DNA from: Neckera pumila
Taxonomy: Eukaryota; Streptophyta; Bryopsida; Hypnales; Neckeraceae
Assembly: GCA_963969595.1 (NCBI GenBank)
Contig: OZ018411.1
Span: 7,690,501 to 7,754,500, forward strand
Reading direction: 5' to 3'
Length of the DNA stretch: 64,000 nt
The position numbers and the translations under genes were made by a program. The notes beneath the pieces are model-generated. The model saw nothing but the letters and a program-made list of their open reading frames with translations. It searched no databases and was not told where the DNA came from. Below are positions 1 to 64,000 of the stretch, piece after piece (within the stretch, counting starts at the first letter, position 1; the number at the start of each line of letters is the position of its first letter).

Positions 1-1436
1 AGATTGTGATTGAAACAAACCGGTATGCAATGGCACCAGATGAGCATGGAATTATCCCTGGAGGACCAACGTGGGAGCCGTTGACCGTGGCAGCATTGAA
101 GGCATTCTTGGCAGTGTATATGTTTATAGGATTGAAGAGGCAACCAAACTTGAAGAAATATTGGACAAAAAAAGGCTCTTTCTTCCATTGTCCCCGAACT
201 TCTCAAGTTTTTACTTGTGCTAGGTTCCAAGCAATCACTCGATGTCTTCATATTACCAATCCTACTACTTATGTGAGAGAAAGAGAATTATCGGGCTATG
301 ACAAAATGGGACAAGTTTGTTGGCTAGTAAATGACGTGCAAGATAGTTTCAAACGCAATTGGACACTTGGGAAGTACCTCACGGTGGATGAGAAGATGAT
401 TAGGTACAAAGTTTCATATTCTCTTGCTAGGCAACACATGCCCAAAAAAACACAGAAATGGGGCATCAAAGTGTGGTGCCTAGCAGACTCAAAGTCAAAG
501 TATGTTTATAACTTTGACATTTATTGTGGAGAAATTACAAATGTGGGAGTCGAAGATGTACCAATGGTAGTTCGTGGAGAGCTTTGACTAGCCCAAAACG
601 TGGTCATGCAATTGGTCCAAGGCCTGGGAAGCAAGGGTCATATTCTAGTGACTGATAATTTTTTTTCTAGTATTGGCTTATTCATGGATTTGGCTGCTAT
701 TGACATTTACGCCACTGGGACTATATGATGTAATTGCATCGGTTTACCTTTGGAGTTGAAGACATTGAAAGATTGGAAAAATTCTCTACAAGGTACCCTG
801 CAGTGGAAAATGCACGTGAGTAGAGGAATTAGTTGTGTCCTTTGGAAAGACAGACAGCCCGTGCTTCTGATTTCCATTCATGCCGTGCCAATAAATTTTC
901 CTTGCATTCCAATTTCTACAGTGCCTTGACAGGATGGGGCTGTGAGAAATGTCATTCCTACTTCTCTCGTACACTTGGAGTATACTACACATATGAGGGG
1001 AGTGGATGTAGCGGATCAGTTGCGGGCATCATACACATGCCAAACTTGATTGCACAAATGGTGGCATCGTATTTTTGCCTTTCAATTAGACACAACGGTG
1101 GTGAACATGTACATTTTGTACAAAGGCATTTTGCGGGCACATGACCACGGTAAAAAATCAATGACACATTTGTAATTCAAATCAAATTTGTGTGATGCTT
1201 TATTACAGAATTGACCGAGCCGTAGGGATGCTGAAAAAGATGATCCACGAAGACATTTGCCAACATGGACTTGCGTATGCCGCCTTTGTTTGCTTTGTGG
1301 ATTTCAATCTTGTCACCACTATTGTCGTGCACACAATAGGGCATACCTTTGCCTAAACCGTGGTTGTTTTGAAGAGTTCCACTATGGGCCACAAAATAAT
1401 GGAGGTGGCCGGCGTTGCCATCAGGCACCCATTTGA
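1..1436 (+). pseudogene. piggyBac transposase (DDE_Tnp_1_7), 5'-truncated by window edge, several stops
   Basis: One reading frame (codons starting at multiples of 3) reads as piggyBac transposase from the window start to a TGA at 1434-1436. The three catalytic aspartates of the family are visible: LTVDEKM (about 384), VTDNFF (about 651) and VDVADQ (about 1005). The block MPKKTQKWGIKVWCLADSKS is typical of the family. The C-terminal end is a cysteine/histidine-rich segment (about 1262-1390; CRLCLLCGFQSCHHYC) as in the family's zinc-binding tail. The frame is broken by TGA at 585, 726, 927, 1047 and 1212 and TAA at 1173, with no frameshift, so this is an old, point-mutated copy. Several TGA codons sit where Arg (CGA) would fit, as expected from CpG decay. 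The N-terminus lies outside the window. It is a plausible relative of the source that mobilised the TTAA-flanked MITEs downstream. Confidence 0.9.
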
Positions 1437-1554
1437 GTGTATATTCATTTTATTCCCTCCCCTGTTATTCGTGAAAGTTCTTTCCATCTTTTGGGTTTAG
1501 ATTTCTTCATTTCTTGGGGTTCATGTCTTCCTACTTTTTTTCCTTTTATATTTC

Positions 1555-1680
1555 CTTCCCTTCTTCCCTTCATGCTTACATTTATTTCCCTTCTTCCCTT
1601 CTTTATAATTTCTTTTCCCTTCTTTACAATTTCTTTTCCCTTCTTTACAATTTCTTTTCCCTTCCTTCATCTCTTATGGT
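1555..1680. repeat. Pyrimidine-rich short tandem repeat (TTCCCTTCTTTACAATTTCT units)
   Basis: A roughly 20-bp unit, TTTTCCCTTCTTTACAATTT, repeats with little change around 1600-1665 and degenerates outward. The open frames over it are low-complexity Phe/Leu/Ser translations and are not taken as genes. Confidence 0.7.
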
Positions 1681-1964
1681 TCCTTCTTTATCTATTATTT
1701 TTCCCATTTTTTGTAAAAAAAATTCTAGCTTGTTGGTAGAGCTTTTCAATATTTGTTTTCCTCTTTTTTGGTGCAGGAAAATACTCAAAAAAGTGTTTAT
1801 TCTATCCAATAAAATGTTTTGCCTTTGGCTCCAAAAATTGCCATTTCTTGATTTGCCTTACCAATTGTTCTTGGTGTATTTTTTTAGGGGACAAATTCAA
1901 GCGCTAACTAGAACTGCTGCCTAAACCAAATTTGAAAAGCCCCTCAGACCTTCATAAAACCAAC

Positions 1965-2300
1965 ACTCTCTTTCCTACCTTCTCCTCTGTTCCCTCTTCT
2001 TCCCCTCCCGTTTTCCCTCTCCCCCCTCCCATGTTCCCCTCTCACTCCCCTCTCCCCACTCCCTACTCCCCTGTTCTCCTCTCCTTGTCTGCTCCCCTCT
2101 CCCCACTCCCTACTCCCCTGTTCTCCTCTCCTTGTCTGCTCCCCTCTCCCCACTCCCTACTCCCCTGTTCTCCTCTCCTTGTCTACTCCCCTCTCTCCCC
2201 TCCCCCTCTGCTCCCCTCTCTCCCCTCCCCCTCTGCTCCCCCTCTGCTCCCCTTCTCATCCCCTCTCCCCGTCTGCTCCCCCTCTCCTCTACCTACCACA
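1965..2300. repeat. 47-bp homopyrimidine minisatellite
   Basis: The top strand is almost pure C/T for over 300 bp. A 47-bp unit (starting CTCCCCTCTCCCCACTCCCT) occurs about three times between 2040 and 2190, then shorter CTCCCCTCTGCTCC-type units follow. The strand asymmetry makes triplex (H-DNA) formation possible. The Pro/Ser/Leu-rich ORFs over it are translation artefacts. From 2300 to 2480 the base composition is mixed and no gene is visible. Confidence 0.85.
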
Positions 2301-2479
2301 CCCCTGCCATGTAGCCGTTGACTGGCACGGCAAGCTGACAAGTGGCAAGCCCTCACCTGCTGCAGTTGGGGTTTGGAGGGAAGGGTGGCAATTGGCAGCC
2401 CCGCCTAGCCCTTTCCCCACCTAGCAGAAAAGGCAGGCGTTTATGGGGAAGGAGTCAGTGCCTTAGGGTTTGCGTCCAT

Positions 2480-5400
2480 TTTGAAATTGGCAGCCAAGAC
2501 ATTGAGTTTTTAGTATAGTGGTAGAGGACCAAGCCACTGACCCGGCATTTTTGGTAGTGTAAATCTTCTTTTTAGTCTGCCCTGAGAAGAAATAGGTTGT
2601 AGTTGTCAATCTCTTTGAGAAATATGTGAGATTTCAATATTTTTGGTTAGAAAAAATTTCTTCATATGGAGAATATGACATTCAAGGTAGTGACCATTCA
2701 CCTTTTGATAAAAAAAAATTTTGTAGAAGGAGAGAGAGACTTCTAAAGTTTTGCAAATGTATGGCTTTTTTGGCAAACATGTTTGCACATTTCAACTTTT
2801 TCCTATATGATGTACAATTCCAAACATCTTGAAATTTTTGGAGCATGTGCCTAACTTACCATGAATAAAGAATCCAAACAAGCACAAGTGACACAAACCA
2901 TTTTGATGCCCAAATAGCCTTTGTGAAGTGCAGCTGCCCGCAATTTTCAAGCACAAAAAATAGTGTTTTCATCCACCTAAACACTAATATCTTGCAATCT
3001 ACACGGTCAAACCTTTCCAAAAAAATACCATACATTCCTGAACCACCCTAATACAAGATCCTATGGTTAAATATGGCAAAATTTGAATAATTTTTGTTTT
3101 TTCCTATTTGCAATAGACACGGCAATTTTGGACACTTTTTGGTGAAAACATAGTCAAAGAACTTTAGGGGTTAAAAATTGCTTTTTTTTTTCATATCCAA
3201 TTGTAAGATCTTATACTTGACTAGTATATAAATACATGGAAGAAATTTCAGAAACTTTGACCATGTAGATTGTAAGATGTATGCATTTAAAGTGAAGAAA
3301 ACAAGTTTTTTTGCACCTTACTTGACTAGATTTTTTGGCTTTGATTCTTTTTAGTTCAAATTTTTTGCACTATTGATTTTTTATTTTCTACTTATTTATA
3401 TTAAGTAGTTGAGTTGAGAATCTACAAAAAAAATTAGGAAAAAAAGCACTTAATTTTCACTCATTAAAAAATGTTAAGTAGAAGTGGATTCAAGATTGAA
3501 GAAAAAACTAAATTGTTAATAGCTTTTAGATGGAATTGAATCACAATAATTTTAATGGTGAGATTGTTCTAGCAAGAAAATATAACCTTGTTTAACAATT
3601 TTTTTTTTTAAATTCTAAAATTGCATTCAAAAATGCATTCTACAAGGTTATTTTTTCAAAAAAATGTTTAGATTGCTCAAAAGACTAAGATTGCCCATAA
3701 CTTTCTCATAATTAGTCCAAATTGAACAAAACAAAGCTTTATATGTAGACAAAAATATAACCTTTGAGAAAAAAATTTGAAAAAATTATTTTGACATTTT
3801 GTGAATTTTTTTGTACTGCCCGCCGAATTCCATTTTTGTTTATTGAGCCATAACTTTTGCTCCCAAGCATCAATTAAAATAAAAATTATAAATTCACAAA
3901 GCTCTCGCAAAAGTACCCAATCTCAAAAAATATCATAAAATATCACTAAAAATTGAGACATTAGGAATCTACTCGAACCAAAATTGTCCACCGAGGGGAC
4001 AAATAGTACATCCTTTAGGGGTTAAGAAATGAATGAAGAAAATTCTTACCAAATACAAAATATACTCAAATAGTTTGAAATTTTCACCATAGATGTGTAT
4101 AAGATTTTATAACATCATGGTATAAATCAAAGTTACTCTATCATCTTATAACTAGAAAATCAACAAACAATGTTCATAGGCCCAAATTTCATATTGCTAT
4201 AAAATATTGAAATTTAAGATTTTTTCAAAAGTTCTAATTGGAGCAAAAAGCACAATGGATAACCTTTATTTCATTATTTGGAGTCAACTCCAAAAAAAAA
4301 CTTGAATGGCTAAAATTCACATCAAGAGTATTTAACCCGTATATGCCCAAGGCCTGTTTTGAGCCTCCTAGAATTTGCTCTAAATTGAACAAAAAGCCAA
4401 CATTTTGATAAGTTGAATCGATTTTTTTTGAGTTGTAACTATACAAATTCAAATTAGATATGCTAGAGATTATACAAAAAAAAAAATTATATATATAATT
4501 TAAGGATTGAAAGAATATAATGTTTGATCATCATGGTGTTAAAACTATGAAAATCTTTGAGCTTTCTTTTTGCATGTCAAATCTAAAAAATTCAAGACCA
4601 AAAAAATATGAGGTTGAAGGGACTAACAAATATAATCCCACTGAATTTATGACTTCTCAATATCTACTCTACAAGATTTTTAAATGAATTTCTAGTGTGG
4701 TTTTCTCTCCAAGATCTAGTGTATTTGAGGCTCATTTCCAAGAGCCTTCAATACTATAAAAAGTCAAGATTGGAATGGGTACCTTTGCACCAAATTTTGA
4801 GTAGAAAAATCATATTCATTCATTTTAAAAATCAGATTCTTGATGCTAAAATTTGACTTCAAATAGAATCTTTTAAAAGTATAAACTACTAAAAATAGCA
4901 ATTTGGTAAGGTTTTATTTAACTTCAAAGTTTATTTGACACCACATTTGGATGCCATGGGCATTTAGGGATTAAGTAGCAAGAAATGGCCCAAATATACT
5001 ACAAGGATGATCCATGGATTAAGCATTTTCTTCTTTAGAAAAGTCAATAGGATTATAATGAGGGGCTTTGCAATGCTATTCACTAAGAATGTACTCAAAT
5101 ACCTTTCAAATAAATAAATTGGATGAAAAACATTTTTTCCATCCACTAATCTGAATTGAAGTCATGCATTGGACATTTAGTGTCCGCAACAGCAAAACAT
5201 GTTAATCCCTAAAGTCCACTGGTCCTATAGAGGCTAAAATGCAACTTTGGATAGGTTTATACTGACAAACTCAATAATCATTGTAATTTTCTAAGACTTT
5301 TTGTAAAGCTAGAAAAACACATAAGCTTTTGGGGAATTCTATTTGGACTAGTGATGAGAAAGTTATAGACAATTTTGGGCAATCTAAGCATATTCTTCAA

Positions 5401-5797
5401 AAAATAACTAATAGGGTTCATTTTTTACTGCAATTTTCACAAGTTTTCACAAAAATTGTTTGAAGGATTAAGCATTCTAGCTAGAACAATCTCACCATTA
5501 GAAATATTGTATTTCAATTCCATCATACTAGAACTATTAACAATTTGGTTTTTAATTCAATCTTAAGCCTATTTTTCTTTAATAATTTATTAAAGAAAGA
5601 AAATCAAGTGTGTGTTTTTTGTTTTTTGTTTTTTTTCTTAGACTTTGAACTCAGTATTTCAATATATAAAAAATTAATTCAAAATCTATAATGCAATTTA
5701 TTTTACAAATGGCGGTTAAACATTAGAGAAAATTTGGAGCCTCTAGAGGGCCGCTCCACAACCCTCCGAGGACCAAATAAACAGTGTTTTTTCTTGC
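2480..5797. mobile_element. AT-rich region of nested, truncated piggyBac-type MITE copies
   Basis: No gene is supported here. The region holds repeated ends of one element family. Right-type ends (CTTTAGGGG followed by TTAA) lie at 3163-3174 and 4013-4025, and a weaker one (TTTAGGGATTAA) at 4963-4974. A left-type end (TTAATCCCTAAAG) lies at 5202-5214. Internal family landmarks recur, for example ATATCTTGCAATCTACACGG near 2990 and AAGATCCTATGGTTA near 3057. Segment 3480-3600 is repeated in inverted orientation near 5460-5560. These are old, mutually nested copies of the element seen complete at 5798-6720. Confidence 0.65.
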
Positions 5798-6720
5798 TTA
5801 ACCCCTAAAGGACCGTTGTCCATTCGGGGGACAAATGCGTTTTTGGGCAGATACCTACGTGCTGAAATTTTGTTGTGATTTATTGAAATTTTTTTTGAAG
5901 ATAGAAAAACTGATAAGCTTTGTGGGAATATAATTTTTTCAAAATCGGTGCCCGGGTAAAAAAGTTATGACCAAATAAGCTCAAAACAAGGGAAGGCGGG
6001 CAGCAAAAAAAAAATGGACAAAAATTTGAATTTTTTTTTTGATATTTTTTTCTTATAGATTATATTTTTGTCTATTTGGAAAGCTTTGATTCATTTCATT
6101 TGGATTTGTTATGAGAAAGTTATGGACATTCTTGTTTTTCGGGCAATTAGAGCATCTTCTTGAAAAAATAACTTCTAAGATGCATATCTGAATGCAATTT
6201 TTCAAATTTTTCAATTTTTTTTTTGCATGGTTTATATTACTTGATAGAACAAGCTCACCATTGGGATTAGTAAATTTTAACTCCATCTAAAATATATGAA
6301 TATTTTAGATTTTCTTTCTATCTCGTATCTACTTCTATTTAACAATTTCTTAAAGAATGATAATCAAGTTTTTTTGATTTTTTTTTTCCTAGACTTTCAA
6401 CTCAATTCTCCACTACAAAGATTTAAAGCTCAAAACTTTTTAGTGCAAAAATTTTAAGTTAAAAGAGTTCAAAGTCAAAAAATCTAGTCTTGCAATGTGC
6501 TGAAAATTTTGTTTTTTTCACTTTAAACACAGATATCTTGCAATCTGTGCGGTCAAAAATTCTGAAATTTTTTTCACACACTATCATACTAATTAGATGT
6601 AAGATCCTATGGTTAGGTTTGATAAAAAAGCATTTTTCAAATTTTTTTACTCTTTGCTTTAGAAATGGCAGTTTTGAGTGTCTTTTGGCAAAAAAAGGGC
6701 CTCGGTCCTTTAGAGGTTAA
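5798..6720. mobile_element. piggyBac-type MITE with TTAA target duplication
   Basis: The 923-bp segment begins TTAACCCCTAAAGGACC and ends GGTCCTTTAGAGGTTAA. These are terminal inverted repeats starting CCCC, flanked by TTAA on both sides. TTAA duplication and CCC-type termini are the hallmark of the piggyBac superfamily. It has no coding capacity, so it is non-autonomous. It shares internal landmarks with the copies at 16747-17542 and 37969-38847. Confidence 0.75.
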
Positions 6721-7619
6721 CTAAATGCTTTTCCGCTATTCCCGTTCACCTTCAATCCCAATGTTGGATGCTCGTTAGTGGCTGAAAATCAAAGTCAAGA
6801 GTCTTTAATACTTAGGATTAAGATGTATTAAAGCACCATAACTTTTATTATTAATCACTTTCTACTTGGATGCATCTTTCTTTAGTCCAAAGTTTATGCC
6901 TAATTGAGTCTCAAAATTTTGCTTCTAATACAATTTCTTTTTTTCACATAACTAATAAACGGTATCCCACATGCATTGTTTCCCCTACTAATACCTCACT
7001 TGTATATAGAGGTTCCTATTTTCATCTCCAAAGACATAAATTCAAAAGCCACTTAAATTGATTTAAATAGACTTAATTGGATATTTTTTAATTTAATTTT
7101 CAATTAAAAACCTTGTTTAATATTGGCCTTTTTCCTTTTTTGAAATTTAGAATTTATTCCCATGATGCACCAAGAACAAATGACGATCAACATGTATTGG
7201 CTTTTTTATTGTGGAAGATGGCAACATGTTTATTCTTATTGACTTCTTTTGCAAAATTCACATCATTTGACTATGTACTTCTGAGAATTTTCATTAGAGA
7301 ACTACTTGTATTTTTAATAGACTGGATGGTCACTTTAGAGAAGCCTCCAAAGGCCCCAAAATTCTTCTAATGTGTCATCTAAAATTGCAAGATAAGGTTC
7401 AAAAAATCTTTTATTCTAACTTTGGTTGCTAATATCTTCCAATCTATACAGTCAAACTTCATGAAATTTTTACCACATGATTGGAGATAAGTCAAGTATA
7501 AGATCCTATATTTAGATGTTAAAAAAAATGTCATTTTTGTTTTCTTAGGCGAACACAACAAAATTGGCAGTTTTAAGTGTTTTTTTATAGAAGAATGGCC
7601 TTGGGATTTTAGGGGTTAA
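6721..7619. mobile_element. Truncated piggyBac-type MITE remnant
   Basis: A right-type terminus, TTTTAGGGG followed by TTAA, ends at 7619. The internal motifs AATATCTTCCAATCTATACA (near 7430) and AAGATCCTAT (near 7500) place it in the same family. No matching left end is visible. Between 6721 and about 7380 there is only AT-rich sequence without a convincing gene. Confidence 0.5.
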
Positions 7620-7987
7620 AGAATTGATGTATACAACAATAATAAAGTTTTTGTTAATGCTAAGCCAAATTCAACGAGATACGGCATTTCTAATTTAAAT
7701 CATCATCAGTGCAATTTTCCATGTTTAAGAAATTGCAAAATGACCATGTACTTTATATCTACAGTGCCATATTTGAACAAGATAGGGTATTGATATTAAA
7801 ATAACCTCCACATGAAAGATGTTAACTAGAAGAAACCCATTTTTTTTATGTCAATCGTTTGACATGTGATGTTTTTATAGACATCATGATGTCGGAGTGT
7901 TGATGACCTCAAAGGCAAATTTCCATAGATGTTGCAAAGTGCGCTATTATATTACTATCAAAACACGTTGATGTTGTTAATGACGTC

Positions 7988-8018
7988 CATGAAGGCCATA
8001 TTCGTTAAAATGAGAGAA
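7988..8018 (+). repeat. 31-bp inverted repeat, left copy
   Basis: The segment beginning CATGAAGGCCATATTCGTTA is a perfect reverse complement of 27765-27795. It lies 164 bp inside the left CACTA-type end. The following 8019-8818 is AT-rich DNA in which I see no gene. Confidence 0.85.
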
Positions 8019-8818
8019 TATAGCGTCTCATATTAATTATGAGCCTAAATTTAGTATGAAAAAGGGTTCATTAATTTGAGATACTTCAATAAATTGAGAC
8101 TGTAATATGCCAAAGCAACTACAATTTTTTGTACAAAAAAAAGTTGCACCAATCCATGTCACTTTGCACACTACACATTTCATATCTTATATTTGTATAT
8201 TTTTCCATTATAAAGATCACGTACATTTTAGGGTCTCTTTGGATAAATTCGCTTTCCACCATTTGTAGGAAAGATATTAAAAGGATCTCAATGACATTTG
8301 AACAAAGATTGTTGATAATATACAATAATTAACAATTTTAAGATTGTTTGTACAATATTTTGCACAAGCACAGGAATCAGAATTCATAATTAGTCTTCAT
8401 AAATCACAGTCACCTTCAGAAAGAAACAAACATGAACAATAGAAATGAAATTAATAAGTAAAAAAAGGCACAATATAATATTACAAATAACAATACAAAT
8501 TTATTATATTATGAAAAATGTAGAATATACAATATAGTAATAACTAAAAAAGATTGAGCACCCCAAACTAAAGTTAACCCAAAGCAAAATCTATGTAAAT
8601 ATGACCTTCCAATCTAATTCATTTTAATTATTTTTTTATTTTTATTTTTGGCATAGTTATCATAAAGAAATCACCTAGCAACTTATAACACTTCTCCCAA
8701 ATTTTTTTTTGTTCTAAATTTTTCTCTTTTTACATTTATTCTTTAATTGGTTATTTAAAAACTAAACTACAAACTCCTAAAATGGCATCCTATGCCCAAA
8801 ACCTATTCATCCCTGCAC

Positions 8819-11657
8819 CTAAGAAGGATTGCTTCCTTCAGCAATGGCATTGGCGTCCACGGACTCTTTGATGATGCAGATTTGCGTTTTCGGGATTTTG
8901 ATGCGAGGGTCTACAGTAGCCGCCTTCACACGGGGCTTCCGAGCCGTCATTAGGGTATCCGTATGATTCCAGCTTGTGGAGACGTTCTTGTCTTCACACC
9001 ATAAATTCCCTTGTTTTGTGTCCCATCCAAGATATGTATTGTCATCAATGTGCTCAAATGAAGCAGGCGTCCAGTACTGCAAGTGAATGTAATTGACATG
9101 CCCTGGGTCTGGACTAGGGTTTGTTAATGCCCTTGCAAGCCAAAAAGGACGAAGGTCACCATCGGCAGGACGTACTGCAACAAAGTAATCGGCATATACA
9201 TCACGGGCTACACGAAATGAAGAATGAGGACGGTCACGCCTTTTCCCAACAAAAGGTGCATCCTCTGCAAACTCTTCACGCATATTGCCATCATCTTGGT
9301 ATTGGTCTTCTTCTTCTCTTGCGACTATTGAATTTGGCCAATATATCACGACCCACAAGTGGTTCTTGCAAAGCATTTCTCACACCTTCCCAGTACTTCA
9401 TCACTGTCGCATTTCTCCTCCGGAATTCCCCAGACAGGTCTTGATTAGCCATTGCACCCCACAAAGCAATATACCCGTCTAATCCCTTACAAACCTCATT
9501 GAAGCAACGCATCGGCTGTGGTGCAAAAGATTTAGGACTACCCTTTGGCACTTTAGGTCTCCCATCAGATGTCTCCTTCCATAGGCGGATCCCTCCACCT
9601 TCTTTAGGCAACCAGTCAACGTCCGTACAAAGAATTTTGTACTGCATCAAGGGCCATCCATTCGAATCTTTGTAGAACTTGAATTGCTGCGCTTGTGAAT
9701 GGCCTTGTAGTGCATCATCGCCAGTATGCAAGAATCCTTCAACATATTTTTTGAAATCAGGGACCTCTTCAATTAGATGCGGAATTACAGATTGTGTTTC
9801 GCAATCCATGAAGGACTTCATGAGCCTTGGAACTGTGAGGTAGTCATTTGTCTTCAACATGCTGCTCCAACGACCAAACAGAGCATCGATGTCCTCATGA
9901 GTGTGCCCAACAAGAAGGAAATTGATGTAGACTTCACGGAAAACGGCTCTGTATACAAGGAGAGAGCAAAATGCCAAAACCCATCGGTTTTTGTTGTCTC
10001 CAGCGGCATTATCGAGCTGTAGAATTAATGTTGGAGGAAGACATTGGGATTGCACCACTTCTTCAGAGCGAGGAGCCAGGGAGTCCACACAAATCTCCGA
10101 GCCTTCCAGCACAGCCTTTGACAATCGATGAATCATATCTTTGACAGGAGGAAACAATTGACGTGATGAAAATTTCGGTTCAGACTCAAGATCTCGCAAC
10201 AATTTTGCAATGGAGCCCACTGTATGGTTGGAGTCCGTAGGAAAGATGTCTAAGCCGTAGTGCGCATACCTCACGTCTCCATGACCGTGAGCAATCATGC
10301 TAGTGATAGCAATGGGCAACTTCATGAAAGAATCGGTGCCCTTGTTCTTGTGAGAATAATGGAGAGAAGCCGTTTTTGAATGATCCATCTTGTCGTGGAT
10401 TATAGTAAGAACCTTCTCCGGATACCTCTCAGACATCATACGATTTGCATAGTACAGCTCTCTGTGTGCCTCTTGACCAGCGAGATGGACCTTTAACTTT
10501 GTAGTCCAAACTTCTTGCGCACGGGAACGTGGAGTGCAAGCGGCCCTCAGTTGCTTGAGTTTATCACATTGTGCACATCGAGCGAAATTGTCACCACGTG
10601 CTTTTGGAGCGTACTCTGGAAAAGAAGCTCGTCGGATGTTGCTCAACCCGCTCGTTGAAATTTGTCGCAATTGAAATGTGGAATTGACGTTGTTTATCTC
10701 TGGCAAATGCTCCTTCCATTGAAATGATGAAGGCAGGACCATGGATGGAACCTTATCTCCGGACTGAAGAGTCCTTGATTTGTGAGGCATTGGGTCTGCT
10801 TCCCTCTCAACAATAAGTCGAAGTGTGGCCGTCGCTTGTAATGTATGAGTCCGCGGCTTTTTCAAGCCAAGATTACCATGGTGCTCTGGCTTCTTATCGA
10901 CTTTGGACATCGCCCTGTACCTATAGTATGTAGCCCGTGATATTCCATGAATTTTGTACCAAGCAGTGGGACAAACTTCATGTTGGGACAAAGTAATCAT
11001 ATCCTTCCCATCATCGCCGGGGTGGGTTTGCTTGTACGCGTCAAGGAAACGCGATTTTTGTAATTTCACCCCGCCGTCGACATGAACAAGGGAACGAAGC
11101 GCTTGAATCTGACCACGTGGGAATGGCTGCAAACAGTTCTTCGGGCAACAATCCATAGTTGACACCTGAGTGATCGCTTGCGAGGTGAGGAGGGTTTCTT
11201 TTTTCGGAGGGTTAGCCGGTTCTATCCTCTGTCGAGCACTTTCATAAGAACGAATTCCAGCCCGAACACGCCACGTAGATGCACTCATTGCCGACTTGTA
11301 CATAAATGTCTAATCATGGTCATACAAACTGACACCGTTGAGATACGTCCTTGAAATGGGCCAGGAATGCATTGACCACATCCATTGCGACGGAACATCA
11401 GCTTCACAGAGGGATTCCGCAATTTGAATTGCGACCCGGTCATCTCCAAGCGGTTTCCCATCCATATCAATGACGAGGCCTGCATCGACGCTGTGGCAAA
11501 TTCCTTTTGCCACTTCCATTCCAGCTTCATTTGTGAGTGTCACGGCCTTGGTATACCACAAAGCACGAGGGATGCCCTGGCATGGCGCAACACCCGGCGG
11601 CAAGGTTGGCACTGGGTCCGCAAACTCATTCGCGGAAATATTGTCCATTCTAAACAT
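8819..11657 (-). pseudogene. DUF7869-type protein, putative DDE transposase-like, one TAG and one frameshift
   Basis: On the minus strand, an ORF starting at 11657 (MFRMDNIS; alternative Met at 11648) runs to a TAG at 11312-11310. It then continues in the same frame from 11309 to 9291. The remaining ~165 residues (to 8819) are in another frame, so a 1-nt slip is inferred in the GAA-rich run near 9305-9325. Visible parts are a cysteine cluster (CCPKNC) and a helix-turn-like N-terminal block, then CxxC (CAQC). The core has acidic blocks HDKMDHSKT, LQLDNAAGDNKN and LVGHTHEDIDALFG, characteristic of DUF7869. Their D...D...D/E order suggests an RNase H-fold transposase, which is inference. The C-terminal part (DYFVAVRPADG...PFWLARAL) looks like a small beta-barrel reader. 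Its upstream region is studded with the palindromes at 11.73-12.72 kb. It could be a transposase of its own element or cargo. Confidence 0.75.
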
Positions 11658-11732
11658 GGCATCAAACTATTAGTAAGCTATTAAAATTATAATGAACACT
11701 GTCCATGAGATGCAAGGATTCAGTTCACAAGT

Positions 11733-12719
11733 TTATCTTCGACTCGAAGAAAATCCATTGAAATGATTTCTGCCGGTCTGACAAATTGATCGTACACTTG
11801 ACAATAATCCAATCAAATGAGTCATTACAGTCAAAAAATCCTATCATTGACATAAACATAATCTAGTGGAACGTCACCCTCCATCCTGACTAATTTATCT
11901 TCGACTCGAAGATAATCCATTCTATTCTGAACATATTATATGAGACTCAAAATATAAACTAATTGAACGAATCTCTCCGGTCCGGCTATTTTGTCATAGA
12001 CTCAAAGTTAAAGTATAATCTACAGTCGAGAGTATCCATCCTGGATTCAAAATAAAAACAATGGAATGACGAGAGTATCTTCGACTCAAAGATACTCCTG
12101 TGGAAGGACATCATACAGTCTAGAATTCATTATCGTTCGCTCGAAGATAATTCAGAGAATTGAAGGAGTCGTCACTGACAAACAAGTCAGATGGTGTGTT
12201 CCTATTTATCGTATCCTCGACTCGAAGATAATTTGACATTTCTATAATGCTAGGAGGAACGTCATCGAATAATCCCCATAATAGTAGTCGAGATATGTTT
12301 ATCTTCAAGTCGAAGATAAACTACATTGCAAGTCTGACGTTACTATCCTCGCGCCGAGGATAATCTCTGCCAGATCATGAAATACATACACTTTTGATAC
12401 CTAAAGCATTAATTCGATTCAGCGAGTCCAGATTATCTTCGAGTCGAAGATAATAATTTCACCGTTTCAGTCTATCATTATCCTCGAATCGAAGATAATC
12501 CCTTCTTCATGACTTTGAGAGTGAAGACAATCTCCGCTTCCGGTATTTACGGCGTACATTTCGGTAAGCTGATATCTGTTTAGAAACAAGCGTTGCAATC
12601 GAGAATTTCACCCTCTCAAAAATCAGCCCTGAAGACAATCTGATCGAAACCAGGGACGTGGGATGGCTGAATGCAAGTACTATCCTATGAAATCAGAGTA
12701 CTTTCAGTCGCAAGTACTC
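11733..12719. repeat. Cluster of ten dispersed ~20-bp palindromes upstream of the DUF7869 gene
   Basis: Self-complementary copies lie at about 11733-11753, 11894-11916, 12073-12097, 12129-12151, 12212-12230, 12297-12321, 12343-12363, 12431-12454 and 12477-12499, with a variant at 12696-12719. The core is TATCTTCGACTCGAAGATA, with variation at the centre and C/T changes in one arm. Two copies have different but still matching arms: GAGTATCTT/AAGATACTC at 12073 and GAGTACTT/AAGTACTC at 12696. A degenerate copy lies near 11991-12012. The sequence between copies is unique and AT-rich. Confidence 0.9.
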
Positions 12720-13448
12720 GGCATGAAACAGAGGAAAATGAACAACAAGCAAAACAATGACCTTATGCAAATGAGTGTGAAATTGAGGACCGCTGATGAT
12801 AGTGCTTTCGCCCAGAATAACTGAAATCGCGAAGTACAAACTGAAAGTATGCGCCGGAGCGATGCTTGCAATGGTGATGGAAGAAGAGAATGAAGGAGGA
12901 CTGCAGTGAGGAAATGTGGGGCTTGCGGAGAGAGAGAGACGGTGTTGGCATGGCGGGAAAATAACAGTGGGAATTTCTGGATTTCGAACCGTTGAACACT
13001 TTTCGCTCATCGGGGGGAAGAACCTCCTCAGTTTTGGGGTGTGCTGACATTGGAAACCTCCATAAAAAGGTAAGCGGCGACGTTGACAATGTGCTTTTTC
13101 TTTAATATTAGAGCACCGTCCATTCCGCCGCTTTTCTGTAGACAAGGTGGAATTTGCTTTACACAAATCGAGGAGATAAATAAGGGGAATATCACTTTAC
13201 AACAATTCCGGCTACCAAATTCTCGAACACACTGTCAGCTTCATTTATTGGCGATTTGGCTTCTTCTCTGATTTGACATTTGTCCAATTCATGAGTTGTT
13301 CGTCCCACCTGCCTTCGACCATTTTCGTTAACTTTTTTCTTTTCTAACATTGGATTGCAGTTTGTGTTTGTGACAAGTGGTAGCACAAATTTGTCATCAT
13401 GCCACTAATGTACATAGAATGCTATTTTTTTAATTCAATATATTATAT
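12720..13448. other. No gene supported; mixed-composition spacer
   Basis: Overlapping open frames on the minus strand (about 12693-13166) lack recognisable motifs and a consistent composition, and I do not call them. There is no other structure apart from moderate GC content up to about 13080, which could be a promoter or untranslated region of the divergent DUF7869 gene. Confidence 0.4.
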
Positions 13449-13720
13449 AGTGGGGGGAATCAACTTGTAGGGTCTAGGGTTTAGGGTTTGAAGGGATTTA
13501 GGGTTTAGGATTTAGGGTTTAGGGTTCAAGGTATTAGGTGTGGTATTCTACAATTCCTGATTTTACTAGAAGAAATAGATTCTAACTTAGTTGACTATTG
13601 CTTTTGGATTGTTCTTTTGTGGGGGGAATCAACTTATAGGGTCTAGGGTTTAGGGTTTGAAGGGTTTAGGGTTCAAGGTATTAGGTGTGGTATTCTACAA
13701 TTCTAGATTACACTAGAAGA
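13449..13720. repeat. Interstitial telomere-like (TTTAGGG) repeats in a 169-bp direct duplication
   Basis: Two direct copies start with GTGGGGGGAATCAACTT (about 13451 and 13620). Each contains degenerate runs of TTTAGGG (for example TCTAGGGTTTAGGGTTTGAA), followed by GGTATTAGGTGTGGTATTCT. TTTAGGG is the Arabidopsis-type plant telomere unit. The repeats are internal and degenerate and do not mark a chromosome end. Confidence 0.8.
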
Positions 13721-16700
13721 AAGAATTCATTCTAATTTTGTTGACTATTGCTTTTGGGTTGTTCTTTTGTATATTTGCTAACTCGTTCTATAAAATCATA
13801 TTGACATCTTCGAGATCTTGCAAGGTGCAAGGTTGCAATATTTCTTTTTAAAATCTTGTACAAAGGTGCCCATTTCTTTCTTGAATTTTCATATTCTCAA
13901 AGGCTCCTGGAATTGAATCTCACATACAAGAGATTTTGTAGAGACAATCACACTAAAAATTAATATAGAGCAATTGTAATAATAGTAGATTTAGGAATGT
14001 TATAAATTCACTGGGGATGTTATAAACTGAAACTCATATTTTATTGGTTTAAATTATTTTTCATTTGGCAAGCAAAAAGAGAGCTAAAATTTTTTTATAG
14101 TTTGATCACACACATGATCAAGCATTATAATCTTTCAATTCTTAAATGATATTGTCCTTTTATTTTGCCTATGTGATTTCTAACATATCCCCTTGGAAGT
14201 ACTATGGTTACACTTTAGAGAAATGTAATTCAACTTATCAAAATGTTGGCTGCTGGTTCAATTTATTGAAAAAATATGAGAGCCTCAAAATAAGCGTTGG
14301 CATCATTGATATAGAACTAGTTTTTTTACGTTGACCTTCAAAATACAAAGTTTAGGAGCCAAAAAATTTTAGGAGTGCTTGCTTGGTACTAAAAGATCCT
14401 ATGTAAAATAATAATAAGAATCTTACAATATAGAAATATATAAATGCATATGTTTATTTGAGAATTTTGATGCTATGCAAACTCTAGGTCTTCAATAATA
14501 TGTTTTTAGAACTTTTGTTTCTCATTGGGTCCAAGCTAAAACAAGTTCTTATTTTACCTACTCAATTATTATTATTCATGCACACTACAATATAAAGATA
14601 ACAAACTACAGTAAAACAAATTAAAGATAAACCATGCACAATAGTTTTTGGAATTTTATCTCAAATGTTTTATAAATTTAAATAACTGTTGAAAATGCTT
14701 AGAAGAAATTTTAAAACAAAACAAAACTCACAGACTTCAATGGATAAAGATACAATTCTAAGTTCTGGGTAAGAGTTTTCAGTGAACCCTAAACAACAGC
14801 TTTAACAAAAAATGATTTAATTCCTAATAAATGTGAGAAATTTCATCCAATTCTAGTTTCAATTATTATATATCTTACTAAAAGAGAAGTTTGTAAAATA
14901 AAAGGTAAAGTCTGTAAATTAATGACTATTCTATACATTGGTATGATCATTGATCATTACAAAGCTCTAACTTAATAATATATGCAATAAAGCATTTTAT
15001 GAAGTACCAAAATATCAACAATTTAGAAATGATTTCAAGTAGAATCCAAAGAGATTGAGTACCCTAATAATCCAAGAAATGAAATTAAAATACTGAATTG
15101 AGTTCATCCATCTAATACATAAAAGTAAAAATTTCTAAATCATTCCATTTTTACTAATATTAAGATGAAACTCATGAGAAAATTCACTAGAGAATATTTT
15201 TTGAATGTTTTCCATTGACCTTAATTTTTAATATGTCCAAAAAAAATAAAAAAATTGATTGTAGATTGTTTTTTATAAAATTTCCATCCTTAGAGTTGGC
15301 TTTCTTTTAGTTCAACAACTACATATTTCTTTATAAATTAGTTATTTTGGATCATTCTCCAGTTATGAGTAAATCGTTTTTCCATAAACATAAATTTGAA
15401 ATTATTTTAAAATCTGTAGTTTCATATTTTTTACATTTTTATATACTTCATAAGATTTTATTTAATTCATGATTAGAAAGTCGATTGCAAAAGTTTTGAG
15501 GGCGTTCAATTTGTAGAAAGTTAGTAGAAATGTCAATTATGGCATATTCTAAATATTGGAAACTGCATTACATGCCATATATAATGGTATTTTGAATTAA
15601 TTTGTAACCAATTTCATCCAAGTGTACGGCAGGACAAAAATGCAAATATTTATCTTCTGAATTTCATTCTAGAAAGGACAGGCTGGTCGAAGTTCTACAA
15701 TATAAGTGAATTTCATTTATAAAGTGTGGAAACCTTGAAATCATTTTAAATTTAATTAATGAGATTGATGACATTCATGACGCTTTTTGTTTGAGGATAG
15801 TTAAGGAATCTGTACTGTAAAATGAAATCAGACATCTCTCATTTCAAATAAACCAAAACCTCTATCATGAAACTTAATGTTTATTATTTTTGAAAAATTA
15901 CTAAAATACTAGGTGCAAATTGATTATTACAACGTTACAACCCTTGTAATTGGCATTTTTCAATTGCACGACTACACTCATGGCACCAAGGTAGAAATTA
16001 TAATAATTTTCCAATTTCGTGTAATTACACTTTTTTTTGATAGATTTTACAGTTCCAATAAATAATTAGAAGTAGCAAATGAAATGAACATTTGTAATTG
16101 ACAAGCGCCTACAATTTCTGCTGGGAATCTAATAAAATTGTAAATATATAGATCTAATTACAATATTTTGTATATTTTGATGCAATGAGTGCCTTACTAT
16201 AGTGCAAGTTTTTTCATTAGAAATTAAATAAACACGGTGCACCAATATGTGCGAAGCACAAATATGTGCTAGACACGTTTTAGGTTATTTTTTAATAAAC
16301 AACCAAGTTTAGTCCTTTTTTTGTATTTTGAAATTCATAAAAAATTCCCATTGGAATTCTATAACATTTTCACTCTTGGTTTGACCGTGAAAGGACCATG
16401 AATGCAAATATTTAACAATTAATTAACACAACCACAATCCAAGCTCAAAAAACTGCAATTTTTTCATTCATCAATAATGTTTTGAGATTCTTATTATAAT
16501 TCTTTAACACTTTTTCGATATGGATTACAAAAATTTGCTTTGCAAATATTCTGTAGTTCAAAAGATATTGGGAAAAACAATCTTGTAAAAAATCAAAAAT
16601 ATTCTATCTAGTATGAATTTGAGAATTAATTTTATTTTTTGGTTGTCTATTTTATAGAAAAATATTGATTAATTCATGTATTTGCTGACCAAACCATAAG

Positions 16701-16746
16701 TATGGATGTGATCTTTGTTTACAAGTTTTGTTTCAGTCATTTTTCA
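13721..16746. other. AT-rich intergenic stretch, nothing recognised
   Basis: About 3 kb of AT-rich, low-complexity sequence with frequent stops on both strands. I see no coding frame, RNA gene or clear repeat boundary apart from diffuse similarity to the piggyBac-type MITE family. Confidence 0.5.
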
Positions 16747-17542
16747 CCCCTAAAGGTTGGAGCTCATGATTAATTTTCATCAAAAATGCTCAAAATCTAC
16801 CATTTTTAGTACAAGTACATTTTAAAGCAAAAACACTTTTGAAAAAAGGTAACCTTTGGATCTTTGAGTAAGCTTGTTTAAAAAGATGTAGAAAAGATTT
16901 AAATTTTCCACCTTTTAGATTGCAAGTTAGACATTTTTATATAAACTGACAGAAATCCGGTTTTTGGCCTTATGGAAAATGAGATAGCTGCACTTTCTAA
17001 TGAAACATTTAAATGAAACAGTGTTCATTGTGGTAGGTACTCCTTGGATTTATTCTTGAAAGCAAGTATAGGACGTATTCTTGAAAAAATTCAAATCATT
17101 TTCAATTATATAACGTTTAGGGTAAAAATAGATTGTAGGAAGAAACAGAAAATATTTAAAAACATTCAATTGTCAATAATTTAATTATGGAAATGAACAA
17201 TGTTAATCCATCCGAACGATTGTAAATAATGATTAAAAAAACCCAATATACATCCTGTGCTTCTACTTTTTGCATCTAATACAAAAGCAATTTCAAATAT
17301 TTATTTTCTTTAGAAGAGATTTAAAAGAAAAAAAAAAGTTGCCTTCCAACCATAGAAAATGATATATCATCTAATAACTTTTTAACCATATATTAGTCAG
17401 AAGTTTTGAAAATTGTTGGCCTATCAAGGTACTCCTTAGGCACATATTGTTTGAAATTTTCAAATGATAAAAATAATTTTGTTTGCAATAAGCTACTCGA
17501 ATCTCCTATATTGCCAGAAAACAACGTTTGGTCCTTTAGGGG
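16747..17542. mobile_element. piggyBac-type MITE, nested
   Basis: Starts CCCCTAAAGGTTGG and ends GGTCCTTTAGGGG. The flanks are TTCA and TCAA, each one base from TTAA. The internal order matches the copy at 37969-38847 over most of its length, including a block near 17100-17170 with ATTTAATTATGGAA. Length is 796 bp and it is non-coding. A further family end (GGTCTTTTAGAGATTAA) lies at 17610-17626. Its position inside the candidate 21-kb element implies insertion after that unit formed. Confidence 0.65.
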
Positions 17543-17721
17543 TCAAAATAATATTGTAAGTAGCATTCTAAAATAGATCTTTACAATTTTGTAAATTTTG
17601 ACACTTCCTTGGTCTTTTAGAGATTAATTGCTATGGAATAATGTTCGTACATTAGTCTTCAAAAAAGGTAAACGAAGAGCTCAATGAGAATCAAAACAAA
17701 GGACATACAAACTACAATATT

Positions 17722-17795
17722 TCTCACAAAATAAACAAACAAACAAACAAAATAAAAAAACAAACAAAGAAAACAAACAAACAAACAAACAAAGA
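17722..17795. repeat. (CAAA)n microsatellite
   Basis: Runs of ACAAACAAACAAAC with minor interruptions. They precede a GC-richer segment that may be an upstream untranslated region. Confidence 0.9.
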
Positions 17796-19100
17796 AAAAC
17801 ACAATGCAGACTAGGAACCAAACCATAGGGTTGGGGGCTTACCAAACCAGGACTGGCGGCTCGGCGCAGGCTTGGGAAGTCATCTCGCAGCTGGAGAAGC
17901 AGCATTTGTCATTTTTCTCCTTCGTTTCCAGGAGCGCGCTGAAGATTTTGTTGTCGCTGTTGCTTCCCCGAGAAGCGCGTTTTCTTTGTCTCATTCCCAC
18001 CTTCTCTTCTCTTCAGTTGTTCTGTTCTTTTTGCGGAGGAGCAACAATATTCTTCTTCCTGATTTCTAGGTCGCGGTAGAGCATCACTGTTCGTCGTTGT
18101 TGATTTTGTGGCCTCACAGGCCGGCAGTTTGTCGCGGGAGAGCAGTTTGCTGCGGTGGAGCATCAGTGTTCTTCTTCAAAGTCGTTTTTGATTTTGTGGC
18201 CTCACCACTTCCTATTCAGCTTGCTCCTACGTATACTACTGTAAGCTTTTCCGCAACTTCGTCGTGTAATTTTAATTTGAAGCTCATCGTGAAGTTCGAT
18301 GCTCAAAATTTTACAAGCTTGGCTTGAAACACTTGAACTTTCGTTGAAGTTTGCTTTCAACTTGCATTGCTGAATTGCTGAATTGCTGCATTGCTGAATT
18401 GCTGAGTTGCGGGAAAGCTCATTTTCTGCTTTTCCTGCATTGTGTCTTCTGCTATTGGTTTTGACCTAATGTTGTATAGTAATCGCAATCCGCAGTCCCT
18501 GTGATGATTGTTGTGCGTAATGTGATTCGTTGCTTCTAGTACCTCCATGTTTGTGTAAGTTGGCTTCTGTTGCCTTGGAGACGATTGCTGGTTGTGTTAA
18601 TTTTTTGGAGCTGTTTTGGTGTGCAGTTTAGGTGTACCTTTAGACTGTTTTTTAAGTATGTAGGGTTCAGGGTTTGGCTTCCCAGTAGGGGTGCACCTGC
18701 TGGATTTTGGATTTGGGGTTTAGGACGCAATGGAATCTCTTCAATTTGTGATACTAATTTGCTGTGATTCATGTTTTTAGTGCTAGCCTTTTCTGATTTT
18801 CTAGGTAGACTAGTTTCCATTCACATGATGCTACATTCAGTGTATTTAACTTGTAGGAAGCATTCACAGTCACCAATGTCTGTTTGTTGTGTAGATTTTC
18901 ACAATTTGGATTAAAAAGCTTCAGCCACAGTGCACCTACTTGTCATACCAGGTTAGTAATTCTATTGAAATTGCATTGCTTTTCCGCCCCAAAATTCTGG
19001 AATTCACAACATGTGTGAAAGTTCACACTCTCTGTCCACGTGCTGAAGGTCAACATTAGGGTTTATGGTAGAATTGTTTAGCAATGTGCTCGCCCAGCCC
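17796..19100. promoter_or_regulatory. Possible 5' leader region of the ParB/methyltransferase gene, with short repeats
   Basis: GC-richer, with no long open frame. It contains a direct duplication (about 18073-18117 and 18153-18206; shared GATTTTGTGGCCTCAC) and a 9-bp tandem run of ATTGCTGAA type at about 18363-18412. A splice-donor-like CAG/GTTAGT occurs near 18950. I infer an untranslated leader or promoter because it lies upstream of the 19963 start on the same strand, but no direct signal proves it. Confidence 0.3.
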
Positions 19101-19578
19101 TCAGGTTTATCCTCGGGTCGAAGATAAATCTCAGGTTATGTCCCTTGCATTTCTACCACGGGCTCGCCCACCAGCTCCATTTATCCTCGGGTCGAAGATA
19201 AATGGAGCTGTATGGTGAGTGCATGGTGGAAATGCAAGGGACATAACCTGAGATTTATCTTCGACCCGAGGATAAACCTCAAGTTCTGTCTCCTTGCGTG
19301 GTGGCAATGTGCTCGCCCACCAGCTCCATTTATCTTCGAGCCGAGGACAAATGAAGCTACTGGGTGAGCGCATTGCCACCACGCAAGAAGACAGAACTTG
19401 AGGTTTATCCTCGGGTCGAAGATAAATCTCAGGTTATGTCCCTTGCATTTCCACCATGCGCTCACCATACAGCTCCATTTATCTTCGACCCGAGGATAAA
19501 TGGAGCTGGTGGGCGAGCCCATGGTAGAAATGCAAGGGACATAACCTGAGATTTATCTTCGACCCGAGGATAAACCTC
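19101..19578. repeat. ~480-bp super-palindrome made of seven palindromes at 74-75 bp spacing
   Basis: Seven copies of the short palindrome are centred at about 19117, 19191, 19265, 19340, 19415, 19489 and 19563, a constant pitch of 74-75 bp. They alternate between a plain ~23-bp type and a longer type whose arms extend to CAGCTCCA/TGGAGCTG (39 bp, for example 19172-19210). The whole block is itself a near-perfect inverted repeat around 19340. The arms share spacers such as CTCAGGTTATGTCCCTTGCA. It could extrude a large cruciform. It lies about 385 bp upstream of the ParB/methyltransferase start codon. The ORFs across it on both strands are by-products of the repeat. Confidence 0.95.
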
Positions 19579-19885
19579 AAGTTCTGTCTCCTTGCATGGA
19601 GCAACAGTCCAAATACAAGAGATCAAATAAATGATCAGAGAAAAACATTAAACAACACTCAAGCAAATCCCAATAAAAAAGAACCCAGCAACCAGAATAA
19701 CATGAATCACAACCGCCACGGCTGGGGCATCAAGAATCCTAAACAACTAAAACCATATAAATCTAAGAATCCAAACCATCATCGATGCGAAGATAACTTA
19801 GATGACCCCAAAAACGACCGCGTCAGTCAAAACAGTCGTCATACACATACACTCTTAACCAACTTAGAATGCAGATCCCCTATCC

Positions 19886-19908
19886 ATTATCCTCGAGTCG
19901 AAGATAGA
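19886..19908. repeat. Single palindrome copy upstream of the ATG
   Basis: ATTATCCTCGAGTCGAAGAT copy. It lies in a frame open from 19702 and continuous with the gene's ORF, where it reads HYPRVED. A degenerate relative lies near 19777-19798. Confidence 0.8.
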
Positions 19909-21439
19909 CATCAATGTACAAAGACTAATGATCCACATGACCCGCTGCAGGAAAGAAGCATAATGGCAGACGGTTCAGACTACAACTACTCGTCAACACT
20001 TCCATTCCTGGAGCCGTTCAACAAATGGATCAAGGACGAACCGTTCATCGTCCACTACAAAGGAATCTACGGAAAGCTATGGCAATTCAAGTCGGTGGTG
20101 GAAGCCTGGACGTTTGGTGTGAATCCATCCAAGGAGTACATATACCTGCGGCACCGCGTGAAGGGAACCGAGCAGTTCTTGAACTGGAACCTCAATGAGA
20201 AGATCACCCTAATCGAAAACCACCAAACAAAGTATACTGTTCTCACACTGCACGCGCTCCACGATAATGGTGAAGAAATTAAACACACTCACTCGATCGT
20301 CATGCACGAGGAGGACGAGTGTGGTCAGTTCGACATGGAAGCCCTTCTACTCAAACTCAACGCCATCAGTAAGGAAGACATAGCGCAAGACATATGCACG
20401 GCGTTTGGTCCGTGGGGGAAACATGACGCCGTCATAACGTCTCGGACCCTGAACTTAATTTTCCGAGAGCTTCTGAAGCAAGCACAACGATGGTCCCGTA
20501 TTCGGCCGGGAACGATTGAACCCTTATCGGGGTCAGGCGCACGTGGAAGGTCGGGGAGCCAGCGCGGCGGTCGAGGAGGAACCCGTGGTGGCAGCCAGGG
20601 AGGAAGTAGAGGGACCAGTCAAGGCGCAAGCAGAGGCAGCGGGAGAGGAAGCGCGAGATCTGAACCTCAGAAGAGGAAGTCCGCGGAACCTGAAGCAGGG
20701 GAAACAAGCGGCAAGCGTCGGAAGAAAGCAGCAGAACAGCGACCCACAGTTGCAGGGAGTTCCGGATCTGCTCTCACCAACGTTGCACCCACACCAAAGG
20801 GAGAGCTTGTAAAAATCCCTGACTACGAAATCGCGGCGAAGTATCAGAAGAACTTCAAGGAGAAACACGCCAAATGCTTCCTGTTCGACGAGCAAGTATT
20901 CCAAGTCAATATCAAGCAGTGCTTCCTGCCCCGTCCGAAGTACGTCATCAGGAAGCTGGAGGCAACGGTGGTGGATGACAAGCGGAAAGAGCTGATAGCC
21001 ATGCCCGACATGAGGGAGCGGCAGACGATATGCTTGACACCCATGGACGAAACCAGGAAACTCCTGAAGGAGCGACCTAAAGACTGGAATGCCATCAAAG
21101 CTGGGAACTTTTTCATCATCAACGGCCAGCACAGCATCACTGCTGCCAAAATGCTGCAAGATGGAGGCGTAGTACAGTTAAGAAAGGTCGAGTTGCAGAC
21201 TTGGAGTGCGAGAATCGTCTGGAGCAGAGATCCAGCCCAGCTGACCGAGATATCACGGTGGCACAACGCAGCAAACCACATCGTCCACAGCCAGCCGACA
21301 TGGGGAAACCAGATCTCAGCGTGCAGAGAAATCTGGATATCATACAGGAGGCCATCATATGTTATGGGCGAGGCTGCGATCCGTAATAACAGGGCTAAAT
21401 TTGCCGAAGATGTGTACAAGGTGAGACTGTGACCACATG

Positions 21440-21575
21440 ATCATCCTCGGATCGAGGATAATTTGTTTACATCTCATTTGCTCGTAGTTATTGCCTAGAA
21501 TGCTGTGTCTTCAATGCCAGGATCGATTACCCTGATGATGAACCCCACCTCATTATCCTCGGCTCGAAGATAAAC
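21440..21575. repeat. Two palindromes in intron 1 of the ParB/methyltransferase gene
   Basis: Copies at 21440-21463 (ATCCTCGGATCGAGGATAAT) and 21551-21575 (TATCCTCGGCTCGAAGATAA). Intron 1 is 21421-21614 (donor GTGAGA; acceptor placed at 21613-21614 by phase). The second copy is also open in the downstream exon's frame (IILGSKIN), so a longer exon 2 cannot be excluded. Confidence 0.8.
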
Positions 21576-22990
21576 GTAACATTGCATCAATATGCCCTTT
21601 CTAACGATGTTGAGTACAATTGCCGGTGGATGCAGAAATTCATCGATGCTGTCATAATCCGCTTCCAGAGCATCAACCCAGAAAAGGACGGCAGTTAGGT
21701 GAAGAAATCCTTGGACGTCAACAACGAAGTCCAAATAATAACCTTGGCGGACGGCGTGTACCGTATGTGGGACGAGTTCATCACGAGTCATATGGCCGGA
21801 GAGCTCCTCGATCCCGTCACGATGGAACCGCACAAGAAGTCCGATACATTCAAGCCGAGGAGCTTCACCCTGAAGCAGGAGTTCTTCAAGCACCTGGGGC
21901 ATTTCACAGATAAAGACCTCAAGGAATACGTCGTTCATTTACTTGGGCGCACACCCGGGCGAGAGTTGTCATGGCCGAAACTTACCGTCCACAAGGTTCC
22001 TCACTTGAAGGTGGACTGTTCAAGCGGGCAAGACTGGGTGGAGCGCAGGAAGCGCAAGAAGGTCATCCTAGATGAGCTCATGGTTAGTGACAAGAACTTA
22101 AAGTGCAAGGACAAGCACGACAATGTCATCGACAATGTTTGGAGGGCTTGGAAGCGCAAGAACCTCTTCACCTTCGCGTCGTGGGATTTCCTTCTCAACG
22201 CCCCACCGAACGGCTTCTTCACAAGACGGCTCACAAATTAGGGGAAGCTGAAGAGGGCAAAAGACTACAAAGAGAAGCCGTTTCCTACAGTCTTCCCCAT
22301 GTTTGAGCGCTTCATGAAGCTCAAGAAGCGCGTGGAGAAGCCGGATGGACAGGTCTTCATTCGGGGACACGTATTCTACCCTCAGGGATTCTGCACGAGC
22401 TCGACCTGGGTAATCCACAGAGGAGCGCTTCCCCTTGCGGTAATAGACTTTCGCCAGGTTCCGAGGCCTGCTCCCGGATCCGGGGACCCCGCACCGGTTC
22501 CAATTCTCCTCAACTTCCTGCATGATCACCTCAGGCCGAGCATGGGCACTCCGGACGTGTGGATGTGGGTACTTGGGAATGACTTCAACGAAGAGGCAGC
22601 CATTTCCTTCGCAAGGGAGAAAATGAAATCCTTCGCCATGAAACGTTCGACGTACGTTCCATGCAAGGCCGAGCGTCTGGACGGCCTAAGCAATCGTCAG
22701 ATAGTGCCTCCGTTTACCCTCCTCTTCCTCTTCAAGAGGGGAGACGACGGTGCGCCTAAAGGTGTGGACAGCATGAGGAGGGAGTACGCAACGTCGGACA
22801 ATTCGTACTACCGGGATTTTGCAAAGCACATGGAGGCCAAGCTGAGGATGCACAAGAGCGAACTCAGGATGGAGTTCTACATAGACATACTCCAGAGTTT
22901 CGTAGTGCGAGGGGAGAACGTCTTGGGCATTTACACGGGGTCCAAGTTCATGATCGCGGCAAAGGTAGAACTCTTCGAGAGATCGCCCAC

Positions 22991-23184
22991 CTTATCTTCG
23001 AGTCGAAGCTAAACAATGCAGTGAAGTCATCTGCAGATTATACGTAGTGGATCCCTTGTTTATCCTCGACTCGAAGATAAACTACCTGACTGAAATTAGT
23101 GGGATTGTATAGAATACACTGCGTTACGTCATTAGAGATAGTGGGCCGACTGTCGCTGGTCCCTTATCTTCGGGTCGATGATAA
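22991..23184. repeat. Three palindromes in intron 2 of the ParB/methyltransferase gene
   Basis: Copies at 22991-23014, 23058-23082 and 23162-23184, all in intron 2 (22965-23250, donor GTAGAA, acceptor GGCAG). The middle copy has extended arms GTTTATC/GATAAAC. Three copies in 286 bp is the densest intronic placement. Confidence 0.85.
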
Positions 23185-24235
23185 TGTCTTCTTTAACTTG
23201 GTGTTCGTCAAATGAGCAGAATTTTCTAACTCTTTACATTTGCGTGGCAGTTGTATGGCCTCACTTGCTACGCAATCCAAGGGAGACAGGAAACAGAATC
23301 CTACCGCAAGGTGGTTGCGTATCATGGCGAGAGGACGGACATAAACGACTTTCTTCACGACAACCCGCCGTACCTCGCAAATTATGTGCGGCCACGACTT
23401 CTTGGGACCCCTGAAATGAATTCTGACTCCACGCCTTCAAGAGAAGGCACAGAGCATGAGGAAGTACATGAAGAAGCGAGGGAAGAGGCCGTTCGGGAAG
23501 ACGTTGGGCAGCAAGGAACTAACGAACTCGGTATTAACGAGTTCGGAACAAACGATGATATTCTCGGGGTCGGGGAAATGGAAGTCAGGGCGGAGAGCTT
23601 CCAAGTGCAAAACCGGGAGCCGGAGGACGTAACCGTGGAACTTCACGAGCCTGATGCGGAGGCAAGGAAGAAGGATAAGGGGAAAGAGCCAGAATATGAA
23701 GTCATCGATTTAGAGGACGACGACATGGATACCTACTCCGACATGGAGACTTTTGACTATGGTGGGCCGGAAGTGGATCAGGGTGGACCATCCGGGGGGG
23801 ACAACTCCGCGGAGGCTTCGGGGGAGAAGACTGGGACCGAGACGGACCCCGAGAAGTCGGCCACTGAGACTGAAGCTGGCGGAAGTGTCTCCTTGGCGCT
23901 GGGGCCCGTGAAGAAGGAGAACAGGGAGTTCTGGGCACAGCGGGACTTGAATAAAATTAAGAAGGCGGAGGAAGAGAGGATTGAGAGAGAACGGGTGAAG
24001 AAGGTGGAGGAGGACAATAAAAGGCTGGAGAGAGAACGTATGGAGCAGGAAGAAGAGAACAGGAGGCTCGCAAGAGAACGGGAGGAGTAGGCAAAAGAAA
24101 TTGAAGAGCTCAGGCATAAGCTCGCAGCCCAATCGCAAGGCCAGTCATTGTCTCAGCAGGGAGGCAGTGATGTCCATGTTGTGGGCGAGTCCTCCCAGGC
24201 CTCCGTCGAGCAATCCAGGAAGGACACCTCCGAGG

Positions 24236-24466
24236 ATTGTCTTCGACACGAAGATAATCCTGTTCTTCTTCCTCTTCCTGCCCAATGTGCGAATGAGCCC
24301 CAAGTCCTCCAGACGCAAGAAGCAGAAACTAGCAATCCTTTAGAAGCGATTGTAACATCCGTCCTGCCCCTAGTGATTGAGCCTGCTACTGCGCTTGAGA
24401 TGCCCCACCCCGAAACGGCTCCAGAAGGATCCCCTGTTGTTGAAGTTTATCCTCGAGGCGAGGATA
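24236..24466. repeat. Two palindromes inside exon 3
   Basis: Copies at 24236-24258 (translated DCLRHEDNP) and 24446-24466 (VYPRGEDIS). They lie in the acidic, low-complexity C-terminal tail, where an in-frame insertion of 7-8 residues is easily tolerated. Confidence 0.75.
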
Positions 24467-24720
24467 TCTCAAAGCAGTCTCCTACCTTGGAGTTCCAACA
24501 ACCATTGATCCCAGAGACGCAGGAGGAAAATGTCCCTGTCGAACCCAGTGCCTCTTCTGAGACGTCGGCACTTCCACGAGGAGCATGGGAAATGGAGAAC
24601 CCTGGCGACGACGACGACGACGAGACTCTCAGTTACGGGGTGTATCTTAATGAGGGCGAGGACATGGAGACGGATCAGGTACAGCCTTCTCCATCTTCAG
24701 ACCCTTACGATTATTCATGA

Positions 24721-25210
24721 GTATGTGAACTGCCTTGTGATGGATGTTTTGTGGGCATTCCATCTAATTGTCATTCACAAAGTCGTAGGCACTTATGTCC
24801 GTTCATTCTGCCTTTCAGGGGGGAGTGAACAGTCAGTGATTGTGGGCGTCTACGAACTGCCCACTTGTGACATCTTGTAGTAGCATAGTGTACAGATAGG
24901 AACGGAGGGTAGTTGGCACTTGTGCAAAATCCGCTAGTGATCAGCGAACGCTAAAAACGCTTGTATCATATATTATTTTGAAATAAATATGAATGACACA
25001 TTTTCAACTGAATCGTGTCTAATGAATTGACTTTGTCCATGCTTGTGACCAGCCCGAAAGAATGAAAAGTGTGCTCCGTCCGAAAGCTCTCAAACAATCT
25101 CTTAACGGAGGGGTTCTGCAATCGCTTAGTGGAAATCTCTGCTTGTCGCCGTTTTATGGCTCTCATGATTCTGTGTTTCAACAGGTAACCTCATCTCTCT
25201 TGTGTTATGC
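24721..25210. other. Spacer between the ParB/methyltransferase and phosphatase genes
   Basis: No coding frame of note. AATAAA (near 24983) could serve as a polyadenylation signal for the upstream gene. An acceptor-like GCATCAG directly precedes the coding part of the next gene near 25220, so that gene may have an upstream exon. Confidence 0.35.
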
Positions 25211-26092
25211 ATGCATCAGGTAGAACAAGGGGGGCGCGCGGAGAGAGTGCCGCGGAGAGTGTCCTCAGTAGTGGTTAAGCCGCCACAGAAGTGGTTGAAC
25301 ATTGTGTTCGACCTGAACGGCGTGCTATGCAAGTGCATAAATAAGTCGCAGTATTCGGGCAAAATAAAATACGAAGTCCACAATAATCAGTTTAGCGACA
25401 GGCACCCCACCATGGTGGGCACCAAGGCCGTCTTTGTTCGTCTGGGCTTGAGGGAATTCCTAGATGAGGTCTCCAGCATCGCTAGTCGCGTCGTAGTTTG
25501 GAGCTCCATGTTGAAGAAGAGCGTGGAGCCCATCGTGGGATTTTTGTTCCAAAACTGTTCTAAATCTCCCTTTGACATCCTAGAACAGGACAAGTGCAGG
25601 ATGGTAGAGACCTCGAAAAAGAAGTTCCTTAACGACGCTTGGAGTCCCTTCAAGCCGTTGTTCCTCAAAGTGCTCGATGATCACTTGTTCGTAGATCCCG
25701 GTGATCCAACGGCTTTTAATAAAGAGAACCCCATTCTAATTGACGACTCCCCCTTAAAGAGTGTCCTCAATGAGAACGGAAACGCCATATTTCTAGAGAG
25801 CTGGAATCATTACGTGCGGAAAGACCAAGCACTGATGGGAGTGCTCATGCCATGGCTGACGCAACTCCACGAGGACTGTCCAACGGGGCGCTTGCGGGAG
25901 TATGTAGACTCGTACCGGATTGGGGAGAGCCCCACGACGGAAACCTCGTACAGAGTTGACCTTCTCTTGAGTGGGTTGAAGGAATCCGCCGCGTATTTAG
26001 GATCGCGTTATGTCCTACCGGGGATGAATTTAGTGATAGAGCCCGAGGCCGAGAAGAATGTCGAGGAAAGGACCTTCGCCATGTCAACCTAG
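25211..26092 (+). CDS. FCP1/NIF-type HAD phosphatase-like protein
   Basis: A 293-residue frame from ATG 25211 to TAG 26090-26092. It contains the FCP1-homology signature. Motif I is VFDLNGVLC at residue ~34, where the second Asp of DxDx(T/V) is Asn, as often in plant NIF-like homologues. Motif II is VVWSSMLKKSVEPI. A downstream Lys is in FLKVLDDH, and motif IV is LIDDSPLKSVL followed by NAIFLESWN. The family dephosphorylates phosphoserine in proteins such as the RNA polymerase II tail. With Asn in motif I the catalytic cycle may be impaired, so a binding role is possible. No internal stop or frameshift is seen, unlike its neighbours. It lies 490 bp downstream of the ParB/methyltransferase gene on the same strand. 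The true N-terminus may come from an upstream exon. Confidence 0.75.
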   Translation: MHQVEQGGRAERVPRRVSSVVVKPPQKWLNIVFDLNGVLCKCINKSQYSGKIKYEVHNNQFSDRHPTMVGTKAVFVRLGLREFLDEVSSIASRVVVWSSMLKKSVEPIVGFLFQNCSKSPFDILEQDKCRMVETSKKKFLNDAWSPFKPLFLKVLDDHLFVDPGDPTAFNKENPILIDDSPLKSVLNENGNAIFLESWNHYVRKDQALMGVLMPWLTQLHEDCPTGRLREYVDSYRIGESPTTETSYRVDLLLSGLKESAAYLGSRYVLPGMNLVIEPEAEKNVEERTFAMST

Positions 26093-26263
26093 ACTCTAGT
26101 AGGCAGTGTACATTGTGTGAATTGGTATTTTTTGTAATATTTCATTCTTATGTATAATTAAAGTTTTCATATTTCATTTCATTATGTAGTCCTACTGTCT
26201 GTGGTGTTTTATTTTGTCTTCTTGCACTGCTGTTATTTGTCTTTTGTTGCGATCATGACTTCC

Positions 26264-26287
26264 ATTATCTTTGGGCCGAAGATAAAT
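26264..26287. repeat. Palindrome copy
   Basis: ATTATCTTTGGGCCGAAGAT copy just upstream of the next ORF. Its TAA closes that ORF's frame, so translation or an exon must begin after it. Confidence 0.7.
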
Positions 26288-27266
26288 GTGTGGACCTGTT
26301 ACGATACCTCTGTGGATTCAGTTTGGAGGGCCCCTTCAGCACTCGTTCCATTACCAACAGCCTATGACAAGGAGCCTCTTGTCCGAATCGGAAGCGTCGC
26401 TCTTGAGGAGGTCTGGCTCAGAAGGGGGAAGCTTCTTGGCCTCATCGTATTCGAAGCCTGCTGTCTTTGGCTCTGCAACGGATGCTGCCTCCGCGGCCAT
26501 AGACTTCTCGAAGGGAAATGTAGAAGAAGGTGCCGTGGACAGCCCGCCAAGTCGGGGACCGCCCAGGACCCCAATTTGCTCGCCATCGCCGATGAAGTGG
26601 AAAGACTTGGCACCAAGTCGACTCCGTTCGTAGTCGCCCACTCCCCGAACCCCGAGTCACCCGCACCAAAAACTGTACGAGGGTGACAAATCACTTGTCC
26701 ACCTCGATGTTGGAGTCTTGAAACCGCCCAAGGTAGGAGGTGACTTGCTCCTGAAGAGCTACCCAGAAGCAGATTCAAGCAGTGGGGATCGGAAAAGGAA
26801 GCCTCTAGCCGATGATTGGACTGAGGTTCGGAGTCCGCAACGACTAGGCATCATCGACTCCCAGTCCCCTAAACCTAGCGGAGGCAGTCCGTTGCCTTCC
26901 ACTATATCTATTCTACACAAACCAGTCCTTGTGAAGCATCAGCGTTTGAACGTCTCGCGTTCGGCTGGATTTGTAGATCCACATGTAAACATTGTCCATA
27001 GATCGCTACCAAAACCGCCTCCTCGAACTTCTGCAACTCTTTCCAGTGAAGAAATTTATTCTCGGATCGAACGCAAGCGACGGAGAGAAGTGAAGGACGT
27101 ACTGAAGCTCGGGGGATTCAGCTCCTTCCGAAACACATCTGAGCATGTTAAGCCAACTCGGCGCGAGGATATTCTAAGAGGATATGCCAAACTGAAAGTG
27201 TTGGAGGCAGAGAAAGAGGCGAAGGAGGCCTCGAGGACCAGTTCTTCCACTAAGAACGATGGTTAG
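26286..27266 (+). pseudogene. Unknown Ser/Pro/Lys-rich protein with one in-frame TAG
   Basis: A single frame is open from 26286 to 27266 except for TAG at 26631-26633. On both sides the sequence looks coding (KDLAPSRLRS before it, SPTPRTPSHPHQ after it). The first Met (26286) may not be the start, and an acceptor-like ATTCAG at about 26321 is an alternative exon start. The protein is low-complexity (Ser, Pro, basic), with a charged probable helix at the C-terminus (KLKVLEAEKEAKEA). A degenerate palindrome (27053-27073) is read in frame as EEIYSRIERKR. I do not recognise the family. It sits on the same strand as the ParB/methyltransferase and phosphatase genes and shares the palindromes, which suggests a common unit. 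Confidence 0.45.
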
Positions 27267-27947
27267 TGTAGTGGTTCTCATTCACAGAGGAATTGCCTTT
27301 GCAAAACAATCATTACTATTAATAGAATAGTCATTGCCGTACATAAAACGACCATCTTTTGGGAAGGTAGAGTGCCCCGTGTGTGTATATTTTCCTCTAC
27401 AATTTTACACTCGGTCGTTTAGAATAAACTACATTTCATCTTCTATAGTCAAAGTATTCATATAGGCACATGAGATAAATTTCATTCATAGGTACATGGG
27501 TTTTTTAAGGAAGTTAATGTCCTTCAATGTAAAGTGACCCACTTTTATAATGCACCATTCTTTTTGGCTTAATCATTATGGAATATTTGGTCATCATTGG
27601 CTTACAAATCATGCTATAATTACATAATGTAAAATGCTTCCACCTTGCTTTGTCCACTGCATGTGTAATCTATTTATTGTATTGTTCCAGTGTGCCTATA
27701 TTTATTTTTGCCTTCAACAACTTATCTTTGAAACAAAGAGCCTTAAGGTCTCAATTCAACCAGTTTCTCTCATTTTAACGAATATGGCCTTCATGTTTTA
27801 TTTTACATGAACTCAAACACATTGATGTTTTTCTAAACATTTGAAAACACATAGCACTGCCACATGAGCAAAAAATGCATTTTGACTAATACTAAATCTA
27901 TAAAATTATTGTGGGATATGATAAAATGCTGACCAAATGTAAAAAAT
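27267..27947. other. AT-rich stretch with no gene
   Basis: Nothing coding is seen. It contains the right copy of the 31-bp inverted repeat. Confidence 0.5.
27765..27795 (-). repeat. 31-bp inverted repeat, right copy
   Basis: Perfect reverse complement of 7988-8018, 19.7 kb apart. It lies 1068 bp inside the right CACTA-type end. Confidence 0.85.
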
Positions 27948-28863
27948 TTAGGAAAAAGGCAACCACGTGACATGCTTTGCAAAAAAGGGATTGGGATGGA
28001 TGTCTACTATGGATGAAAAGAAAAGCTCTTTATACAAGTGGGGTGGTAGGAAATGAGACAAACCATATGGGATATATAAAGTCAAAATTGTGCTCAAGGT
28101 AGAATGTCTGAAACAATATCCAGATGTCTGAAATGACATCACTTATCCAAAACAACGTCAAGATGTCTAGCGATCAAGTTGCCAACTTCAATTTATCCCA
28201 TATTGTTTGTATTACCATGGACGGACAACGGATTTCAGTATAAATGCATCCTTTCATCCTTCATTCTCATTATCTATTAATGAAGGTAATTCTTTTATTT
28301 TGCCATCAAAATTCTCTTGATAGTAGATGGTAAATTTCTTTAACTTTTATTGATTTCAAGAGTTTTTTATTTTTATTTTTATTTTTATTTTTTTTAATGT
28401 TATTTTTTGCTAACCTTGCCTTATGGATACAGTATGCATCAATTGATGTCTCAAAAGATGTTTGGACATCTAAGTTGACATCTCAAAAATAAAATAAAAA
28501 TTCTAAAATGGCATAAAAGTGTGATGACTAGGCATGCCACATCATTCTTGCTGGTTGCCACATCATTTTTCCCGCCACCATGTCAACTGCCACGTCATAG
28601 ATGGGGCTGGATGAAAAAAATATTCCACATGGCTTTCCTTGCTCATGTGGCGCTTACGTGGTACAAACGTGGCAGCTATATGGCACGATTTTGTTGAGTG
28701 CAAAACCAATGTCTTGGTGGATATTACATGCTTAACATCCAATGTTACCCTGTCAAGCGTGATGTTTTTTGGACATTAACTTTGACATGATTTTTTGGAC
28801 ATCAATATTGACATCAGTAGACGTCAACCTTGACATCAAACTGTAGACGGGTTTCTTCTAGTG
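27948..28863. mobile_element. CACTA-type right subterminal region and terminus
   Basis: Related to the right half of the copies at 40499-42149 and 50852-52484. Shared landmarks are AGCTCTTTATACAAGTGG near 28023, repeated GACATC/GATGTC, ACGTGGC boxes, and the end GGGTTTCTTCTAGTG. No left terminus is visible nearby. The closest candidate is at 7824. Confidence 0.7.
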
Positions 28864-29025
28864 GTTAGTTGTTGCATTTTCAATCTAAAGGTGTATGTCT
28901 TGTAATATTTTAGTACATATTTTGTATTCCAAGAGTAAAATGCAAGACCATGTACATAGTTCTTATTATACCTTTAAGAATTAACTTATAATAGATTAAA
29001 GATCCCACTTTGGGTTTTGTAAGAT

Positions 29026-32000
29026 CCTAGAAGAAAAATGTGTCTGCTACAACCGGCTAACTGCAACCAAGTGTCCAATACAACTATCTTGCAACTACAA
29101 TCATCTCTATTTGCACCAAATCTTACTTCATTGTTTTGCGGCATTGTTTTACATCATCAGCACATTGTTTTAGTTGCAAAGTAGTCGTAAAGTGAAGTGC
29201 TATAAATTGTTTCAATTGCGATAGTTGCAAAGCAGTCGTAGAATGGAGTATAGAATTATGAGTTGTACTCAAGTTCAAATCTAAAATGAATGTGAGCTAT
29301 TTTCCATCCAATATCATCACAGTTTTTGATGTTGAAAACTCTACACTTTATGGAATCCACCATGTCAATCTGCAATTGCAAAAAACAACTAGAAAACAAC
29401 TAGAAAACAACTGAAAAGCGACTGCAACTATAAAATGACAATAGTTGTTTTCTAGTACTTTTGTAGTTGTAGCCTAGTTGTATTCTAGTTGTTTTCTAGT
29501 AGTTTTGTAGTTGTAGCCTAGTTGTATTCTAGTCGTTTTGTAGTTGTTTAGTAGTTGTTTCCAGATTGTCTTATATCAGTTGTCCCATATCAATTGTCTT
29601 ATATAAATTGTCCCATATCAATTGTCAAGAGTACCATTAGGTTAGACTTATAAGACTTGTAAGTTGTTGTACACTTATGTAATAAATTCCTTTGATAGAG
29701 TTTTAAGATTTTGACAATGTGTAGATTTCTACATTTTGTAGATTTCTACATTTTGTAGATTTCTACAATATGTAGATTTCTACAATATATAATTTTTTAT
29801 AATTTGTAGATATCTACAATTTGTAGAAATTCAAAAATATTTAAAATCCAAGAAATTATAAAACCTGTGAAACTATTAAACCAATGAAATCTATATAGTA
29901 CCAATATTTCAAATTCTCAAATCTAAAAAATGCTAGATTTGAAATTTTAAAATCTTAAAAAAGCTAGATTTGAAATCTTGAAATCTAAAAATAGCTAGAT
30001 TTGAAATCCTAAAATCTAAGAAATAGCTAAATTTAAAATTTTGAAATTTTGAAATCTAAAAAATAGCTAGATTTGAAATCCTAAAATCTAAGAAATAGCT
30101 AAATTTAAAATTCTAGAATCTATAAATCATTGAGATTAGAAGTTCAAATTTACAAATTCTACAAGTTATAAATGAGTTACAAATGAGTTGCACATCAGCG
30201 ACTATGTCAGAAAAGTTCATCGATGAAGTTCCACATAGGCTATTCGATTCTCGAGATTTTGCAACTACAAATTTGACATGCAACTTGTCCACTACAATTG
30301 TAGTCTACAAATTAGCACTAGTTGCAAATGAGTCATACAACTCAAAAGCAGTTGCTCTTTGCCGTCACAAAACCCCTCATTATCTTCTAGTGAGAGTCAA
30401 AAGCAACCAATGTACCTTAGGACCAAGTTCTCAAGAAACTAATTTGGTTCATTATAGAATTACATGACCTATCACCTAGGTACTTTGCCCACCAACAATG
30501 TGATTTTAAGATCAATTAGTGCATTCTTCATTTCTACAATAATGTTGAAAATCATCTATCTAACACTTTTTGGCTTCAAAGTTCTTTCAAAGTTTACATA
30601 TTCAAAAATAAATCAGTGGTTGACCATTGCATATCAACTTGATTCAATGTAAGGTATATTTGACTAAGGTACACACATAGTCAAAAATGCCTAAAATGAG
30701 ACACGTACATTTGGACCGTAAACCATCACTTTTTTCTTAAATAATGATTAGACAAGATGTACATGTCGCAGCACAAGGCAAGCAATTTCCTAGTTGGGTT
30801 GTTGCAAGGATGACCTTCCGTTTTTGTTCCACTTTGGCCGCTTTTAGTCATTTTTTGAGGAGTACTATAAAAATAGAAAAACATTTAAAAAAAATATGAA
30901 GCATATGAGAAATTTATACACCTATAAGAAGAAGATATCCTATGAAGGAAAAGCAGAAAAAAATTCTTTAAATAGGAGAACTAGAAAAGTGCAAAGTCGG
31001 AAAAAATAACATACTTTAACATTTTAATTTGTAAAAAATAAGAAAAGTAATTTAAAAAGAAACTGAAAAACGCCATTTGAAAAGACTTCATGGTAAATAT
31101 ATTTCACCAAAAGAATGATCCTAAAACCATCTTCAATGTTCAGAATTGCATGCGCAAAGGAGCCCTCTTTGCATGGACGTAGAGGATATAAAATAAAATA
31201 TTTTTAATGCCGCTTGGTAGAAACATGAGTTCCTACTATGGGAATAGACCATAGAAATTTCAGCTCCAAAACATTAAAACATTAAATTTGGGGACTCCTT
31301 ACGTAGTAAAAATCCTAAAATTCAAAACGTGACAAATTAGTTTAAATGATTTTTAAATATAAAATGATTTTTGAAATTTTTTGAAAAATTTGAGATATGA
31401 TTAAGCTCATAAGAAGAATCTCCACTAAAAATTTCAAGTTCATACAAGTCATGCTTCTAAAGTTATTGCAAAATGAAGCTTCGGCACTGCGATTGTGACA
31501 ATGTTTTAGTACCGGTCTTTCATGCAATCACCCAATAATACTCCCAAAAACCACTCTAAAGTATAACAAAGTGACTCTAAAGATCAAATCCGCGAGATTC
31601 TGTGAAATATCTAACCTCAATCAGTATCTATGTTTCTTTTTTCCGGTCCTAACTCTATAACCGGAAATACAACAACATCGAAAACTACGACCAAATCCCT
31701 CTTTTCCATTTCAATCCTTCTACTTATCCTGATCCGGTCTGATCAACTTATATTTGCTTTTACTCTTATCCAATTTAGTTTTACCTCTATTTCACCATCA
31801 GAGGGTTTGCTGCTTGCTTTTGAGAGTGGCAAGCCCACCACTCCTTCCGTGACTTATAGTGGTTGAAGACCTACTTTCCTATTCTCCAATCTCCTATACT
31901 AATCCGGATCTGGTTTGGTCCTTCATAGCAATCCAGAGAATTCTTCGGATCACAGGTCACACAAAGACCCCCCCGTACAATCCTCTCATACTACAACAAT

Positions 32001-33788
32001 CCTGGCGCCAAGTTCCATCTATACAAAGTTAGGTGGTTACAAGTGTACCCGTCCGTTCCAACATCAACTAAAGCTCTTCAGTTTACCAACTAGGACAACG
32101 AAATCTCTTAGGAGATTGGACACTCAACCGGATTTCCCACCCAAGAGTTCTAGTGTGACTAAGGAATCCTTACCTATCTGCCTAGTCTAACAACAACTTT
32201 CTTGCCCGGAAACCTAAACCTTAGAAGTGATGAGGAATTGGAATCCACTCCCAGCTCTTTTATTACCCACGTACTTGCACATAAGATCAAAACAAGAACA
32301 CCAAGGAGAGAAATCACTCCCAAACCAACCTGCGCTTTCCTAATTCCTCACCATACAGCCCTGCCACACTTGGAAGAGACACACAACAAGAAGCCAATAG
32401 AGAATACAAGCAAAATTTGGACGAAAAGATTCCCAGATCCCAAGCAAGGACTGGCTTTATACACAACTAATTTACAAAGGCAAAAAGGCCCCCAGAACTC
32501 TAAGCGGAACTTCTGGGTCCGATCCTAACTGGCCAGACCGAATCAACATCCAATCCAGTCCATCCTATCTTACACAAAATTCATTCCTACCTACTCTGCA
32601 ACTCCCTCACCCAACGTAGGACTTTTGGATTCCGCAAGTAACCGATTGAAGACGTCTTCCATATTCCTGCTCCTAAGTACTATTACTCTGATCGGATCAG
32701 ATCCAATATACACCTTATTGCATTAGCTTTGTTTATCTTCAGTCTTGTTCCGCCTCCTAGCAGGATCCGGATCCTAATTACTTATTTTCGTTCCAACTTC
32801 TAGGTAAGCAAAACCCAAAAATTTTGATTGCAACACTCATTTATAACTTGTAGAATTTGTACATTTTGAAATTCTAATCTCAATGATTTGTAGATTTTAG
32901 AATTTTAAATCTAGCTATTCTTTAGATTTCAAGATTTCAAATCTAGCTTTTATAGACTTTAGAATTTCAAGTCTAGCATTTTTTTAGATTTTCAAAAATT
33001 GAAATATTGGTGTTTTATAGATTTCATTGATTTAGTACTTTTACAGGTTTAAAAAAAAAACTGGATTTTAAATATTTTTAAATTTTTACAAATTGTAGAA
33101 ATCTACAATTATAGAATTCTACAAATTGTAGAATTCTACATATTGTAGAAATCTATAAAATGTAGAATTCTACATATTGTCAAAATCTTAAAACTCTATC
33201 AACAAAATAAACTATATAAGTGTACAATAACTTACAAGTCTTATAAGTCTAACCTAATAGTACTCTTGACAATTGATATGGGACAATTGATATAAGACAA
33301 TCTGGAAACAATTACAAAACAACTATAAAACGACTAGAATACAACTAGGATACAACTACAAGACAACTAGGAAACGACTACTATCATTTTATAGTTGCAG
33401 TTGCTTCCTAGTCGTTTTCTAGTTGTTTTTTTGCGACTGCAGATTGATATGGTAGATTCCACAGAGAGTAGAGTTCTCGACATTGACAACTGTGATGAAT
33501 ATTGGTTGAAAAGTAGCTCATATTCATTTTAAATTTGAACTCAAGGACAACTCATAATCCTACACTTCATTCTACGACTGCTTTGCAACTATCACAACTA
33601 AAACAATACATAACACTTCATTCTACAACTATTTTGCAACTAAAACAATATGCTAATGATGTAAATCAATGCCGCAAAACAATGAAGTAAGATTTGGTGC
33701 AAATAGAGAGGACTGTAGTTGCAGGATAGTTATATTGGATACTTAGTTGCAGTTAGCCGGTTGTGACGGACAAGTTTTTCTTCTAGTA
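29026..33788. mobile_element. Foldback-like element with ~1-kb terminal inverted repeats
   Basis: The left arm (about 29026-30190) and right arm (about 32830-33788) are reverse complements with scattered differences and indels. The shared inner landmark CAACCGGCTAACTGCAAC lies just inside both ends. The outer ends read CTAGAAGAAAAA, related to the CACTA-type terminus, but the outermost two bases have changed and no matching 3-bp duplication is visible. The arms contain TAGTTGT tandem repeats (about 29380-29560), a TGTAGAN(2-4)TCTACA palindromic minisatellite (29714-29830) and ~40-bp GCTAGATTTGAAATC units (29900-30120). The centre (30190-32830) has only short ORFs. About 31600-32820 is richer in GC with recurring GATCCGG motifs and may be another inserted sequence. 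Confidence 0.7.
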
Positions 33789-33894
33789 ATAAAAATTTCA
33801 ATGAGGTTGGTCTTTTTAAACTCAAGATACACTTTTTCATTACTATTGAACTCTCATGGTGTCACGGATATAGTTCAGAACCTTCATCAACAGA

Positions 33895-34345
33895 CTTGTA
33901 GATAGAAGAAAGTTTTAGAACCTTCTGAAAGCACCTCCTAGTTGGATAAAACTTCTTGGAGCACTTCTTAGTGGGAGGAAGCTTTTTAGAACACTTCCTA
34001 GTTGGAGGAAGCTTCTTAGAGCACTTCCTAGTTGGAGGAGGCTTCTTAAAGCACTTCCTAGTTGGAGGAGGCTTCTTAAAGCACTTCCTAGTTGGAGGAA
34101 GCTTCTGAAAGCACCCTAGGGTTGGAGGAAGCTTCTAAAAGCACCTCAGGGCTAGAAGAAGCTTCTGGAAGCACTTCCTAGCTGGAGGAAGCTTCTTGGA
34201 GCACTTCCTAACTGGAAGAAACTTTTGAAAGAACCTCTTGAAAGAACCTCCTAGCTAGAGGAAGCTTCTGAAAGAACCTTCTAGTTGAAGGAAGCTTCTA
34301 AAAGATCCTCCTAGCTGGAGGAAGCTTTTGAAAGAACCTCCTAGT
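33895..34345. repeat. 30-bp minisatellite, about 14 units
   Basis: Units of the form CACTTCCTAGTTGGAGGAAG plus CTTCTTAGAG, progressively diverged to the right. Most units contain GGAAGCTTCT, a GAAnnTTC dyad. No ORF crosses the array. Confidence 0.9.
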
Positions 34346-37300
34346 GAGTAGTATACAAGCAAATTGAGACTGAGGTAGTTCTCAATCTTGACAACACCTA
34401 TCTTGATCTTAGTTCTTGACTCTAGCTCTTATCTTGTACTTCTTGATCTCTCAAAACCAAGTCTTCATTTCCAGAACTTGTCTTGTCTTGCCTTACCTTG
34501 CATCTTCTATGTCCGTTACACATGGGATACACATGGGATAAAAATTGGATGCATCAATTTTTCCTTTCAAAAGTTTGCAACCAAAAAACATTTTTAGAGC
34601 CAATTTTCTTAAAAAGACCAAATTAAAGTCTTTTCCTACCCATATTACTTCATACTTTTTAGATGCTTATTGAATTGCTCTATAAATTATTAAGTTGAAA
34701 CTAGAAGATACACAAAAGGTTTTTGTACCCGTGAAATATTTACAGCCAAACACATTGAAAACTCTAATATGTATCCTTCTATAAGAAGACAAATTTAATT
34801 AGGACAAGTGTAGATCTAATACACCCTACTTTACATTCACAAAAAAACAATGATTTCCTATCTTGCTTTATAACATTTTAAAATGCTTACAAGGCTTAAT
34901 CCCTTTACTTATAATGACCCAAGCGACCATTTTTTGTTTGTTGTCCCTCTCTATTGAATTGATTGTTTCCAAATTTTGAGCTTCTAAAAAATAAAAATAA
35001 TTTTTAGAAAAGAGATTGCATTGGAAATCCAATGGTGGTATTTTCATCAAAGTTTAACTATGCCTCATGAATTTTTTTAAAGTTGAGTGTTGTCCTGTAG
35101 TTCATAACTCATTTATTTGGGCATAGATTGAAAAAACAGCCAATCAATGCGATTGTTGCCTACCTCAAAAAAAAAGCAAACTTATCTCAAAAAGGACAAA
35201 CCTATCTCAAAAAGGGCAGATCCAAACAGCTCAAGCAGAAGACATGTGTATTACTCTTGTTTCTGTTACAAACACTATTCTCAATTCAATGACCACTATG
35301 CATTACAAGTTACACCATGAATGAAAAATGCTCAAAATGTTGTAAAATTTTGGATGAGTATTTTCAACTTTCTTGTCTTTCATTGAAAACAAAAAAAGAT
35401 TTGCAAAAGAAAGTCGTGAAAATCTATAAAAGATAACTAACATGAAAATCTTCAAATATCGAGATGGATGAAAAATTAAGATTTTATATACTCAAAATAT
35501 GTTTGCATTCATTTATTGTTCAAAATTTGAACATTTGGTCCTTTAGGAGATTATGGAATTGCAACACCTATCTAAATGTAATACTTCTATAATAGGCCAA
35601 AATGGTCAAAAATGCTAAATCTTGAAGTTTGAATATTTTTTTCTTGCAATTTGAATCACTTAGATTAATTACTCATCAAACATTTGTCTATTGCTTGAAA
35701 GGCACAATGGACCATGTTTAAACATCCACCATGGGAATTTTACAATAAAACATCAAAAACCTAGTTGTGCTCATCTTATCTCAAGGATGAAGTTAAAATG
35801 CTCACAGTCTTCAATGATTGCCTCATTTGTGCAAGCGTCCTATCACTTCAATTGCAATTCTAATTTGTTTATCTTCCTAACTTGTGTGTAAGATGGAAGG
35901 TAACTAGGTAGTTTACATGGTGTGAAACGAAGTATTAACTACACCATCAAATATTCCAAATATTTATTTGGTCAATTTCAAATGTAGAATTTTTTTTTTT
36001 AAAATTGTAAGAAAAACTTCATAAGTCAATCAATCTTTTTAGGATTTCAACATAGATTGAAATTTGGACAAAATATATTCTCTTTTAGAAAAATTGCCAT
36101 TCAACAATAGAAATACATTTTAAAAAGACGTAGATTTTTTGTCTCTATTGTTAACTCTAAAAGCCTTACGGGAAAAAGTATCCTTTGAATGATTTTAGGA
36201 AATGCTCCAATGTAGAGATTTCTTTGGAGGGACTTGATTGAACTTGTTTTTAGAGAATAATGTTAGATGAATTTTCCTAATAAAAGAATGGCAAATACAT
36301 GTAGTGTATTATGGCAAGTTTTGCTCTGTTCTCTTTATCTGCAATGTGGCCATGAAAATGTTCTTTTATAAATTCAAATCCAATTTAGAAAATGAAGCTT
36401 ATCAAGTTTTGCTTTCTCTCTATTTGAAAATTTTATAAAATTACTAAAATTGAATATTTTATAGGAATTTGAGCTTCAAGCCTATAACCATCAAATGATT
36501 GATTTCCAATTCTAGAATGATGTGTTAAAAATGTACCATGGTGTTCCACACTATAATATTATTCTATCAAGAATTATTCAATGAATATAGTTTGAGCATG
36601 CCTTGCATTTGGTATTAATTGTTTTACTTTTTATTCAAAAATTTACAATAATTTCAAATTTTTGCAAAGAAATGAAATTTTTATGACTATTGGATGATAT
36701 ACAAGTAGAGAAGGGTGGCAAAAGAGAACTATATCTCCCAAAACCACTACAAATTCATTAGAACAACCAGTGGATGTACAAGTATCTTTTGCTTCAAGAA
36801 TATTCATTCAAGGGGACTTTGATGGCATGAGAACGTATTCAATGCTTTCAACTTTTGAAATTCATGGAATATTGAATAAATGCCAAAAGACATACAAAAC
36901 AATGTAAAATGAATTTTTTCAAGGAGCTTAAGAATTTTATATCAAAATTTTATCCTTTTGGCAACTAAACTATCCAGCAAAAAAGTGGTATTTTTAGATG
37001 TGTATACTTTAATCACACTTTTGAAAAATAAATACAAAAAAGTACATTCATAAATAGTTGCAAAATGAAGCTTTTTTTTAAAATGGTGATAAACTCGTCT
37101 TTTGAGGGTGGTCCTTTAGGGGTTAGTACATAATTTTTCAAATTATATAGTTACAAATGAACAAGTTAAATTTTAAAAGTAATTTATAACTTTATTATTT
37201 AAAATTCATAAATTCACAAAATTATAATTTTATAAAAATTTATCATTTCAAACAATTAGACATCATTAATTATATTATGACCAACATTTATGAGAAAAAG

Positions 37301-37968
37301 TCTAGAACCTCTAGAAGATTATTTTCTTAATGGTCAAATGTGTAAATGTTATATATATATGTTTATACATTTTTTTTTTTTTTTTTTTTTTTTGAAAAAA
37401 TATTAAAATCATGGACCTTGTGATTACCTCAAGTGCCACATCAAATTGCAATTTTCAAATTTTTAGTTTTTAATTTTTAATTTTTAAATATACTTTTTAT
37501 TTCCTACATTTGCACAATTAGATGATGTATCTCAGCCCTCTAGAGAGTCCAAATTCTCTCTAATGAACCCTTAATGTTTAAATAAAATTAAATAAAGCCT
37601 TCTATCAATGTAAGACATGTAGAAATCAATTATTTAGAGGGCCTTTGAAGTTGAAGATGACTTTTGTGCTTCTTTGTACAAGTAAACCCTATCCACTTTT
37701 TTCTTTTTTTCATTATATTATCAACTATTATTGTGTTGTAATTGAGCCAATAATAAAAGCAAGATGAAAAAAAAGATCAATTGACTTTTATCTTTTAACA
37801 TCAATATTGATGTTCTATAATTTCAATGATTGATTCAATCAAAATTTAAATTGTAGAAGTGCATTTATTCTATGAAGCTAGAACCAATTTCTTTTGATTT
37901 GGTGATACCTTGTTAGATGACATAATTGTGTTTTTTGAAATGCTAAATTTTAGCAAGATTCTTTTTCT
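34346..37968. other. AT-rich region with MITE remnants
   Basis: No gene is supported. Family ends of the piggyBac-type MITE appear at 35538-35556 (GGTCCTTTAGGAGATTA) and 37110-37126 (GGTCCTTTAGGGGTTAG). A poly-T run of about 24 lies at 37370-37393, next to a short TA repeat. Confidence 0.5.
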
Positions 37969-38847
37969 TTAACCCCTAAAGGCCAAAGACTATGTTTTCA
38001 CCAAAATCACTCCAAAATTGCCATTTCTAGTATAAGTACCAAATTTTAGAAAAAAAATCATTTTGAGACACATGTAACCGTAATATCCTGTAGCAATCTT
38101 GTTTGAGAATATGTAGAAAAAGGAATTTTTGTCAATTCAAATGCTAATATCTTGCAATCTACAAGGTGCACTTCCCAAGGTCACCTTTAAATGAAAAATG
38201 TCCAAAATGGTGGTTACTCCTCGGATTCATTCTTCAAAAAAAGTTGGCTACATGCTTGAAAATTTTCAAACCATTTAGAATTGTATAACATATAGGAAAA
38301 AAATAGGTTGCAGAAAGAAGTAGAAAATGATTCAAAACACTAAATTGTTAAGAATTTAATTATGGAATTGAAAAATGTCAATTCCAATGGTTGTAATGTT
38401 TTAATAAACAACATACATCCTAAGCTTTTATTTTTTTCAAAAAATATTATAAACAGAGTTAAATTTTCAACGTTTATTTTAGAATAGAGAATCCATAATT
38501 GCCTGCAAACTAGAACACCACATAATTTTAGTTGTGTAAATCAAAATGGAATAACTTGAACCTTTACACATATATATAAATGTAAAAAACCAATTTCAAA
38601 TTTTTATATTTTTAAAAAGTGATTTTTCAAAAAAAATTTAAGCTGCCCGTTGACCTTTGAAAATGACATAGCATCCAATAACTTCTTAACCATGTAGTCA
38701 AAAGTTTTGAAATTTTTTGGGCCTTAAAGCTACTCATTGGGCATATTGTGTGAATTTTCAAAGAAAAAAATAAATTTTCCGTTTGTAGTGAGTTGCCCAA
38801 AATCACTATGTTGCCATGAAAAACGCCATTTGGTCCTTTAGGGGTTA
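37969..38847. mobile_element. piggyBac-type MITE with intact TTAA flanks
   Basis: The 879-bp segment begins TTAACCCCTAAAGGCC and ends GGTCCTTTAGGGGTTAA. It is the cleanest copy of the family in the window and is homologous to 16747-17542 in the same orientation. Non-coding. Confidence 0.8.
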
Positions 38848-40498
38848 ATCAGATTCAATATCACATGTTTGACTATTTTTCATCCAATTTGAATGATATA
38901 TCATCCAATCTTATTGACGTGTCATCTTATTCACTACCTCTCATCTTAATTCAACCTAATTAATATTATTGATCATTCCCCTAGCTACTCTCTAAAAATT
39001 ACAAGAAAAATTTGAATAGAATAAAATCATTAAATTTCAAGTATACACATTTGAAGGTAATAAGAATGAATGCATAGTGTAAAATAAGGGACAATTTTAG
39101 TGAAACTCTATTAAATTATAATTTTCAATATCTCATATAATATGTAAGGTTCCACAAGGTATTTATTATTATATGGAATTGGCCAATGTTGAAATTTCAA
39201 GAATCAATAGGTGGTAATCTTGTTGAAGATAACTCTCATGATATGACATTTAATTGATAAGTAAAATTGAAATAATGATTGTGTTAGAAATTCTAATCAA
39301 TCTTTTAAATATAGAACAGTAGATTCAAGGCTGATTATATTTGAAGTAGTTTGATAGGATCTACCTCATATTGTTCTAAAAATTAGTTGTATATACTTTA
39401 TTGGAACAATTTAGATTTGGACTTGCTTCTAATTTTTGTAAATCACAATCAATTATCACCTTTTTGTATTGAAATACTTTAAATTAAAATCTAAAATTGT
39501 AGAAAGTATAATCATGTATTTTTGAATTTCACAAATAGTCTAAAAAACTAATAATCTTTAAAACTTTAAGTACTACTAGTATAATTTTGAAACTTGAATC
39601 TATGATTGAACATCATTATTGAAACTACAAATCATATAATGAGATTGATTAAAATAAGAAGCTTTGAATACTAAAGTAGTAAAAGATGAAACATAAAATA
39701 TTATATAATTAATTGAAAGTTTTTAAGAATATATATATAATTTATGAGGTTTGTTTGGATTCATTCCAAACTTATACAATAAATTAGGTTGACTAATACT
39801 CGATACAAACTTATAAGCTATTGAAAGTTTGTCTTTAATAAAAATTATAAAGGTAAAAGTTAAAACAAAAATAAGATATTAATAGAAGATCTATACATAA
39901 TAATAAAATTAAATATTCAATGTAGGCTTTGATTGCAATTGACTTTGTAATCATGAACAAGTATACAAAAATGGGGTCCACTTACTACAAAAAATGATGG
40001 AAAAAATGACTGCCAAAAACGACTAAAAGGCAATTGTTGTGGATACAACAATTCCAATACAACTCAGGGTCTTGGAGTCGTTGTGGACAAGTTGTTTAGG
40101 ACAACGACTTCACTTCTATAACCACCATCTATTCGGCAGTTGGATGTAGAAAACATAATACAATGGATGATACAAATACATGTCGAAGTTGACGTGGACA
40201 AGGAGTGTGTTGGGCACACGCCCTGACATCAAGCGATGTGGCATTTGGCCATTGGCCGATGGCCGTAGTTGTTCTGTAGTTGTTTTACAATTGCGGTCTG
40301 AGATTGTCAGGCTTGTTAGACTTGTCAAAGTTGTCAGACTTATTAGGATGACGTAGACTAGAATAGCGGGAGATCGGCAGTCACGTTGAAGTCATTTCCC
40401 AGTCGTGTGAGGGTACATGAGTGCGACCCCTTCCTAGAAAACATCCCGTATGTCCACCTTCCACCACCCCTCCGGTACGGTCTTGAAATAGAAGGACA
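38848..40498. other. AT-rich, then mixed sequence; no gene seen
   Basis: 38848-39970 is AT-rich and featureless. From about 39970 the composition rises. It has repeated CAACGACT/GTCGTTGT motifs (40020-40110) like those in the foldback element arms, suggesting another transposon subterminal region cut by the CACTA copy at 40499. Confidence 0.4.
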
Positions 40499-42149
40499 CA
40501 CTAGAAGAAACCCGTGTTTTTTTTTATCCCTGGATTCTGCGTGCTGATGTCTCGACTGGTGTCTTGAAATGTCTACGTGGACGTCTATAAACTCGCATTG
40601 CTCAAGACTCGGGTTTAATATTAGGTTTGACGTTGGACATCAGCATGCTGGAGGCCCTGATGTCCAAAAAACATGGGTCAACGGGGTCCTCAAAGGCCGC
40701 CATGTGGTTGCCACTTAAACGCCACATGTGCACGGGCAGCCACGTAGGAAACTTTTTCATCCATTTTTGACCATGACGTGGCATCTGAGGTGGCATCTGA
40801 GGTGGCGGCGGGAAAAGTGACATGGCATCCAGCAAAGATGACGTGGCTTGCCATGTCAGCATATTTTTTTGTTATCTAAGAATTTTCTTACTATCTTTGA
40901 AGATGTCAACATAGACATCTATACGTATTCTGAGACATGAACTCAGATGTCTAGACGTTTTCATAGACGTAATTTGAAACATTACCTTAGACGTCCAAAT
41001 TTCTTGTAACATCAATGTAAACGTCTACTTTTCATCATGAATACCTTTGGCAATGTTTGGTATGATCTAGAAGAACAAAATGATGTCACATTAAACATTC
41101 ATGGAATGGAATGGACTATTCAGCATGATGTTAATATGGACAGTCTCACATGTCTCATATGATGTCCCTCATGCATGTCAGAATGTTCAATATAACATGT
41201 CATACACAATACACCATACATTATATAGCATATATAATATACCATACATTATGCATCATACATCATATACCATACATAATACGCCATACAAAATATATCA
41301 TAATTGGCAATTATGTCACATGGCTTCAAAAAGCCACTTGATGTGAGTTTATGGAGGGAAAAAGACAAGCTCTTTATACAAGTGGAGTGGTAGAAGGGAA
41401 GACAAACTATGGGACATTGAAAACACTGGATTTAAATTTTGGTAGAGCAACATATAGACGTCCAATAAGATGTTTTTTGTATGTCTCAAAGGCTGCTCTA
41501 ATGATGTCTCCATAGACGATATACCAATTGTGACTATGTTTCCTAAAACATCTAGAAGTCTACAAAAACATACAAGAAAACATCTTAATGTTTGATAAGA
41601 TGTCTTTAATAACATCTCTACGTCTATTTAGACATCTCCAATACAAGTGTAGAAAATGCAAAGAGACAGCCCCGCTATGCTTACGTGGCATGCCACATCA
41701 GCATAATTTTATGCCACATCAACTAATTTACATGTGGCATGCCATGTCATATGCCACGTCATCTTATTTTCTCCAAAAGCTGCCCGGAGGCTGTCCAATC
41801 CCGTTTTTTTAACCTTGGCCAAACTTTTATCCAAGAAAAAAGTGATTTTCAAAAAATTACCCTCCTTGAAATTTTTCCCCCAAAGCTGACATGGCCATCT
41901 ATGTTTTTGCGGACGCCTTGTTGGACATCAATGAGTCCTTGAAAATGTCATCAAAAATCTCAATGTCTTTGGGAACACCAATTGGTTCCATTCAAATTTT
42001 CCGAAGTCATCTGGAACATCCTTGAAAATTTACCCTAAATTGCAATCTTCTTCTTTAACGTCTTAATGTCTCAGCGGACATAGTATGTTAGGCCTTGGAC
42101 ATCACATGTTTTGGGCAAACATAAAAAAAAACACAGGTTTCTTCTAGTG
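40499..42149. mobile_element. Non-autonomous CACTA element, copy 1
   Basis: 1651 bp with ends CACTAGAAGAAACCCG and CAGGTTTCTTCTAGTG. It is over 90% similar by eye to 50852-52484 along its length. It holds dense GACATC/GATGTC and ACGTGGCAT subterminal motifs and an ATACCATACATTAT-rich centre. The flanking triplets (ACA, ATG) do not match, so the target duplication is lost or rearranged. No coding capacity; its short ORFs are translations of repeats. Confidence 0.85.
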
Positions 42150-43430
42150 ATGCTTTGCCTCTTGCTCTCCTAATGGTCCCCACTGCCACTTTGTGCTTCA
42201 CGGCGCGGGGATTAATGAAGAATACCTCCTACCCAATGTGGAACTGCATGACACAAAGCATTAGCCCAATTGCGCATTCATACTTAAACATTTTTAGCAA
42301 TTAGACATGCTAGGGACTACTGTACCACTTTGGTTGCTCTCATATGTCACTCACAAATGACTGAAGGAGGACTGCGGACATCAGATAAATGCCATGCAAC
42401 TTTGAATCAATTGCCACGCGACTTTCAAACAACTTAGTGGCGACGACTACATTATGGCTACCTCGGTTTCGATGCAGCTGGCGGATGCCCGCATCATGAG
42501 GCTGCCCAATGGTACACCTACTAGCACCCAAATGGCCTCCACGGCCACATACACCATCCACTCGCTTGTGTGCCCAAACATCTTCAAGACCATAATAAGC
42601 ATCCTCTAATTCCTAGCAGTTTTAGGAAAACTTCATGACATCTTCTCCACTTTGATGAAGGGCCTCCTACAAGGCAGTAAATGACGGAACAAGCCTGGGG
42701 ACTTTGCGACAGCAGCCAACATATGGTGGGACTGAGAGAGACTTTGGTTAAGGATTGCTCACCAGAGGCCACAGATTTGCTTATCACATTCTTAACAACA
42801 AGCATTTCTTCCTCAAGTGCACCGGGGACCTACCCATTTACACTATGTTCAAGGAACTCATCAGTCATCACCGGCAAAGAATGACTTCACATTCACAGTA
42901 CCTTGCATGCACACGTCACCTCTAATGGCACTACTACCTTCGTTGGCTGCAGCAAAGCTAGCCTGGCCTACAACGCTATTGGATACATGACAACGTGGAC
43001 TGGTTTACAAGCTTCACAGTGGTTCACTCCTTCGGTGTGAAACAGAGACACCTACTTCACTTACACGTGACTTTGATATGACACAATAGTAACTTCCCTA
43101 TGATTGCGATTTCAGGCGCATTCCAACTTTACTACCCTGTGACTTGGAATTGACTACTTACTGTACACAGCCTAAAAAGATGACAAAAAAGCCAAGGGGG
43201 CAAAAACAGATTACCTTCTTCTCTTGTTTTTTCTCCGCTATTTGTCTTGGCGGATAGTTCCTTGTTTCCCACTTTTGTGTTTTTGCTTATACAGACACAG
43301 TAGGTACACATTAGGAATGAGAGGGAAATGAAGGTGAGGGGAGCACCAAATTTTTACAACCACGTGCTATACAAGCCCCTTCACCATCCACAATGTCAAG
43401 AAATTTAAACGATGATCCAGTTTGACGTTT
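42150..43430. other. Unassigned 3' region of the minus-strand CACTA-type gene
   Basis: Short open frames on both strands with protein-like composition but no recognisable motif. It probably belongs to the decayed element that contains 43431-48055. Confidence 0.3.
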
Positions 43431-43901
43431 CTAAATCATTTGCGCCATTGTTTCATTGACAATGTTAGGGAACTTAGCCCTGAAGGTGGGTATGCCAGGG
43501 CATTCCTTCAGCACCTCCAACAATGGCCACATGTAGGACTTGAGATAGTCCTTGTCATCAGCCACTGTGCATAGCCACTTCACATAAAAAAGGGTGCTCA
43601 TTATGACATTGGCATTTAGATTGCATGCAACCCGTGAGGACTTGCTATCTACTATCACGGTGTTCAACGCATTGAATCTAGGCCAACCCGCATACACCTT
43701 AGACAAGTTTTTCCCCCCCAACTTTACTTTACTGGATTCATTGTCTTGGACCTCGCACTCCTTCCTAGACCAAGCAAAGAGCGGAATTGTAGGGAAGGGA
43801 CCAATCAATCCACTGAGCATGCTGGGGACAACATCATCCATATATGATGCAACTGTGCTACCCCAGAAAGCTACTGCAAAGTTCGAAAAACATCTTGACA
43901 A
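43431..43901 (-). pseudogene. Unknown 156-residue fragment, probably part of the decayed CACTA-type element
   Basis: A minus-strand frame with balanced composition (LSKVYAGWPRFNALNTVIVD) ending in TAG at 43433-43431. The frame continues for about 20 residues (KRQTGSSFKFLDIVDGEG) before further stops. I do not recognise the family. It lies downstream of, and on the same strand as, the Ptta-like gene, so it may be a 3' exon of that gene or a second element protein. Confidence 0.35.
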
Positions 43902-44551
43902 AAAAAGGTTTGAGCCAAGGCCTCAACACGACTCGGTGAGAATTAGTTTTGGTGGTTCCACAAATTCGATGGTGCGGGTTTATTAAATCTAACAAACTAC
44001 AGTCCAACAGGGGGCCATGGACATTAAACACTATTAATTTGGAGTGGGTTTTGATTCGGCGTGAGAGAATGTTGGCAATTGACAAGCCTAAACCCACCTC
44101 ATCTGACGTACAAGTACGGACGTCAATGGGGTTTTTTACCTTGCTAGGAAACTTGGGTGCTCTCTGCCCTTTCTTCTACCCAATCTCCAATGCAATAGAT
44201 CCGGCCTCTGCTGCGACTTCCTCGGATGTTGTAGGTGTTATCTCCACTCTAGCTAATTCCGCCACAACTAGGCCCATCGGTGTCTCTGCCACCTGCAAGG
44301 GTATTGCAATGGGCGGGACTTGTTCAACCTCCTTCATGTTTGAAGCCGGAGGTTCCGCTGCTGTACCATCCTGGGGGGTCCCACCTATGCCTACTTTGTC
44401 GAGGACGTGGCCACCTTCCTTTGCTTCATTTAGACGTGCAACATTCTCTTCAATTGTTGGCTCTTGGATTTTGGGGATGGCATCGTGGACTACAATGGCG
44501 GCGCTAGCAAGCGCTCTGGGGATTCCTGGGGACTCACATGCCACTATGGCA

Positions 44552-47500
44552 CTAACTCAAGAGAGGGACGTCCCAGGGTGTCTTTTGATGACAACTCTGT
44601 GTGTCGGAGGAGAGTGGCACTTGCGCTGCACTAGCAGTGACATTGCCATTGCACGCGCATCCTGCTCCAACCTGTGCCCCACTCTTTTTTGACACTCCCC
44701 TTACAGGCAGCTCTAAGAGGGTATCCACGGACATTACCTTCCGTCCGGAATTGGAAAGTACACCGGCATGATCCACCCCAAGCATGCCACCATGATTTTA
44801 GTTGTCTAGGTCTGACTAAGTTATGGAAGGGCTGTCCTTGTTGGCAGAATTAGACTTCCTCATAAAAGCCTTAACCATTGAGCAAAGGTCTTCTATTGCA
44901 AGTGACTGCATGTTGTTTGTTGCCATAACTTGGTTGAACTGAACCTGCACATCCTGTTTCAAAGCAGCCATCTCTGCCCTCAAAAATGAGTTGCCATATG
45001 CCCCAATCTGCACAGACGACAAACCATAGAAGATGCACTGATTTATATGTGAATTGGCCAAGCAAATATTGGATACGACGGGCTACAAGTACGACTCAAG
45101 ACCCTTGAACGCAACTTCAACTTCTAGGGCACTCGGGTGCGATTGAGAGATGACTCCATGGCCTTTGGTCATTGCAACACGACTGCCAGATGACTCCGCT
45201 GATGTTGTCATTGCTTCCTCATTTGCGACTGTCTACAATAATTCTTGGATTAGTACAAACAAGGCATATTTGCCCCCATTGCTGTCATCCATGTCAACAT
45301 TAAGTGGGAGTCATACAATAATTGCAAGACACAAGTAGAAAGAATTAAAGAAGTCAGACTGGACAGACTCCTCTATTGCAATTTCTGGGCTTCAAAGTAC
45401 AACCTAGTGCTCCAAGCTCAAAAGATCAATTTAAGTGCAATGAACTACCAACAATTTCTGTACATTTCAAACTAAATCGGTCATTACTTAAAGGAGTGTA
45501 GGTTGTTACATTTAATGAAGGAATCCCACTCGGCCATGTGCTTTCTCCATGAAGACTAGAATCGGACGGAGTCTTGAAAGGGGTCATGCATGTAAATTAT
45601 GCTATGAAAAAATCGAAACCAATTCCTATCCTAACATAGACCAACCTCCTCTGTGAAATATTGGCACGGACACAACCTGGCCTTTCCCATATAGGCACAA
45701 CAAAGAAATCAAGGAAAGCATGCTACAAATGCGTACATGCTGAGAAAACTTACCAGAGGATCTGAAGTGCCACCAGCACCTGCCCGCATGCCCTCCGCCA
45801 GTTTGGTGATCCCTGGATTGGTTGACTTCCCCTCTTTTTGCAAACAACACGACAACACTGAGGATGATGGGGCCACATTATCTGATCAAAACAAGTGGGG
45901 AAGGAGAAGACAAGATAAGACTATAGGACGGACAAATAGGACACAAGCACAAACAAGCAGAATTCTAAAGGATGCTTACCACTTGCGCTTCCACGCCTGC
46001 TTTCCCTTTTTGCCCCACAATACTGCAGTGCTTCACACTATGGCATGTAGAAGTCATCTATTGGGACTTCACTTTCTGAGCATTGGTATTCCAGTAGGCA
46101 ATCAATCGTTTCCACTAGGCATCGTCAGTTATGTGCATAGGAGTCTCTTTGTGGCCTTGATTGTACTGCATCTTCAAGCAAGATCTCTCGCCTTTTATGT
46201 ACCTTGTGACTACACTACGGAACCCAGCCATGCTCAGCGGATTACCCACATACTCAAACTTGTTATCTATTGCTTCCCATAGTTTAAGCAACATGTGAGG
46301 CTTGTGTTTTGACCATTCTACCACACTCATATGTAGGATTTTTGGTGTGAATTTCCTGATTGCCTCGACCCAAGCATTCTTCCCCTCACACCCAGCATCT
46401 ACTTCACCACCACCCTGTACTTCCACAAAATTTTGCTTGGTGGAAGTCGTGGAACGCTCTTGACTCCCCAGCTTGTACACAATGCACTTCTTCCTTTGCA
46501 CAGCTTGGTCCGTCACGCCACTTCCCACGCCACTTGCTGCCCACGCACCCTTGTAAGGTCCCGACGCACCTGCAAACCAAGGAGCCAGGGCCTAGTTGGG
46601 CAGTTGTGGCATCCACAACCAGCCAGGCGGGTAAGGCCACGGAGGCGCGGCTGTGGGTTGCATTGGAGAATTGACCACTCCTTGCAACGTCGCTGGCAAT
46701 CTCGCGCAAAGATCCAGTTTGTGCTTCTTCCACCAGTCCACCAACAACTCCTCAACCTCCATGTTGATGGTGTCAAACACTGATTCTTTGTTCTCTGTAG
46801 CGACAACATCAGCAAGTTAATTCAACTTCTACAAAATGTCACCCTAAATCATCGCGTTCTGACAAAGGCGCACTAATTTCATGGAAACACACAGCATGGC
46901 AGCTACAATCTACTTTCTGGAAACTGAAGAACCACACAAACACCCAAAAAGTCAGATCTACAAAACCTTAATCCTAGAGCAATCACGAGGTATGGCAAAT
47001 TACTTGCACCAACTGCCTCTCCCTCCAATTGCTGTCGAACATGGTTATAAGCAAGTACTAAATTCATCATACCTGTTCTGATTGCCTCCAAATTGGACTC
47101 TGTGGCCTCGGAAGAAGAGTCATGCTTGCTTGTCTTCTCGACGGCGCCCACAACTTCTTCTTCATCTTGACGAGATGTGCGCTTCCTCCATCCTTTCCGT
47201 CCTCGAAGCCCAAGCTGCCTCGCATTCCTCCATAGTCCCTCACTACTTCCTCGCACGGTTTTAGCCTTCTCCGGCTTCTTTGTTGGCGCTTTCTCCTGAT
47301 TCTTGTGACGTAGAGTTCTTAGCAGCAGGAGTGAGGGACAATAGTAAGGAGAGAAAACAATGAGAGACGATTGCTCAAAGTATTGGCAACGACTCTCGCA
47401 AGGTAGCACAATTGCAGCAAAATAAGAGGGCGAAGCTTAGGGTTTCTATGGGCCAAATGGGAAGGGAAGGTGCGAGGTGATCCATGTAGCCGTAAACCCG

Positions 47501-48055
47501 CCTACACTTGATATACACTACACTCAAGTGGCGGCCACATGCAGAAACAATGGAAAATGATTCCCAAGTGAATGATAAGCAGTCGCTCAGGGAAAATGAG
47601 GCTTCTAGTTCCACTTTGAAACAACTCCCACGCGACTGCATGAATTGGGACTTGCACTCTACTGCAATTTTAAAATACAAATTGCACTGTAAACCCTACT
47701 GCAACGCGTGAAGCTAATGAACAAAGGAGCTCAGAGATAGACGTCAGGAAGAAAAACAATCATGCCACAAATTCAACGATGGGTTGAACTTCTCAAAGGA
47801 ACGTGCATTAGCAACAATAATCAATATTTCCAACTTTGGGCCACCAGGTCGTGGGCCCATGCATAGCGATGCAGCATAAAGACGGCACAAACTTCTAGAC
47901 ACAGGACAACAGTAATAGTAGCAGAAAATAACTCACACTGCTTTTCTTGCAAGAAGAACAGAGTCCAATCTTTTCTTGTTTTCTGCAACCCGCACGTCTC
48001 TGAGCAGCTGGTACTCACCCCAAGGATGTGGCGGGCTCAACGCTGGAGAGTCCAT
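44552..48055 (-). pseudogene. Ptta/En-Spm-like (TNPA-like) CACTA protein, multi-exon, many TAG stops
   Basis: Inferred exons on the minus strand: ~48055-47937 (MDSPALSPPHPWGEYQLLRD), one within ~47310-47015 (basic, KKPEKAKTVR), ~46803-45977, ~45885-45745 and 45061-44552. The diagnostic block is in the third (LLKLWEAIDNKFEYVGNPLS, then FRSVVTRYIKGERSCLK and WKRLIAYWNTNAQK), matching plant Ptta/En-Spm proteins. Next comes IFYGLSSVQIGAYG with a predicted coiled coil, like the family's YGLGS block. Donors such as CAAGTG/GTAAGC support splicing. The frame has TAG at 46592, 46115, 46058, 44816 and 44552, and TAA at 44801. TNPA-type proteins bind CACTA subterminal repeats. It is a decayed copy and exon limits are approximate. 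Confidence 0.6.
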
Positions 48056-49315
48056 CTTCTGTTTCTTCCTTGTTTGTTGCCGTGGAGGATCTTTGAGGAA
48101 AGCAAGCATGGCTCCAACAGCATGTTGCGCGCGCCTCTAGTTCTCACCCGATTTTGCAAGGAGGGCGGTCACACGTTCATGAAGAACAATGTAGCACAGC
48201 CTCTCAAGAGCGAAGCAACTAAAAGAAGTACCACAGTCTGCTGCCTCCTCCTTCGATCCAAGGTAACAATGGTTGAATGCATTCATTGAAGAGAAGTAGT
48301 GGGCATGATTGATCGGCTTGGATTTGGCGGCTGGCAATAAATTAGCAAATCGAGGAGTTACTGGGAATTATTGTTAGACTAGACTACTTTGGTTGTGGCG
48401 GTTTTCCACTGATTGTGCAATCCATGTTATACATGACAACCCAATGATTGGAAGATTGGGACGGTTAGTAGGCCTAACACCATTTAGGCCGTCTCCAGCA
48501 AGTGATTAGGGTCGCCATCATGCAAGTCCTTGGTGTCATGTCATCGAAGAAGACGTAGGCATGGTCGGGCGCTCTTGTAACTTCTAAACGACTCCAACAA
48601 GTCACTTCTTGGTCAGATGACTACGTATTCACTCATGACAGTTGCAGCGCAATTGTATAGTGTTGTTTCTTGAGACTACCATGATAGAACCCTAGGTTTC
48701 AAGACTCCTCTAAAATTCTAATGTGAGTTATCCAATAAGATTGTCAAGCAAGTTTTTAATGAAAATTGATGTCAGCAACTGAAGTGTAGGTGTTGCACCT
48801 AATTCACTTCCCGTCTTCCTTACACTCCACTAAGTAGCCATGGTCATTGCTCTAAAGAAGAAGCATTAGCCATCACACATTCCTCTGTTCATAACAATTT
48901 CCATGAAACGATTACAGTGTTCAGCACCTACCTATGTTCAGCATGGAAAGGAGTGTGAGATGTGAGAGTGCTCCATCTTCATGTACATCAACTTCTATTA
49001 TAACTTGCCAAAACATGTACCTTTCCAATTTTTTGGGCCCTCTCAACCTCCTGAATTTTTGGTTCCTATATAATTTGGTAAGTGATGGGCGTGTTAGAAA
49101 GGGAGACCAATGATTTGGATGACTAATTGTTTTCATGTTTCCGGAATAGGAGTCTCTTAGAAGGTGAATTCCACGAAGTTTGTGTTGCACATGACAACAA
49201 TGAGGGTGAATGACAACACCAAGTGGAATTAATCATGCAGCGTCTCCATTTTTTTGGCGATGAGTTTTCCCATCAAAATCTTCACATGAAATAGTGAGCG
49301 TTTTGTTTCCTTTTT
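48056..49315. other. Upstream flank of the Ptta-like gene; no further gene
   Basis: Mixed composition with no supported coding frame. It could include the promoter and terminal region of the decayed element. I could not identify its terminus. Confidence 0.35.
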
Positions 49316-49900
49316 TTGAATTCCCCTTTTTTTTTTGGCCCCCCCTCTCCTATAGACTCATTCCTTCCTTGTGCTTTCTCCCGGTATTTTTTTAAAGGAG
49401 ATTAGAAAATTATTGGAATTTGTGCTCCACATTCCTTAAACCTGGGATTACCCTCTTTTTTTTGAATTCCCTTTTTTTTTGGCCCACCCCCCTTTCCATA
49501 GACTCATTCCTTCCTTGTGCTTTCTCCTAGTATTTTTTTAAAGGAGATTAGAAAATTATTAGAACACTTCAAAGTTTGTGCTCCACATTCCCTAAACTCG
49601 GGATTACCCTCCTTTTTTTGAATTCCCTTTTTTTTTTGGCCCACCCACCCTCCCATAGACTCATTCCTTCTTTGTACTTTTTCCCAGTATTTTTTTTAAG
49701 GAGATTAGAAAATTATTGAAACACTTCACTTATTGGAACACTTTACTTTTTTTTTAAAGGATATTAGTTAATTATTGGAATATTAAAAAGGGTGTGCTCA
49801 CCATGCATGAATCCGTCTATATGTCAATTACCCTCTTTTTTTTGACTTTGTGCCTTTATCCCCCCCCCCCCCCCTCCCCCCGTCTCCCATAGACTCTGAC
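49316..49900. repeat. Tandem repeat of ~150-bp units with poly-T/C tracts
   Basis: Three units start near 49316, 49461 and 49616 (each GAATTCCC, a T-run, GGCCCACC, then CATAGACTCATTCCTT and AAAGGAGATTAGAAAATTAT). A degenerate fourth runs at about 49830-49900 and includes an 18-20 nt C-run. 49901-50851 holds nothing recognisable. Confidence 0.8.
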
Positions 49901-50851
49901 ATGGAAATGCTTGGCACATAATTTAGCTTTTCAAGGAGATTCTTTATTGCAACAAGGCAATCAGCGTGCTATGTAGGGATACCTAGATCCCCTAATCATA
50001 AACCATTTTTCAATTGAATATCCCCCCTAAAACAGATATGAATCCCTTTCCATTTCAATTCATTAGCTCATTAAGAAGTTAGTACTGTAAACATTTATAA
50101 GAGGTTCATTCCCATGCCCTCTACCTTTTCCTACCTTGCCCCCTCCCCTGTGTATGAGGCTAAGTGACAATGCAAAAATCTGGTGCATTGTGTGTGTTGC
50201 CTCTCGCTCACGAATGAGGTATATCATCACTTATATTGCTGCAAGTGTTGATGCCCCTTTTTTGTATGCACAAAATCCAGATACCTTGTTGTGGGTATCT
50301 CAGTGAGGACAGACTCACATTCTCAGCTGAATGACAGTGGCGTAATTGTTCGTAGTTGCTCTGAAGTTGAAGGGAAGTCGTAAACCAGAGCAACGCACCT
50401 TTGGCCTCCATCTACCTTGGCACTTTTTTTTTAGAAGTGCACAGTCAAGATTCATCTGGCTCCCAACAATTTCGGGTTTTCAAAAGGGACTCCGATACCC
50501 TTGTGCAGCGATGAGTCTCTCTGTATTTGGGACCAGAGGCTATTGAAGCGGTAGAGTATATAGCCCTTCATATTCACTAGGAGCCCATCTTTTGCATTTG
50601 GTGAAATTCTTCAGGAATAAATTAGATTTTGTCCTTGCCGAACTACAAATCCACCTTAGAGTTGCGCCTTTGTTCTTTAATTCTTATGGATCATTGTTTC
50701 AAATTTCATTGGGGCGTGTTTGTTCTGCTCTTCACTCATCCTAAAGATCACATGAGTTCGTCATCCTCACTTTTCCTAGCATGTTATCTTTAAAAGAAAT
50801 ACAAACTACAAAATTCTCATGAGCTGCTATAGAATATTTGTACAATTGTAA

Positions 50852-52484
50852 CACTAGAAGAAACCCGTGTTTTTTTTTATCCCTAGATTCTACATGCTGA
50901 TGTTCCGGCTGGTATCTTGAAATGTCTACGTGGACGTCCAAAAAATTGCGTTGCTCAAGACTTGAGTTTGACATCAGGTTTGACGTCGGACATCAGCATG
51001 CTGGGGGACCTGATGTCCAAAAAAAATGGATCAATGGGGTCCTCAAAGGCCGCCATGTGGTTGCCACCTAAGCGCCATATATGCACGGGCAGACACGTAT
51101 GAAAAATTTTCATCCATTTTTGACCATGACGTGGCATCTGAGGTGGCGGCGGGAAAAGTGACATGGCATCCAACAAGGATGACATGGCATGCCACGTCAG
51201 CATATTTTTTTGTTATCTAAGAATTTTCTTACTATCTTCAAAGATTTCAACATAGACATCTATACATGTTTCGAGACATGAACTCAGATGTCCAGACGTT
51301 TTCATAGACGTATTTTGAAACATCACTTTAGACATCCAAATTTCTTGTAACATCAATGTAAACATCTACTTTTATTCATGAATACCTCTGGTAATGTTTG
51401 ATATGATCTAGGAGAACAAAATGATGTCACATTAAACATTCATGGAATGGAATGGACTATTCAGCATGATGTTAATATGGACAGTCTTACATGTCTCATA
51501 TGATGTCCCTCATGCATGTCAGAATGTTCAATATAACATGTCATACACAATACACCATACATTATATAGCATATATAATATACCATACGTTATGCATCAT
51601 ACATCATATACCATAAATAATACGCCATACAAAATATATCATAATTGGCAATTATGTCACATGGCTTCAAAAAGCCACTTGATGTGAGTTTATGGAGGGA
51701 AAAAGACAAGCTCTTTATATAAGTGGAGTGGTAGAAGGGAAGACAAACTATGGGACATTGAAAACACTGGATTTAAATTTTGGTAGAGCAGCATATAGAC
51801 GTCCAATAAGATGTTTTTTGTATGTCTCAAAGGCCGCTCTAATGATGTCTCCATAGACGATATACCAATTGTGACTATGTTTCCTAAAACATCTAGAAGT
51901 CTACAAAAACATACAAGAAAACATTTCAACGTTTTATAAGATGTCTCCACTAACATCTTTACGTCTGCTTAGACATCTCCAATACAAGTGTAGAAAATGC
52001 AAAGAGACAGCCCCGCTATGCTTACGTGGCATGCCACATCAGCATAATTTTATGCCACGTCAACTAATTTACATGTGGCATGCCACGTCATATACCATGT
52101 CATCTTATTTTCTCCAAAAGCTGCCCGGAGGCTGCCTAATCCCTTTTTTTTAACCTTGGTTAGACTTTTATCCAAGAAAAAAGTGATTTTCAAAAAATTA
52201 CCCTCCTTGAAATTTTTTCCCAAAGCTGACGTGGCCATCCATGTTTTTGCGGACGCCTTGTTGGACATCAGTGAGTCCTTAAAGATGTCATCAAAAATCT
52301 CGATGTCCTCGGGAACACCAACTGGTTCCATTCAAATTTTCCGCAGTCATCTGGAACTGGAAATTTACCCTAAACTACAATCCTCTTTTTTAACGTCTTG
52401 ATGTCTCAGCGGACATAGTATGTTAGGCCTTGGACATTGCATGTTTTTGGCAGACATCAAAAAAAACACGGGATTCTTCTAGTG
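50852..52484. mobile_element. Non-autonomous CACTA element, copy 2, with TAA target duplication
   Basis: 1633 bp with ends CACTAGAAGAAACCCG and CGGGATTCTTCTAGTG. It is flanked on both sides by TAA (50849-50851 and 52485-52487), the 3-bp duplication of CACTA elements. It is near-identical to copy 1, so both moved fairly recently. Non-coding. Confidence 0.92.
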
Positions 52485-52661
52485 TAATTTTCCCTCATAC
52501 AAGTCTAGCAAGTCCACATTGTGAGGTGGGCAAAGTAGGAGGCATGAAGTAGTCACCCTGTAGTGACAAAGTCGTTTAGTACTTGAAAATTGGCACACAG
52601 AAGTCATGTTGAAGTCGTACATTAAAATTTAGTAGTGTGCCACTCAATGTTTTAGCTGGGG

Positions 52662-55499
52662 ATGCTATTCTCCCTGTGGTGGGGTAATTTTGACATCCGC
52701 ATTGTACGTTGTGCAGGAGGCAAAGTAGAGGACTTCATCCTTACAAGCAGGATGATCCCTAGTAGGCTTTCGTTGTTTGATAGCCAAAGGCAGCGGCTGC
52801 AAGAGGACCGACTGTGGAGAAGAGAATTGGCCCAGGCTGCACAGTACAACGTGAAGAGACTACACTGCCTATGCACAACATGTCGTGGGGGAAAAAGACT
52901 ATTGATACAAAATATCAGGCAATACCTCATTCGCAATGGCAAAGACCCTGATTCCCATATTTGGAGAGGTCCACATGACCGAGACTCTTCTGACGAAGAG
53001 TGGAAGCAACAATTTTGAGGACCGCATATAGATGGAGCACAGGAAGTAGATGCCACAGTTGATACACGTGGAATGATTGACCAAGCACTTAGGCAAATTG
53101 AGGGCAATGAAACGTCAGCCGAAAGAATGCATTGCAAAGTCTGCGAGGCCTTTGCCACCACGGACTGCATCCATAAAGAGTCTTTTGAATTGGGCACGAA
53201 AGATGCAGCAAAGGCTGCCGAATGTTGGAATGAGACACCTGCTGTGGACACCCCTGCAGAGGGCACGGCTAAGGATGCCAGCTCTGATGGCCGCTTGTTG
53301 GAAGAGAGCCTGGAGGATCTGTATGAGGGATAGCGGTCCAGCAAGCTAGCTGCAACGTTGTTATTAATGAATCTCTTTATTGTGCATGGGGTGAGCAATC
53401 ACTGTACCAACGAAGTTTTCAGCATTCTATACCTCCATCTACTACTAGAGAAGAATGTATTGTCCAAGACATATCATGCTGCAAAGACATTGACCACAAA
53501 ATTGGGTCTCACATATAATAGCATCCATGCATGTGAGAGAGGATGTGTATTATTTCGGGGTGAACACAAGGATGCCGTACGATGTCCTAAGTGCAACAGC
53601 CACCGGTATAGAGATGAAGCTCGTCGGGCCTTCCCAATCAAAGTTCTCTGGCATTCTTAATCTCATTCCATGCTTGCAAAGGATATATAGGAGCTCCAGC
53701 ATTTTGAAGTTGATGCTGTGGCATGCTAAGAATAGTAGGAATTGGGAAGGAGGAGACAGCCTTGTCTGGCATCCATCACTATAAGAAACTGGCCTTTTTT
53801 ATGATGTCTGAAAAAAAGTTGTTTGATGTCTGGAAAAACATGTCTGAGAGTCAACGTAGATGTCACTTAAAATTGTGTCATGGAAAACAAGCAAAGATCG
53901 TCTGCTATTTTCAAAAAACATGCCCAATTTGGCCTTGTTTTGTTTTTGACATCACACATGACATGCTTTTTTAAGGTCCCAAAAGTGTGCCATTTGGCGG
54001 ATAACTCAGCTCCACGTAAGCACCACATAGGCGGATAGTGCCACGTAGGAAAAAAATTTCATCCGGTTTGTTGCTGACGTGGACCAAGGGAAAAGTGACA
54101 TGGATCCGCCAATATCTGAGATGGCATGCCTTGTCAACATACTTTTATGTTGTTTAAAAAATTTTAATGTTGGTTTTTTAAATGTCAATTTAGACATCTA
54201 CTTAGACGTTTTTTGAGACATCAAATGCCGCATACTGTACCTATAAGACAAGGTCAGTAGAAAAAAGTAATTTAATTAAATAAATAGTTAAATGAAGAAA
54301 CAATTAAAATGACAACAATTCAGCAAGAATTAAATAAAACTTACCATCTACCATCAAGAGAATTTTTGATGGCAAAATGAAGGAATTCATTCATTAAAAA
54401 TTAGTGAAAATAAAGGATTAAGAGGTCCTATTTATTTTCATTGTCCGTCCATGGTGAGACAAAAGATATGGGAGAACTAAAATATGGGAACTTAACCATT
54501 GTAAGTTTTGACATTGTTTTAGACGTCTAGACATTGTTTCAGACATGTAGATGTTCTTTTGGACATCTGGAGCATGATATTTCATACATTTTACATTGAA
54601 CACAACTCTTGCTTTACAAATCCCACATGTATTGTTTCACTTCTTACCACCCTACAGTATAAAGACCATCTCTTTTCATCCATGGTGCACATCCATCCAT
54701 TATCCTTTTTTTGCAAAGTATGCCATGTGGCTGCCCTTCCCTTAAATTTTTTAATATGGTCAACATTTTATCATTGCCCATAGTAATTTTTACTAATTTA
54801 TCCATAGACAAAATGGACCTATTTGCTGACTTGGCACTCTATGTTTTTTTGGACGTCCCAAACAACATCAGCATAATTTCAATCATATCAAATACAACGT
54901 CAGCGTCAATGATAACATCAACTTAGATTTATAATAAAAAGTCAATGTTCTTTGCAACGTCCACCAAAATCTACTTTGTTGGATCAAATGTCCTTTGAAA
55001 TCTTCATGTTTTATTAGACATCGCGCGTTAGAAGTAAACATCACCAAAAACATGGTTTTCTTATAGTGTATGCAACTCAAAGGCGTGGCAGCACTTTTAG
55101 AAGAACGTGGATCCGACCTTTGACAATGATCCACGTAATGTTCACTTAGCTCTTGCGGCGGACGGAGTGAATCCTTTCAAACAAAACAAATCATCTTGGT
55201 CGACATGGCCCGTCTTGTTGTTGAACTATAATCTTCCCCTTTGGTTGAGCACAAAGAAGTTCTCTGTTCTCTTGGCACTATTAATTCCCCGAAGGAAATC
55301 CGTGACATCTAAAGTGTTTGATGTGTACTTGGAGCCCCTCGTTGATGAGTTGTTGGAGTTATGGGAGAAAGTTCCAGCATATGACGTGATAAAGGATGTC
55401 AGCTCCAAGTCATTTCAACTGCGTGCCATGCTATTGTGGACTATTCACGACTTTCCCGGATATGGGACACTAGGTGGCTTGGACGACACTACTATGTGA
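52662..55499 (+). pseudogene. CACTA TNPD transposase (Transposase_21), broken and split by an insertion
   Basis: The N-terminal part (52662-53018) contains the transposase-associated zinc motif (CLCTTCRGG, then IRQYLIRNGKDPDSHIW). 53334-53660 (LLLEKNVLSKTYHAAKTLT, HACERGCVLF, CPKCNSHRY) and 53655-53776 (IPCLQRIYRSSSILKLMLWH) are the conserved Tnp2 N-region. 55069-55499 (DPRNVHLALAADGVNPF, then LLWTIHDFPGYG) is the Transposase_21 core. Breaks: TGA at 53016, TAG at 53331, a 1-nt frameshift near 53655, a 1292-bp CACTA insertion at 53777-55068, and TAG at 55098. Removing the insertion and one target triplet gives a continuous frame across the junction. After 55499 homology stops at a tandem repeat, so the C-terminal half is missing. 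The ends of the parent element were not found. Confidence 0.85.
53777..55068. mobile_element. Non-autonomous CACTA element inserted in the TNPD exon
   Basis: 1292 bp beginning CACTATAAGAAACTGG and ending GGTTTTCTTATAGTG. It is flanked by CAT (53774-53776) and TAT (55069-55071), a target triplet with one change. It shares subterminal GACATC and ACGTGGCA motifs with the 1.6-kb copies but has distinct termini, so it is another subfamily. It interrupts the transposase gene between the His-Pro codons and the following Cys codon. Confidence 0.85.
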
Positions 55500-56126
55500 G
55501 CGGTGAGCAAAGAGCGGAGAGCGGTGAGCAGAGAGCGGAGAGCAAAGAGTGGTCCAAAAAAAAAAAAAAAATTATTTTTTTATTATTTTTAGATTTTATT
55601 ATTGACAGATTCGAATATTCTAAAGAATATTCAAGGTTTTCCTTAAATTAGTAAAATTTTTATGACCTATTACCGTGGAATTAGAGGGCAAAAAAAATCA
55701 ATGGGCATCTAAAATTTCTAAATTTCCAAACTTTTGATTTAGTTTAAGGCCCAAAAAACTCAGAATAATTAATTTTTGTGACCTATCACCGTGGAATTTG
55801 ATGGCCTAAAACACAATGAAGGTCTGAATTTGTAAACTTGTGATTTAATTGGAGACTTGGGAAACGCAAAATTGAACTTATGCGGAGGATGAAGTCGAGA
55901 AGGAATTAAAGAGATTGGTGTATTTGGAAGGTTTACAGATTAGCATGTAGAGTGAAAAAATGTGAGAAACACATGGCAACAATTATAGTAATCCAATGAC
56001 TTGCGGTGAATAAAAATCATAAAATACGAAATTTTTTTTCTCAAGGGAGTAGATAGCAAAAACTTGTGAGGTCAACAAATGACTACATTCATATGAAGAT
56101 AAAGTAATCCTAGGCTGGCAATGAGT
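55500..56126. repeat. GAGCGGTGAGCAGA tandem repeat, then AT-rich spacer
   Basis: 55497-55555 is a purine-rich tandem run of GAGCGGTGAGCAAAGA-type units. 55560-56126 is AT-rich. It has a direct repeat of GACCTATYACCGTGGAATTT at about 55662 and 55781. No gene. Confidence 0.6.
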
Positions 56127-59100
56127 CTAGATGGTAGAATGTGTCAAGAGGCCCCCTTCAAGAATGAGTTTAACCTCATTGAAGCTAAAGGTTGGGGTAT
56201 GAATGAACAAGTTCACTTTTGGATCTAAATTAGAGACCTTGACAAACAAAAAGTATAAATGCTTACAATGTAGAAACAAATGTCGTTTGCGGCCAAATTT
56301 GGTAATCATGTCTTTGAAGGCCGGGCAAGTGCAATCGGGGAGGGAGCTCACTGTAAGTTGGTAAATTGATTGTGTTGGAGCAGGTTTGGACTGCAAATTG
56401 ATAACACACCCAAATCCAGGGCGAGGAATCATTGTTACCTTCAAGATGGTTCCTTGCATTGCATGAGCGGATGCGACCATCTGCATCTGCTTTGCTGATG
56501 GTACGTGGGTGGAGCGTCGCGTAGACTTAGATTGCCTTGAAACATGGTAAAAGTCAGGATTCGGTGGAACATCCACACCGGAGAGGTCGAGGGGAGGAGC
56601 AGAGTTGTTGAATAGTCGTGTTGGAGTTATGCGCTCTTTCTGTGGCAATTGGAAGCCGGCATTCTTGAGCTTCAAGATCTCCGGGCGAGTGAGGTTAGTG
56701 CCAAGCTTCACAGGCCACACGGAAGGAATTGGAGGTCTTTCCTGGTCTGTAGAGAAATTGTCCACCCACTTGCGACGCGAGCCTTTCACACAACGCTCAA
56801 TGTCGTCTGAGCAGAAGAAGAACTTCTCGGGTCTTGGTCTTGTGAATGAGTAATGGTTCCAAAATCCGGAGTAGGTTGGAGCAGGGGTGCTCTTGCCATT
56901 GGAGACGATTTTGGCAGTACATTTCTTCTTAGTGACAGCGTGCATAGTCCAACAAGACTTTCCAGAATTACAAGGAAGGCGAGCAATATGCCACAGCTTC
57001 TCGTCAACTTTAGATTCTTGAATGGCTGTGATGCGACGGACATCCAATCCAATAGGTGAAGGAGGCGTCACCTCTTGCACAAACAGGGAGGACTCCTCGA
57101 CAATTGTAGGTAGAGGTGTAGGATGAGATCTTGTATTTCTCTGACTAACATGCGGGCGAGAGAAATTGACAGTGTCGGGGCGGTGAGAATCTTCATCGGC
57201 TTCAATAGGAGTGTCAGGTTTGCGCTTCTGTGATCCGAAGACCTCGCCGCCTTCGAGGTGTGGATTGTGTGTGCAGAATTTGTCACCGCCAGGCATGTCA
57301 AGGAGAACCTTTTGCAGCACCATCGGATCGCCAGTTCGCTGAGCCCGACGTTGAGCGCATCTAAGCTTGAGTTCTTCTTTGCTAGGGCCATCTCCGCCAA
57401 CGCCACCTTTCAGAAATTGATGGTAAGCCACAACTTGGAGGAATGCTCGAACATAATCGTCTACAGTTGCCACATAGAGATCGCCACCCTTGTTGCCGGA
57501 CGCTTGAAGCCATTTGTTGTGAATGGATTCGGCAAGGTTGCAATTAGGCATCTCTGCAAACTCCTCAGCCATCATGATTTTCTCCTGTACAAAATAAAGG
57601 TTGCATAAAAAACTGAGAAGGTTAGGAAAGAAGTAAAGAGTAAAACATCAAGTGATAACTGATAAGTCAACAAACATACCAGTTCCATGAAGCCACCCCA
57701 TTGTCGATAGCGGAAGTGCCAAAAGGCCAATCAAAGCTGAAGATGCCTTAGTCCATCCTCAGAGGTGCAATTTGATGATGCCCACCATGCTTTGATAGCA
57801 AGGTACCTTGTGTCTGCCTCCAGCATAGACGAGGCGTCGCGGTACTGGAGGCAAAGACGCTTGTGTTGGTCTTGCAAGTCGTGCTTGATATATAGCTTGG
57901 TGTGCTTCTCTAAGGATTGGGTCCAGTGGAAGTAGCACGTCCTCTCGCGACCTTCGATGGGAACCTTGGGATTTCCGAAGCCGTAGACGATGCGCAAGGC
58001 ATTCCAATTGGCTTGTGCACTATCCGCCATGAATCCTTTGAAGTATGGCTTTGGGATTCCGTGCCGAGCCATGACATGGTTGAGGTTATGCCAAAAAAGC
58101 ACTTGAGCATCTTTGTCTTCAGATTGGAAGTCACAACAAGCAATGGTCATGATGCGTTGGTACGTCCCATCGTAGACATGGCAGGCCATGGTGGTCCATT
58201 TGGAGACGCGCTTGACATGATCAAACATGATCCACGCATGCTCAAGATCTCCACCTGGTTGCATGCGATGAACCAAATCGACTCCACTACCGGGTCCAAC
58301 CTCGGACATCTTGAAGACGAAGACTTTATCCGCTTCATCACCTTGGCCTGGAAATTGATTCCGCTGAACGTAGGCCCAAGTGCTAACTCCCCTAAGTTTA
58401 GCAATGCCATCCATGACTCCTAATCTACGCATGTATTTGAAGGTCGTAACCTTATTGCGGAGGTGAGGAGAATTCAACTCCTTGCAGCGATCAAAGACGG
58501 GCTCTAGTTCTTCTAATGAAAGAAGTTGATGTGCATCATTATCATCGCAAAGGAGGAACTCAGCTACAAGTTCTTTGCTGGCCTCAAGGACAATTTTGCT
58601 ATGCGTGGCTTGGGGCATCCTCTCAACGTGCTCTTCAATAAGTCTATCGATGCGCTTGCGGCTATCTCTGCAATCACCAACCTTGACGGGGTGCCGATGG
58701 GTGCCGATATGAATGCAACCTCGCTGAGAAGAGTCTTTACTGTGGACGTAGAAGATCTTAGCATCGCAAAGTTCAAGGCACTTGGGTGGCTCCTTGCAAA
58801 TCCTGCAGACAAGAGTGGAGTTGGTTGGCGAGGGACCACCAATGGCGAAGAGATCCTTGGTAAAGCCTTGGAAGTCGGTATTGTTCACAGTGGAGGTTCG
58901 ATGAGTACGTTGAAGGTAGTCGCAGTTTTGATTCTGGCACTGAAGGTGGCCAACGCAAGTTGATGAGCGGAATACAAGACCAAGGTTGTTGCTAATGTTG
59001 GTGGTTTGAGTCTTGGTCCAGACATGGCCATCATATCGCTTGTCCATGCCCTCCATGGATTTGGCTTTGGTATGAGAAGACGAGGCTCCAACCGGAGGAA

Positions 59101-59812
59101 GGACAAACATTTGAGTACCATCAAAACGTGGGGGAAGGTAATTGACTTCTTCAATTTTCAATCTATCGTAATCTAACTTCTTGAGGATGTTTTTACTACC
59201 GGGCATAGAACCTAGTCTACGTAGACATTGAACAATGCAATTAAAAGATTTGGATGAAGAGGGTACTTGAGGATTTGAAGGTTCAGGGCAAAAGAGAGAC
59301 GGGGTGACAAATGTGGGAGTCTTGGACAAACAAATAGGATTCACAAGAGGAGTAGGGCGAGTGAGTGCATCTTCATCGGAGGAATCAGATAGATCAATGA
59401 TTAGCTGCACACCAGGCTCACTCTTAACTCTCACTAACGGAGGGGTGTTCAACGTGTAAGTAGACGATTGGAATGGGGTAAGGATTTCAGTCGTTACCCC
59501 CATTTGAGATTTAGTGAGCCCATAGACCCTGTACTTGCCAGCGCCCAACTCCCAGACCATTGATCCATTTTTGACAAGCCTAGAATTCTCACGCATGGTT
59601 ACGGAAAGCAAAGATGTAGCAGGATCAAAAATCTCACGTTCAACCCAAATGGTATTCACCTGAAAAGAGAATCTGATGCTAAGGTGAAGGGCGGAGACTG
59701 ATGCAAATCCATCTTCACCTATAGGAATGAGAATGGAGACTCCAAGGCCATGCGCACGGAGCTCAGCCATCTCAGCCATTGCAGAAACAATGGAAGATGA
59801 AGCCATTGACAA
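56127..59812 (-). pseudogene. MULE transposase with GCM/WRKY-like zinc region and SWIM finger; single in-frame TGA
   Basis: Exon 1 is 59812-57680 and exon 2 is 57584-56127, separated by a 95-bp intron (donor GTATGT, acceptor TACAG, phase 0). The ~1196-codon frame holds these parts. An acidic/low-complexity N-terminus is followed at residues ~270-400 by a Cys/His region like GCM-type fingers (CVGHLQCQNQNCDY, CIHIGTHRHPVKVG). Residues ~520-690 are the MULE DDE core (HVYDGTYQRI, GFMADSAQANW, CYFHW), continuing to NLAESIHNKW in exon 2. The SWIM finger CxC...CxH (CTCPAF, HCKHLYF) lies near residue 1130-1150. The only break is TGA at 57733-57731, 17 codons before the intron. Mutator-type transposases cut and paste DNA via terminal inverted repeats, but I could not locate such ends with certainty. 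Otherwise intact, so recently active or readable through the TGA. Confidence 0.85.
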
Positions 59813-60812
59813 AGAGAAGGAAAAGCTAAGCGTAGACTACAAAGGGCAATGCCATCAATAATCACAAGAAAGCAAATAGATAGAAGGAGAGTTTGATGAC
59901 CAACAATGAGAAAGAAATTAAAGGTTTGCAAAGAGAGGCAATACGGAAGAGCAACTCGGAGTTTAAGCATTTTGAATTATCTATGAATAATTGATCATTC
60001 ACTATTGATAGATCTCATAATAATTATGATTCTGACAAAGAATTAGAAGGAATTAGAAATATTATAAATGGCGCAGTCATTAATAAAGCCGTTGGCATCA
60101 TCTAAAGCAGGTAGCTTTAATAGTTAGGTAGAATTGATGAACACCAATTTCTTGAATTAGAGCGGAGGCACCAAATACATCATGAACTTTCTGTAATGAA
60201 AGACAATCTTGTCCTACAATTGGAATAGTTGCCATATTAATAGTGGAACAGAGTAATCAAGAGCTCGGTCAATCTAGAAGAAAATCTTGCAGACGCCAAT
60301 TGTTTTTTGGAGGACACCGTTTAATAGCCTAGTTTATAATTGGTTTAATATCTTCTTAATGGTGATGTTATAATGTACAGCTATTAGACACCGGAAAACC
60401 CTAAACCGCATGCAGTAGCATTATGTAGACAAAAAAAGTTTAGTGAGGGATCATCTTTTGTGAGAGGCGTTTGATGTCGTGAGAATGCAGGGGTGGTGTG
60501 CGGGCATTGTAGGGTTGGCAAGACGCACACATGAAGGAATCAAGCCACAATACAGTCTCTGCGATTGATCCAACGCGGAAGCGCAAGAAAAGAAGAGGCG
60601 GCACGACTTTTACCAACTCGAAGCAGAAGAGGCGAAACGAGTTGAAAAAGAAGGAGCTATTGAGCATAGAGGGACGAGGGTCACCTTCAGACTTACGCAA
60701 GCCAGTTGAGGAGGAAGTAGGTGGTGCTTGGAGAGCAAGGTGTATGATTCGGGTTCTTAACCTTGTGCCGATCCAGAAAGAAGTGAAGAGCAGAAGTTCA
60801 CCCTCACCAGCA
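59813..60812. other. Intergenic region between the MULE and the second ParB-like gene
   Basis: 59813-60430 is AT-rich and holds no gene. 60440-60812 is GC-richer and open in the frame of the next gene from 60531. It may be the leader, or an N-terminal extension, of that gene. Confidence 0.4.
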
Positions 60813-63800
60813 ATGGCTGAGAGCAAGCAGCGTACTAATTCAAACCAGACTGATTCAAATGAAGAAAGAAGGGAGGACTTTGTCAACATGGTAAGTTGAA
60901 CTCAATTGTTATATTAACTAATGGGATTATTGGTTTTTTAAATTTTAGTGAATACGCGCGTTTCCTTTGTTGCGTACGGGCTTCTATTCCTCATGCGCTT
61001 CACGATTGCAATTTGCAACTCCGTGGGTGCTATCCGTGGCTTCGCGGTTGTAATGTAAGTCTTTGCACAGCTTTGCACTAGTCACGCATAGAGTTCATTA
61101 GGGTTACTAGAGCCGTGGAGGGCAAGGTGAGGAAACCCCGCGGTTCCGCCGGGTTACCTCCACCGGTCCTCCTTCTTCAATTTTATTTATAGAAGTAGAA
61201 TTCTTATCCATTTGATCTTATGCATGCATGAGTGGAGGTGAAGGCAGGGTGGTCTATTGTGACATCACGACATGTTGTGTTGTGACGGGCCCCCCGTCAC
61301 AACACAATAGGATCAATTTCAGGTAAAAATAGGCTGTGATACCTACGGTGGATAACTTATTTATCCCTTTGTCATGGTCTCTATCCTAAGTGGCCAAACT
61401 TATGACCTGTCAACCCCGTTTTCCTTTAGTTTTGGAAAATTTTTCCCCAACTGTCTCGACGTCTCCCCGGGGGGACTATGGGGCTACCAAAAATTTACTA
61501 AATATAGTAAGTTCTTGGTGAAATTGCTAAAGAAAAAATTGCTATTTTGGGCTGTTTTTGTAGACAGAGGATGAAAAGATGGATGAAGTGGACGGACATG
61601 AAGGAGAGGAAGAGAATGAAGATGACGTAGAAGAAGGGAGACCAGTGGCAAAGAAGGGCATTTTTTATCAACGGAGAACAATGGCGAGTGATGGAGAGAC
61701 GGATGGCGTTGCTGTGGAATCAAGCGGCAATGCTTTGTGCGCGGCTCTAGAGGTTAGTCCGAACTTCTTTGCTTTGAAAATTTGTGCTGTGCAGTTCGGG
61801 TTTAGCTTGCATGTGGGTGTTTTTTGAGGCGCCTTCCTTCATGCTGTAATTCTACAGAAGCCCAATTCTGCAATGACTCATAGTTAGGGTTTTAGGAAAG
61901 GTTGCGGCACCACCTAGGAGAACCCCGCGGAACCGCGGGGTACAACCAATTCAGCCGTGCATACTGTTGGCCGCACAATTTTCAGACCGCGCGGTGCTTA
62001 CAAGTGCCACTGTTGGCCGTGCTTACAATTGGCCGAGCAGTATTGGTTGCTAACAAACGCCGCATTACAGCTTTTCAGGGGCTACAGTGCAGAGTTTTTT
62101 GAATGCAAGCAATTTTTAAATTCTTTGCAATTAGGGTTTCATGTGTTCAATCATGTTCGTAGTTGGTTGAGGCATTAATTGGAGGAACCTCGCGGATCCG
62201 CGGGGTTGTCCAATTTGGCTACGCATAGTGACAACCAAGCTTACTTCCCAGATATACCGCAAACAGAATTTAGGATTCCTTGCACTTAGGGGTTCATTGG
62301 TATGCACAATGGATTCGGGCACCATTTGGAGGAACACGGCGGAACCGCGGGGTTCCGGCAGGCCATGCTGTTTCTTCATTTGTTTTTAATTTCTGAATTC
62401 TGATTACTCTTTCAAAAACCCTGCGTTTTCACAAGGTTCCTTTGGGCTGCCCTATCTTGCTTTTTTTTGTTCATTTTCAATAGTTTTGTGCTTATTTGTT
62501 CTATTGTAGATCAATTCTAAGTGGACTACAAAGAGTATTAGGAAATTCCAATTTTTTTTTGTAATTTTGCCTTTTTTCAAAGTTGCTGTTGCCATTTCAA
62601 TGAAAATACTAGTTTTTCAATTCCATTTCAGACACTCTTAATGAACCCCGCGGTTCCGCCGGGTTCTCCACTAGTGTGTATCTCTGTTCTAATTCATGCC
62701 TCCTTTTTACAGGAGTCTGGAGTGATGGACCTTTCGCAACCCTTGGAGATTGTTTTGTCTCAAGCTGTCTTAGCTCAGGAGCCACCTATGCCAACATCTG
62801 TAGTAGTGACCAATGACATTGCTACTGGGGGACAAGAGGTAATTGGTTTGGAATTATACCCATTTAGTTTCTGCACTTATATGCTCCTTGATTCAGTGAT
62901 GGATCTCTATCCATCACATTGTTTACTATTAGTGCTCCTTAATGTACATCCAATTTTGAATAGCATGCTATTCTTTCTATGTGCACTTGCATCTAGAATC
63001 ATTGTACTCAAACTCCATTTATAAACATTGCGTATTTGATTATTTAATTGTTCTGGTATTTGATCTGCTCAATAATAAACCTTGTGTTGGTTTTAGTCTC
63101 CAACTCCGCTACTACGTTATGCCGAACCAGAGGAGAAGGCTGATCCCGACATAGAAGAGAATCAACTTCGAGCGCAGCAGAAGGCCGACTCAACTGCAGT
63201 TATTAATCGCCTTCGAATTCGGCCCACAAATAAGTCCCGCCTTTGCATTCCCCTTTGCCGAATGCATGCCTTGCCTCTTGTGCGTCCAATTAATGAGGTT
63301 GATGTTCAACGATTGGAGAATGAATTTGTCACTGGCTACCGTGATGGTGACCGCGTCCTTTATGTGTCGATCTACAACAACAAGGACGAGGTTGTCGACG
63401 TCACCGAGGATATCGTCACTAGGTGGAGTCCACTCTGGAAGACTACTAGTGAGCGGTTCGACTCACTCATGGCGCAGGATGATGACCTTGCTCATATGGT
63501 TGGCAAGATGCTCTTTGTTTGGGAGGGCAACCATCGTCTCACAGCTTGGTACCGCCATATTAATAAGTTTCATCCTACGGAGGAGTCTTGGCATATTTCT
63601 TCGCATTGCATTGCCTTGGATGTGCGAAAGAACAGTGGTGTTCTCATGAACGCCATGAACGATGTTAACTGGTAAGTTCTGCCCCTTTTTGGTTTCTTCA
63701 TGATTTTGTCACCTTCAAATTTTGTTTGCTTTACGCGTGCCAATCTTTTGCATAGGTCAACTGAAAACGACCACGTCAAGTCTAGCGTGCCAGCAAAACT

Positions 63801-63951
63801 CCTTCGCATCCGCACTTTTGGTGCCTTGCCTTTGGAGGCATTTGCGGACTTGATTTCCAAGGACGATTATCAGGCATGTGCTACCGCCAAGTCGAAGGTT
63901 TCCACATGGTATCCTCTCACGATGGACGTCTTCGTTTCCTTCCTCTACAGG
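60813..63951 (+). CDS. Second ParB/Srx-like domain protein, spliced, continues past the window
   Basis: Inferred exons: 60813-60890, 61564-61752, 62713-62838, 63097-63671 and 63756-63951 (continuing beyond the window). All have GT-AG introns in consistent phase (0, 0, 0, 2, 0). The start at 60813 has good context (AGCAATGGCTGAG). An upstream in-frame Met at 60531 is possible. The first ~130 residues are acidic and disordered. Exon 4 has a ParB-like fold region: HALPLVRPINEVDVQRLENE followed by KMLFVWEGNHRLTAWYRHI, the GxHRxxA loop of ParB/sulfiredoxin-like proteins with the Arg present. No internal stop occurs in the visible 388 residues. It probably represents the same broad family as the 19963-24720 gene, with a methyltransferase-like part expected after the window. 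Function in plants is unknown to me. Confidence 0.65.
61126..61164. repeat. GC-rich palindrome, intron 1, copy 1
   Basis: AAACCCCGCGGTTCCGCCGG with outer arms GGTGAGG/CCTCCACC, giving a 39-bp imperfect palindrome in the 673-bp first intron. Confidence 0.8.
61917..61943. repeat. GC-rich palindrome, intron 2, copy 2
   Basis: CCCCGCGGAACCGCGGGG core, a perfect 18-bp palindrome apart from its centre, in intron 2 (61753-62712). Confidence 0.85.
62178..62214. repeat. GC-rich palindrome, intron 2, copy 3
   Basis: Core CCTCGCGGATCCGCGGGG with extended arms AATTGGA/TCCAATT, nearly 37 bp in total. Confidence 0.85.
62328..62667. repeat. GC-rich palindromes, intron 2, copies 4 and 5
   Basis: Copies at 62328-62356 (CGGCGGAACCGCGGGGTTCC) and 62643-62667 (AACCCCGCGGTTCCGCCGGG). 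Together with the others, four copies lie in intron 2 and one in intron 1. I saw none elsewhere in the window. Confidence 0.8.
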
Positions 63952-64000
63952 GTAATCCTTCATCTATTTGCTTTTCTTATTGGTTGTCACTTTTGCAATT

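Follow-up and report, generated by a model that had tools for sequence, protein, structure and literature searches.

Palindromes dispersed in the genome of the moss Neckera pumila are parts of a transposon family and candidate binding sites of an element-encoded protein

The short palindromes dispersed over some 15 kb of the analysed DNA of Neckera pumila are parts of a transposon family. The window, that is the whole stretch of 64,000 nucleotides that was analysed (contig OZ018411.1, positions 7,690,501 to 7,754,500), holds one complete copy of this transposon, here designated W, and the palindromes lie within it. The motif, 19 bp long and palindromic, contains two CpG sites. Its copies are candidate binding sites that would allow a dimeric DNA-binding protein made by the element to recognise its own family, a reading for which we consider the chances to be about even, judging from sequence comparisons.

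In the window, 53 strand matches to TATCNTCGNNTCGANGATA with up to three mismatches were obtained, 52 of which represent both strands of 26 sites located between positions 11,734 and 26,284; the remaining one, at 10,136, is weak and present on one strand only. Shuffled sequence yielded 0.95 strand matches on average and 6 at most with the same threshold. The initial annotation had counted about 27 palindromes in this interval, which agrees with the present 26 sites against about one strand match expected by chance; the copy that it placed last, near 27,073, was absent from the present results, in which the last site is at 26,266-26,284. A looser symmetric site rule, which demanded some symmetry of each site, returned 27 sites within the element, compared with 3 in the 36.2 kb to its right and 2 in the 8 kb to its left, and this rule is to be regarded as loose because the whole window read backwards (uncomplemented) gives 11 sites in 64 kb. 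A count that made no use of the motif and took all perfect or nearly perfect 9-1-9 palindromes, with at least 8 of the 9 pairs formed, gave 16 in the element and 0-4 in five shuffles. The search of the genome (339.5 Mb in 18 contigs) gave 388 forward and 391 reverse exact matches, and none in either orientation for the reversed pattern. The palindromes had been described as confined to one 15-kb interval, which is correct inside the window and incorrect for the genome, where the motif is far above background frequency.

The transposon copy in the window is bounded by the following features (strand given where one applies):

7992-27791: whole transposon copy, 19.8 kb, with aligned pieces in three more copies
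7988-7991: left target site duplication CATG, 4 bp, read from the sequence
27792-27795: right target site duplication CATG, 4 bp, read from the sequence
7992-8016, plus strand: left terminal inverted repeat, 25 bp, perfect complement of 27767-27791
27767-27791, minus strand: right terminal inverted repeat, 25 bp

The terminal inverted repeat starts with AAGGCC. The three further copies A, B and C align to 7,992-27,791 at 97.1-98.2% identity, A without a break, B and C each in two pieces, which are separated by a short gap in B and by some 3.5 kb in C; in all three the similarity stops at 7,992 and 27,791 to within a few bases. Their target site duplications are TATA in B, ACAT in C and, with one mismatch, AGGA/AGAA in A. 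The left 300 bp were found at 97-100% identity at 26 places or more (40 of 91 candidates scored), and the 26 left ends are spread over ten contigs (C1-C5 and C7-C11). For the analysis of both ends, 10 of the 22 copies beyond W, A, B and C were sampled, for one of which the interval ran beyond a contig end, leaving nine usable; the right repeat lay about 19.8 kb from the left one in 8 of the nine, and an exact 4-bp duplication was present in 6. Since copies, inverted repeats and target duplications agree, the transposon family is genuine and young. An assembly or contaminant artefact, which the initial annotation had considered for this contig, is ruled out by the 26 left ends on ten contigs and by the duplications in most of the sampled copies. 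The transposon also contains a duplication, at 13464-13685, in which units resembling the plant telomere repeat TTTAGGG occur.

The copies carry a mutation signature of CG and CHG methylation, as expected of methylated, silenced copies: singleton C-to-T changes among the four copies were observed at 195/1421 CG, 123/1110 CHG and 78/4624 CHH positions. The palindromes were not protected from this CG decay (12/92 inside them vs 195/1421 overall), and they were not less variable than the remainder among the young copies (23/437 variable columns vs 642/15865), so that a stronger conservation of the palindromes among young copies was rejected. Unprotected palindromes are also what old silenced copies would show.

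The element carries four genes or open reading frames:

8819-11657, minus strand: gene 1, DUF7869 (PF25273) protein (Pfam E=1.8e-45), candidate DDE/D transposase, frame broken in the window copy
19963-24720, plus strand: gene 2, three exons in our own model, candidate binder; exons 1-2 with 36-47% amino acid identity in the relatives E and F
25169-26092, plus strand: gene 3, NIF/FCP1-type phosphatase-like protein (PF03031, E=1.2e-12), 45-47% identity in E and F
26634-27266, plus strand: ORF 4, weakly conserved in E (37% over 110 amino acids)

Genes 1 and 2 of the window copy contain four in-frame stops that are absent from the other three copies compared, and different stops are present in other copies. 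Gene 1, with relatives at 64-71% amino acid identity, contains the motifs HDKMD, LQLDNAxGDNKN and GHTHEDID by eye and would be the transposase.

In gene 2, the motifs NGQHS and ENVLGxYTGxKFMxAAK were recognised by eye, which we take to be reminiscent of ParB/DGQHR proteins and of methyltransferase motif I, respectively. Palindromic sites are typical targets of ParB and modification-type proteins, and gene 2 might accordingly modify or bind the palindromes in a ParB/parS-like or modification-enzyme-like manner, for example for the marking of self and non-self. We regard this as improbable: the gene 2 pieces gave no convincing family match in Pfam, NCBIfam or PHROGs, the best E value being 0.079 (PHROGs), and the weak matches, HetR_C (Pfam, E 0.14) and unnamed PHROGs (E 0.079 or higher), were judged unrelated, with none in NCBIfam; the phage search with gene 2 returned no match, a DPPY motif was not seen by eye, and the predicted structure of gene 2 was too weak. 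The palindromes had initially been associated with DUF7869 and "ParB/methyltransferase" genes. Both genes do share one element with the palindromes, and the ParB/methyltransferase label is unproven because gene 2 is without a convincing family match and the motifs were seen by eye only. Outside the element, an open reading frame at 63097-63675 (plus strand) has a ParB-like VWEGNHRLTAW by eye and no Pfam match at E<=1; it may belong to a second ParB-like protein family in the genome.

Sola transposons are described as having a 4-bp target duplication, inverted repeats and a DDD transposase, some being longer than 15 kb, and as occurring in the moss Physcomitrella (PMC10741241). The present element is likely Sola-like, as judged against the parts of this published description that were available, since the DUF7869 motifs LQLDNAxGDNKN and GHTHEDID, the 4-bp duplication and the size fit its outline. 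The duplication is exact in W, B, C and the relative F, has one mismatch in A, and was exact in the six further copies mentioned above and in 24 of 30 miniature elements (MITEs). The accessory genes and the palindromes are a difference, being absent from those parts of the Sola description.

Elsewhere in the window, a CACTA-type transposase fragment (Transposase_21/tnp2, PF02992, E=5.9e-42) is located at 55101-55499 on the plus strand, and two long open reading frames at 56127-59836 on the minus strand look like a Mutator-like transposase by eye (SWIM-like CxC...HC end) and gave no Pfam match at E<=1.

Within copy W, the palindromes are arranged in the following groups, none of which is assigned a strand:

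11734-12497: cluster 1, 9 sites upstream of gene 1 from the motif search, starting at 11734, 11896, 12076, 12131, 12212, 12300, 12344, 12434 and 12479; a tenth, weak site at 12016
19103-19599: nested inverted and tandem array of about 74-bp units with 7 palindromes (19108-19572) and 236-nt arms that are 96% complementary
19777-19906: two palindromes (19777 and 19888) upstream of gene 2
21442-21572: two palindromes in intron 1 of gene 2
22993-23183: three palindromes in intron 2 of gene 2
24238-24466: two palindromes (24238 and 24448) in coding exon 3 of gene 2, with E and F sites in the corresponding region
26266-26284: last palindrome, between gene 3 and ORF 4

The array at 19103-19599 is shorter in copy C, and the palindrome at 19888 ends 56 bp before the ATG of gene 2. 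In total, 9 sites lie upstream of gene 1, 9 upstream of gene 2, 2 in intron 1, 3 in intron 2, 2 in exon 3 and 1 past gene 3. The palindromes avoid coding DNA: according to our own gene model, 2 of 27 sites are coding and 25 non-coding, with 8,689 of the 19,800 bases being coding (Fisher P=5e-5). Sites upstream of a gene, in introns and in exons, as initially annotated, are thus all present, those in exons being these two. The introns of gene 2 contain more sites than expected in W (2 vs 0.21 in intron 1 and 3 vs 0.38 in intron 2) and in F (2 vs 0.24 and 2 vs 0.21), and in E the excess is restricted to intron 1 (3 vs 0.76), with one site vs 0.39 in intron 2 (P=0.33).

Three diverged relatives of the element carry palindromes as well. 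Relative D (C1:30.88 Mb) has a gene 1 with 71% amino acid identity; relative E (C1:41.47-41.48 Mb) shows 36-44% identity in exons 1-2 of gene 2 and 47% in gene 3; relative F (C1:45.76-45.78 Mb) is 17.8 kb long, is flanked by the duplication GTTT and has identities to W of 64% in gene 1, 38-47% in gene 2 and 45% in gene 3. One terminal repeat each was located in D and E. The distance from the start of a site to the gene 2 ATG is 75 bp in W, 94 bp in E and 62 bp in F, and in L053, a gene 2 relative, a palindrome lies about 67 bp before the start. Both introns and the exon 3 region of gene 2 contain sites in W, E and F alike, and E bears its palindromes in a 69-bp tandem array. The exon 3 region palindromes are at 24238-24466 in W, L019:328 in E and L021:3622 and 3802 in F; the W site at 24448 and the E site read YPR-x-ED, although W and E share only about 26% identity in this exon.

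For the comparison of non-coding DNA between families, alignments were scored against shuffles with and without masking of the palindromes in 10 comparisons. The alignment exceeded the shuffles in 4 of the 10, and this excess disappeared once the palindromes were masked, with z falling from 5.0 to 0.0 for W-F upstream of gene 1, from 5.4 to 0.9 for W-E in intron 2, from 2.9 to -0.2 for W-E upstream of gene 2 and from 2.3 to -0.6 for E-F in intron 1; in the other 6 there was no clear non-coding alignment signal even with the palindromes included. The sites therefore persist at corresponding gene positions while other non-coding DNA fails to align.

The motif occurs in different dialects. In F, position 5 is G in 24 of 38 half-sites vs 1 of 54 in W (P=2e-11), and in E, position 3 is C or G in 25 of 48 half-sites vs 2 of 54 in W (P=1e-8), these P values treating sites as independent though some are tandem duplicates, and the site rule having demanded some symmetry. 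The shifts in E and F are parallel, affecting both half-sites, and D has the dialect of W and none of its own. At the variable positions the two halves are unpaired in 11 of 27 W sites (position 5) and in 11 of 24 E sites (position 3). This independent variation fits a two-fold protein that reads each half separately and does not fit a hairpin, so that the initial suggestion of dimeric-protein binding sites gains indirect support from the independent half-sites and the parallel shifts, with the sites themselves remaining putative. Hairpins of RNA or DNA feeding small-RNA production or recombination would be compatible with the long complementary arms of the array at 19103-19599; as pairing is not kept at the variable positions, an RNA hairpin is ruled out as the conserved object, and we consider a role of this kind very improbable. 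Sites for a host transcription factor, captured to drive the element genes, would explain the clusters directly upstream of genes 1 and 2. They would not readily explain the palindromes in introns and coding exons, and a single factor would favour one motif, whereas E and F differ from W in both half-sites. Different two-sided dialects in one nucleus thus favour a co-evolving reader encoded by the element over a host factor, which is an unlikely explanation. Sites kept at corresponding places, with dialects of their own in E and F, likewise point to an element-encoded dimeric protein.

Solitary palindromes were mostly found in MITEs: of the 12 solitary places examined among the matches listed, 11 of them on contig 1 and the twelfth on contig 2, 10 lie in MITEs with terminal repeats, one (L053) adjoins the gene 2 relative, and one is a palindrome pair (L023, C1:4.349 Mb). 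In the latter, at L023:4957-5102, the two palindromes are 127 bp apart with similar flanks, and neither MITE ends nor a match to the element genes were found. The MITEs are about 255 bp long, have the same terminal repeats as the element and occur at no fewer than 74 different places (best 40 of 150 and best 40 of 219 candidates in two queries). Thirty MITEs were examined, ten from the solitary sites and 20 of the best 40 from the first MITE query. In all 30, one palindrome is located at offset 43 and a second one 70-72 bp from the other end, each with two mismatches at most in 29 of 30. A free-standing family resembling bacterial REP/RPE elements, as initially proposed, is rejected, since the sites are parts of transposons and, at 10 of the 12 solitary places examined, of MITEs. 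REP/RPE elements and parS resemble the present palindromes in being short and present in many copies, and differ in that the latter are embedded in plant transposons and MITEs.

Because of the MITEs, a role in transposition is the main rival to the proposed regulator: the transposase or an accessory protein would bind the palindromes to assemble an active complex. MITEs should retain whatever is required to mobilise them, and two palindromes close to the termini are present in each of the 30 examined. TnpA of En/Spm (CACTA) binds subterminal repeats and is thus an element protein reading repeated short sites; analogous binding may occur here, with the difference that the palindromes of the window copy are internal. 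In this copy the outermost palindromes lie 3.7 kb and 1.5 kb from the termini, none is present in the terminal parts of W and F where the MITEs have theirs, and the palindromes concentrate upstream of genes and in introns. A better candidate for transposase binding is provided by TGAGAC/GTCTCA boxes, whose offsets from the ends agree among W, F, E and the MITEs, even if individual boxes are missing from some of them. As W and F lack palindromes at the MITE positions, the palindromes form a class of sites apart from the terminal boxes, and the MITEs have both. Sites for transposition are therefore a less probable explanation, yet one to be taken seriously.

We infer that the palindromes are bound by a protein, that the element encodes it, that it acts as a dimer and that it counteracts silencing rather than plainly controlling transcription, with gene 2 as the first and gene 1 as the second candidate binder. 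In the proposed mechanism, the dimeric protein would bind the palindromes upstream of genes 1 and 2, in the introns of gene 2 and in the tandem arrays; occupancy of the sites would shield the element genes from closure by host cytosine methylation or regulate their transcription in another way; and MITEs with two sites next to their terminal repeats would share the benefit.

This would best be modelled as a self-targeting regulator most like VANC of VANDAL, residing on a Sola-like transposon, with anti-silencing as its presumed function. VANC proteins cause methylation loss, and their targets, located in introns and in non-coding DNA that is intergenic or terminal, occur as tandem repeats, differ between related transposons and have non-palindromic motifs in one orientation (PMC5735166). 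The likeness to VANDAL, a Mutator-like family of Arabidopsis, as portrayed there, consists in many copies of a short motif in one transposon family, placed in introns, upstream of genes and in tandem; in a motif that differs between related families, as E and F, and not D, differ from W; and in the 69-bp array of E and the 74-bp array of W, which match the tandem-repeat pattern. The present system differs in its 19-bp palindrome with two CpG sites, in the DUF7869 gene and the 4-bp duplication, in that none of the element ORFs scanned against Pfam matched DUF1985, the VANC family, and in that the motif extends to relatives and MITEs. The binder may be another kind of protein or one that escaped these scans.

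In the literature searched on DUF7869, Sola, ParB/methyltransferase transposons and palindromes, this arrangement was undescribed in the titles and abstract beginnings among the matches listed, and a mention of DUF7869 was not found. We tentatively suggest that the family may represent a second, independent plant origin of sequence-specific anti-silencing encoded by a transposon, on a Sola-like element with palindromic CpG sites, with a dimeric reader that perhaps stems from a prokaryotic ParB/methyltransferase fusion, and with dozens to perhaps hundreds of MITE hijackers that carry exactly two sites. If this is true, self-targeting recognition sites whose dialect drifts along with the transposon have more than one origin, and the success of MITEs may depend on carrying palindromes. 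The presence of several dialects in one genome makes the co-evolution of binder and site directly testable, and a protein able to locate a 19-bp palindrome and to change methylation would, if confirmed, be a useful sequence-specific tool.
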